The notes under the pieces are model-generated. The model was not told where the DNA came from, ran no database searches, and saw nothing but the letters and a program-made list of their open reading frames with translations. DNA of 47,217 nucleotides from a virus. The stretch lies in the IMG/VR virus record IMGVR_UViG_3300047560_000769, positions 1-47,217 of that record. The stretch is one strand, 5' to 3'. Both the position numbers and the translations under genes were made by a program. This document shows positions 1-47,217 of the stretch, piece by piece (positions within the stretch are counted from its first letter, which is position 1; each line of letters opens with the position of its first letter).

Positions 1-1160
1 TCGCTTGAAAAACTTAATGCACCAGCTACACCTGAAAATCTCTTAGATGCTTGTACAGCACCTTCAGTTGCTTCTGCCGAATACCGCATTGTTTCAGCAG
101 CCTTACCTCCCCGCTTACCTACATCTGCCATACCTTGACTTGCTTTAGCAACTTCTGGACTTAATGCTTGCAACTTTTGTGCTGCTTCAGTCATTGGGGG
201 CAATCCCATTGCTTGTGATTTAAATAAGTCTTCTCCTGCTTTGCCGAATTTAGCACTCATTTCAGCAAGGCCTTTATCATAGGCAGCACGTTGCTCTTCG
301 GTCATGCCCATTTTCATTTGCTCATATGCGGCATTGGCGTTGGCTTGTTTTAATGCTTTTTCTTGTTCTTCTCTGCTTTTACCTGTGATAGCCGCAAGTG
401 CATCTAATTGTGTTAGATATTCTGATGCACCTTTTGTAATTGCGGCAGTATTTTGCATTTCTTGTTTTGTTCTTGCGCCAGTGTTTGAAAGATAATTTGC
501 TAGACCTTCATTTACCTGCTCGGATGTATAACCTAGTGCTCTTAAATTATCTCCTGCTTCACTTTTTAACAGTGAATTACTTAACATAGTAAATGATCTT
601 GCACCTTGTTCTGCTGTTCCTCCCATCTTTGCAAAGGATTCGCTGTGGCGTTTCATCATTCCGACAAATTGATCTAACGTCATGTATGTGTTTGCCGCAG
701 CCATTCTCATGTCCGTTAGACTACCGCCGAAACTTACACCAGCATCAGTAATCTTTTGGTATGCCGCTAGGTTCTCTTCTTGAAATTGAGCAACCTTTCT
801 AAACACACCCATTACCATACCGGCAGCACCTGGTAATTTTTCAAATGCCGCAAATAAGTCGCTAGAGTTAGAAGTTCCTTTAATTAGTGTTCCAGTTAAT
901 TGAACTATTCCGGATGCAAGGGCAGACAAGTTTGCTTTGGTCTTTGCAATCTCATCAGTTAATTGTTTTTGTTTTTCATTGGCTGCTTTAACTGTAGCAG
1001 GATCTACTCCGGCAGCTGCCGCAGTACCAGCAGTTTTTGAAGCGGCGCCCATGCCTCCTTGCGCCTTTACTGCCGCAAGTAATTGTTTTAACGTTGCTTC
1101 AGTTGCCGCGTTATTGAGTTCTACTACTTCGTTGCCTATTGATCCGGTGACGTCTGCCAT
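1..1160 (-). CDS. Probable tail tape-measure / large virion structural protein (3' end outside window)
   Basis: An uninterrupted minus-strand frame runs from an ATG at 1160 off the left edge, so only the N-terminal 386 or so residues are visible. It begins MADVTGSIGNEVVELNNAA and is Ala/Gln/Glu/Lys-rich, mostly predicted helix, with no Cys and no clear enzymatic motif. Long, helical, low-complexity proteins of this type in tail clusters are usually tape-measure or internal virion proteins. That assignment is inferred from composition and from its position beside gp26/gp51, the putative tail-assembly chaperones. A GATAAATA late-promoter match lies about 55 bp upstream at 1215-1222, divergent from the one driving gp26. 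The total length cannot be judged. Confidence 0.6.
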   Translation of the reverse strand, partial: MADVTGSIGNEVVELNNAATEATLKQLLAAVKAQGGMGAASKTAGTAAAAGVDPATVKAANEKQKQLTDEIAKTKANLSALASGIVQLTGTLIKGTSNSSDLFAAFEKLPGAAGMVMGVFRKVAQFQEENLAAYQKITDAGVSFGGSLTDMRMAAANTYMTLDQFVGMMKRHSESFAKMGGTAEQGARSFTMLSNSLLKSEAGDNLRALGYTSEQVNEGLANYLSNTGARTKQEMQNTAAITKGASEYLTQLDALAAITGKSREEQEKALKQANANAAYEQMKMGMTEEQRAAYDKGLAEMSAKFGKAGEDLFKSQAMGLPPMTEAAQKLQALSPEVAKASQGMADVGKRGGKAAETMRYSAEATEGAVQASKRFSGVAGALSFSS

Positions 1161-1184
1161 TGTATTTTCGTGGTTAAATGCGTA

Positions 1185-1192
1185 TATAAATA
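1185..1192 (+). promoter_or_regulatory. T4-type late promoter (-10 TATAAATA) for gp26
   Basis: An exact TATAAATA, the T4 late consensus recognised by gp55-type sigma factors, lies 43 bp upstream of the gp26 start, leaving a leader of roughly 35 nt. The gp26 ATG is preceded by a CGGAGA ribosome binding site at about 1221-1226. Confidence 0.7.
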
Positions 1193-1214
1193 ATAGACAT
1201 TATTACGCATAGTT

Positions 1215-1222
1215 TATTTATC
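1215..1222 (-). promoter_or_regulatory. Late promoter (GATAAATA) for the tape-measure-like gene
   Basis: Minus-strand GATAAATA, 7 of 8 matches to the T4 late consensus, stands about 55 bp upstream of the ATG at 1160. It overlaps the leader of the divergent gp26 transcript, so the two late units start toward each other across some 30 bp. Confidence 0.55.
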
Positions 1223-1234
1223 GGAGACTTTATC

Positions 1235-2104
1235 ATGCTTCAACCAGTACCACAAACACAAAACCCATTAGCCTCTTTTATGAGGCAACCGAAGATCTAT
1301 ATCAAGTTACCTAGTAACGGAGAATATTGGCCGGCTGGAAGTTTAGCAGTTTCTGAAACAGGTGAATATCCAGTTTATTCTATGACTGCCAAAGATGAAC
1401 TTATGCTCAAGGTCCCGGATGCTGTAATGAGTGGACAAGCTGTAGTTGATGTAATCCAACACTGTGTTCCTAACATTAAAAATGCTTGGCAAATGCCAAA
1501 TATTGATTTGGATGTTGTCCTTATTGCTATTCGTATGGCAACCTATGGTGAGAAGATGACTACTCCTATTACATTCGGTGATGATATTGAACTAGAATAT
1601 ACTATAGATCTTCGAACAGTTATGGATGAATTATATTCTAAAGTAATATGGGATCCAGCGGTTTCTATAGGTCCAGACCTTACTGTATTTGTTAAACCAA
1701 TGACTTACAAACAAATCAGTGAAAGTGCATTAAAAACATTTGAAACCCAGAAGATTATGCAAGTTGTTAATAACGAATCTATCAGTGAAGATGAAAAATT
1801 AAAACTATTTAGAGAAAGTTTTAATAAACTAACTGATATTACATTAGGTGTAGTTCAAACAAGCATTACAAGAATTGATTCTACTGAAGGTAGCACAGAT
1901 AATCCTAGATTTATTAAAGAGTTTATTGAAAATATAGATAAAGATATGTTCAATACAATACAAGAGCACCTAGATAGACTTAGAGAAAATAACACAATCA
2001 AACCAATTCAGGTACCTGTAACAGAAGAAATGAAAGCTAAAGGATATCAAGGCGAAACTGTAGAAGTTCCAATGGTATTTGATCCTGCAACTTTTTTCGC
2101 ATAA
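1235..2104 (+). CDS. 26: gp26-like baseplate hub assembly protein / putative tail assembly chaperone
   Basis: The protein has 289 residues. The N-terminal region (IYIKLPSNGEYWP, then YSMTAKDELMLKVPDA and QHCVPNIKNAW) is the characteristic start of the T4-phage gp26 baseplate family. T4 gp26 is 208 residues, so this version is somewhat longer. In T4 it is needed for baseplate hub assembly and sits directly before gene 51, as here. A late promoter and a CGGAGA ribosome binding site precede the ATG. The last sense codons are ACT TTT TTC GCA followed by TAA, and T TTT TTC at 2092-2098 is a classic -1 slippery heptamer. Slippage there would join the gp51-like frame and give a 364-residue product. 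Confidence 0.85.
   Translation: MLQPVPQTQNPLASFMRQPKIYIKLPSNGEYWPAGSLAVSETGEYPVYSMTAKDELMLKVPDAVMSGQAVVDVIQHCVPNIKNAWQMPNIDLDVVLIAIRMATYGEKMTTPITFGDDIELEYTIDLRTVMDELYSKVIWDPAVSIGPDLTVFVKPMTYKQISESALKTFETQKIMQVVNNESISEDEKLKLFRESFNKLTDITLGVVQTSITRIDSTEGSTDNPRFIKEFIENIDKDMFNTIQEHLDRLRENNTIKPIQVPVTEEMKAKGYQGETVEVPMVFDPATFFA
2092..2098 (+). other. Candidate programmed -1 ribosomal frameshift site (T TTT TTC)
   Basis: In the gp26 frame the codons are ACT TTT TTC GCA TAA. The heptamer fits X XXY YYZ and lies just before the gp26 stop. After a -1 slip reading continues CGC ATA AGG CTT TTG TAC, directly in frame with the gp51-like ORF, which has no ATG of its own. Weak potential downstream pairing is visible: TAAGGC 2102-2107 with GCCTTA 2170-2175, and AACAAC 2119-2124 with GTTGTT 2140-2145. 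Confidence 0.55.
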
Positions 2105-2109
2105 GGCTT

Positions 2110-2328
2110 TTGTACCTCAACAACGATGGCATTGACAAAGTTGTTAAAGAGTACGAAAGAGATACAAAGGCCTTAAGAAAAGACTTAATGACACTGTGCT
2201 GGTACATGCGCGGCGGCATGACTTTATCTGAGTCGTTTTTATTAACACCCGAAGACCGAGAAACTATTGGCCAAATAGTCGAAGACAATCTTAAAATGAC
2301 TAAAGAATCGGGACTACCGTTCTTTTAA
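2110..2328 (+). CDS. 51: gp51-like small baseplate hub assembly protein (TTG start or frameshift extension of gp26)
   Basis: The 72 codons from TTG at 2110 encode a helical, charged protein with the segment LMTLCWYMRGGMTLSESFLL followed by EDRETIGQIVEDNL. This resembles the short proteins annotated as gp51 baseplate hub assembly catalyst next to gp26 in T4-like phages of marine cyanobacteria. T4 gp51 itself is 249 residues, so the name rests on position and recalled family resemblance. There is no ATG or GTG near the 5' end. The only upstream AGG is 3 nt from the TTG, too close for a good ribosome binding site. Expression as a -1 frameshift extension of gp26 from 2092-2098 explains this better. 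Its stop overlaps the stop of the convergent minus-strand gene. Confidence 0.6.
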   Translation: MYLNNDGIDKVVKEYERDTKALRKDLMTLCWYMRGGMTLSESFLLTPEDRETIGQIVEDNLKMTKESGLPFF

Positions 2329-3218
2329 ATTGTCATTTCTAAGAACTTACTTCTAAATCCTACTATCTTATTTTCGTTGTAGCCTCGAACAAGATTTGGA
2401 TTGTCATCTTCTTCTGGTGGTGTATTAGGTGCTAATTGATTTGCCATCTGATTAAATGCACCTGAGCCTGCTGCCGCTTGTTGTGCCTTAGCCGCTCTTG
2501 CTTCACGTTTACGAATAGCATTAGGCGTTTGACTTAATTGACCTGCAACTTTCCCCCCAGTGCGTGTTTTTGTAGCAGGTTCTGCAGGTGGAGTGGTTGC
2601 TGTTGCATCTGCAGGTGGAGTGGTTGCTGTTGCATCTGCAGGTGGAGGATTTGGTTCTCCTGTTTGTGGATTGAATCCGTATGGTGCTTTCTCTTTGCCA
2701 GCAGCTCTGTTTTTTGCTGCCATTGCCGCATTAGCAACTCCCGTCTGAGGATCATATGCTGGCTTTTCGTCTTCTGGAGCAGCTGGTTCAGCAGGGGGAG
2801 TATTAATTGATTTTTCTAATTCACCTGCTAGTTCTTTTTTCTGGTCTGGATTTAATTTTCCAATCGATGCTTTTAATTGCTCTAGATCTGCTCCACTTGC
2901 TGGCTCAGGTGCTGGTGCTGGACTTCCTTGTGGTGCTGGTGCTGGACTTCCTTGTGGTGCTGGTGCTGGACTTCCTTGTGGTGCTGGTTGGCTACCATCG
3001 GCGGTGTCGTCTCCTGCCATAGTAGCTTTAGTAGCATCCCATCCTTGTTTTACACCTTGTCCGAAATTTCTTACAGTATCAACAGCGCCACGAGCCACAC
3101 CGCCAACTGCTTTGCCTGCAACATTGGCTCCTTTTGCTATTGCTTTTCCTACACCTGCAAGACTAATCTCATCTAACTGGTTTTGACTTTCAACAATAAT
3201 AAGTTCATTAATCTTCAT
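2325..3218 (-). CDS. Pro/Ala-rich repeat protein, unassigned (possible virion protein)
   Basis: The protein has 297 residues, with ATG at 3218 preceded by an AGGAAA ribosome binding site. The N-terminus (MKINELIIVESQNQLDEISL) leads into a small Gly/Ala/Lys helix region (residues 20-60). Then come three tandem copies of PAPQGSPA-type repeats, a short helical patch around residues 110-137, two PPADATATT repeats, and a basic stretch near residue 240. The repeats point to a flexible linker. No catalytic motif is seen. It follows the 466-residue gene by 12 bp and probably shares its late transcript, so an accessory virion or assembly role is likely but unproven. It overlaps the gp51-like gene tail to tail by 4 bp. 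Confidence 0.75.
   Translation of the reverse strand: MKINELIIVESQNQLDEISLAGVGKAIAKGANVAGKAVGGVARGAVDTVRNFGQGVKQGWDATKATMAGDDTADGSQPAPQGSPAPAPQGSPAPAPQGSPAPAPEPASGADLEQLKASIGKLNPDQKKELAGELEKSINTPPAEPAAPEDEKPAYDPQTGVANAAMAAKNRAAGKEKAPYGFNPQTGEPNPPPADATATTPPADATATTPPAEPATKTRTGGKVAGQLSQTPNAIRKREARAAKAQQAAAGSGAFNQMANQLAPNTPPEEDDNPNLVRGYNENKIVGFRSKFLEMTI
2584..2647 (-). repeat. 27-bp in-frame tandem repeat (two copies plus a partial)
   Basis: Two identical 27-bp units occupy 2584-2610 and 2611-2637, followed by a 10-bp partial copy. The unit length is a multiple of three, so copy-number change would keep the frame. It encodes the PPADATATT linker. Confidence 0.9.
2908..2979 (-). repeat. 24-bp in-frame tandem repeat (three copies)
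   Basis: Three identical 24-bp units lie at 2908-2931, 2932-2955 and 2956-2979, with a partial fourth after them. They encode the PAPQGSPA linker repeats. The identity at nucleotide level suggests recent slippage or recombination. Confidence 0.9.
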
Positions 3219-3230
3219 GTGTATTTCCTG

Positions 3231-4631
3231 TTACGCTTTTAATAGAGTAAGAATTTCTTTTTGTGCAGCCGGATCTAATTTTTGAATCTGAGCTAGCATA
3301 TCTTTAATATTTACCACAGCACCAGTCTTTGAAGTATCTGCAGGATCTAATGTAGGTTCTACCTTGCCGGCCGGTTCTGGTAGTCCCATGTCTGTGAAAG
3401 ATTTTGAAATAACTGCTGGATCTACGCCGGCACCTTGTAAAATCTTTGCAATCGCATCACTGTCGGTTGGGCTTCCTGCTTTTTCCCATGCTTTTTGCAA
3501 CTTACTTGCATCTACCTTATTGCCTGTTATGCCAAATAATTCATTTAATTGACTTTCGGATACAGGAGCTGCCTTAGGTGCTGGTTGCCCGCCCGCTGCT
3601 GCCGTTCCGGCAGCACCACTCATTGCTGTTGCTGCCTGTGTTAGCCCTTTGATCCACTGCATTAGACTGTCATTTGAAAGTGCTATATCTCTTGCTGCCG
3701 CACCAGCTGCCTGCATCTGACTCTTGTAATCAGCTGAATGAATTAGTCGTCCAATATCTTTAAGTGTGTCAAATGCAGAAGTATCACCTTGTTGTATCTG
3801 TGTTATTGCTTCTCTAATTGAAGCCGCAGTATCGTGATCAACAGTGACATTGAACCCTTGAGTCATTTGGTCCCATTCTGTACCGCCCATGGCAATTCTT
3901 TTAGTTGCTTTGTAGGTAATTTTTTCGAGTCCTGTGTCACCAATCGGAACCGAATTAGCTCGAAGACCAGCTGCCCATTCACCTATCTTAGCCATAGCAC
4001 CTGCGGTGATTCCTGCAACTAAACCTGCTGTAGCGCCACGGCCAACAGCGGTAGATAGTTTTTCGTTCTTTAATAAACGGTCAGCAATGTTAATAATACC
4101 AGTTGCAACACCGGCGCCTGTGCCTACTGCCAGTGCTCCTGCGGCAACTCCTCCTGCAAGTGCTACTCCGGCTGCTGCGGCTGCTGATGCCGCAATACCT
4201 AATAAGAATTTTTGTGTTTTAGGATTCTTATCTGCAAATTCTTTATACTTTGATAGAGCTTTGGCTAAATCGGGATGCTTGGCTGCAACACTACTTTTAA
4301 TTTCTTCCCACTTCTGATCAAATGCTTGAACAGGACCGCTACTCTGTAACATTCCGCCAAATTTATTAAACCATACATCGCTTATTTTATTTGCCGCACC
4401 TTTAACGGCATCCATTCCCTTCCCTAACGCACTCCTTCCGGCACCTTGCTCTATACTCTTGAATAATTGTTGAATCTGTGTTGGATCTATTGCTACTTCA
4501 CATAGAACAGGGTGTATTTCTTTTTCCCATGTTTGGAAGTAGGTATCACCTTGTCCAATACTTTCGAAAATACTTCTTCGGTCAGAGTTATCTATTTCAT
4601 CTAGTTTTTTAAGTAAGGAATTTAGATCCAT
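3231..4631 (-). CDS. Ala/Gly-rich membrane-like structural protein, unassigned
   Basis: The protein has 466 residues from ATG at 4631. After a charged N-terminal region it has a long Ala/Gly/Val hydrophobic stretch (about residues 142-180) and a second one (about 198-214), which could form transmembrane or tightly packed hairpins. The C-terminal half carries amphipathic helices and a Pro/Ala linker around residue 350. There is no signal peptide and no catalytic motif. A TATAAATA late promoter lies 26 bp upstream, so it is made late. Glycine-zipper-like proteins of this kind in phages are candidates for internal virion or membrane-penetration proteins, which is an inference only. It leads a two-gene unit with the repeat protein. 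Confidence 0.75.
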   Translation of the reverse strand: MDLNSLLKKLDEIDNSDRRSIFESIGQGDTYFQTWEKEIHPVLCEVAIDPTQIQQLFKSIEQGAGRSALGKGMDAVKGAANKISDVWFNKFGGMLQSSGPVQAFDQKWEEIKSSVAAKHPDLAKALSKYKEFADKNPKTQKFLLGIAASAAAAAGVALAGGVAAGALAVGTGAGVATGIINIADRLLKNEKLSTAVGRGATAGLVAGITAGAMAKIGEWAAGLRANSVPIGDTGLEKITYKATKRIAMGGTEWDQMTQGFNVTVDHDTAASIREAITQIQQGDTSAFDTLKDIGRLIHSADYKSQMQAAGAAARDIALSNDSLMQWIKGLTQAATAMSGAAGTAAAGGQPAPKAAPVSESQLNELFGITGNKVDASKLQKAWEKAGSPTDSDAIAKILQGAGVDPAVISKSFTDMGLPEPAGKVEPTLDPADTSKTGAVVNIKDMLAQIQKLDPAAQKEILTLLKA

Positions 4632-4656
4632 GGGGTTAGTCCGTTAATTGATCAAT

Positions 4657-4664
4657 TATTTATA
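4657..4664 (-). promoter_or_regulatory. T4-type late promoter (TATAAATA)
   Basis: An exact minus-strand TATAAATA is placed 26 bp upstream of the 466-residue gene. It directly abuts the AAACGAA/TTCGTTT hairpin, so one transcription unit may end where the next begins. Confidence 0.7.
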
Positions 4665-4682
4665 AACGAACTGCGTTCGTTT
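4664..4682 (-). terminator. Small hairpin, possible weak terminator
   Basis: AAACGAA (4664-4670) and TTCGTTT (4676-4682) form a 7-bp stem with a 5-nt loop. On the minus strand it is followed by a T/A-rich stretch rather than a clean U run, so termination is only possible. Confidence 0.35.
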
Positions 4683-5097
4683 GCTTCTTCAGCTAACGCT
4701 TCGAAGCAATGTTAAGCGAAGCGATTTAAATATCATCTAGATAAAGTGGTCACACTTTGCCCGCACAGGGCAAAGATCTGCATCATCTGAGTGGCGCAGT
4801 CACATAGCGTTAAAGCATTACAGTGGCGGTTGTCCGGTACCACGAGCTCAGTCTTTATACAACGGCAGGAGTATACAAATACGCTATCATTCGTATATCC
4901 GTTAGGGAATTACCCTTCTTTTTGCCTATTCATTCCTCTTCAAACAACCAAATCGCAGGTCTTATTAGCGATCTTCATCCTTTCGGGTAGTGGTTGAGTA
5001 CTCTTAGCGGCGAGAGATTTCCGTCCCTGCGACCCGAGGTCCAGGTTTAGGGCGTCTGAAATTAGCTGACGCTTGCTGTTAACCGCTGAAAAGTGCC

Positions 5098-5523
5098 TTA
5101 AATTTTTTTAATATGTGAGCCATGTACACGGACCTGTATATGTCCGTTATAATAATCATCTGATTCTAATACCTTGCGGTCGAATTGTTCACGGGCCTCA
5201 ATGTAAGATGTTTCTGCTTTAGATTTACAGTAGTATAATATTTCGCGAGAGAAGTTTTGTTTGCCTAATTTGTCTATGTCTGCTGTTAAGTTAGGACTGG
5301 ACCCGTAGTATTCCTGCCAATCGCTGTTAATCTTACTTCTAATTTTCTTTTTCTTTTTTGTGCCGTTCTTTAACTTTACAGTCTTGTAGGTCGTTTTACT
5401 AAATTTTGCTAATTTTTTGCCAATATATTTCCGCCCTGAGAGTGTGTTGGTTATGATATATACAAACCCAACACAGTCTTCGGGTAATTCATTTACAACT
5501 TGTCCTTGATAAGTCCAAGTCAA
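5098..5523 (-). CDS. GIY-YIG family endonuclease, free-standing
   Basis: The protein has 141 residues. The N-terminal domain holds the family signature: residues 19-23 GFVYI, then SGRKYIGKK, matching the GIY...YIG strands. It is followed by a Lys-rich loop, the Tyr-Tyr-Gly region (WQEYYGSSP), and a conserved-looking ILYYC...AREQF segment with a Glu. Such proteins in T4-like phages act as homing-type or repair-type nucleases. No intron surrounds it. The start is TTG, immediately after the TAA of the Hc1-like gene, which implies translational coupling. No ATG exists near the 5' end. The gene-free, hairpin-rich segment begins directly after its stop. Confidence 0.8.
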   Translation of the reverse strand: MTWTYQGQVVNELPEDCVGFVYIITNTLSGRKYIGKKLAKFSKTTYKTVKLKNGTKKKKKIRSKINSDWQEYYGSSPNLTADIDKLGKQNFSREILYYCKSKAETSYIEAREQFDRKVLESDDYYNGHIQVRVHGSHIKKI

Positions 5524-5721
5524 TTACTTTGCTGCCTTAGCTTCCTTGCGGGCGTTTTTCTCTTCGGTAATTTCATTACGACGAGACTTAATTGCCTTTG
5601 ATAATTCGGCTAATGCTTTACGAGCACGAGTTCCTGCCGCACTATTACCACCATCAAATTTTTCATTTTCTTTTAAAAAATCGCTGAATAGTGATTGCAT
5701 TTGTGCTGTTGTATTTTCCAT
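5524..5721 (-). CDS. Small basic histone H1/Hc1-like protein
   Basis: The protein has 65 residues from ATG at 5721, preceded by an AAGGAAAT ribosome binding site. The core AAGTRARKALAELSKAIKSR is an Ala/Arg/Lys helix of the type seen in bacterial Hc1-like histone H1 homologues and in small proteins of T4-like marine phages. It ends in a Lys/Ala-rich tail. DNA binding or compaction is the likely role, inferred from charge pattern and resemblance. It lies between the AT-hook-like protein and the GIY-YIG nuclease with essentially no spacing. Confidence 0.6.
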   Translation of the reverse strand: MENTTAQMQSLFSDFLKENEKFDGGNSAAGTRARKALAELSKAIKSRRNEITEEKNARKEAKAAK

Positions 5722-5722
5722 T

Positions 5723-6049
5723 TTATATTTCCTTCTTTGGTCTTCCTAATTTCTTCTTAGGTTTATTTTTTAATTCTGCTCTACGTCTAAGCTGTTCTAT
5801 TCTATTGTTTCTTACACTTTCTTTGCAGACCTTTACACCCTGCCTCCTTAATTCTGAGGCTAGATCTATAATAGCTCTAAGTCTTTTCCTTGTTGCATAG
5901 CCCGGTTCTCGTCCTTGAAACTTTAAAAAGACAAGGTGTGCGTTATGCAACTCTGCAAACTCGTTGACTAATTGCGAATAAAGTTCTTTATACTTGTTTA
6001 TCTCTTCATTCGACGTAGTCAACATCGTTTGAGTAACTGGTAAAACCAT
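5723..6049 (-). CDS. Small basic protein with C-terminal AT-hook-like motif
   Basis: At most 108 residues. An N-terminal helix with NEFAELHNAHLVFLKFQGRE is followed by Arg/Lys-rich helices and a C-terminal KKKLGRPKK, which contains the GRP core of an AT-hook minor-groove binding motif. It overlaps the 3' end of gp46 by 44 bp in another frame. The start is uncertain: ATG at 6049 or 6025, neither with a clear ribosome binding site. Family unknown to me. DNA binding is suggested by composition and by its place in the nucleic-acid gene cluster. Confidence 0.65.
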   Translation of the reverse strand: MVLPVTQTMLTTSNEEINKYKELYSQLVNEFAELHNAHLVFLKFQGREPGYATRKRLRAIIDLASELRRQGVKVCKESVRNNRIEQLRRRAELKNKPKKKLGRPKKEI

Positions 6050-7787
6050 TCTCTTTTATAACCCTTAGTACGTTGTTTACCCTACCAACAAGCTCATCCT
6101 TGTGTGATATTAAGTATATATTCTTATTCCTCTCCCTGGCCATCTTTTTTAGGACCGCTAGGGCTGCTTCTACGCCTGCACTATCCATGCCGGCATCTAC
6201 AAGCTCATCAATAAACAATAAATTAGTACTTTGATATAGTCCTTCCCACACATCTCGGAACGCAAAGCTCATGCTTAGAATTAATCTATTGCGTTCTCCC
6301 CTGCTTAAATTATCAAAGTCTAACTCCTGGCCTAATTGTGTAATTTCAACTGTTAGGTCATTTTGGAATATAACCTTGTGCGGAAGTCCTAGCTTGTCGA
6401 TATAGTAGGTCAACCGCTTGTTTAGATAGGTTAAATTTTGGTCAATAATCTTTTTGCGAATAAAACTGTCTTTATTTGTTAATAACTTTAACAAGAATTC
6501 TTGGTGATCTTTTAATTTTGTTAATTCGTTAATTTTATCCCAACTAATTTCTTGAATAGCTGTGTTGTTTAAATCTTCAATTTGTTCATCGTATGGATTT
6601 TTTTCTTCGGCTTTTGAAATTAGTGACCGTTCTAAATTATCAAGATTGTTTTTATGACCCAATGCTTCTGCCTCAGTGTCATAATACGTTTTAGGACGAG
6701 CAGGTATATTACCGTCACCTATTTCAGATAAGATTTTTTCTAAATCACTAGATACTTTATCAAAGTAAGTTTGTGCTTCTGCAAGATGCTTATTAGCAGT
6801 TGCAGTCATTTCTTCGTGCTTGTGATCATGAAGCTCTTGTTCACAAGCAGGGCATGTTTTATTTTCTAAAGATTCAACCTCGCGAGCATATTTGTCTCGT
6901 GTTTTTTGTGCCTGAACTACGGCACTTTCTAATGTAGCCTTCTGTTTATTAAGGTTACGAATTTTAGTATCAAGTTCTTCCCATGCTTTTAATGCCACGT
7001 GGTCGGCAAGTTCTGCATCAATGTTAACTGATTCTAAGTTAACGATTGCTCTTCCTAAGTTTTCTAATTCTTGTTGGTGTTTATTTTCCCATGCAGAACT
7101 TTTTAATTTTAAACTGTCTATGCTTTTCTGAATATTTTCATTTGCAGCCTTTACAGCATCAATTCGTATAGTTTCTGCCTGTATAAAATCTTTACTTTCT
7201 TTAATTGCCGCCTTGAGCAATTCTGCTTTTTCGCTTAATTGAGTAATACCTAACAGTTGCTCAATAACTTCTCGCTGGTCATTTGCCTTCATTGACAAGA
7301 AAGGTTCTGTATAAGTGTTCAACGCTAGTAGGTGCTTAAACATCGTATGCGACATTTCTAGCATTTGCTCAATTGCTTTTTGCGTTTCTCTACTGTCACC
7401 CTGGCTATCGTCTTCTTTATCTTCAGACTTTACCTGGTTATCATTGACAAACAATTTAAGAACGTTAGGTTTGCGACCTCGCTCGATGCGATATTTTACA
7501 CCAGCCTTTTCAAACTCAACAGTAACTAACATACCCTTACCGTTAATCTTATTGATAAGGTTTTCTTTGCGGATATTTGTTAAGGCCTGTCCGTACAATG
7601 CATAGGACAATGCGTTGATCATTGTAGTTTTACCAGTACCATTGCGAGACCCTGTATCATCTCCCCCGAGATCAAGGTTAGACCCCAATACTAACGTTAG
7701 ATGCTCTTTGTCAAAGTCTACAGCTTGGGTCTGGTTTCCAACGCTTAGAAAGTTTTTTACTGTAAGTGTCTTTATTTTAAAATTCAT
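6006..7787 (-). CDS. 46: gp46 recombination endonuclease subunit (SbcC/Rad50-like ATPase)
   Basis: The protein has 593 residues, near the 560 of T4 gp46. In order: Walker A GSRNGTGKT (about residues 46-54) after an extended LDLGGDD insert; long coiled coils; a zinc-hook CPAC near residue 310; the ABC signature LSRGERNR (about 490); and Walker B LLFIDEL (about 520). With gp47 it forms the Rad50/Mre11-type complex that resects DNA ends for recombination-dependent replication and repair and for making late-transcription templates. The start ATG overlaps the gp47 stop as ATGA, so the two are translationally coupled in equal amounts. Confidence 0.95.
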   Translation of the reverse strand: MNFKIKTLTVKNFLSVGNQTQAVDFDKEHLTLVLGSNLDLGGDDTGSRNGTGKTTMINALSYALYGQALTNIRKENLINKINGKGMLVTVEFEKAGVKYRIERGRKPNVLKLFVNDNQVKSEDKEDDSQGDSRETQKAIEQMLEMSHTMFKHLLALNTYTEPFLSMKANDQREVIEQLLGITQLSEKAELLKAAIKESKDFIQAETIRIDAVKAANENIQKSIDSLKLKSSAWENKHQQELENLGRAIVNLESVNIDAELADHVALKAWEELDTKIRNLNKQKATLESAVVQAQKTRDKYAREVESLENKTCPACEQELHDHKHEEMTATANKHLAEAQTYFDKVSSDLEKILSEIGDGNIPARPKTYYDTEAEALGHKNNLDNLERSLISKAEEKNPYDEQIEDLNNTAIQEISWDKINELTKLKDHQEFLLKLLTNKDSFIRKKIIDQNLTYLNKRLTYYIDKLGLPHKVIFQNDLTVEITQLGQELDFDNLSRGERNRLILSMSFAFRDVWEGLYQSTNLLFIDELVDAGMDSAGVEAALAVLKKMARERNKNIYLISHKDELVGRVNNVLRVIKENGFTSYSNDVDYVE

Positions 7788-8797
7788 AAATTGGTGTAAA
7801 TTTCCAGCAACATGGTCTTATCAAATTGTTCAGAGTCAATATTAACTAATTGTTCGGTTACAATTTGATCAACACTCTCAAATGATGTTTCGGCAGTGTC
7901 ATCTACAACACCGTCTAAGTTAGTCTTGTCTTGAATAAGGCTAATTTCTCGAATATCGTGATTTTGTGCAAAGGTTTCTTTGATAAAGTTTGCTTCTTCG
8001 AAACTAATATCGATGTCAAGGTGTACTTTGAAGTGCATTTTGCTCTTCATAACCTCTGCTTCTTTGTCGATTAAGTCACTGAGTTTAATAACTCTATACT
8101 TAGGGCAGTTGGGCCAATCAATAAATTGAGGCTCCCCACCCCAATCCATAACCATCATACCCCGAGCATCGTCCCATGCATCTGCATAATTGTGCGGGAA
8201 CGCATTACCCATGTAGACAATCTTATCTCGCTGTTGGCGTTTATGGAAGTGTCCGCTGAATACATAGTCCTGGTGTACAAAGTGTGTGGCCTGTAGTTCC
8301 CCATTGTCGGGCATTTGTACCATTGCGTTCATCATGAACAAGGGCAATTCAAAGTGCCCGAACATATATTTGCTTTTAGTTTTGCTAATATCTTTCCACT
8401 CATCACCTACTAGCCACGGTACAAGGGTAACATCGCCTAGGGTGGTGACAGAGTCTACGACAGTCACGCCAGGAATATGGCGCCCGAACGCACTACTATG
8501 GATGTCTCGCTTGTCCTTGTAGAATAAATCGTGGTTACCTGGGAACCAGAAGAACTGCTCAAAGGCAGCTCCTAGTTTTTCAAGACAGCGTAGGCTAGTA
8601 TCTAATGTAATTAAATTAAGACTGTTGCGATTATGGCTCCAGTCTCCTAAGAAGATTGCTGTTTCACAACCTTCCTTTTTGGCAGTTTCGATAAACCAAT
8701 CAACAAATTCTTCACAATCTCTTAAATGAGCACCACTATTTGATTTGAGTCCAAAGTGTATGTCAGTAAAACAAGCTACCTTTTTAAAAAGGTTCAT
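7784..8797 (-). CDS. 47: gp47 recombination endonuclease subunit (SbcD/Mre11-like)
   Basis: The protein has 337 residues, the same size class as T4 gp47 (339). The calcineurin-like phosphoesterase motifs appear in order: CFTDIHFG (residues 9-16), LGDWSHNR, FPGNHD, FGHFE and SGHFHKRQ, which supply the metal ligands of the nuclease. It is the nuclease partner of gp46. The ATG at 8797 has a strong TAGGAG ribosome binding site. It lies 45 bp after gp55 and is probably cotranscribed with it. The C-terminal 90 residues are acidic and likely contact gp46, by analogy with Mre11. Confidence 0.95.
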   Translation of the reverse strand: MNLFKKVACFTDIHFGLKSNSGAHLRDCEEFVDWFIETAKKEGCETAIFLGDWSHNRNSLNLITLDTSLRCLEKLGAAFEQFFWFPGNHDLFYKDKRDIHSSAFGRHIPGVTVVDSVTTLGDVTLVPWLVGDEWKDISKTKSKYMFGHFELPLFMMNAMVQMPDNGELQATHFVHQDYVFSGHFHKRQQRDKIVYMGNAFPHNYADAWDDARGMMVMDWGGEPQFIDWPNCPKYRVIKLSDLIDKEAEVMKSKMHFKVHLDIDISFEEANFIKETFAQNHDIREISLIQDKTNLDGVVDDTAETSFESVDQIVTEQLVNIDSEQFDKTMLLEIYTNL

Positions 8798-8842
8798 ATT
8801 ATTATTCTCCTACTGACAGTTTAAACTTTTTAATAAACAAAG

Positions 8843-9754
8843 TCAAACGTCAGTTTCTTCAGTTTCTTCTATATCGTCTTCTTCACTCTTTGGCATCCTG
8901 AAGTTCTTATATAGTTCTGCCTGTCTTGCAGTCTCTTCGGCGTATTCTTGTTGGTTTTGTCTTGTCAAACTTGGAGTCAACCCATTTTGTTCTAACATGT
9001 CATCTCGAATATTTTGATTTTTCTTTTCGATATTTAGAACACGAGTAAATGAGTTGGTAACTGCGGCAGTATAGTAAGCAAACGGATTTTCAGATTTACT
9101 TTCATCAAACTGTAAACCAATTTGACTTAGCTGTAGAATAGCCTGCCCTCGCATTTCTTCGACATAAGTATAACCACGCCAGTTGCTACGTTGTGCATAC
9201 CGTTCGCTTAATTTGATAAACATTTTACCTAAGTTTTCAGTAATGCGTCCGTGGTCCTTACTAAACTTGCCTTTTTCGACACCGCCCTTCCAGTGGCTCT
9301 TGCCTACGCATACCAATTCGTCATTTTCATCGAACTTCCAATGCTGGTATGGGGGAAAATTGATTTTTTCATGACTGTCTGCGGTTGTCTTTGTTGTTTT
9401 CTTTCGCCCGGGCGCTAATGGAATATGCTCAAAGGTCATTATTCTAAAAACAACATCTGTTTTTTTAATTGTAGTGTAGTCCGGAGTACACTCTGATAAT
9501 TTGATCTTCTTGTCTCCGCTTGCCCTTGCGGCAGTAAATGCAGCGATACCGATTCTTTTAGCTTTAGCTCTCTTAGCGTCTGCGATAGTTCGAATATTAA
9601 TTTTTTCTAAATTCGGTAATATGATATCGTGTTGGCTATATTCGGGTTTGGTAAAACTCGAAAATGAACTTTTACTTTTATGTATTTCTGCTAGTAGATC
9701 TCTATTGTTTAGGTATTTTACCTTCTTTCCAGTGGGATTTAGACTTGTGGTCAT
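8843..9754 (-). CDS. 55: gp55-like late transcription sigma factor, enlarged
   Basis: 303 residues from the chosen ATG at 9754. Residues 176-255 (GKMFIKLSERYAQRSNWRGY, QAILQL, FDESKSENPFAYYTAAVTN) match the sigma-region-2-like core of T4 gp55, and KYLNNRDLL (13-21) matches its N-terminus. T4 gp55 is 185 residues. Here about 120 extra, basic residues are inserted between the two. gp55 directs host core polymerase to TATAAATA late promoters, several of which are present in this window. Upstream in-frame ATGs at 9808 and 9781 overlap the sigma-70 promoter. ATG 9754 follows an AAAGGAA site, although the spacing is long (about 14 nt). Confidence 0.85.
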   Translation of the reverse strand: MTTSLNPTGKKVKYLNNRDLLAEIHKSKSSFSSFTKPEYSQHDIILPNLEKINIRTIADAKRAKAKRIGIAAFTAARASGDKKIKLSECTPDYTTIKKTDVVFRIMTFEHIPLAPGRKKTTKTTADSHEKINFPPYQHWKFDENDELVCVGKSHWKGGVEKGKFSKDHGRITENLGKMFIKLSERYAQRSNWRGYTYVEEMRGQAILQLSQIGLQFDESKSENPFAYYTAAVTNSFTRVLNIEKKNQNIRDDMLEQNGLTPSLTRQNQQEYAEETARQAELYKNFRMPKSEEDDIEETEETDV

Positions 9755-9779
9755 ATTGTTATTATTATTCCTTTGTGAC

Positions 9780-9808
9780 ATTGTAGCAGTAAAAAGTATT
9801 AATGTCAA
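9780..9808 (-). promoter_or_regulatory. Near-perfect sigma-70 promoter for gp55-gp47-gp46
   Basis: On the minus strand TTGACA (9803-9808) and TACAAT (9780-9785) are separated by exactly 17 bp. The predicted start is near 9773, giving a leader of about 19 nt before ATG 9754. This is a host-type early or middle promoter for the sigma factor and recombination genes. Confidence 0.85.
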
Positions 9809-9825
9809 CGGTTATAAGAGTGTTT

Positions 9826-9833
9826 TATTTATT
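9826..9833 (-). promoter_or_regulatory. Possible late promoter (AATAAATA) behind the gp55 sigma-70 promoter
   Basis: Minus-strand AATAAATA matches 7 of 8 late consensus bases and lies about 72 bp upstream of gp55. It could keep gp55 and gp46/47 expressed late through positive feedback. AT-rich context makes a chance match possible. Confidence 0.35.
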
Positions 9834-9862
9834 GGGTAAATATACTATACGAGGAAAAATGA

Positions 9863-10792
9863 ATGCCTATTAATTACGACGAATTGGGAAATGTTATTAA
9901 TGCAACGAACCCGTCTGCGACTGAAACAGCTACCGCTGAAAAGTATGCGGCACCGAGTAATGTTGTAAGAAGTGGAAATTCTGATGCAGGGCAGGGCCAG
10001 AGTAGTTCGCAATTCGCCAGCATTGATCCTAGACGAGTTGATCTAACGCCAGAACTAGGCGAAAGATTGATTCCGGGAGTACCCCCCGGTGCCGAACCTG
10101 CCCCAGTTCAACGCCCGGATGTAAACTTTGTAGACATCAACGGAAATTCCAGTATGGAAGATATGCGTGTTCGGATTTTAGTTCCTCCTAAGTATATTAC
10201 TTCTCTTGTGTTAGGCCCTAATGATGCTGTAGCAAAAAATGGAGGAATTTTATTTCCATATACACCATCTATTAGTTATGAATTAAAAGCCGACTATTCG
10301 AGTATGCAGCCGCTTCATTCAAATTTTCCTATTAACTTTTATCAAAAGAGTAGTGTTGGAAATATTTCAATTAGCGGTAAATTTTCTGTTGAATCGGCAG
10401 ACGATGCTGATATGTATATTTCAACAACCCATTTATTGAAAGCTCTAACAAGAATGCGTTCTGGTGGGAATCAATCTGGCGCAGGCCGAGGCGCAACATT
10501 TAGTGATCCTGACAGCGGTGCACCACCACCTGTTTGTAGACTATTTGCACACGGTGAGATGATGTTACATAATGTTCCTGTAGCAATATCTAGTTATAGA
10601 ATAGAACTTCCTGATAGTGTAGATTATTTTACATTAGGAGGAAATAGCGCATACGGCACTACTTCTGTTCCTACAATATCAACAATTGCAATCACTTGTA
10701 TTCCAATGTATAGCAGATCTGAAATGCAGCGGTTTTCTGTTACTGGATATATGAATGATAATCAATGGTATAAAAAACAAGGATTTATCTAA
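9863..10792 (+). CDS. 48: gp48-like baseplate tail-tube cap protein (gp48/gp54 family)
   Basis: 309 residues, close to T4 gp54 (320) and gp48 (364). After a disordered Ser/Ala/Pro N-terminus containing DPRRVDLTPE, the folded part has PPKYITSLVLGP, GGILFPYTPSISYELKADYS, SNFPINFYQKS and a PPPVCRLFAHGEMM segment, which I associate with the gp48/gp54 family of T4-like phages. These proteins close the hub top and nucleate the tail tube. A GAGG ribosome binding site precedes the start. The stop overlaps the gp53 start as TAATG. gp48 is preferred to gp54 because of the gp53 neighbour, but the choice is uncertain. Confidence 0.75.
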   Translation: MPINYDELGNVINATNPSATETATAEKYAAPSNVVRSGNSDAGQGQSSSQFASIDPRRVDLTPELGERLIPGVPPGAEPAPVQRPDVNFVDINGNSSMEDMRVRILVPPKYITSLVLGPNDAVAKNGGILFPYTPSISYELKADYSSMQPLHSNFPINFYQKSSVGNISISGKFSVESADDADMYISTTHLLKALTRMRSGGNQSGAGRGATFSDPDSGAPPPVCRLFAHGEMMLHNVPVAISSYRIELPDSVDYFTLGGNSAYGTTSVPTISTIAITCIPMYSRSEMQRFSVTGYMNDNQWYKKQGFI

Positions 10793-11091
10793 TGGTAACC
10801 TACAATAAAACAAGTCCTTATTATAATACAGAGGTAGTTAACAATTATCTCGATGTTATTAATTTTAGAGACATTCCAAGAGAGCGTGATGACATATTAT
10901 TTGAAGTTACTGCTACATATGAACATCGTCCAGATCTGTTAGCATATGATCTTTACAGTGATTCAAAGTTATGGTGGGTGTTTGCAGTTCGAAATAAATC
11001 TGTCATAAAGGATCCTGTATTTGATCTTGTTGCAGGTATAAAGATTTATTTGCCCAAGGCATCTACAATTCAACGAGTATTAGGAATATAA
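10792..11091 (+). CDS. 53: gp53 baseplate wedge protein
   Basis: The protein has 99 residues. The pattern SPYYNTEVVNNYLDVINFR, HRPDLLAYDLYSDSKLWWVF and a final region IKDPVFDLVAGIKIYLP is that of the T4 gp53 family: the tail of the domain is LysM-like, and DLLAYdLYgdsrLWWvFa is its hallmark. T4 gp53 is 196 residues, so this is a short form holding only the core. It joins baseplate wedges to the hub. Its ATG shares one base with the preceding stop, and it is followed after one base by the next gene, so the three are translationally coupled. Confidence 0.9.
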   Translation: MVTYNKTSPYYNTEVVNNYLDVINFRDIPRERDDILFEVTATYEHRPDLLAYDLYSDSKLWWVFAVRNKSVIKDPVFDLVAGIKIYLPKASTIQRVLGI

Positions 11092-11092
11092 T

Positions 11093-14000
11093 ATGCCAGC
11101 ATATACTGCAATGGGTGATTATGCCGGTCCTTATGATGACGAATTACCTGAGGGAGTCGAAAGAAAAACTCCCTCGCCTGAATCAAAAACTGATGTGAAC
11201 CAGACTAAGTCAGATTCAGATACAGGATTAAAAGTTAAGACATCAGGAGAAGCTAATGTATTGAATCCTTATAGGTCCGTGACCTATAACTTTACTCTTG
11301 CAGGTTTACAAAAAGGTTATCTATCTGATCCTAAGAAATATCGAGAAAGTGAATTAGATTTAGTTATTTTAAAATCAGGAGGAAAGGGCACTTCTGCTCT
11401 TAAAGTAACAAATAGTTTTAAAGCAGGTGACTCGGCACCCGGTACTGTTAGTCAAGGCGGTGGCCGAGGCGGCAGTGATTATGCCGCCAGAGACCCAAGA
11501 CGACTAGATTTAACACCAGAAGAAAAGAATGTTCCATTAAGGAATGTCGGAGATGAATTAATGGGCGGGTTCAACACACAGAGCCCCGGCCGCTTTGATA
11601 TGTTTATTGATAGCATAGAGATTGATTCGTTGATGGCATTTACACAAGAATCTGGTTCTACACTGCCTACTCAGATTAAATTTGAAGTTATAGAACCTTA
11701 CAGCGTTAACGGATTTATCGAAGCCCTTCACTTTGCCGCGGTTGCTGCCGGATATTCGTCCTATATAGAAGCTAGCTTTGTTTTAAAAATGGAATTCTGG
11801 GGATACCCAGATAGCGATATTTCTCAATTTACTGACCCTGAAATTATTCCTAAATCTACAAGATATTTTCCTATCGGATTAACTGGTATCGAAGTCGATG
11901 TAACTGAGCGAGGAACAAGATATAGATGTTCAGCAGTCCCTCATAATGAACGAGCATTTGGCGAACCTAACGTGATTAAGAAGCCAATTAAAATGACGGG
12001 CTCGACAGTCGGCGAAATTTTAACTGACCTTGTAGTTAAGGTCAATGAACAAGTTGCTAAATCAGATGAAGGTGGAAAGACCAAAGACCTAGCAAATAAG
12101 CATAACATATATCTTATTAAATTTCCAACATTCGACGAAAAAGAAGGATGGAAGGATAGCCCCGATAATAAAATTGCCTCTAGTAAGCTAGTTGAAATTC
12201 TAAAAGATAATGCTTTATATGGAATGGCCGATCCCGCAACAACAGAAAAAGCCAATGCTTATAAGGTTGATGGAAAACAACAACCTACTCCCGACAAACA
12301 AGCAAAAGAGCCAGAAGCAATAAAATATACTCCTGGGAAGACCGTTGTTCAGTTTGCTGAAAATATGAACCTGCATGAAGCAATTTCGTCAGTTATCCGA
12401 GATAGTGAATATGTTCGAAACATTTTAAAAGATGTTAAAAAGAACATGGACGAATTTGGTATGATTGAATACTTCATGGTTAAAATCGAAGTAGAAAATC
12501 TTGATGTAATGGACGAAACAACGAAGAAACCATTTCAAATGTTTACCTATGTTGTTACTCCGTATAAAGTGCATTACACTAGAATTCCTACCTATGGTCA
12601 AGAACAAATTGACGATAAAAAATTAACAAAACTATGTAATAGAGAATACAACTATATCTATACAGGACAGAACGTTGATGTTGTTAATTTTAAATTAAAT
12701 TTTAACACATTATTCTTTGAAGCTATTCCAGCCGCACTAGGAAATAAAGACACACCTAGCGCCAAGACCGGCGCCGCTCCAAGCAACGGAGTAGACACTA
12801 AGCAAACTGCAACTCCTTCTGATACTGTAGAAAAACAGCAAGTACCGACGGCTCCTGTTAAAGTAGAAACTACCCCGATTCAAACACAAGGCGGACAAGC
12901 CGGTCAACCTTTAACTGATTCTTACGGATTGATAGCCAAGAAGATGCATAATGCCATTATTGATTCTAAAGGTAGTATGCTTACAGGTGAAATAGAAATT
13001 CTTGGAGATCCGTTCTACCTTGCTACAGGTGGTGTAGGAAACTACAATCCTAAGCCCGACGGTGCAGGCAAGACAGTAGATGGTGAGGCCGATCGAACTC
13101 GGGGCGAGATTCTTATAAGAATTAATTTTAGAAATCCTATCGACATAAATCCAGAAACAGGCATGATGGACTTTGATGCTAAGTTGGTCCCCTTTAGCGG
13201 AGTATATAGAGTTACCAAAGCCGCAAGTGCATTTAAAGACGGAGTATTTAAACAGCGTCTTGAAATTATGAGATTGCCTGGACAGATATTAGATTTAAAC
13301 ATTCAGGCAAGCGACCCCAATGATAGAATTATTACAGTACCTGATAATCTCGATAGGGTAGTACCTGACACTACTCGTTCTATGAGTCCTAGTCAACGAT
13401 TAGATTCTTCAACTGCAATGGAACAGTTGGACAGAGGATTGCCTAGTCCAGGTCTTCCTGGAGAATTGAGTAATTTTACAGCAGCCACCGGTGGTCTAGG
13501 AGGAGATTCTAGTACATTATTAGTGCAGTCGCCGGGGAGAGTATTTAAAAATGGCGCATTGGCATCGGCATCGTCTGTTGTGGGAAGCCCCCTCCCTACA
13601 GATGTTTCTTCTAACATACGATTAAACTCGTCGGGCCTAGCAACCGCTAACCAAACAGGATTATCAACTGCGGCATTGGTGGCAGTTGCGGCAAATGTCT
13701 TAACAGGTAATGTTCCAAAACAGCGAGCAGTTGGTGCATTAGCTGCCGCAATAGTTGGTGGTTCTCTTGCACAAGCGTTGAATAAACCCAATAAAGGTTC
13801 GGGTATCGGTGAAGGAGCAACACTTGCATTACCTAAAGTATCTACAGATTTAACTGCTAACAATATTAAATTTGGTGGAAACATTGATCCTACTAAAATT
13901 GCGTCTGATACAGTTAACAACGTAGTAGGTACAACTAAAGAGTTAGGCACTTCTGCGTTAGGTATTGTTAACAGTCTTGGAAAAGATGTCTCGTCGTTTG

Positions 14001-14653
14001 TTAAAGGAGTTGGAGATAAAATTTCTTCTCTCACAGGAACGCCTGCAGATCCTACAGCCTTAGGAGCTAAAGTTGGGTTAGATGTTTCTAAGTTATCTGG
14101 ACTAGGAATGAAGTTTCAGAGTAAGTCATTGGACCAAATTGCTAGTTTTAATTCAAATACTCCTGAGGGTGTTAATCTTAACCAGGCAGCAAACAACGGA
14201 GTTGTTTTAGATTATCTACCTCCTAGTAAGATTAAAAATCTTCCACCTACACCGTCATACTCCGTTGCACCCCCCGTTGGAGTTGACCAGGCCTATCTGC
14301 AAAGTGTTGCAGCCAAAGGCCCACAAGCCCTTGCAGATTTATACGGTGTTAGCAGTGTAAAAGAACTGTCTGGAAATTCAATACCGCCAGATATTTTATC
14401 ATCTGCTTTATCAAAAGTTCCGTCGTACCAGTCTACACCGTTAACTAGTTTAACATCCCAGTTCAATTCAGTTGATATATCATCAATGAAAGATAAACTA
14501 GGAACAGTACAGTCACAATTATCTAGTGTTACAGGAAAGTTACCTGTACCTGATCAGAATATGTTAGGATCTGTTACTGCTAAATTTGGTAGTGTATCAC
14601 AGGGACAAAGCCCCTTAGACAAATTAGTAAACAAATTTAATTCAGGTATTTAA
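11093..14653 (+). CDS. Large baseplate hub-associated structural protein, unassigned
   Basis: The protein has 1186 residues and lies between gp53 and gp5. The N-terminal 150 residues are low-complexity and contain DPRRLDLTPE, the same motif as in the gp48-like neighbour. A folded region follows from about residue 165 (FDMFIDSIEIDSLM, then ALHFAAVAAGYSSYIEASF and KMEFWGYPDSD). It extends to about residue 560 and includes NVDVVNFKLNFNTLFFEA. Another domain runs about 620-740 (GEIEILGDPFYL, RINFRNPIDI). The C-terminal third is Ala/Gly/Ser-rich with a hydrophobic stretch near 860-890. Similar large proteins stand beside gp5 in aquatic T4-like phages. A gp27-type hub role is suggested by position only. 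Confidence 0.75.
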   Translation: MPAYTAMGDYAGPYDDELPEGVERKTPSPESKTDVNQTKSDSDTGLKVKTSGEANVLNPYRSVTYNFTLAGLQKGYLSDPKKYRESELDLVILKSGGKGTSALKVTNSFKAGDSAPGTVSQGGGRGGSDYAARDPRRLDLTPEEKNVPLRNVGDELMGGFNTQSPGRFDMFIDSIEIDSLMAFTQESGSTLPTQIKFEVIEPYSVNGFIEALHFAAVAAGYSSYIEASFVLKMEFWGYPDSDISQFTDPEIIPKSTRYFPIGLTGIEVDVTERGTRYRCSAVPHNERAFGEPNVIKKPIKMTGSTVGEILTDLVVKVNEQVAKSDEGGKTKDLANKHNIYLIKFPTFDEKEGWKDSPDNKIASSKLVEILKDNALYGMADPATTEKANAYKVDGKQQPTPDKQAKEPEAIKYTPGKTVVQFAENMNLHEAISSVIRDSEYVRNILKDVKKNMDEFGMIEYFMVKIEVENLDVMDETTKKPFQMFTYVVTPYKVHYTRIPTYGQEQIDDKKLTKLCNREYNYIYTGQNVDVVNFKLNFNTLFFEAIPAALGNKDTPSAKTGAAPSNGVDTKQTATPSDTVEKQQVPTAPVKVETTPIQTQGGQAGQPLTDSYGLIAKKMHNAIIDSKGSMLTGEIEILGDPFYLATGGVGNYNPKPDGAGKTVDGEADRTRGEILIRINFRNPIDINPETGMMDFDAKLVPFSGVYRVTKAASAFKDGVFKQRLEIMRLPGQILDLNIQASDPNDRIITVPDNLDRVVPDTTRSMSPSQRLDSSTAMEQLDRGLPSPGLPGELSNFTAATGGLGGDSSTLLVQSPGRVFKNGALASASSVVGSPLPTDVSSNIRLNSSGLATANQTGLSTAALVAVAANVLTGNVPKQRAVGALAAAIVGGSLAQALNKPNKGSGIGEGATLALPKVSTDLTANNIKFGGNIDPTKIASDTVNNVVGTTKELGTSALGIVNSLGKDVSSFVKGVGDKISSLTGTPADPTALGAKVGLDVSKLSGLGMKFQSKSLDQIASFNSNTPEGVNLNQAANNGVVLDYLPPSKIKNLPPTPSYSVAPPVGVDQAYLQSVAAKGPQALADLYGVSSVKELSGNSIPPDILSSALSKVPSYQSTPLTSLTSQFNSVDISSMKDKLGTVQSQLSSVTGKLPVPDQNMLGSVTAKFGSVSQGQSPLDKLVNKFNSGI

Positions 14654-14655
14654 AA

Positions 14656-16944
14656 ATGGCATTTGAAAAAAGACAAAGAGCACCCCTTCCTTCTCCGGGC
14701 CCGTTCCTTGCAGAAGTAACAAACCATCTTGACCCTACCTATATGGGTAGCTTAGAAGTTGCATTGTTAAAAGGTATGCCTAGTTCTACAAAAGCACAAG
14801 GCGAAACCTATGTTGTTCGTTACCTAAGTCCCTTTGCAGGAAATACAAGTATTCGCCATGAAGGTACAAACAGTAGCGATTTTAATGATGTACAAAAGAG
14901 CTATGGATGGTGGGCAGTTCCTCCAGACATAGGAACAACAGTTATGGTTATGTTTATTGACGGCGACCCAAACCAGGGTTTCTGGTTTGGTTGTTTACCT
15001 GATGTATTTCAAAATCATATGATTCCTGGAATTGCCGCAACCAAACAAGTTGCGGTCACAGAAGAACAGCGAAGGAAGTATGGTACAGATTTATTGCCTG
15101 TTGCAGAATTTCATAAATCATCTAAAAAATTAGAAAATCCAAATGTTGAACGATTTGCTAAACCTGTTCACCCCTTTGCAGATAGGTTAGTTCAACAAGG
15201 ATTATTATTAGACACCGTTAGAGGAGTTACTTCTAGCGGCGCCCGCAGAGAAGTTCCTAGCGGTGTGTTTGGTATCAGTACACCTGGTCCATTAGACACA
15301 AGCCCCGGCGCAAAACGAGGCAAGTTAGGGTATGAAGGTAATGCACAAGCGCCAGTTAGTCGTCTAGGCGGTTCTACCTTTGTTATGGATGACGGTGACA
15401 TTAACGGACAAAACGAATTAGTAAGACTACGTACTAGAACGGGACATCAAATTCTTTTACATAACAGTCAAGATCTTATCTATATTGCTAACAGCGCAGG
15501 TACAGCCTGGATTGAAATGACCAGCGCAGGCAAGATTGATATCTATGCCGCAGATAGCGTAAGCATACACAGCGAACAAGATTTTAACTTCCGTGCCGAT
15601 CGAGATGTAAACATTGAGGCAGGTCGTAATATTCATATGCGTGCTATGAAAAACATGGAAACCAATGTCGGCGGTTACCAGTTCTTGCTTGTTGACGGTG
15701 AACAAAAAATTGCTATTATTGGCGAAAAGCACGAAACAGTTGGTGGAGCAGCAAAGTTTACCGCAGGCGGGTCTTACGATATTATTACAGCAGGTAGTTT
15801 GAAGTTAGCCGCCGACGGTACACTAAATCTTGCTAGCGAAGGAAATGCCAATATTGGCACCGCAGGCACAATGAACCTAGGTGCTAATGGAAACATATTA
15901 GCTTCCGGTTCTAACATTCACTTAAACGGGCCTTCAGCCGCGGCACCAGAAGTTGCAACAGTTGCAACAACTCCTGTACATCTTTCAAGATATAAACTCC
16001 CTGATAAGCAAGTACCTTGGGGATGGAGCGATGGTAAGTTTTACAACACGGGAACAATTAGCACAATTATGCAACGTGTTCCTACACACGAACCTTGGCC
16101 ACAACATGAAAACGTTGATCCTGTAAAATTTAGTGCTCAAGCAACTGATGTAACTCTTGCTGATAGAAGTGCAGGGGGTGTTCCACCTAATCCTGCCGCA
16201 GGAACACAACAACCTGCAAACCAAGAAGAAATTGTAGCAGGAACCTGCACACCAGAATATTCTAAAGCAATTAATGCCGCCAGCGCACAGACAGGCATTG
16301 CCGCAATTAAAGCAGCCTGTCAGAAATTAGGTTTTACAAGTCCTTATGCTATGGCAGCATTATTAGGTATTGCTGGCGGCGAAAGTGGTTGGAAAACAGT
16401 TGAAGAAGGATTCAATTATTCTGCTGATAGACTATTGCAAGTATTTCCTAGCGTGTTTAAAGGAGATAAGACGCTTGCTCAACAGTATGCCGGTAACCCT
16501 AACAATAGTTTACCTGAATTCTTATATGGTTATACAACGGCTAAAGGTAAAGGTCTCGGAAACACCCAGCCCGGAGATGGAGGAAACTTTATTGGAAGAG
16601 GATATATTCAATTAACTGGTAGAGGAAACTATACAAAGTATGCAAGGTTATCAGGACATGACATTATTAATAATCCTAAACTATTAAATGATCCCACAGT
16701 GGCGGCAGAAGTTAGCGTCTGGTACTTAAAAGATAGATGTAAGGCCGATCCAAACAGCAACGGGTACTTTGATGCGGCATATAAAGCAGTTGGTCTGTGT
16801 ACACCTGATATCCATACCAAGAAACAGGGCTACTACGAGTGTTTCTTAGGACAACTAAAAGGTCAATTAGCAAGCTCTGGAACTGGCGGTATAGTAAGTG
16901 ACAGTAGCGGTAACCCTATAAAGACCGGTTCTAGCGGACAATAA
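14656..16944 (+). CDS. 5: gp5-like baseplate hub/spike with C-terminal GH19 muralytic domain
   Basis: The protein has 762 residues. Residues about 15-125 are the gp5 OB-fold (GPFLAEVTNHLDPTYMGSLE, then YGWWAVPPDIGTTVMVMF and GDPNQGFWFGC). Residues about 290-425 are the repetitive VgrG/gp5 beta-helix needle (SVSIHSEQDFNFRADRDVNI and the following repeats). Residues about 528-740 are a glycoside hydrolase family 19 domain (GGESGW with likely catalytic Glu576, FNYSADRLLQVFP, FIGRGYIQLTGRGNYTKYA). T4 gp5 carries a GH24-type lysozyme between the OB-fold and the helix. Here the lytic domain is of another family and lies after the helix. Its role is to puncture the outer membrane and open peptidoglycan during injection. 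Confidence 0.9.
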   Translation: MAFEKRQRAPLPSPGPFLAEVTNHLDPTYMGSLEVALLKGMPSSTKAQGETYVVRYLSPFAGNTSIRHEGTNSSDFNDVQKSYGWWAVPPDIGTTVMVMFIDGDPNQGFWFGCLPDVFQNHMIPGIAATKQVAVTEEQRRKYGTDLLPVAEFHKSSKKLENPNVERFAKPVHPFADRLVQQGLLLDTVRGVTSSGARREVPSGVFGISTPGPLDTSPGAKRGKLGYEGNAQAPVSRLGGSTFVMDDGDINGQNELVRLRTRTGHQILLHNSQDLIYIANSAGTAWIEMTSAGKIDIYAADSVSIHSEQDFNFRADRDVNIEAGRNIHMRAMKNMETNVGGYQFLLVDGEQKIAIIGEKHETVGGAAKFTAGGSYDIITAGSLKLAADGTLNLASEGNANIGTAGTMNLGANGNILASGSNIHLNGPSAAAPEVATVATTPVHLSRYKLPDKQVPWGWSDGKFYNTGTISTIMQRVPTHEPWPQHENVDPVKFSAQATDVTLADRSAGGVPPNPAAGTQQPANQEEIVAGTCTPEYSKAINAASAQTGIAAIKAACQKLGFTSPYAMAALLGIAGGESGWKTVEEGFNYSADRLLQVFPSVFKGDKTLAQQYAGNPNNSLPEFLYGYTTAKGKGLGNTQPGDGGNFIGRGYIQLTGRGNYTKYARLSGHDIINNPKLLNDPTVAAEVSVWYLKDRCKADPNSNGYFDAAYKAVGLCTPDIHTKKQGYYECFLGQLKGQLASSGTGGIVSDSSGNPIKTGSSGQ

Positions 16945-16951
16945 ATATATC

Positions 16952-17389
16952 ATGCCATACAAGAACTTAGAAATTAATGTATCCAATTATAATAGTCAAC
17001 ATACAGATGCCTTGACTCATTATTATAGGGGATTTAGTACGGTTGATCCCGATAATAGAAGTTCTAAACTTTACGACTTTGACCTTGTAAAACAAAATAT
17101 TTTAAATCATTTCAACACCCGCAAAGGTCAGCGGTTAATGAATCCTAAATTTGGAACCATTATATGGGATGTGTTAATGGAACCATTAACACCTCAGATA
17201 AAAAATGCGTTAACCCAAGATATCCAAGAAATTTGTAACTTTGATCCTAGGGTTTATCCTACAATGATTCAAATAAATGAATATGAACAAGGATACCTAA
17301 TTGAATTGGGCCTTGCAATGAAAGGCACTGACCAGTCTGCTACTATGAGAATGGTGTTTGATCAAAAGATTGGTCTAAGACTGCAATAA
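16952..17389 (+). CDS. 25: gp25-like baseplate wedge protein
   Basis: 145 residues, close to T4 gp25 (132). The family pattern GQRLMNPKFGTIIWDVLMEP (compare G-R-P-FGs-EP of the GPW/gp25 family) is at residues 66-85. Earlier, FDLVKQNILNHFNTR matches the typical start of the domain. gp25 links gp6 and gp53 in each wedge and belongs to the most conserved contractile-sheath initiation parts. It lies 7 bp after gp5 and has no clear ribosome binding site; an AATAAATA 5 bp before the ATG is too close to be its promoter. Confidence 0.92.
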   Translation: MPYKNLEINVSNYNSQHTDALTHYYRGFSTVDPDNRSSKLYDFDLVKQNILNHFNTRKGQRLMNPKFGTIIWDVLMEPLTPQIKNALTQDIQEICNFDPRVYPTMIQINEYEQGYLIELGLAMKGTDQSATMRMVFDQKIGLRLQ

Positions 17390-17409
17390 AATATGCAGTT
17401 AATTTTTTC

Positions 17410-17417
17410 AATAAATA
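17410..17417 (+). promoter_or_regulatory. Late promoter (AATAAATA) ahead of gp6
   Basis: A 7 of 8 match to the late consensus lies 20 bp upstream of the gp6 ATG in the 48-bp gap after gp25. It may boost gp6 and the long downstream genes. Confidence 0.5.
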
Positions 17418-17437
17418 CGGTATCTAGATAAAAATAT

Positions 17438-20400
17438 ATGATTCCTTCTACCAATACCCAATTACTTGTAGGCGAAGACTGGAAAAAAATCTACCAGAGC
17501 TTTCGCAATGCAGACTTTAAGAGCTACGACTTTGAAACTCTTCGTCGTACTATGATTTCCTATCTTCAGGAAAATTATCCTGAAGATTTTAATGATTTTA
17601 TTGATAGTAGCGAATATGTTGCCCTTATTGACCTTATTGCATATCTAGGACAAAATTTAAGTTTCCGCATTGATTTAAATGCTCGTGAAAACTTTTTAGA
17701 GACAGCACAACGTCGCGACAGTATCCTACGTCTCGCACAATTAATCAGCTACAAGCCCAAACGAAACACTCCTGCTAGCGGCTTTTTAAAAGTTACTGCA
17801 ATTTCTACAACAGAAAGTGTCATTGATTCTAACGGAGTAAATTTAGCCAATACCACAATTGGATGGAATGATCCTACGAATCCTAATTGGTATCAGCAAT
17901 TTATTAATATTATCAATTCTGCAATGTCCTCTACGTTTGGAGACCCATTGAACAGAGATACAGTTGGTGGAATTTTAACCGAACAATATGCCCTTAACAG
18001 TAATACAGCCGATGTTCCATTATTTGGATTTTCAAAGAACATCAATGGTGTAAACATGGGATTTGAAATTGCACCTTGTTCGTTTAACGGCAAGACATAT
18101 ATCTATGAAAATGCTCCTGCTCCTGCTAGTGCATTTACTATGGTATATAAGAATGATAACCGAGGATCCGGAAGTGCGGAAACAGGATTCTTTGCCATGT
18201 TCAAACAAGGTTCTACTAGCATGGTTCAGTTCAGCCTTGATAATCCTGTTCCTAACGAAATTATTGGAATTAATACGCCTGATATAAATGATACAGACGT
18301 CTGGTTATGGCAATTAGATAAGAATGGAAATTTCACTACATTGTGGACTGATGTCCCGTCAGTTAACAACGGTAGTAATAATGTTATCTATAATAGTTTA
18401 AACAACAATCTTAGAACAATATATGCAATTACTCCGAGAGAAAATGATCAGATTGATTTAAACTTTGCTGATGGAATTTTCGGCGACCTTCCTAAAGGAC
18501 AGTTCCGTTTGTTCTATAGACAAAGTAATGGCAAGACATATATTATTAAACCTGAACAAATGAGCGGAATCGTTATTCAGGTTCCCTATACAAATGCAGA
18601 TGGTCAGGCAAATACACTTCAACTTACATTAAGTTTACAATATACAGTTAATAATAGCTCTGGTCCCGAAACAAACGCAAGTATTCAGACTAATGCTCCT
18701 CAACTCTACTATACTCAGAATAGGATGATTACTGGAGAGGATTATAATATTGCACCTTTAAAAGCCGGTCCAGATATTTTAAAAATTAAAAGTGTTAACA
18801 GATCTAGTAGCGGGTTAAGCAAATATTTTGATATTAGCGATGTCACAGGCGGATATGGAAAGACTAACATATTTGCAAATGACGGTGTTTTATATCAAGA
18901 AGAAATCGAAGAATACTTTGAATTTGAATTTACTAGTCGTAATCAGGTTTTAGCAGTTATTAAAAATTCTCTAGCACCTATTATTTCTTCTAGCGGATTA
19001 AGATCGTTTTATATTGAAAAATTTTCTAATCCTGATTTATATTCTCTCAATCTAACATGGAACGAAGTTAATAAGACTCCCGGCCAAAGTAGAGGATATT
19101 TTACCAATAGCCTAGGAGTAACAGAAGTTGGTCCTTATTCTGAACAGAATTTACGGTATGTAGAACCCGGTGCTCTTGTTAAATTTGATCCACCGGATGG
19201 TTATTATTTTGATGAAGGTAATAATCTTGTTGCGGTTCCTACCTCTGGAAATATTCCTAGTACGGGTCGAGACTACCTATGGGCAATGGTATATCAGGTA
19301 ATTGGTGACGGTGGCAACGGTGGTGCAGGTGCGTTAGATGATGGAACTGGACCTATTATATTTGCAACACGAGTTCCTCAGGATGCAATTCCGGTCGAGG
19401 TTGTTCCTAAATATGTTCATAGTTTAAATTATTCTATCGAAACAGAGATTGCAAATTTTTGCATGAATCAGAGAAATTTTGGATTGACAATTTCATCAGA
19501 TACTAGAACATGGGATATTATTTTAAATTCTAATTTAAATCTTACCGACTCCTTTTCATTAACTAATCAAGGAAATGTTGAGGATGTTGGTTTAGATTCT
19601 AGTTGGGTAGTTGCGTTTGTATGGACGGGTAAAAATTATAAAGTTCGTTATAGAAATTTATATTTTGTATTTGAAAGTGAGGCAGAGACAGCGTTCCATG
19701 TTGATGATACATCTGTAAATTATGACTTTACAACTAATACTGTAATCAAAGACAAGATTGACGTGCTGTCTATAAATTCTAAACCAAAGACAACTACGAT
19801 GTCGACATGGTTATTTGGCGCCGGCGTTCCGAGCAATTCAACTGGAAACAATGGTGACCATTATTTAAATACAACTGCGTCATCTGATAACGTATGGACC
19901 AAGATAAGAGGAAAATGGATTAAAGGTAGTAATTTCTCTGGAAATCTAGTTACAGATTATTCTTGGCAAGTCGACGGATCAATAGTCGAAGCTGACGGTT
20001 ATATTCAACCTAAGAAAGTAAAGGTGAGCTTCTATGATTTTAACAATACAGGTCAAATAGAAGATCCTGACGCTTTTAAATCAATTGTTAATCCTGATTA
20101 TCTCGATCCAATTGATGGATTTAAGAAAAATTTTGTTTTCTTTAAAAAGTTAAGCGACGGTTTAAGATATGAATTGACAACTGGAATTGTTTCTTTAGAA
20201 AACGAAGCTGACTTTTCTACTTACAAATTATCTAATACAGTTAATGATGGTGATTTATTTTATTTCTATGATGCCAGTATTAATGTTGTTAAGTATTGGA
20301 ATGAAATAACACAGCAATTAATTTATACAGATCAGTATTTTGCAAGGGTGGGAAGATCTGGTCTAAGTTTTCATTATATTCATAACAGCGGAAATAATAG

Positions 20401-21001
20401 AAGAATAGACCCAAGCAAATCGAATATCATTGATATCTATATTTTAACAACAGGCTATGATAATGATGTTAGAAGTTGGTTGGCCGGAAATATATCTTCG
20501 GAGCCAGTCCCCCCAACGAGCTTTAGTTTAGAACAGAATTACTCTAGTAACTTAGAACCTATCAAAGCAATTAGTGATGAAATCATTTTTAATTCTGTAA
20601 AATATAAAGTATTATTTGGCAGCAAGGCAACGACAAATCTTCAAGCTAAATTTAAAGCTGTGAAGAATCCTGATCGACCTACAACAGACAATGATTTAAA
20701 AACAAGAATACTAACAGCAATTAATGAATTTTTTGTTTTACAGAACTGGGATTTTGGTCAGAGTTTTTATTTTAGCGAACTTTCTACCTATGTTATGAAC
20801 CAACTTTCACCTGACATAACTAACTTTGTTATCACTCCTAAGAGTGTAGGAAGTTTCGGAAGTCTATATGAAGTTGCTTGTCAATCAAATGAAATCTTTA
20901 TTAGTGGTGCCGAAATCGCCGATATAGAAATCATTGATGCCATAACTGCATCTCAATTAAAATCAACATCGGCAATTGTAACAACAACTAGTGGAACCTA
21001 A
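17438..21001 (+). CDS. 6: gp6-like baseplate wedge protein
   Basis: The protein has 1187 residues against 660 in T4 gp6. The N-terminal 130 residues carry the typical gp6 pattern: DFKSYDFETLRRTMISYLQE, DFNDFIDSSEYVALIDLIAY, LGQNLSFRIDLNARENFLET and AQRRDSILRLAQLISYKPKR. The C-terminal region (NDLKTRILTAINEFFVLQNW with GQSFYFSELSTYVMNQ) is the conserved end seen in the gp6/baseplate J-like fold. The middle 900 residues are mainly beta and enlarged. gp6 forms the dimer ring that connects the six wedges. No ribosome binding site is obvious. The stop is followed by one base and then the ATG of the giant gene. Confidence 0.9.
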   Translation: MIPSTNTQLLVGEDWKKIYQSFRNADFKSYDFETLRRTMISYLQENYPEDFNDFIDSSEYVALIDLIAYLGQNLSFRIDLNARENFLETAQRRDSILRLAQLISYKPKRNTPASGFLKVTAISTTESVIDSNGVNLANTTIGWNDPTNPNWYQQFINIINSAMSSTFGDPLNRDTVGGILTEQYALNSNTADVPLFGFSKNINGVNMGFEIAPCSFNGKTYIYENAPAPASAFTMVYKNDNRGSGSAETGFFAMFKQGSTSMVQFSLDNPVPNEIIGINTPDINDTDVWLWQLDKNGNFTTLWTDVPSVNNGSNNVIYNSLNNNLRTIYAITPRENDQIDLNFADGIFGDLPKGQFRLFYRQSNGKTYIIKPEQMSGIVIQVPYTNADGQANTLQLTLSLQYTVNNSSGPETNASIQTNAPQLYYTQNRMITGEDYNIAPLKAGPDILKIKSVNRSSSGLSKYFDISDVTGGYGKTNIFANDGVLYQEEIEEYFEFEFTSRNQVLAVIKNSLAPIISSSGLRSFYIEKFSNPDLYSLNLTWNEVNKTPGQSRGYFTNSLGVTEVGPYSEQNLRYVEPGALVKFDPPDGYYFDEGNNLVAVPTSGNIPSTGRDYLWAMVYQVIGDGGNGGAGALDDGTGPIIFATRVPQDAIPVEVVPKYVHSLNYSIETEIANFCMNQRNFGLTISSDTRTWDIILNSNLNLTDSFSLTNQGNVEDVGLDSSWVVAFVWTGKNYKVRYRNLYFVFESEAETAFHVDDTSVNYDFTTNTVIKDKIDVLSINSKPKTTTMSTWLFGAGVPSNSTGNNGDHYLNTTASSDNVWTKIRGKWIKGSNFSGNLVTDYSWQVDGSIVEADGYIQPKKVKVSFYDFNNTGQIEDPDAFKSIVNPDYLDPIDGFKKNFVFFKKLSDGLRYELTTGIVSLENEADFSTYKLSNTVNDGDLFYFYDASINVVKYWNEITQQLIYTDQYFARVGRSGLSFHYIHNSGNNRRIDPSKSNIIDIYILTTGYDNDVRSWLAGNISSEPVPPTSFSLEQNYSSNLEPIKAISDEIIFNSVKYKVLFGSKATTNLQAKFKAVKNPDRPTTDNDLKTRILTAINEFFVLQNWDFGQSFYFSELSTYVMNQLSPDITNFVITPKSVGSFGSLYEVACQSNEIFISGAEIADIEIIDAITASQLKSTSAIVTTTSGT

Positions 21002-21002
21002 C

Positions 21003-24000
21003 ATGGCGGATATTAAAAAATCAGTTAATCTATTACCAGAGTATCTAAGAACTGATAAGAATTCTAAATTTTTATCTAGCACAATCGATCAACTTATTCA
21101 AACTCCTCAAGTTGAAAGAATTAACGCCTATGTCGGTTCGAAAATAACACCTAATTTTGATTCAACTACTGATTTTTATCTAGATGAAACATCTTCATTA
21201 AGAAATAATTACAGTTTAGAACCTGCTCTTATTTTTAGAGATAGTGCAGGCAATGTTACTGGCGCTGTTGCGTATAACGACCTGGTCAACGAGTTAGGAG
21301 TTCAGGGAAGTAAAACAAGCAATCTTGACACCTTATTTCGTTCTAAATTTTATTCTTATGATCCATTAATTGATTGGGACAAGTTAGTAAACTTTACAAA
21401 TTACTATTGGATGCCTGTCGGCCCAGAAGTTATCATCCTTAACGATGAAGATTTAGATGTTAATGATATTATTGGCCAAGAATCGTACACTATGAGTAAT
21501 GGGTATGATTTGAGTAACGGAATGAGGATTGCATTCCTAGATAATACTGTTCAGGTAGAATATCGTAGAAAAGAATTCATTGTTGAAGGTGTAGGTTCAT
21601 CTATTAAATTAGTCGACCTATCCTTATTAAGTTCTGTTGATAGGTTAACAACTGTTTATAATGAAACATTTGATAGTACAGAGTTTGATGATTATCCATT
21701 TGATAGCGATAAGAAATTACCCCTAACACCCGACTATATTACTATTAATCGTGCCAGCCAAGATTTAAATCCGTGGTCTCGATACAATAGGTGGTTTCAC
21801 AAAGAAGTTGTTGAGCAGTCTGCTATAATTGCGACCGGAAAGCCTGCGGCATTAGAAACTATTGAAAGAGCTAAACGACCTATTATTGAGTTTAGGGCCG
21901 GACTCCAACTATACAACTTTGGTGCAGTTGGTATTAGAAATGTTGATCTTATTGATACAGTAACAACCAATGCAATGGGATCAGTGGACGGATCTATTGG
22001 CTATCATGTTGACGGAGTTCTTTTACAACAAGGAAATCGAGTCATTTTCAATGCAGACGAAGACGATTCAGTCAGGGGTAAAATTTATGAAGTTGACTTC
22101 GATCTATCGGGCGATGTTCCTATACTACATCTAATAGAACCCGATGATACGGATCCTAGTTCTATGGATTCTATTGGAGTTGTCTCTGGCAATGATTTCT
22201 ACAGTACCAGTTGGTATTATGACCTAACATCTCGCACTTGGAAATATGCTCAACAGCACGATCAATTAAATCAAGCACCATTATTTGATTTGTTCACTAA
22301 CGACGGTGTTAGCTATACAGAAATTTCTGAATTTAATAGTTTTACAGGAAATAAAGTCTTTGGATATGAAGTAGGAACAGGTTCTGATGATCCTATTTTG
22401 GGATTCCCATTAAAATATAAAAATCAATTAGGAACAGGAAGTTATCTGTTTAAAAACTATTTTATGGAAGATTCTATTAACGTTGTTATTGACAAGATTG
22501 CGACAAATAGATCTACAGCTATAACTTTCTTAAAAATCAATGACTCGTTAGTCAATGTCTGGGCAGAAGCCGTTGATTACCAAATTCCTATTTTAGAGAT
22601 TTATGTAACAACAGAAGATACTTATGAATTTGAAGTGTCTTGTCTTGATAAACCATATAACAGCGGAACTAACCCTATATCCGTAAGAGCATTTGTAGAC
22701 GGAATTGAGATTTCTATTACCACAACGATTACTCCTAGTACAATTACAGTAACATCTAGTGAATTAATATCTGCAAATACTGCTGTTCTAATAAAAGTTT
22801 TATCCGATCTCCCACCTAACCAAAATGGGTTTTATGAAACTCCTATTGGGTTAACAAATAATCCTCTTAACGGAACAGTACCTAGTTTGACTCTTGGCGA
22901 ACTTGGTGACCACTTATCAACAATGGTTAATAAACTTGCTGGATATACCGGCTCTAATCTAAGAGATCTTGACAACTATGCCCGATATGGAACAAGATTA
23001 GTTGTTAATGCTAACCCTATTTCCTTTGCTCAAGTTTTCTTAGGAAAAAAAGAACACAATTTAGTTGATGCAATTAGGCAAGCAGGTGTTCATTATACTC
23101 AGTTTAAATTAAACTTTTTAAATGCAATCTCTTATGCTGATGCAGAACTTTCTCCTAGCGATGCAGTTGACTCTGTAATAAAATTTATTAATAAAGCTAA
23201 GGACCTTAAGGCATTATATCAAAGATCTGATATGTTAGGTTACGGAGAAAATAAAACAGTTCGTTCATTTACTGTTTCTAGTGTGAATAATAAAATTTAC
23301 CCTATTGGTATTCAGTTTGATTTGACACGATTAAGTTTTAATTCTGTTATTGTAAGATTAAATGGAGATCAATTAGTAGCAGGGTATGATTATACGTTTG
23401 ATTACGTTGACGAAACTGTTTCAATCTCCAGTGAGTTAGCAATTGGTGACGTTATTGAAATTGAAGTATATCTTGATACACTTGGTTGTTATATTCCTCC
23501 AACTCCTTCTAAATTAGGATTGTATCCTTCGTTCGTTCCTGAAATATTTGAAGATGATTCTTATGTAGGGGACCCTGTATTATCTATTAGAGGACACGAC
23601 GGTAGTATTTCAAAAGCCTACGGTGATTATAGAGACGACATAATTCTTGAATTAGAAAAAAGAATTTTTAATAATATAAAAGTTTCTTATAACAAAGAAT
23701 TGTTTGATATAGTTGCTACACAGCCCGGTGCATTTAGACAATCTAAATATTTGATAGATGATTTAAACAGTATTCTTGTTGGCGACTTTTCAAAGTGGGC
23801 AGGAATTTATAATATTGATGCAATTACTAATGATTCGTTCGATGACGCAGATCCAAAGACATGGAATTATACCGGAGCTACTTCAATAATTGACAACAGT
23901 CTTGTAAACGGGCATTGGAGAAATCTATTTAAGTTTTATTATGACACTGATCGTCCACATACCCATCCTTGGGAAATGCTAGGATTTTTTAGTCAACCGA

Positions 24001-27000
24001 GCTGGTGGGAAGATTTATATGGGACTGCTCCATACACTTCTGCTAATACTGCTCTATGGCAAGATCTTGCAGATGGAAAAATTAACGGCGTTATTAATCC
24101 GTTGTATGCAAGACCGGGATTATTAAGTATTATTCCTGTAGATGGTTCTGGAAATTTAATAAGTCCTGCCGGTATTGTTACAGAAAATTCTTACCAAGAA
24201 AAACAAGTAAAATGGTCGTTTGGTGATCAAGGCCCTGCTGAAACATCTTGGAGAAGAAGCAGTGCATGGCCGTTTGCAATTAATGCCGCAGCCGCATTAT
24301 TAGACCCATCAACTTATGCCTCAACGTTGTACGATGTGAGCAGAACTTCTATTAACCCGCTAGGACAGGTTTCGTATACAATTGATGATCTGTATTTAGA
24401 TCCTAGAAAGTTGTTTATTGATGGAGAAGATAACACACAAATTGCAGGTTATGGTGTATATGTAGTTGAAAAAGGTAGAAGTAAAAATTTAAATTATATA
24501 GATGAATTACGACAAGATTTAGACTTCTTAAATTCTAACCTATTTCACAAGTTGGGTGGGTTTGCAAGCAAAGAAAAGTTGCAGATCACTATTGACTCTA
24601 TTAACCCAGATTCAACCAGCCCTGGGGTTATACTACCTCCTGAAGATTACTCATTAATTTTAAATTCGAGTAATCCTATTAAGTCTGCAAGAATATCAGG
24701 GGTCATTGTTCAGAAGTCAAATGGAAAGTTTGTTGTAAAGGGATACGACACAACTAATCCTTATTTCGAAATATTTAAACCAATTAAGACTAATGTATCG
24801 GGCGTTGTTAAAGTCGGAGGCATGTCTGAGCATTTCAGTGATTGGTCGAATATTGTAGATAATGGAAATAAAGGATTAAGTTCTGTTGATAAAACGTCTG
24901 CAGAATCTGTAACAACTCGGTACTACAAACAAGGGCAATTAATTCGATATAATAATAGATTTTATAGAGTTAAAGTTGGTCACAATGCCGAATCGACATT
25001 TGATTCGTCACTTTATCAAGTATTGCCCGAGCTTCCTGTAGTAGGAGGAGCTACCGCACAACTTCCTTCTAGATACGAATCTGTAGTAACACAAATCCCC
25101 TATGGCACTGAGTTTACCACTGTTCAAGAAGTGTATGATTTAATTCTTGGATACGGTGCATTTTTAGAAAGTCAAGGATTTATATTCGATGAATTTAATG
25201 GAGACCTCAACGAGGTATTGAATTGGAAATTTGCAGGAAAAGAATTTTTATTCTGGACCACACAAAATTGGGCCAACAATAATCTTATAACTCTTTCACC
25301 GTTTGCAAACTATTTAAAATATAGTTTCCCTAATTCGGTTGTTGACAACATTCTTAATAACAAATACGAATACAGCTTGTTAAAAGCAGATGGTAAACCA
25401 TATCCGATGGATTCGTTCACAATGTCAAGAGATGGAACCGTGTGTTCTATTAAAACAACTGATCAAAATGAAGGTATATTCTTTGCAGTATTAAATGCAG
25501 TTCAGAAAGAACATGCTATGGTGTTTAACAACTATACAATGTTTAATGACATTATATATGATGTTGAAACAGGATACAAACAGAGAAGAATCAAACTATC
25601 CGGGTTCAGAACAAAAAATTGGAATGGCGATCTTTTCAGTCCAGGGTTTGTTTATGATGATGTTAAAATTTCAGATTGGTTAGCAAATGAAATTTATCTT
25701 CCTGGTGATGTAGTTAGGTACAATGGAAGGTATTACGAATCTCTAGAAAAAATTTCTAGAGACACTATCTTTGATTTCAATAAATGGGATCAATTAACAA
25801 GCAAACCTGTTTCTCAATTGTTGCCTAACTTTGATTATAAAATTAATCAATTTGAAGATTTTTATAGCCTAGACATTGACAATTTCGACTTTGGCCAGCA
25901 ACAGCTTGCACAACACCTAACGGGTTATACGCAAAGAACATATTTAAACAGCATTTTTACAAATCCTATTAGTCAGTATAAATTTTATCAAGGATTTATC
26001 AAAGACAAAGGAACTAAAAACGCTATTGATAAATTATCTAAGGCAACACAATTTACTAACAAAGGTGCAGTTTCTTATAAAGAAGAATGGGCATTTAGAG
26101 TCGGTCATTATGGTAGCTTCTTAAAATATAATGAAGTTGAATTTCCATTAACTGAAGGAACAAGTCTAGAAAATCCTTATGTTGTTAAATTTGTAGACTC
26201 TATTCCTAGTGATGCAAATCCGTTAGTTAATTATGTAACATCGTCAACAATGTTGCTAACTCCGTTAGACTTTGTGCCTGCAAATACGTTTGGATCTTAT
26301 GCAGGCACATGGGCTGATAATAATTTAAAGTTAACAACAGCAGGGTATGTTCGACCTGATGATATTACTTCTACAGCATATAATAAAAACAGTTTGTTAG
26401 ATATTGCAAACAACTCTGCAATTCAGAACGGTGACACCATTTGGTTAGGATTTCTAGAAAATGGCGATTGGACAGTTTATAGATACATCAATCAGCTTGC
26501 AAAGGTAACTGGTGTATTTGTTAGTTCACCGGGCATTGATATTACCTTTGTAACCGATGCACATCACGGTCTAAACATAGGTGATGTTGTATCTGTGGTG
26601 AGATTTAATAACCAAGTTAACGGAGTTTATCTAGTTACATCTGTTCCTGAATTAAATCAATTCACAGTTTCGTCAACATTAACAAGTATAGAAAATGAGC
26701 CATTATTATCATATGGTACTCTGTACAAGTTTGAATCAGCTCGATATGCTGACCTTGCATCTGTTGCAAATGTTACAGATTTAATAAAATTGTCAGCAGG
26801 AGATAAAATTTGGGTTGATAGCGGCATTGACGGAAAATGGGCTGTATACGAAAAAATTAAAAATTATGATTCGTTAGTAGTTGATACATCTGACACTCCG
26901 CCCGGACAAAGATATGGTACATCCATTTATGCATCGGATGACACAAATATTGGTCTTGTATCCGAACCAGGATGGAGAACTGATGGCACATTCAATTGGG

Positions 27001-30000
27001 GCCGTGTAAAAGTTTACAATAAAATAAACGGATCCTGGATTGGAAAATATGACTATCTATTAAATTCAAGTCAGAAAACATATTGTAGTATTTCAAGTTC
27101 GACACAATTTGGTTATTCTTTACAGTACGACCAACATAAGAAATTATATATTACAGGTGCACCTGAAGCAACGTATATTAGATCTGCATTAACATCTGGT
27201 ACCGTTGTTCTTAGCACAGGCACAGGAACAGTTAAGTCATTTGTAAAAGAAGGACTTGTTAAGATTTCAAGCAGAAATGAGGACTTTAGCAGTCAATATG
27301 TTGACCTAGTATTAGTTAATCCATATGCTACTAGTTCTTTGTTAGCAACAGGAGCAAGATTTGGTCACTCGATTTATATAGATCAAGTTCCTGCTAATAC
27401 ATCTACATCGATGTTGGTAGGAGCACCTGGCGTTGGCACTGGTGCGGTTTATGCATATCAGATTTCTTTGAATGAAACATCAGAAGTAACTACAGCATCT
27501 ATTGTAGTACACTCTGCAGGATTAGTTGTTAATTCGACATCATCAGTTTCTCTAGCAACCGGCAGTCAATGGGGACATAAAATTGCAGGATCGAATGACG
27601 GTACAGTTATTGCTATTGGCGCACCGGGATATTCGACATCAACCGGTATTGTTCAAATATTCAATGAAGATTTACAATGGGTTCAGACTATAACTTCTCC
27701 GTTTGGTCAAGATGGAAAGTTTGGATATGATATAGCAGTATCATACACTAATCAATATCTAATAGTTTCTGCCCCCGAATATAAGACTCCTTCAAACCCA
27801 TACGGTAAAGTTGTAGTATATTCTAGAAATGATAATGGTCAGTATGAATTACTACAGATTATCGATAATCCACTGTCAACGGATAGTTTAAAGTTTGGTT
27901 ATTCTTTATCTATTAACAAAGATGAAAATATTTTAGGCATAGGTGCATTAGGAAAAAATAGAAATAAAGAACAAAAATTTGACGAGAGCATTGACGTTGG
28001 CCAAACTACCTTCGACAGCGACTCTACAAAGTTCTATGAAACTATTTTAGATTCTGGTACAGTTTACCTATATAATAAATTAGGAAACTTATTCGTTCAA
28101 GCAGATGAGCTTAATGACGTAAACATACTTCCTGGTAGTCGATATGGAAGTTCTGTTGTAGTTACAAATGACAGTGTATTTGTAGGAGCGCCGTCTGGTC
28201 AGAGCAATACAGATTCAACTGATGCAGACCTGTCTAGATTATATCTATTCAATAGAATTGATGCTAATGCAAATAGTTGGAAACTTTTAAGATCGCAAGA
28301 AGATACAGTGGATGTTGATCCATTAAAGCGTGTTGTATTAATTAACACATTAAAAGAAGAAATAACAGAATATCTTGATATCGTTGATCCTATTAAAGGA
28401 AAGATTGTAGGACTTGCAGAACAAGAGTTAAAATACAAGGCAGCATTTGACCCTGCAACATACTCTATTGGAGTTGCGGGATCTATTGTCAACACAGAAA
28501 CAAATTGGCTTGATGAACACATTGGTGAACTTTGGTGGGACCTAAGCACCGCCAAGTATATGTGGTATGAGCAAGGCGATGAAATTTTTAGAAAAAACAA
28601 TTGGGGGCGGTTATTCCCAGGCGCAAGCATTGACGTTTATGAATGGGTTAAATCAGATCTCCTACCAAGTGAATGGGCTGCATTAGCAGATACAACAGAA
28701 GGACTAACAAAAGGAATCAGCGGTCAACCTAAGTATCCCGATAACAGTATTGTTTCTGTGAAACAGCTTTTTAATAATGTTACTGGTTCATTTGAAAACG
28801 TATATTATTTCTGGGTAAAAAATAAAGTAACATTACCTGGAATTAAAAATAGAAGATTAAGCAGTTATCAGGTTGCAAGTTATATTGCAGATCCTGTTGG
28901 TAATGGATTAAAATGTATTGAGGTTATTTCGCCTAGTGCTGTTGCATTTGCAAACGTGCAACCTTCTTTAATTTCAGACAGAATCACTGCAAATATTGCA
29001 ATTGACAATGGAACAAATATTCCAAAACATACTGAATGGTTGTTATTAAACGAAAATAGCGAAACAAGCATGCCTAATGCTCTTTTAGAGAAAAAGCTAA
29101 TTGACAGTTTACTCGGAAGAGATTCGTTAGGTAACGCTGTTCCTGCTACAAATTTAACCTCTAGAAATAGATACGGAATTGGTATTAGACCTCAACAAAC
29201 TTTATTTAAAAATCGTCTCGAGGCTCTCCGTAATCTAATATCATTTGCAAACTCTGTGCTTGCAGAAAATAGAATTGTAGGTAGTTATTCATTCGAGAAT
29301 CTTAACAAGAAAGAAGAAATACCTGTAGAACTTTCTTATGAATATGATTTAATAGTGGAAGATCTAGATACACTAGATGAAGTCTTCACATTGAATTATG
29401 TCCGTGGACAAGTAGAGTGTTATGCTGATAATGGTAAATTAAAGAGCGTTATTATTACCGATCCTGGGTTTGGATATACCATCGCACCTAAAATTAATAT
29501 CAGTTCTAGCAGTGAAACACCGGCAGAAATTGTAACTGAAATTGATAGTCAAGGACGTATTATTGGAGCTTCGATTGTAAACCCTGGATTTGGATTCGCA
29601 GACGGCCTGTTAACGGCAGAAGTCCGCCCACATACAGTTATTGTTCAGGTCAATAGTGACTATGGTAACAGATGGACTAAACACAGTTTCAATTATGAAA
29701 ACAGAACCTGGGTTAGAACACAGACTCAAAAATATAATACACCTTTATACTGGACAACAATAAATTGGGTTGCTTCTGAATTTAATACGTATAAGTCGAT
29801 ATCATACACAATTGATAATTTATATGACATTGACTCTGTTATTGATATTGTAGCAGGCGAATACGTTAAAGTTAAAAATATTGGCGATGGAAGTTATGCT
29901 GTTTTAGAGCGTGTAAATGATCTAGGCAATTTTATTCCTTACTATAATATTGTTTATAGAGAAAACGGAACAATTCGTTTACTAGACACATTATGGGACT

Positions 30001-33000
30001 ATGATTCTGGAAAGTATTCCTACGATGCAGCCTCATTAGAAGAAACGTTATATGATCAAATTCCTGATATGGAATTATATTATATTCTAATGGCTCTTAA
30101 AAATAATATTTTTATTAACTCATTAAAAGTTAACTGGAATTTATTTTTCTTTACCGCGGTTAAGTTTGCGCTAACAGAACAGAAACTCATTGATTGGGCA
30201 TTTAAAACATCATTTATTAATGTTGTAAATGATGTAGGAACATTAGACCAGCAACCTGTATATAAATTAAACAACGAAAGATACTTTGAAAATTATATCG
30301 AAGAAATTAAGCCATATCGAACAAAAATAAGAAGTTATAGTTCTGTTTACAATAGTACAGATAATGCAAATGTACATTTAACTGACTTTGATTTGCCTTC
30401 CTATTATAATTCGTCTACTGGTGCATTTGAAGTAGTCGAGATAGGAAATCCTTTGTTAGATTCTTATCCTTGGAAATCGTGGAACGACAATTATAAGTTT
30501 TATGTTAGTTCTATTGAAGTTGGACATTCGGGTGCAGGATATACACAAGTTCCTACAGTAATTATAACTGCGGCACCCGGCGATTCCGGATCAGGCGCAG
30601 AAGCTAAAGCATATATTAGGAATGGTGAACTTTATAAAGTTGTAGTTACAAATTCGGGTTCCGGATATGTTGCACCTCCGATTGTTACTATTGACGGTGG
30701 AGGTCCCGGTGTTACCGAAGTTGCTACAGTTTCTGTCATCCTCGCTAATGATAATATACGAAAGAATATTATTGGACTAAAATTTGATAGAACTTCAGTT
30801 GAGGGAGACCTAGTCGATGTTGATGCATACGACGAATGGGTATGCGATGGCAGTTCGGATAAATTTACTCTAACTTGGTTAGCCAATCCTGACAAATCTA
30901 CGATTGTTCCATTGTTGGATGGAAAATTAATATTCTCCACTGATTATACTATTGAATACTATCAGGTAAAAGTGTCACCTGATCAATTCGATGTTGCGGG
31001 TGCATTTCCAAAATCTTCTTGGGACGGTGAGAGGGTGATAGATCATCGTTATAGATATTTTATCAATACTGAAAATAAACAAACACAGGCAGGTTACACA
31101 AGATATTATGCTAAGTTTGTTTTCCTAAATCAAGTTCCGTCTCAAGGGCAGGTATTTAAAATTACCTATAAAAAGAGTTTTGACCTGTACAATGCTGTTG
31201 ATAGGATCGAAAATCTTTACAATCCAACAGACGACATGCCCGGTAATGAATTGTCGTTGCTGATGAAAGGAACAGAATATTCAGAAACACAAGTTACTGG
31301 ATTATTGTTTAATCAGACTCCTAAGTGGGACAGCACCGGAACAGGTTATGATTCTGCACCATGGGGCGATTATCTTTCAAGTTATGCGACAGCAAATTTA
31401 ATTAGATCTGTGGGCATAAGTTCAAATGTATTGACTTTAGATTCAGTTGATGGTATTGAAATAGGACAAACAGTGTCTGTTGCTGGGTCAACATCTACCC
31501 ACTTTAAAGATACCGCAGTTGTAACTGATGTTGATGAAAATAATAATAAAGTGTATCTGGGTGTAATTGATACATCTGAGTTATCTGGATCTATGCAGAT
31601 AACTTCTGCATATTCAACATCGACCTCTTCGGGTTCTATGGTTACTATAAGAAATAGCGGCGGCACCTTTAGAAACTTTATTAAAGCAGGCGACCTTGTT
31701 AAAATCTCCGGAGTAGATAGTTTGTACGGGTATGGTGTTGGCGGAGTCTCTGTTAGAACTCGACCAGTTGCATCTGGAACTATCGGAGTCTACATTGGAC
31801 CTCCTAATTATGCATTCCCGGGTGCAAGACAGGCTACGGGAACAGCAATACGGGAGGAATGGATATTTGACGGGTCAAACTGGGTATTAACAGATAATGT
31901 CACAACAATTCGAATTGATGATCCTGGCATGGGATATACATCGAACCCAACAATATACTTAACGGGTGCAGGTGTTGTATCTCAAGGAAACCTTTTAGCA
32001 TATCTCGATTCTGGGTATAATCAAACAAGGATAGTTGTTACCTGTACTGATAGAACATTACAATTTAGAACAGGTATTGATTTAAGTAGTACAACAACTA
32101 CATATCAACCTTGGGCAAATATAAGTGTCGTTCCAGTAATACAGAGCATTAGCAGTTCTGCTAAATTGTTAGATTCTGTAACACAGGCTATTTCGACTTC
32201 TTATGTTGCATCAATTAAGACATTATCGCCATATGATGATGTTTCTGCGGTTCGAGTGAGATTAGATTCTACAGAAATTGCATCTACTTCTACAAATACC
32301 GTTTGGTATAGTATTATTAGTTCTACAGATTCTAAAGCGGTTGTAGAACTTCGATCCGTTTCCCCAACTACTTCGTCTGAATTAGTTTCTGCAGGTACTG
32401 TTATTGTTGATACATATGGAAATACAGAATTAGAATTCTACGCTTCTAATTCTAATTACAATATTTTAGATACAATTTTAGATGGTGGGGAATCTTTAGG
32501 TTATAGGACAACGGATTATGATGTCGTTGGAAACAACTTCTTAAATCCTCAAGATAGTTATGCACCTGAAGAATGTGTGCCTGGCTATGCAAGAGATTCA
32601 TTGGGAATTAGTGTGTTTACGGTGGGCAATTCGTCGAGCCCTATTGTACAAACTGGTGCATTTGGTGTTCAACGGGGTGAACAAACAACAGCCCGTGCCG
32701 CCGCACTAAAGGGTACACCGGCTGGCATAATGGTTTATGGTAACGGTCAAAAGTTTGACAGAGTAACATCAGTAGGCCAATTTACAACGTCAAATCAGTA
32801 TGTTCTATATAATGATGAGATTACAGTCCCTGCTCAGTCGTTTACAGGCAGGATTGGGTATACAACTATCACTGTTGGATCGGATGTTACTGTAGATAGT
32901 AACTACGTCTCTTCTACTCTTAGTGAGGAAGGTGACACTATAGCAGTATCGGGTCTTATGCAAGTTGACGAAGTTATGAGTGCCTATGTTCTTCTAGATG

Positions 33001-34745
33001 GAAGAGAGCTTCCATTAATTGAGGGAAATGTGGAAGACACCGAAGCATGGGGATATAAAATCGAACCAACTGCATCTAACAATAATAGAGTATGTGCAAG
33101 ATTATATAATCTTCCACCAAACAATTATTTTGTAGAAGCATGGTTCTTTGATAAACGTTTTCCTAAGTTTAATAGAGTTAATGTCGAATCTCGTACAATA
33201 ACTACAGCCACATCACAGATTAATCTATATTCTACCCCGTCTACCATTGAGCCAGTTAGTGAAGAAGTATTAGTTGAAAAAATATTAACAAATGGAAATA
33301 GATATAGAATGCTACCTCCGTGGGCAAGTTACCATAAGGTTCAAGCAGGTCAGATTACATTTGCTATAGATAGTAAGAATTCTAGACCAGGAGTATATAA
33401 TTTAGATAATGTTAAGGTATATAGAAATGGTGTAGAATTACGCCCCGGTTACGATTTCGTAGTTAACGCTATGGCAGAGACAGTTACATTAACACTTCCG
33501 TACCTCGCCACAGGAGATGCTATTGCAATTACTCCATTAATTGATTATGACTATAGAGTCGAAGGAAATAAATTACTCTTTACGACACCTGTTACTTCAG
33601 CTACAATTCAGATAACATCATTTACTGATCATGATAATATGATGTTGAGGACAGAAAGATTTGTAGGTGATTATAGCAGATTATACGAATTAACATTCCC
33701 TGTTATCAATGACAATTATGTATGGGTAACTGTAAACAACAAACCTCTTATCTCTGGATACGATTTCAAAGTACTAGAAGATCAGAAAACGATTGAATTG
33801 TCTGAGTTTATTGAAGTAGGAGAATTTGATCAGATTGTTGTAACAGTTGTTAATCCGTTAAGTACAGGTGATGAAATTATTGGATTTAGAGTCTTTAAAG
33901 ATATTTTCGATAGACAGCATTTTAGACGCATTTCTTCATACTTTGGAACAAGGCTAAAATTGCCATTAACTGTAACAGATAATGAAATTACTGTAGAAGA
34001 TGGTGCCCATTTATTTGTGCCTAATCCGGCGCTGAACCTTCCTGGTGTTGTTTATATTGACGGTGAGCGTATTGAATACAGAACAAAAAATGGAAATGTA
34101 TTATCTGACCTTAGAAGAGGTACGCTAGGAACTAGCCCTGCTTTATTCTCTGATGTTGGAACACAGGTATTAGATCAGAGTGCAAGACAGAATATTACTA
34201 CAGAAAATCGTAGTTACGTTCAGCATATTCCTACTCAAGAAAATGTAACAACTTATGCTATTAGCACAGCATCAAATACAGGAACAGTGTTCTCTGTTAA
34301 CACAACAACGTCAGTTGGAGATGGAATTACATTGATTGCAGGAGCATCGGCAGTAGATCAGGTTGAAGTTTACTTTGGTGGAAGAAGATTAAGAAAGAAT
34401 TCGTTAGTTGTTCACGACAAGTCATTAAACTATTATGACACAGTTGAAAGTAGAACAACATTGCCGCCTGAGTTTACTATCACTACTTCAACACAAGAAT
34501 TACAGTTAAATATTGATGAAACTATTACAACAGGAACACAAATTACCGTTGTAATGAAAAAGGGTGCTCTCTGGGCAGATACATCGTCGACATCATTGTT
34601 AAGTAGTGTAGGAGCGCAAGCCGAGTTCTTAAGATTTAGACCAGCTGCATTACCTGACATTAGTTTCTACGGAGGAGACAAAGTCTTGATAGAAAATACA
34701 GAAGCCCTAACAGATGAAAATGGAGAACCTTTAGAAGGATATTAA
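21003..34745 (+). CDS. 7: Giant gp7-type baseplate wedge protein (4580 residues) with FG-GAP propeller
   Basis: The position after gp6 and the N-terminus (VNLLPEYLRTDKNSKFLSST, VERINAYVGSK, LDTLFRSKFYSYDPLIDWDK) point to the wedge proteins that replace gp7 in aquatic T4-like phages. T4 gp7 has 1032 residues. Start ATG 21003 is preferred over GTG 20991, which overlaps gp6. Residues about 2030-2420 contain six FG-GAP-like blades (FGYSLQYD, FGHSIYID, WGHKIAGS, FGYDIAVS, FGYSLSIN, YGSSVVVT, each followed by a GAP/SAP-type turn). This is an integrin-like beta-propeller. Between about 2815 and 3660 four GxGY repeats recur. Near the C-terminus GYDF modules recur (about 4150 and 4265). The frame is open for 13.7 kb without interruption. 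Confidence 0.8.
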   Translation: MADIKKSVNLLPEYLRTDKNSKFLSSTIDQLIQTPQVERINAYVGSKITPNFDSTTDFYLDETSSLRNNYSLEPALIFRDSAGNVTGAVAYNDLVNELGVQGSKTSNLDTLFRSKFYSYDPLIDWDKLVNFTNYYWMPVGPEVIILNDEDLDVNDIIGQESYTMSNGYDLSNGMRIAFLDNTVQVEYRRKEFIVEGVGSSIKLVDLSLLSSVDRLTTVYNETFDSTEFDDYPFDSDKKLPLTPDYITINRASQDLNPWSRYNRWFHKEVVEQSAIIATGKPAALETIERAKRPIIEFRAGLQLYNFGAVGIRNVDLIDTVTTNAMGSVDGSIGYHVDGVLLQQGNRVIFNADEDDSVRGKIYEVDFDLSGDVPILHLIEPDDTDPSSMDSIGVVSGNDFYSTSWYYDLTSRTWKYAQQHDQLNQAPLFDLFTNDGVSYTEISEFNSFTGNKVFGYEVGTGSDDPILGFPLKYKNQLGTGSYLFKNYFMEDSINVVIDKIATNRSTAITFLKINDSLVNVWAEAVDYQIPILEIYVTTEDTYEFEVSCLDKPYNSGTNPISVRAFVDGIEISITTTITPSTITVTSSELISANTAVLIKVLSDLPPNQNGFYETPIGLTNNPLNGTVPSLTLGELGDHLSTMVNKLAGYTGSNLRDLDNYARYGTRLVVNANPISFAQVFLGKKEHNLVDAIRQAGVHYTQFKLNFLNAISYADAELSPSDAVDSVIKFINKAKDLKALYQRSDMLGYGENKTVRSFTVSSVNNKIYPIGIQFDLTRLSFNSVIVRLNGDQLVAGYDYTFDYVDETVSISSELAIGDVIEIEVYLDTLGCYIPPTPSKLGLYPSFVPEIFEDDSYVGDPVLSIRGHDGSISKAYGDYRDDIILELEKRIFNNIKVSYNKELFDIVATQPGAFRQSKYLIDDLNSILVGDFSKWAGIYNIDAITNDSFDDADPKTWNYTGATSIIDNSLVNGHWRNLFKFYYDTDRPHTHPWEMLGFFSQPSWWEDLYGTAPYTSANTALWQDLADGKINGVINPLYARPGLLSIIPVDGSGNLISPAGIVTENSYQEKQVKWSFGDQGPAETSWRRSSAWPFAINAAAALLDPSTYASTLYDVSRTSINPLGQVSYTIDDLYLDPRKLFIDGEDNTQIAGYGVYVVEKGRSKNLNYIDELRQDLDFLNSNLFHKLGGFASKEKLQITIDSINPDSTSPGVILPPEDYSLILNSSNPIKSARISGVIVQKSNGKFVVKGYDTTNPYFEIFKPIKTNVSGVVKVGGMSEHFSDWSNIVDNGNKGLSSVDKTSAESVTTRYYKQGQLIRYNNRFYRVKVGHNAESTFDSSLYQVLPELPVVGGATAQLPSRYESVVTQIPYGTEFTTVQEVYDLILGYGAFLESQGFIFDEFNGDLNEVLNWKFAGKEFLFWTTQNWANNNLITLSPFANYLKYSFPNSVVDNILNNKYEYSLLKADGKPYPMDSFTMSRDGTVCSIKTTDQNEGIFFAVLNAVQKEHAMVFNNYTMFNDIIYDVETGYKQRRIKLSGFRTKNWNGDLFSPGFVYDDVKISDWLANEIYLPGDVVRYNGRYYESLEKISRDTIFDFNKWDQLTSKPVSQLLPNFDYKINQFEDFYSLDIDNFDFGQQQLAQHLTGYTQRTYLNSIFTNPISQYKFYQGFIKDKGTKNAIDKLSKATQFTNKGAVSYKEEWAFRVGHYGSFLKYNEVEFPLTEGTSLENPYVVKFVDSIPSDANPLVNYVTSSTMLLTPLDFVPANTFGSYAGTWADNNLKLTTAGYVRPDDITSTAYNKNSLLDIANNSAIQNGDTIWLGFLENGDWTVYRYINQLAKVTGVFVSSPGIDITFVTDAHHGLNIGDVVSVVRFNNQVNGVYLVTSVPELNQFTVSSTLTSIENEPLLSYGTLYKFESARYADLASVANVTDLIKLSAGDKIWVDSGIDGKWAVYEKIKNYDSLVVDTSDTPPGQRYGTSIYASDDTNIGLVSEPGWRTDGTFNWGRVKVYNKINGSWIGKYDYLLNSSQKTYCSISSSTQFGYSLQYDQHKKLYITGAPEATYIRSALTSGTVVLSTGTGTVKSFVKEGLVKISSRNEDFSSQYVDLVLVNPYATSSLLATGARFGHSIYIDQVPANTSTSMLVGAPGVGTGAVYAYQISLNETSEVTTASIVVHSAGLVVNSTSSVSLATGSQWGHKIAGSNDGTVIAIGAPGYSTSTGIVQIFNEDLQWVQTITSPFGQDGKFGYDIAVSYTNQYLIVSAPEYKTPSNPYGKVVVYSRNDNGQYELLQIIDNPLSTDSLKFGYSLSINKDENILGIGALGKNRNKEQKFDESIDVGQTTFDSDSTKFYETILDSGTVYLYNKLGNLFVQADELNDVNILPGSRYGSSVVVTNDSVFVGAPSGQSNTDSTDADLSRLYLFNRIDANANSWKLLRSQEDTVDVDPLKRVVLINTLKEEITEYLDIVDPIKGKIVGLAEQELKYKAAFDPATYSIGVAGSIVNTETNWLDEHIGELWWDLSTAKYMWYEQGDEIFRKNNWGRLFPGASIDVYEWVKSDLLPSEWAALADTTEGLTKGISGQPKYPDNSIVSVKQLFNNVTGSFENVYYFWVKNKVTLPGIKNRRLSSYQVASYIADPVGNGLKCIEVISPSAVAFANVQPSLISDRITANIAIDNGTNIPKHTEWLLLNENSETSMPNALLEKKLIDSLLGRDSLGNAVPATNLTSRNRYGIGIRPQQTLFKNRLEALRNLISFANSVLAENRIVGSYSFENLNKKEEIPVELSYEYDLIVEDLDTLDEVFTLNYVRGQVECYADNGKLKSVIITDPGFGYTIAPKINISSSSETPAEIVTEIDSQGRIIGASIVNPGFGFADGLLTAEVRPHTVIVQVNSDYGNRWTKHSFNYENRTWVRTQTQKYNTPLYWTTINWVASEFNTYKSISYTIDNLYDIDSVIDIVAGEYVKVKNIGDGSYAVLERVNDLGNFIPYYNIVYRENGTIRLLDTLWDYDSGKYSYDAASLEETLYDQIPDMELYYILMALKNNIFINSLKVNWNLFFFTAVKFALTEQKLIDWAFKTSFINVVNDVGTLDQQPVYKLNNERYFENYIEEIKPYRTKIRSYSSVYNSTDNANVHLTDFDLPSYYNSSTGAFEVVEIGNPLLDSYPWKSWNDNYKFYVSSIEVGHSGAGYTQVPTVIITAAPGDSGSGAEAKAYIRNGELYKVVVTNSGSGYVAPPIVTIDGGGPGVTEVATVSVILANDNIRKNIIGLKFDRTSVEGDLVDVDAYDEWVCDGSSDKFTLTWLANPDKSTIVPLLDGKLIFSTDYTIEYYQVKVSPDQFDVAGAFPKSSWDGERVIDHRYRYFINTENKQTQAGYTRYYAKFVFLNQVPSQGQVFKITYKKSFDLYNAVDRIENLYNPTDDMPGNELSLLMKGTEYSETQVTGLLFNQTPKWDSTGTGYDSAPWGDYLSSYATANLIRSVGISSNVLTLDSVDGIEIGQTVSVAGSTSTHFKDTAVVTDVDENNNKVYLGVIDTSELSGSMQITSAYSTSTSSGSMVTIRNSGGTFRNFIKAGDLVKISGVDSLYGYGVGGVSVRTRPVASGTIGVYIGPPNYAFPGARQATGTAIREEWIFDGSNWVLTDNVTTIRIDDPGMGYTSNPTIYLTGAGVVSQGNLLAYLDSGYNQTRIVVTCTDRTLQFRTGIDLSSTTTTYQPWANISVVPVIQSISSSAKLLDSVTQAISTSYVASIKTLSPYDDVSAVRVRLDSTEIASTSTNTVWYSIISSTDSKAVVELRSVSPTTSSELVSAGTVIVDTYGNTELEFYASNSNYNILDTILDGGESLGYRTTDYDVVGNNFLNPQDSYAPEECVPGYARDSLGISVFTVGNSSSPIVQTGAFGVQRGEQTTARAAALKGTPAGIMVYGNGQKFDRVTSVGQFTTSNQYVLYNDEITVPAQSFTGRIGYTTITVGSDVTVDSNYVSSTLSEEGDTIAVSGLMQVDEVMSAYVLLDGRELPLIEGNVEDTEAWGYKIEPTASNNNRVCARLYNLPPNNYFVEAWFFDKRFPKFNRVNVESRTITTATSQINLYSTPSTIEPVSEEVLVEKILTNGNRYRMLPPWASYHKVQAGQITFAIDSKNSRPGVYNLDNVKVYRNGVELRPGYDFVVNAMAETVTLTLPYLATGDAIAITPLIDYDYRVEGNKLLFTTPVTSATIQITSFTDHDNMMLRTERFVGDYSRLYELTFPVINDNYVWVTVNNKPLISGYDFKVLEDQKTIELSEFIEVGEFDQIVVTVVNPLSTGDEIIGFRVFKDIFDRQHFRRISSYFGTRLKLPLTVTDNEITVEDGAHLFVPNPALNLPGVVYIDGERIEYRTKNGNVLSDLRRGTLGTSPALFSDVGTQVLDQSARQNITTENRSYVQHIPTQENVTTYAISTASNTGTVFSVNTTTSVGDGITLIAGASAVDQVEVYFGGRRLRKNSLVVHDKSLNYYDTVESRTTLPPEFTITTSTQELQLNIDETITTGTQITVVMKKGALWADTSSTSLLSSVGAQAEFLRFRPAALPDISFYGGDKVLIENTEALTDENGEPLEGY

Positions 34746-34746
34746 A

Positions 34747-35598
34747 ATGCCAAATATTACGTTATTACCTACAATTTCTAGCGCAACAAATAACACTACA
34801 TTTGTTGTTGTTGATAATAGTCTTACAAAAAGGTTTACCTATGCAACTTTCAAGACTCAATTAGCGACAGATTTAATATCTTCTGGTTTTAGAGGGCCAA
34901 AAGGAGATACAGGAACAAATGGAGTTAACGGGATTGACGGTGTTGGTATTCCGGAGGGAGGAACACCTGGACAAGTTATAACCAAATACGGAACTACTGA
35001 GTATATTTCTACATGGACGAGCTTGGCGGCTGTTTCAACAACTGGACATTATTCATCACTAATAGGTGCTCCGGATCCTTATACAGCTACAAGTATTGAT
35101 TCTTTTATAGATGTAGACACCTCAACGACTCCGCCGTCTAATGGTCAAGCCCTTGTCTGGGATAGTGCATCTTCTAAATGGAAGCCATTTGCCGTAGGAT
35201 CAGGAATTGGCCTGTCTTCTAGAACTACAGTAGTGGGCACTACTGCATTGGCATTAAATGTTGATCAGACTGAAAATTGTCAGGTTAGTGGGTTTAAATC
35301 TTATCTATTATCTAAAGTTTCTACAAATTATCCAGCATGGGTAAGAATTTATTCAGATGCTACAAGTAGAACAAATGATGCAAGTAGAGCTGAGGGATAT
35401 GATCCATTGCCTGGAGCAGGAGTTATTGCAGAAGTTATTACTACTTCGGGTGCTCTTACTCAACTAATTACTCCCGGGGTCCTTGGATTTAATAATGATG
35501 AAACTACATCATCTACAGTCTATCTATCTGTTACTAATAAAGATTCAACACAGAGAGTGATAAATGTATCTTTAACATTATTACAACTGGAAACATAA
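34747..35598 (+). CDS. Collagen-like short fibre protein
   Basis: The protein has 283 residues. The N-terminal 45 residues (LLPTISSATNNTTFVVVDNS) form a small adaptor, typical of fibre proteins that plug into a baseplate. Residues 50-66 are a short collagen-like Gly-X-Y run (GPKGDTGTNGVNGIDG), a trimer-forming element. The rest is beta-rich, with a C-terminal sandwich-like domain (residues about 160-283). No enzyme motif is present. It begins one base after the giant wedge gene's stop and precedes the subtilase gene by one base. A baseplate-attached fibre or collar is the likely role. Partner and receptor cannot be told from sequence. Confidence 0.75.
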   Translation: MPNITLLPTISSATNNTTFVVVDNSLTKRFTYATFKTQLATDLISSGFRGPKGDTGTNGVNGIDGVGIPEGGTPGQVITKYGTTEYISTWTSLAAVSTTGHYSSLIGAPDPYTATSIDSFIDVDTSTTPPSNGQALVWDSASSKWKPFAVGSGIGLSSRTTVVGTTALALNVDQTENCQVSGFKSYLLSKVSTNYPAWVRIYSDATSRTNDASRAEGYDPLPGAGVIAEVITTSGALTQLITPGVLGFNNDETTSSTVYLSVTNKDSTQRVINVSLTLLQLET

Positions 35599-35599
35599 A

Positions 35600-37249
35600 A
35601 TGCGAGAGTATGTTATAACTTTACATAATCACAAAGAACTGGATTCATTTTATGAAGACATGGAAACACCTGGTGGAAATTTATATATTCCTGATAGGGA
35701 AGTTCCAGTAGAAGTTCGTAGACCAGTTAGTAGAAGCACACATTATAGGCTTACTGAAGAAGAAGCAGATATGATAAGGCACGACCCTCGAGTATTAGCG
35801 GTTGAGCTTTCTATGGAAGAACAAGGGATAGAGTTTCATCCGGTCTGGACACGAACAAGTACGTACTGGGACAAATCAAGTTTTGTTTCTTCTCTGCATA
35901 AGAATTGGGGATTGCTAAGATGTACCGAAGGCACACAAAGACCTAGCTGGGGATCTAATGGAATATCAGCAGCATCTGGAGAGGTAACAGTTAATCCTAC
36001 TGGAAAGAATGTTGATGTTGTAGTAGTCGACGGACACATGAATCCTAATCATCCTGAGTTCGCAGTTAATGCAGATGGAACTGGGGGAAGCAGGGTAAAT
36101 CAATATAATTGGTTTGAATTAGATCCCGAAGTATCGGGAGATCCGGCAGGAACATACGTCTATACACCCTATGTTGATCCGACCTATCCAGATAACAATG
36201 GCGATGGGTATTCTGATAGGACGCTAGATAATGACCACGGGTGTCACGTTGCAGGAACGCTTGCAGGAAATTCTCTCGGATGGGCTTCGGATGCAACTAT
36301 CTATAATATAAGTCCTTATGCAAGTTCTCCTAGTTCTACAGGTTATTTTATTGATTATATAAAAACATGGCATCAATCTAAACCAATTAACCCGTTAACC
36401 GGTATAAAAAACCCTACTATAACTAATCATAGCTATGGGGTGTCCTACAAGATTGCTATATCATCTATTTCTTCAGTTAGGTACAGAGGATCTACAGTAA
36501 GCGGACCGTTTACATCTCTTCAATTACAAAATTATGGAGTTGTTGTTAGTGGATCATATGCGTACATTCCTGCAAGGGTTACTTCAATTGAGCAAGATTT
36601 TATTGACTTAATTGCAGCGGGGGTTATTGTTGTCGGTGCCGCCGGAAATAGCTATACAAAGATTAATAATTATTCTGCTGATATTTCTGATGATTATAAC
36701 AACTACATTTCTACAGGATTTTATAGTTATTATTATCTTCGAGGAGGTATTACCGCGGCAGACGGTGTAATATGTGTTGGGGCAATCGGATCATATATAA
36801 ATGACTCTAAAGCTGATTTTAGTAATTGCGGTCCTCGAGTAGACTTATATGCACCTGGTAGATATATCATGAGTTCTATCAATTCTTCAATTGGAATTTA
36901 TTCAAATGATACCAGGAATACATCATACCACATAACAAAGTATTCAGGAACATCAATGGCCTCTCCACAAGTTGCAGGAGTAGTTGCGTGTTTGGCGGAA
37001 ACTTGGCCCACGATGAAGCAAGATCAAGTGGTAAAGTATCTTCATAATTTCGCAAAAGCAGGGCAGATTACATCAGGAACGGGCGGCTCAACAGATTATT
37101 TCGATTTGCAAGGTTCCGAAAATAGGTACCTCTATTTCAACAAAGAACGTCCTAGTACAGGGCAAGTTGGTCCTAAAACAAACTTTGGAAATCGCCCTGA
37201 AAGCGGGCAAGCATGGCCCCGTACTAAGATTTTTAGATATGGAAGATAA
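35600..37249 (+). CDS. Subtilisin-like serine protease (S8 family), probably virion-associated
   Basis: The protein has 549 residues. The catalytic residues are all present: Asp144 in VVVDGHMNPNHPEF, His213 in DHGCHVAGT, the oxyanion Asn350 in VVGAAGNSY, and Ser452 in SGTSMASPQVAG. Residues 1-75 (with TEEEADMIRHDPRVLAVEL) look like an I9-type propeptide, suggesting autoprocessing. There is no signal peptide, so it acts in the cell or is packed in the virion. It lies inside the wedge and fibre operon. Possible roles are maturing the giant wedge or fibre proteins, or degrading host surface proteins at entry; which one cannot be told. A 30-residue basic tail follows the domain. Confidence 0.9.
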   Translation: MREYVITLHNHKELDSFYEDMETPGGNLYIPDREVPVEVRRPVSRSTHYRLTEEEADMIRHDPRVLAVELSMEEQGIEFHPVWTRTSTYWDKSSFVSSLHKNWGLLRCTEGTQRPSWGSNGISAASGEVTVNPTGKNVDVVVVDGHMNPNHPEFAVNADGTGGSRVNQYNWFELDPEVSGDPAGTYVYTPYVDPTYPDNNGDGYSDRTLDNDHGCHVAGTLAGNSLGWASDATIYNISPYASSPSSTGYFIDYIKTWHQSKPINPLTGIKNPTITNHSYGVSYKIAISSISSVRYRGSTVSGPFTSLQLQNYGVVVSGSYAYIPARVTSIEQDFIDLIAAGVIVVGAAGNSYTKINNYSADISDDYNNYISTGFYSYYYLRGGITAADGVICVGAIGSYINDSKADFSNCGPRVDLYAPGRYIMSSINSSIGIYSNDTRNTSYHITKYSGTSMASPQVAGVVACLAETWPTMKQDQVVKYLHNFAKAGQITSGTGGSTDYFDLQGSENRYLYFNKERPSTGQVGPKTNFGNRPESGQAWPRTKIFRYGR

Positions 37250-37269
37250 ACTGCTAATAAATTACACGG

Positions 37270-37277
37270 AATAAATA
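37270..37277 (+). promoter_or_regulatory. Late promoter (AATAAATA) for the fibre gene group
   Basis: A 7 of 8 match to the late consensus sits in the 48-bp gap after the subtilase gene. Transcription would start near 37284, inside the first candidate ATG at 37283, which argues for translation from ATG 37298, preceded by GGAAGA. Confidence 0.5.
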
Positions 37278-37297
37278 TCATTATGGAAGAACAGAAC

Positions 37298-37942
37298 ATG
37301 AGCAATTTACCTACGAAAACACCAGTTTCTCCCCCTGCAAACGAATCCGCCGGGGTAGGAATACAAGGACACATTAAAATATTTGACCCTGTTACCAAAG
37401 AAGTGTATGTAGATAAAAGAAATGCAATTCATTATGAAAATTTTAGTATCGCTCTTGCACAAAGTATCTCTAATAGGGGAGAAGGAACAATCTCCGAAAT
37501 GGTATTTGGCAGAGGAGGTACCCGCATCGACCCTACAGGGATTATTACATATTTGACTCCTAATACATCTGGTAGCGGCGCATCTTTATACGATCAAACG
37601 TATTATAAAACTGTAGATGCAAGACAGTCCTATAGTCTAGATCCTGCAAGAAATTTTATGGAAACACGACATGTTGCAGGCGTTTATTATACAGATGTAT
37701 TAGTAAGCTGTTTATTAGATTTCGGAGAGCCTAGTGATCAAGCCGCATTTGATAATGCGACTAATTCTGACGGGTCATATGTATTTGATGAGTTAGGTTT
37801 AAAAGCCTTTAGCCCCGATGGTCCTAATACAGGCTTACTTCTAACTCATGTTATTTTTCACCCTGTACAAAAAAGCCTTAACAGATTAATTCAGATTGAT
37901 TATACAATTCGTATTCAGAGCTTGAGCAACATTGGGAATTAA
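37298..37942 (+). CDS. Conserved virion structural protein, unassigned
   Basis: 214 residues from ATG 37298; an alternative start at 37283 adds five. The later start has a GGAAGA site 9 nt upstream and fits the AATAAATA late promoter. The protein begins MSNLPTKTPVSPPANE, then has a beta-rich body with IKIFDPVTKEVYVDKRNAIH and a C-terminal LIQIDYTIRIQSLSN. Proteins of this look occur in T4-like aquatic phages beside fibre genes and are annotated only as structural. No enzymatic motif is visible. Its place between protease and fibre genes suggests a neck, baseplate or fibre-connector role. Confidence 0.75.
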   Translation: MSNLPTKTPVSPPANESAGVGIQGHIKIFDPVTKEVYVDKRNAIHYENFSIALAQSISNRGEGTISEMVFGRGGTRIDPTGIITYLTPNTSGSGASLYDQTYYKTVDARQSYSLDPARNFMETRHVAGVYYTDVLVSCLLDFGEPSDQAAFDNATNSDGSYVFDELGLKAFSPDGPNTGLLLTHVIFHPVQKSLNRLIQIDYTIRIQSLSNIGN

Positions 37943-37944
37943 TT

Positions 37945-39693
37945 ATGTCAACATCATACACATTAAGGTTTACTGATCCTGCAAAAGCTTCTACTACAAT
38001 CTCTGTTCCATCAGGAACAAGAAATAATTATGATACCAGCTTAGATCTTGTTGGCCCCGGATATGTTAATTATGGACAGTCTATTGCTCAGGATTTTTTA
38101 AAATTATTAGAAAACTTTGCAAGTCCTAATCCTCCAGAGAATCCAATCGAAGGACAGTTATGGTATGATACCAGCAACCCAAGCAGAAAAGTCCTAAGAG
38201 TTAACAATGGAGCCGCAACTAGTGCTCGTTGGCCTAGTGCAAATGGTATCTATCAGCAGGCAACTGACCCAAGTACACAATATCAACAAAATTTAATTGA
38301 TGGAGATGTATGGGTCGACACCGGCAATACCCAATTAAAAATTAGATATGGAGATGAATGGACGCTAGTTGGCCCATCAGTATCAACTGGCGATGCTAAG
38401 ACAGGAAGTGAAAGCGTTACTATCGTAAGTAATACCGGAGATTCTTATCCTATTATTCAAAATTGGGTAAATGGCAGGATTGTAGAAATTATAGCTTATG
38501 ATAGTTTTACTCCTAGAACAGTTATAGATGGATTCCCATCGTTAAGTGCAGGATTAAATCTTACCAATAGAGTGTCTGCAAAGTTTAACGGAGTTGCAGA
38601 TAGAGCAAAATCTTTGGAAGTATCTACTGGAGTTACAATTGCGGCCAGTAATGTTTTAGAAAAAGCTCCTGCTACTCGCCGTCAAACACATGTAGGAACA
38701 TTTATTATCGAATCAGCAGCCGGTTTGATCGTTAAAAGATCCGGCGGATATGAACTTCAAATTAATACGACCGGAACTAATGGAGTTATAAGTTACGGTA
38801 ATTCTAGTGGATCTTTAAAAGTAGGTGTTGGGGACAACTCATATATTAAATTTAACGGTACATATGGTACTGTTGGTATTAATACAAGTACAGTTACTAG
38901 TGGCTTGGCTCTAGCAGTTAATGGTTCGGCGACTTTTAAAAATAATGTCACAATTATATCAAGCGCCGCAACTTCTACAGGATTAACATTAACGGGTTCA
39001 GCAGACGTTGCAGGTACGCTGAATGTTAGCGGAAATTTAAATGTTACTGGAATAACAACATTAACAAATACAATTACAGTAACAGATATACTGCCAACGG
39101 TAGGAGCTCATTCCACATTAGGATCAGCATCTAATCCTTTCGAAAGAATATATACAGATTCTATTGGAACAACATCAACATACTTTGCAGGTCGGTCTGA
39201 AATAGCAACACGATTAGAAACTGCCAGAGCATTTAGAGTTTCTGGGCATACTACTTCTAGTGCTGTAACATTTGCAGGAACTGCAAGTGTAGTATTATCA
39301 ACCGTTGCAACAAGAGACATGATTGCTAGTCCTACGGGCGGCACAACATCTACAACAACGGCAACTCAAACATTGTTGATATTGAATACTGCTACATCTG
39401 ATACAGAACTTCAGAGTATTTCTAAGAGTGATTTCTTGGCAGATGTTTATCCAAGTCTAATTTCAACTGGCATGATAATCAGTTATGTGTCTCCTGGCCC
39501 GTTTACTGGCTGGCTGTATTGTGACGGATCTCAGCATACTGCATCAAATTATACCAGCCTTTATAGTATAATTGGAGACAAGTATACTACTGGAACTACA
39601 TACACACCTGGTTTCTTTAGGGTACCTAATTTAACAACAGCCACAGTGTCCGGAACAAACGGGCACCCGCTGTATTATCACATAAAGACATAA
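37945..39693 (+). CDS. Tail fibre protein with C-terminal tail-collar domain
   Basis: 582 residues. The N-terminal 120 residues share a domain with the next two genes: a strand pair, then TSLDLVGPGYVNYGQ, FLKLLENFASPN and IEGQLWYDTSN. The middle is a Ser/Thr/Gly-rich beta shaft. The C-terminal 85 residues match the phage tail-collar domain: GPFTGWLYCDGSQHTASNYT, YSIIGDKY and PGFFRVPNL. Collar domains sit near the tip of short fibres and baseplate pins. It is the first of three tandem paralogues, which differ after the shared N-terminal domain. That suggests modular exchange of tips on one attachment platform. Confidence 0.8.
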   Translation: MSTSYTLRFTDPAKASTTISVPSGTRNNYDTSLDLVGPGYVNYGQSIAQDFLKLLENFASPNPPENPIEGQLWYDTSNPSRKVLRVNNGAATSARWPSANGIYQQATDPSTQYQQNLIDGDVWVDTGNTQLKIRYGDEWTLVGPSVSTGDAKTGSESVTIVSNTGDSYPIIQNWVNGRIVEIIAYDSFTPRTVIDGFPSLSAGLNLTNRVSAKFNGVADRAKSLEVSTGVTIAASNVLEKAPATRRQTHVGTFIIESAAGLIVKRSGGYELQINTTGTNGVISYGNSSGSLKVGVGDNSYIKFNGTYGTVGINTSTVTSGLALAVNGSATFKNNVTIISSAATSTGLTLTGSADVAGTLNVSGNLNVTGITTLTNTITVTDILPTVGAHSTLGSASNPFERIYTDSIGTTSTYFAGRSEIATRLETARAFRVSGHTTSSAVTFAGTASVVLSTVATRDMIASPTGGTTSTTTATQTLLILNTATSDTELQSISKSDFLADVYPSLISTGMIISYVSPGPFTGWLYCDGSQHTASNYTSLYSIIGDKYTTGTTYTPGFFRVPNLTTATVSGTNGHPLYYHIKT

Positions 39694-39694
39694 A

Positions 39695-40777
39695 ATGGCC
39701 TACACAATATACCTTACTGACGGAACCGTTTTATCAACTATTGCAGCGGGCGAGGTTGATAGTTATTCAACTAGCCTAGATTTAATAGGTAAAAACGTAA
39801 ACAATTACGGAGAATATTATAATAATAACCTTGTTAGGTTGTTAACTAGCTTTGCTTCTGAAAATACATCTCTTCCAAACAGCCCCCAAACAGGTCAATT
39901 GTGGTTTGATAAAACATCAAAGAGATTAAAAGTATATGATGGTGTTACATTTCAACCAACTTATGGTTCTCATGTAAGTGGTGTTGCTCCTGTTACTACT
40001 AGTACAGGAGATTTCTGGTATGATACTGTTAACAGCCAATTAAAAGTATGGGACGGTGATAGTTATAATTTAGTAGGACCTGCAACTTCTGGGTTATTAG
40101 GAAAAATAGGAATTCTTCCTCCCCCGCTCCCTATTGTAGATGCTAATTCTCATGTACAACAGAAAGTTAGTGTAATTCATTCTTACGGAACCTATGTAGG
40201 ACTGATTACAACCTCCTCATTTGTAATGGAAACAAGTTCATCTACAGTTTATCTATCAGGAACATCGCTAGCAGGTACTGAGGCTTCTATAGTAGAAGGC
40301 GTTACTTTATTTAGAGATCTAGATGTTAAGAAAAATTTAAGAGTAAAAAACAGTATAACAATTGATGGATGGGATGTTAGATACCACCCAAATATAGATC
40401 TTTCTACGTATTACAACATAACGCCATTTGGTTCATATACTGCTACAACAACTACCAGTAGTTTCGGATTAAGTAATTCTAATTTGGCTGTGTACAATGC
40501 CGCAAATTTAGCAATTTCTAGAGATCTTGCTAAGGCATTTAATACATCTACATACTGGGCAGGGTCTAGAGTTTCGGTTATTTGTGCATATAATACGGAA
40601 ACTTCTGTTCGTAGGTTTGAATTAACAACTTCTACTATTCATCCTGACTCTTTGTATTGGGAGCCATATCTTCATTATACATACTATTGGTCTTCAGCAA
40701 CAACGACTTCTATTAATAGTGCAACATGGTTGTGGGATTACAGTACAGCTACTAACATTGTGATTGAGGGACAATAA
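39695..40777 (+). CDS. Tail fibre protein, second paralogue
   Basis: 360 residues. The N-terminal domain (residues about 1-130: MAYTIYLTDGTVLSTI, TSLDLIGKNVNNYGE, TGQLWFDKTSKRLKVYDG, then a second GDFWYDTVNSQLKVWDG unit) is shared with both flanking genes. The C-terminal half is distinct, Ser/Thr/Tyr-rich and beta, with no recognised tip domain. It follows the preceding gene after one base and precedes the next by two, so all three are one translationally coupled group. It probably assembles on the same adaptor as its neighbours; receptor-binding function is inferred. Confidence 0.75.
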   Translation: MAYTIYLTDGTVLSTIAAGEVDSYSTSLDLIGKNVNNYGEYYNNNLVRLLTSFASENTSLPNSPQTGQLWFDKTSKRLKVYDGVTFQPTYGSHVSGVAPVTTSTGDFWYDTVNSQLKVWDGDSYNLVGPATSGLLGKIGILPPPLPIVDANSHVQQKVSVIHSYGTYVGLITTSSFVMETSSSTVYLSGTSLAGTEASIVEGVTLFRDLDVKKNLRVKNSITIDGWDVRYHPNIDLSTYYNITPFGSYTATTTTSSFGLSNSNLAVYNAANLAISRDLAKAFNTSTYWAGSRVSVICAYNTETSVRRFELTTSTIHPDSLYWEPYLHYTYYWSSATTTSINSATWLWDYSTATNIVIEGQ

Positions 40778-40779
40778 GC

Positions 40780-42027
40780 ATGGCATACGTTATTAATAAG
40801 ACTAACGGAACAATTGTTGCTACGGTACAAGATGCAACAGTTGATCAAACAACTGACCTAACTTTCGTAGGTAGGAATTTTGCCGGGTACGGTGAAGTTC
40901 AGAATGAAAATTTTTTAAAGTTATTAGAAAATTTTTCAAATACGACTGCTCCTTCAAAAAAGATTGAAGGCCAACTTTGGTATGATTCTGCAAATAAGAC
41001 TTTAAAAGTCTGGTCTGGAACAACTTGGAAATCTTTAACAAATATTGAAATTGCAACAGCTGATCCGTCTACTTCCGTAGGACCGGTTGTGGGTGACTTT
41101 TGGTACGATACAATTAACAATCAGTTGCGTGTTTGGGCAGGTACTGAATATACATTAATAGGTCCACCAGAAGGTTCACAGATTAAAGCACAATGGCGCG
41201 GAGATTTTGAATATGATTCGAGATCATTCTTACCTGTTTATAATATCAAGGCAATTCTAGGAACAGATAATGAGGTTGTGGCTATTGTTTCGGCTGAGTC
41301 ATATGATATTGCCGATCCCGGAGATGTTACAGGCGATTCGCCAACATACCCAGTTAGGACAGAAACCTTTAACTATATTAGCAAAGGTATTACATTACCT
41401 GGTGCAGATGCCGATACTGGATCGTCAGATGCTGCCGGAATATACTTTTGGGGAACAGCGGCACACGCTCTACACTCTGACTCGGCTACTACCGCAGATG
41501 CATCGACTGGAATTTCAGCAACATCAACAGGAACTGGTATTTTCAATGTTCCTTTTGTAAACACTAGCACATTTGATGCTTTTTATAACAGCGGAATTAG
41601 ATACAATGCTGGCACACAGGTACTGTTAGCTACTGCATCGGCTGCACTTTATGCTGATATTGCAGAACGTTATGAAGCAGATGCAGTCTACGAGCCTGGA
41701 ACCGTTTTAATGATCGGCGGAGAAAAAGAGGTTACTATTGCCTGTTATGGTGCTACGACAGCAGTTGCAGGTATAGTGTCTAAAAACCCGGCATATATGA
41801 TGAATTCCGACGCCGGAACCGACGAAACTCACCCCTATATTGCCTTAAAAGGTCGTGTTCCTTGCAAGATTTGTGGTCCTGTTAAAAAGGGTGATCTACT
41901 TGTTTCTAGTGGTTACAAACATGGATACGCAACTAAGAAACAAGATCACGATAGTCCGAATGCAGTCATAGGAAAGGCCCTTGAAAACTTCGAAGGGCCT
42001 TTTGGAATTATTGAGGTTAAAGTTTAA
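40780..42027 (+). CDS. Tail fibre protein, third paralogue, with conserved C-terminal processing-type domain
   Basis: 415 residues. The N-terminal half repeats the shared domain (TTDLTFVGRNFAGYGE, FLKLLENFSN, IEGQLWYDSANKTLKVWSG, GDFWYDTINNQLRVWAG). The C-terminal 130 residues begin ALYADIAERYEADAVYEPGT and continue VAGIVSKNPAYMMNS and LKGRVPCKICGPVKKGDLL. This C-terminal module is common on T4-like and other phage fibres and resembles G2-type or chaperone-type ends; whether it self-cleaves here is not visible. Its stop overlaps the thyA stop by 4 bp, and a hairpin terminator lies within its last codons. Confidence 0.8.
   Translation: MAYVINKTNGTIVATVQDATVDQTTDLTFVGRNFAGYGEVQNENFLKLLENFSNTTAPSKKIEGQLWYDSANKTLKVWSGTTWKSLTNIEIATADPSTSVGPVVGDFWYDTINNQLRVWAGTEYTLIGPPEGSQIKAQWRGDFEYDSRSFLPVYNIKAILGTDNEVVAIVSAESYDIADPGDVTGDSPTYPVRTETFNYISKGITLPGADADTGSSDAAGIYFWGTAAHALHSDSATTADASTGISATSTGTGIFNVPFVNTSTFDAFYNSGIRYNAGTQVLLATASAALYADIAERYEADAVYEPGTVLMIGGEKEVTIACYGATTAVAGIVSKNPAYMMNSDAGTDETHPYIALKGRVPCKICGPVKKGDLLVSSGYKHGYATKKQDHDSPNAVIGKALENFEGPFGIIEVKV
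41973..42003. terminator. Hairpin terminator inside the end of the last fibre gene
   Basis: AAAGGCCCTT (41973-41982) and AAGGGCCTTT (41993-42002) form a 10-bp stem with a 10-nt loop, followed by one further T. It lies 22 bp before the plus-strand stop and just beyond the convergent thyA stop, so it may end both units. The U run is short, so efficiency is uncertain. Confidence 0.6.
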
Positions 42028-42902
42028 ACTGCCATTGGTGCTGTAATAGCATCGTGGCAGGTATATCCATCCAACTCTAAATCATCCATTGTAAACTTAG
42101 TAATATCTTTGATATCTGATGTTATCATCAATGTTGGCAATGGTAGCGGTTCTCTAGATAGTTGCTCTTTAACCTGATCAACGTGATTACTGTAGATATG
42201 TGCATCGCCTAATACAATAACTAACTCACCTACTTCTAAATCACAGACCTGTGCAATCATATGAGTGAATAATGCATAACTTGCGATGTTAAAAGGCACT
42301 CCAAGAAACATGTCTGCGCTACGCTGATACATTTGGCAACTTAACTTTCCATTGCTTACATAAAATTGTGCCATCATATGACACGGAGGCAGAGCCATTA
42401 AGTTTAACTCTCCCGGATTCCATGCTGTAATGATATGTCTGCGACTATTCGGATCCTTAATAATACCATTAATAAGATCTTGTAGTTGGTCAACGTGTTT
42501 TATGCCCATCTTGTTGGCACCAAACACCGGCGCACGCCATTGCCTCCACTGAACTCCGTAAACTCGACCTAGGTCGGTTGGGAATCGTTTGTGCTTAACC
42601 CAGTAGTCTGCATTTAAATTGTCAGTCCATATTGTTTTCTTTTCGGACTTTTTGTCACCGTGCAGAATTTCTTTTAGTCGTCCTTCGTCACCGCTACCTT
42701 CAATGAACCAAAGTAATTCAGACAACATCGCTTTCCATGCAAGTTTCTTTGTGGTAACTGCAGGAAACCCTTGTTGCAGGTCGAATCTCATTTGCACTCC
42801 GAATTTAGAAATGGTGCCCACCCCTGTTCTATCAGTACGGTGATCACCATTTTCTAAAATATCTTTGAGTGCATCTAAATAGGCATATTCAGAATGCTTC
42901 AT
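42024..42902 (-). CDS. thyA: Thymidylate synthase (ThyA type)
   Basis: 292 residues, slightly longer than E. coli ThyA (264). The active-site Cys174 lies in LMALPPCHMMAQFYV. The dUMP-phosphate Arg pair is in SRRHIITAWNPGEL (residues 153-166), and RSADMFLGVPFNIASYA is the conserved folate and nucleotide wall. The C-terminus ends in APMAV, the usual closing loop. It methylates dUMP to dTMP using methylene-tetrahydrofolate, feeding phage DNA synthesis. There is no clear ribosome binding site; the start lies 3 bp after the preceding stop, which suggests coupling. The folate-dependent ThyA type, rather than flavin-dependent ThyX, is notable against T4-like cyanophages. Confidence 0.97.
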   Translation of the reverse strand: MKHSEYAYLDALKDILENGDHRTDRTGVGTISKFGVQMRFDLQQGFPAVTTKKLAWKAMLSELLWFIEGSGDEGRLKEILHGDKKSEKKTIWTDNLNADYWVKHKRFPTDLGRVYGVQWRQWRAPVFGANKMGIKHVDQLQDLINGIIKDPNSRRHIITAWNPGELNLMALPPCHMMAQFYVSNGKLSCQMYQRSADMFLGVPFNIASYALFTHMIAQVCDLEVGELVIVLGDAHIYSNHVDQVKEQLSREPLPLPTLMITSDIKDITKFTMDDLELDGYTCHDAITAPMAV

Positions 42903-42905
42903 TGA

Positions 42906-43517
42906 TTATGCTTCTGCTTTTGTTTTGGTAGCTTTCTTCTTAGGAGGCTCAATTTCATCTGCCTTCTTTCGAAGAGCTTGTGCTTCTTTAAACAGTTTAT
43001 CGGCCATTGAACGAAGATCGGATGCTGTAACAGGAGCTTCTTCAGTTGTTACTTCAGCAACTTCATCTAGAATAATTTCTTCTGCAGAAATAACTTCGGC
43101 TTTTTTAGTTGCAGGTTTCTTTTTAGGTACTTCACCTTCTTCTGTAACAGCTAATTCGTCAATAGTAACACCTTTTTGTTCTGCAATCATCTTGTTCAGT
43201 TCGTTTAATGGAATCTGACTTTGACTATTAGGAGTCATTAATACAAGATTAGTAGGAACTTTCTTTAGGTGCCCGTTGGCATGTAGCCATTGAAGCATAA
43301 CAGACCCGTCTGGAAATCTGCGTGTTGCCAAGACATCTGCAAGCTCATTGGCCTGTTGCCCTGTTTCACTTTCGATAAGAGCCATCATTGCATCGTGATA
43401 CGCATCGCCAAGCCCATTAGTACCAATTACTAAGGCACTGGTTGCATCGCCGGGGATGGTTCTATATGCTACAGCAATTCTAGCTGAGTTGTTTTTCATT
43501 TTTCCCACATGTTTCAT
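42906..43517 (-). CDS. Conserved phage protein with Lys/Ala/Glu-rich tail, function unknown
   Basis: 203 residues from ATG 43517, which has a strong AAAGGAGAT ribosome binding site. Residues 10-115 form a compact domain (ARIAVAYRTIPGDATSALVI, LGDAYHDAMMALIESETGQ, LADVLATRRFPDGSVMLQWL). I recall this only as a conserved hypothetical of T4-like aquatic phages. The rest is charged: two basic patches (KKKPATKKAE and KKKATKTKAE) around an acidic segment. No catalytic motif is seen. It belongs to a four-gene minus unit ending with thyA. Confidence 0.75.
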   Translation of the reverse strand: MKHVGKMKNNSARIAVAYRTIPGDATSALVIGTNGLGDAYHDAMMALIESETGQQANELADVLATRRFPDGSVMLQWLHANGHLKKVPTNLVLMTPNSQSQIPLNELNKMIAEQKGVTIDELAVTEEGEVPKKKPATKKAEVISAEEIILDEVAEVTTEEAPVTASDLRSMADKLFKEAQALRKKADEIEPPKKKATKTKAEA

Positions 43518-43529
43518 GTGTATCTCCTT

Positions 43530-43772
43530 TTATTCTGCAGGTGGCGTTTCTGTTTTCTGGGGTGACACCGCGTTTAAAAACGTGTTCAACTTATCGAAAG
43601 TTGCCCCCACTGCAGACGCCTCGGCTGCACCAAATGCTCCTCTACGTACTGCAACATCGAGAATTGCTCGAATATTGATAAGATCAGTAACCGTTAATTC
43701 AGGAGTTGGAGCAGGCTGAGGAGCTCCGCCCACGTCTGGGCTTGCCACTTGTGCTTGTTCTTGATTTTCCAT
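43530..43772 (-). CDS. Small conserved phage protein, function unknown
   Basis: 80 residues. A Pro/Ala/Glu linker (residues 1-25) leads into one helical domain: ELTVTDLINIRAILDVAVRR, then GAFGAAEASAVGATFDKLNT and FLNAV. The same layout appears in small hypothetical proteins of T4-like marine phages; I know no function. An AAGGAA ribosome binding site precedes the ATG. It lies 12 bp before the next gene and 1 bp after the previous one. Confidence 0.75.
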   Translation of the reverse strand: MENQEQAQVASPDVGGAPQPAPTPELTVTDLINIRAILDVAVRRGAFGAAEASAVGATFDKLNTFLNAVSPQKTETPPAE

Positions 43773-43773
43773 T

Positions 43774-44067
43774 TTAAAATGATTCCTTTTTTATATGTAA
43801 ATGATGACACCCTAATGATAGCATAGTTAGTTCTTTAGGATCCTCTAGTCCAAATTCAATCACCTCAGTAATTTTATTAGAGCTATCGAGTTTGTAATTT
43901 ATTTGGATTGAATATCGTCCATTAAGATTATACTCAATCCAATGTTCTACTGCCTTAATATCTAACTTATGATCTATAGAGAGTCTTGCAAAGTGCTCCG
44001 GGATAAAACTTAGTTTCCTAAAACCTAGAGCACTTAACGCATTTACTGTCCCTCTATTTAGTGACAT
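43774..44067 (-). CDS. Small conserved phage protein, function unknown
   Basis: 97 residues. An N-terminal helical part leads to a beta-rich segment (WIEYNLNGRYSIQINYKLDS, KITEVIEFGLEDPKELTMLS, LGCHHLH). The GLEDPKELTMLSLGC segment looks conserved in T4-like aquatic phages, but its function is unknown to me. An AGTAGG site lies 6 nt upstream of ATG 44067. It is the first gene of the minus unit that ends in thyA. A TATAAATA match is embedded at the end of the VWA gene just upstream. Confidence 0.75.
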   Translation of the reverse strand: MSLNRGTVNALSALGFRKLSFIPEHFARLSIDHKLDIKAVEHWIEYNLNGRYSIQINYKLDSSNKITEVIEFGLEDPKELTMLSLGCHHLHIKKESF

Positions 44068-44078
44068 AAAGTACCTAC

Positions 44079-45341
44079 TTATTTATAATAGGCTGTTTGA
44101 CCGAAAGGAGAAACTATGGTTTCGTTTCCGTGTATAACAAACAATGTTTCGCAGTAATCCTCATCACCCCAAGAACCGCAAGGATACCCATCTGTAAACA
44201 TAATGAATCGTTTTGGCTCAATACCTTGCTCTTTCATAAATTCAAAGTTTACATCAAAGTCTGTACCACCGCCACCTTGGCACTCGTACTCCATAATTTC
44301 GTCTGCATTGTCAATAGAAAATTGCTTGTAACCGTAAACCTCTGTATCAAATGTCCAAATATCCAATTTAAAATCAACATACTCGTCCATAATGCCTTTA
44401 ACTTCACTCAGGAAGTCTTTAGCCATTGCATCACTAATTGATCCTGACATGTCAATTGCAACAGATACGTCAATAGTTTCTTCATTGAGCATTCCGGGCA
44501 ATACTGCGCCGCTGTGCATACTTTTACGATTTGGACGAGCGAACGTAAAATTGTTTTTTAGGATGCTCTGAATATTCATACGCAACAGTTGTCTCCAGTC
44601 CATCTTGGGTTCTGTGAGATCTTTGATCATGCGTTGAATACCGGCAGGTACTTTACCTGCTCCTGCACTTTGAGCAGCCGCTACCATTGCTTCTTTAATT
44701 TCGTCGCGGATCTGTTTCTTTTCCTCGGCGGTAAGTTTTGGACGCTTGCCCTTACCATTGTCTTCACCGTCGTTCTCATCACCCTCTCCACCTTCGCCTT
44801 CGCTATCGTCAAGGTGGTCGTCGAGGAGTTCTCCTAGTTGGTCGAGGCTAATTTTGTCTGCTTTATCGTACAGGTCTTGATAAATTTGTTCGTAACTCCA
44901 GCCGCGATATTTGTCATCCTGGAAAATTTTAATGAAGTTAGGAACAATACCAATTCTTTCATCTTTAAGGATTTGATTGGCGGCATAGTCTGCGGCAATA
45001 TTGCTCAATTGAGGATCTCTCCCGTCACGTCGACCCATGTGGTCAAATACATTATGAAGAACCTCATGTGCGAAACCGAACTCTGCTTCTTTCGGATTCA
45101 ATTTGTTAACAAAGGCATGGTTAAAGTAAAAATTGCGACCATCTGTTGCTAGCGTAGCACACCAGTCGTCAGCAGGAACCATTTTAAGGCGAGTAGCAAG
45201 ATTGCCAAAGAAAGGATGCCGCAATAGAAGACCCACTCTTGCTGTAATCAGCTTGTCGAGGATTTTAGCTTTTTCAGCCGCAGAGAATTCTCTTTGCTCG
45301 ATGATTTTTTTAGTCTTTTCAGATTTCATTACATTAGACAT
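44079..45341 (-). CDS. DUF2201-type metallopeptidase-like/VWA protein, partner of MoxR ATPase
   Basis: 420 residues from ATG 45341, chosen because AAAGGA stands 8 nt upstream and overlaps the alternative ATG at 45350. The N-terminal domain contains a zincin-like HEVLH motif (FAHEVLHNVFDH, around residues 91-101) followed by NIAADYAANQIL, the pattern of the DUF2201 putative metallopeptidase. An acidic Gly/Glu/Asp linker sits near residues 180-200. The C-terminal VWA-like domain has DMSGSIS, GGGGTDFD and FTDGYP, an intact MIDAS metal site. Such proteins work with MoxR-type ATPases in remodelling or chelatase-like complexes. The partner gene lies directly upstream. Phage role unknown. Confidence 0.88.
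   Translation of the reverse strand: MSNVMKSEKTKKIIEQREFSAAEKAKILDKLITARVGLLLRHPFFGNLATRLKMVPADDWCATLATDGRNFYFNHAFVNKLNPKEAEFGFAHEVLHNVFDHMGRRDGRDPQLSNIAADYAANQILKDERIGIVPNFIKIFQDDKYRGWSYEQIYQDLYDKADKISLDQLGELLDDHLDDSEGEGGEGDENDGEDNGKGKRPKLTAEEKKQIRDEIKEAMVAAAQSAGAGKVPAGIQRMIKDLTEPKMDWRQLLRMNIQSILKNNFTFARPNRKSMHSGAVLPGMLNEETIDVSVAIDMSGSISDAMAKDFLSEVKGIMDEYVDFKLDIWTFDTEVYGYKQFSIDNADEIMEYECQGGGGTDFDVNFEFMKEQGIEPKRFIMFTDGYPCGSWGDEDYCETLFVIHGNETIVSPFGQTAYYK
44080..44087 (-). promoter_or_regulatory. Possible late promoter (TATAAATA) inside the VWA gene stop
   Basis: An exact minus-strand TATAAATA overlaps the VWA stop codon (the AAA TAA is part of it). Its start would fall about 6 nt before ATG 44067, leaving almost no leader and excluding the AGTAGG site. 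It may serve downstream genes or be coincidental. Confidence 0.35.
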
Positions 45342-45363
45342 AGTGTGCATCCTTTATAGTAAT

Positions 45364-45392
45364 ATTATATAGCCATTTGGAAAATAATGCAA
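45364..45392 (-). promoter_or_regulatory. Sigma-70-like promoter for the VWA gene
   Basis: On the minus strand TTGCAT (45387-45392) and a perfect TATAAT (45364-45369) are 17 bp apart. The -35 box is weak. It begins right after the terminator U run, so the VWA gene has its own start. Confidence 0.65.
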
Positions 45393-45394
45393 GT

Positions 45395-45416
45395 AAAAAA
45401 GGGCCCCGAAGGGCCC
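45395..45416 (-). terminator. Strong intrinsic terminator with UUCG tetraloop
   Basis: Minus-strand GGGCCC-TTCG-GGGCCC followed by TTTTTT (plus-strand A run 45395-45400, stem 45401-45416). The C(UUCG)G loop, all-GC stem and U6 tail are textbook. It closes the MoxR ATPase gene 4 bp after its stop. Confidence 0.95.
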
Positions 45417-45420
45417 AATT

Positions 45421-46503
45421 TTAGCCTTCCATTGCTTGGATAATGTATTTTCCGTACTTGTCGTGGAATTTATCAAAGTTATTCAACTTTGATGCGTCAA
45501 ACGGCAGTTGGTATTGAGTAAGAGCAACCTTGGCACCCATAACAACTAGTTCAGTTGGAAAATTATCCATCATGTAACCAAAGAAGTTATCAGCCATAGC
45601 ATCCCAATCTTTAACCTTCTTGCGGTCTGCTTCTTGAAGTTCGTAGCACAGGCTAATGGTCAATGAGTACATTGCAGAAATTTCTTTGATGTCAGACTTC
45701 TTAACCTTACCTGCCAGAATGTCTTCGGGCTTAGGCATCTGTTTAGCAACCTTACGGTGAGCCATAAACTTAACAGCAAGGCCTTCACCGATAGCACCTG
45801 CTACAAGGTCAGTCAGCGTGTTCTCAGCAACATCATCTTCTTCAAGAAGTTCGCTAACAAACGACCAAGAGCGAGGAGTAGCAAACGCCTTTGAGCTAGA
45901 CTTAGGATCAAAGTCATAAAGATCTTGTTTGGCAAAGCCAACATAACCGACAACCTGTTCGTGCAGCCGATTCTGGACAGCCCATTGGTGCCAGTCATCG
46001 AAGTCACAGCGGAGTTCAATATGCAAGAAACGGTTAGCCAACGGAGCAGGCATACGGTAAGTAACACCCTTATCGCTTTCGCGGTTACCTGCGGCAACGA
46101 TAGTCACGCCCTTGGGCAGTACATAGGTACCAACACGGCGGTTAAGGATAAGTTGATAAGCAGCCGCCTGAGTAGCAGGAGCCGCAGAGTTCAATTCGTC
46201 CAGGAACAGGATAGAATTGTCTTCAGGATCTTGGGGGAATTCCAACGGAGGAGCCCAACTCATAGTACCGAGATCGGAATTGTAAAACGGAATACCTTTA
46301 ATATCAGTAGGTTCCCACAAGCTCAAACGAACGTCAATGACATTGCGACCTTGTTCTTCGCCCAATTGTTTAACAATATCGGACTTACCAATGCCCGGAG
46401 GACCCCACATAAAAACGGGTCGTTGTTTCTTCATACACTTGCGAATTGCCGTTTTAGCTTCGTTAGGACCAAGGGTACGATGCGCTGACATCTCTTTAGA
46501 CAT
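45421..46503 (-). CDS. MoxR-type AAA+ ATPase
   Basis: 360 residues. Walker A GPPGIGKS (34-41), Walker B SILFLDELN (about 97-105), a sensor 1 region with IVAAGNRESD, and the MPAPLANRF arginine-finger segment give a complete AAA+ motor of MoxR/RavA type. Such ATPases remodel or activate proteins together with VWA-domain partners, and the next gene encodes one. T4-like aquatic phages commonly carry this pair, with unknown function. The promoter is a perfect sigma-70 site, so expression is early or middle and likely strong. The gene ends at its own terminator. Confidence 0.93.
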   Translation of the reverse strand: MSKEMSAHRTLGPNEAKTAIRKCMKKQRPVFMWGPPGIGKSDIVKQLGEEQGRNVIDVRLSLWEPTDIKGIPFYNSDLGTMSWAPPLEFPQDPEDNSILFLDELNSAAPATQAAAYQLILNRRVGTYVLPKGVTIVAAGNRESDKGVTYRMPAPLANRFLHIELRCDFDDWHQWAVQNRLHEQVVGYVGFAKQDLYDFDPKSSSKAFATPRSWSFVSELLEEDDVAENTLTDLVAGAIGEGLAVKFMAHRKVAKQMPKPEDILAGKVKKSDIKEISAMYSLTISLCYELQEADRKKVKDWDAMADNFFGYMMDNFPTELVVMGAKVALTQYQLPFDASKLNNFDKFHDKYGKYIIQAMEG

Positions 46504-46532
46504 AATTTGCTTTCTCTTAAAAGTTTGGAAGG

Positions 46533-46547
46533 ACTGTGTTTTACAGT
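46533..46547 (-). promoter_or_regulatory. Inverted repeat at the MoxR transcription start (possible operator)
   Basis: ACTGT-GTTTT-ACAGT (46533-46547) is a perfect 5-bp inverted repeat ending at the predicted +1 of the MoxR promoter. It could be a repressor site or a leader hairpin. No regulator is identified. Confidence 0.35.
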
Positions 46548-46553
46548 GTTTTA

Positions 46554-46582
46554 ATTATAGCAAGAATTACGGGCGATGTCAA
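46554..46582 (-). promoter_or_regulatory. Perfect sigma-70 promoter for the MoxR ATPase
   Basis: On the minus strand TTGACA (46577-46582), a 17-bp spacer and TATAAT (46554-46559), with a TGC extended -10. Both boxes are exact consensus. The -35 overlaps the stop codon of the upstream 130-residue gene. Leader is about 44 nt. Confidence 0.95.
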
Positions 46583-46971
46583 GAGATTTTCTGTTTTTCA
46601 GCAAATCTTTTACGGGCTCGATGATATTTGGCTAAGTTGCCAGAAAACAACACTAATTGGACCGCAAGATTTTCTCCAAAAACCCAAATTTTCTTCTTTG
46701 TTAAATAAAATGGACAGTTAATATTCTGATCTAACCAAAGCAAGAACTCGTTGTTAATTTCTTCCAACGGTTCTTCAAATTTAATCATATAGCTTTTAAT
46801 GTCTGCTTTGGTTAAGCATTCAAAGCCTTGCTCGGTTAATCTAAGGCCGCCTTTTTCTTTATTTCTTGGGTTGAACCACCAAGTTGGTATTGTTTTTCTT
46901 ATTCGATTGTCGTCAGCAGGCAAACCTTGTGATTCAAGGACATATTTGGTTATTTCATGCTTTTGATTCAT
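46579..46971 (-). CDS. Conserved phage protein, function unknown
   Basis: 130 residues from ATG 46971. The order is a charged N-terminal region with IPTWWFNPRN, then GGLRLTEQGFECLTKADIKS, a central acidic helix, and IWVFGENLAVQLVLFSGNLA near the C-terminus. I recall this layout from hypothetical proteins of T4-like aquatic phages, with no known function. It overlaps the partial upstream gene by 17 bp, implying coupled translation. Its stop overlaps the -35 box of the MoxR promoter. Confidence 0.75.
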   Translation of the reverse strand: MNQKHEITKYVLESQGLPADDNRIRKTIPTWWFNPRNKEKGGLRLTEQGFECLTKADIKSYMIKFEEPLEEINNEFLLWLDQNINCPFYLTKKKIWVFGENLAVQLVLFSGNLAKYHRARKRFAEKQKIS

Positions 46972-47217
46972 CTGCGACTTTTTCGCCAGTCGTTAATTTA
47001 AATACGGAAAAGTCTGTGCTGTTAAAAAGTTTATTAAGTTTTTCTGCAAGATTAAATGCATGACCACTATTTGAAAAACTTACCTTTTTATACTTAGGGC
47101 CTAACTGTTGAGCAACTAAACTTGATGTTTTTAAATTTATTGGCTTATCTTGATAAAAAACTGCCCAAATTGCATCAGACTCTAAAACCTGATCTGTTTT
47201 ATAGGATTTTTTATTTG
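46955..47217 (-). CDS. Unassigned protein, 5' end outside window
   Basis: The minus-strand frame is open from the right edge to a TGA at 46955-46957, giving the C-terminal 86 residues (DQVLESDAIWAVFYQDKPIN, LGPKYKKVSFSNSGHAFNLA, KLFNSTDFSVFKLTTGEKV). No catalytic motif is visible. It overlaps the next gene's start by 17 bp, typical of tightly packed phage genes. Function unknown. Confidence 0.7.
   Translation of the reverse strand, partial: NKKSYKTDQVLESDAIWAVFYQDKPINLKTSSLVAQQLGPKYKKVSFSNSGHAFNLAEKLNKLFNSTDFSVFKLTTGEKVADESKA

Follow-up and report, generated by a model that had tools for sequence, protein, structure and literature searches.

A conserved -1 frameshift signal with a covarying RNA stem in the predicted tail assembly chaperone gene of T4-related jumbo and environmental phages

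We find that a gp26-like gene in a viral genome fragment is very likely a tail assembly chaperone (TAC) gene decoded with a programmed -1 ribosomal frameshift (-1 PRF). Its predicted products are best read as two chaperone isoforms of 289 and 364 amino acids, which would share their N-terminal part. The fragment analysed, here called the window, is the 47,217-nt IMG/VR record IMGVR_UViG_3300047560_000769; it belongs to a structural region of T4-related type in a RaK2-like phage and has genes for a late sigma factor, a baseplate wedge protein, a hub lysozyme and virion structural proteins around the locus. Frameshifting is a familiar device, usually left unannotated in this branch of phages.

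The gp26-like ORF (1235-2104, plus strand; short form, TAC-N) starts at ATG 1235 and matches the Pfam family T4_baseplate (PF12322; E 2.9e-9, 37.4 bits, above the gathering cut-off of 24.5) and phrog_150 (baseplate hub; E 2.6e-12). An SD-like GGAG is found upstream of gp26 in most relatives. The ORF ends with the codons ACT (2090-2092), TTT (2093-2095), TTC (2096-2098), GCA (2099-2101) and TAA (2102-2104), and thus holds the slippery heptamer T_TTT_TTC at 2092-2098 (T2092 to T2097, then C2098) in its own frame, one codon before the stop, just where a sequence-only reading had placed it. A 6-nt spacer, GCATAA (2099-2104), includes the 0-frame stop and has the same length clade-wide. A -1 slip at the heptamer would lead straight into a frame that stays open to the TAA at 2326-2328 (-1 ORF, 2098-2328, plus strand; 76 codons after the slip, the T domain) and would read FF-RIRLL across the junction. 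The predicted fusion (1235-2328; long form, TAC-NC), put together from these parts, would have 288 + 76 = 364 residues versus 289, as had been proposed. The earlier observation that this frame has only a TTG start and a badly spaced ribosome binding site is also correct: there is no early ATG, and the sole early start, TTG 2110, lies 3 nt after TAAGG. The predicted signal formed by heptamer, spacer and the RNA stem described below has the textbook layout of a -1 PRF site.

The heptamer is conserved far beyond close relatives. An IMG/VR search returned 80 loci with 62-81% identity to the gp26-like protein, and a search of a phage collection returned 59 records, mostly jumbo phages, with about 25-32% identity. 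We assembled a set of 86 sequences from the window, the 80 IMG/VR loci and the phages Phosso, Atu_ph07, PAC2, PA5oct and RaK2. TTTTTTC is in frame near the gp26 end in 86/86 of these; the sequence-only reading had asked whether relatives keep the heptamer, and all 85 do, with no loss seen. Five further jumbo phages, Vibrio phage 2.275.O, SCTP-2, 121Q, BF and XaC1, likewise carry this heptamer and a -1 ORF. Counting these together with Phosso, Atu_ph07, PA5oct and RaK2 as nine named jumbo phages, the heptamer is in frame in 9/9 of them and in 80/80 environmental relatives, some at ∼30% protein identity. The 0-frame stop follows one codon past the heptamer in 83 of the 86 sequences and a few codons later in PA5oct, PAC2 and RaK2. 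At the codon level TTT TTC is invariant among distinct clade members (60/60) and the preceding ACT is nearly so (56/60), while 81% of divergent pairs have matching phenylalanine codons over these genes. The heptamer is thus conserved more than expected by chance. The full motif, made up of the heptamer, the spacer and the two stem arms, is present in at least 120 contigs of IMG/VR. An assembly or sequencing error as the cause of the frame break is ruled out by its presence in 80 separate contigs and in the named genomes.

Beyond the heptamer, the -1 frame shows the signature of coding selection. It contains no stop codon in 55/55 distinct sequences, where the other two frames average 7.2 and 7.3 stops; its dN/dS is about 0.26, and substitutions per codon position are 491/201/1086, third positions being the most changed. 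The -1 ORF runs for 71-77 codons in each of the 86 sequences and for about 70-80 codons overall. A conserved, well placed start for this frame (ATG with a good ribosome binding site), which would have spoken against a frameshift, is found in none of the relatives in the set. The T domain is predicted with moderate confidence to be all-helical (model pLDDT 79). The -1 ORF of the window has no PHROG match of its own, and it shows weak similarity to the T domain of T4 and cyanophages (hhalign probability 27%, pairwise E 6.6e-4, 32 columns). In T4 gp51 it probably corresponds to the C-terminal part. The label "gp51-like" given to it earlier can refer to that part and not to gp51 as a whole; the short "gp51" genes of cyanophages are annotated in the same manner.

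Codon-level conservation within the -1 ORF peaks in two mutually complementary blocks, AGG CTT TTG and ACA AAA GCC, which lie in the two arms of an RNA stem (5' arm 2105-2118, core 2105-2112 GGCTTTTG; 3' arm 2159-2172, core 2165-2172 CAAAGGCC; both on the plus strand). The stem has 14 bp and a 40-nt loop, and it begins 6 nt past the heptamer, within the distance of about 5-9 nt expected of -1 PRF stimulators; three extra, weaker pairs are possible between 2102-2104 and 2173-2175. Pairing is kept in 91% of cells across 57 distinct sequences and drops to 34-54% when the partner is slid by 1-3 columns. Compensatory double changes occur in 8 of the 14 pairs (G-C to A-U, U-A to C-G and other swaps), and we count 46 doubly changed stem cells against 13.5 in shuffled alignments, with 0/500 shuffles reaching as high. 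Compensated arm pairs are seen, for example, in the environmental loci L038 and L072 (GGCTTTTA with TAAAAGCC), in Phosso (GGCTCTTG with CAAGAGCC) and in Atu_ph07 (GGCTCTTT with AAAGAGCC). The segment from the window folds with a minimum free energy of -24.9 kcal/mol (z -4.5), and the corresponding z-score for the relative L001 is -6.5. The element matches no Rfam family. The long stem is not universal, since PA5oct, RaK2, KVP40 and HTVC008M show no significant fold downstream. Covariation establishes the stem as an RNA structure, which would presumably act as the frameshift stimulator, and lends the frameshift reading independent support.

Two other accounts of the broken frame have to be set against these data. 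The downstream frame could be a separate small gene whose translation starts at TTG 2110 by coupling or reinitiation after the gp26 stop, and annotations of the named phages do list separate small ORFs. The TTG, preceded by TAAGG, is present at codon 4 of the -1 ORF in 51 of 55 distinct sequences, but it is missing in several lineages, having become TTA in several and TTT in Atu_ph07, and the opposite stem arm mostly changes to match. Changes at these bases therefore track pairing in the stem and not the upkeep of a start codon. Together with the gap of just 3 nt behind TAAGG, this leads us to reject an independent TTG start as a general explanation. A separate gene would also leave the invariant TTT TTC unexplained, and T4-type gp51 is a fused protein; we regard this account as very unlikely. 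RNA polymerase slippage on the invariant T6 homopolymer, giving a subset of messages of altered length, seems to us the least probable of all, with hardly any chance of being right: six T residues are a short run for polymerase slippage, the C that follows and the codon phase are invariant as well, and the 6-nt spacing puts the covarying stem where it would meet a ribosome on the slippery site.

It is also conceivable, if unlikely, that the frameshift is real and its two products serve in the baseplate hub or in hub assembly rather than as chaperones of the lambda G/GT type. Both gp26 and gp51 carry hub or hub-assembly names in PHROGs and GenBank, and our PDB search matched no chaperone fold; neither the gp26 model, which is of low confidence (pLDDT 66), nor the T-domain model (pLDDT 79) found a convincing PDB match, and a BFVD match to a T4-like "baseplate hub assembly protein" (2.7e-14) is expected from homology. 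Against this, a short and a long form with a C-terminal domain added by frameshifting is a hallmark of tail assembly chaperones, and chaperone genes of T4-like phages were identified by Vladimirov et al. (2022), as relayed by papers that cite it. The gp26 homologue of PA5oct lacks the mass-spectrometry note carried by its neighbours, which weakly fits absence from virions.

For the preferred reading, a chaperone gene with a -1 frameshift, the signal itself is strongly supported by comparison; slippage in vivo, its efficiency and the resulting ratio, and the chaperone role are what we infer. Most ribosomes would terminate at TAA 2102 and yield the short, 289-residue gp26. A fraction would pause at the stem, and the two tRNA-Phe would slip in tandem from TTT/TTC to TTT/TTT, whereupon the ribosome would read on in the -1 frame and produce a minor 364-residue isoform with the helical T domain. 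Many short and few long copies may then bind the tape measure protein, as lambda gpG and gpGT do, with the T domain of the long form recruiting tail-tube subunits. In T4, separate genes for a short (26) and a fused long protein (51) would fill the same need.

The gene next to gp26 (3-1160, minus strand) is divergent, as the sequence-only reading had said. Its description there as tape-measure-like is less secure: the gene, which extends past the window edge, matches solely phrog_14121, a virion structural protein family, and we list it as a possible tape measure gene. RaK2 has in the same position a gene annotated as similar to tape measure protein. Genes of the lambda G/GT type lie just ahead of the tape measure gene on the same strand. 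Here the neighbour is divergent and no proven tape measure gene follows gp26; T4 genes 26 and 51 break this adjacency rule likewise. On the other side of the locus, a 297-residue ORF that contains tandem repeats rich in proline (PAPAPQGSPAPAPQGS and PPADATATTPPADATATT) occupies 2325-3218 on the minus strand, its end overlapping that of the -1 ORF tail to tail; it has no PHROG or Pfam match. It is followed by a 466-residue ORF (3231-4631, minus strand) with a central Ala/Gly-rich hydrophobic stretch and no family match above the cut-off. Further along, there is a single ORF of 4584 residues with a GTG start (20991-34745, plus strand), part of which matches the virion structural protein family phrog_10938.

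Among T4-related phages we find two arrangements. One PF12322 gene is present in S-PM2, P-SSM2, HTVC008M, Cr30, phiM12, phiW-14, ViI, KVP40, Aeh1, RM378 and the jumbo phages tested, and two are present in T4, RB49, RB43 and Acinetobacter phage 133, which have no TTTTTTC at the gene end; the two-gene form occurs in four of the six Straboviridae examined. Of the single-gene phages, S-PM2, P-SSM2, phiW-14, KVP40 and Aeh1 have TTTTTTC in frame at the gene end together with a -1 ORF, and in Cr30 and phiM12 the gene ends in TTTTTTT, again with a -1 ORF. Gene 51 of T4, RB49 and Acinetobacter phage 133 joins a gp26-like part in frame to a T part, the latter ending in motifs such as SNYSLNSISKMIPAER, which resembles the motif HHKYSLAEIENMMPWER of the cyanophage -1 ORF. 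The -1 ORF of S-PM2 has matches to phrog_634 ("baseplate hub assembly catalyst") and to the C terminus of phrog_150. By its domain make-up, the predicted 364-residue fusion is probably the equivalent of T4 gp51. That T4 and some related phages have a short gene beside a fused one strengthens the analogy to G/GT drawn earlier.

Several of these genomes differ in detail. Strong local hairpins lie a few nucleotides past TTTTTTC in S-PM2 (L098; z -4.2) and P-SSM2 (L097; z -3.0), possibly an unannotated frameshift stimulator in cyanophages. In the Rhodothermus phage RM378 (L110, about 2000-2245) the gp26 homologue ends in TCC TTT TTT TGG with a T-like ORF in the +1 (= -2) frame, which suggests a different kind of shift. 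The Salmonella phage ViI (L102, about 2250-2425) has a T-like -1 ORF after a gp26 gene that ends in GAA ATT TTC ATT TAA, with no canonical XXXYYYZ heptamer at that end. We would add, as a speculation with only a modest chance of proving correct, that the long stem is a dedicated element by which this group of T4-related phages tunes its short:long chaperone ratio, perhaps as infection conditions change, and that the frameshift is the ancestral state of the T4 superfamily, replaced in T4 and its closest kin by duplication and fusion. Annotations could be corrected accordingly: the small ORFs listed as "hypothetical" behind gp26 of jumbo phages, like the short "gp51" genes of cyanophages, most likely encode the C-terminal portion of a protein made by frameshifting.

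Tail assembly chaperones of T4-like phages are reportedly the subject of Vladimirov, Gautam and Davidson (2022, Virology 566:9-15). According to PMC10885494, that study describes some T4-like phages as using a short gene and a fused long gene, and PMC12846349 refers to it on slippery sites of the poly-T kind in the TAC genes of T4-like phages. The earlier remark that no description of such a frameshift was known for T4-type gp26/gp51 therefore has to be qualified for T4-like chaperones at large, where, as far as the citing papers convey, some poly-T sites were known; it appears to stand for the jumbo clade and its stem. The general idea is published (Xu 2004; for T4-like phages Vladimirov 2022, as reported by citing papers). 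The signal in the jumbo and environmental clade and its covarying stem were not found in the literature searched, which covers Vladimirov 2022 through citing papers, and these appear to be new additions. Short cyanophage gp51 proteins with C-terminal similarity had been noted before (PMC3037559). In a major review (PMC5009743), long-tailed phages "except T4" are said to share a conserved G-T frameshift; a frameshift signal and a covarying stem are now seen across many T4-related jumbo and environmental phages.

Compared with known systems, the window shares the gp26 family PF12322 with T4, whose gp51 combines a gp26-like part and a T domain just as the predicted fusion does, but T4 has two genes in divergent positions and lacks a slippery site, where the window has one gene and a predicted frameshift. 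The cyanophages, KVP40 and Aeh1 resemble the window in their in-frame TTTTTTC at the gp26 end and their -1 ORF; in these phages an ATG often follows soon after the slip, whereas the window has none early in the -1 frame, and S-PM2 and P-SSM2 have a short local hairpin just downstream in place of a long stem with a 40-nt loop. Vandenendeviridae and Andersonviridae are different families, and no covarying stem is reported for their TAC locus in the passages of PMC12846349 consulted; there too TAC-N ends with a poly-T site, in their case GTTTTT, and the -1 frameshift is conserved (PMC12846349). No lambda gpG-type family is among the family matches of gp26. The window differs from lambda in its slippery site TTTTTTC and covarying stem, in its larger gp26 and in the divergent orientation of the neighbouring structural gene. 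In both, a short form would be accompanied by a longer one that arises when ribosomes slip by -1 shortly before the first frame ends and read on into a C-terminal T domain, as described for lambda gpG/gpGT (Levin 1993; Xu 2004, as reviewed in PMC5009743).
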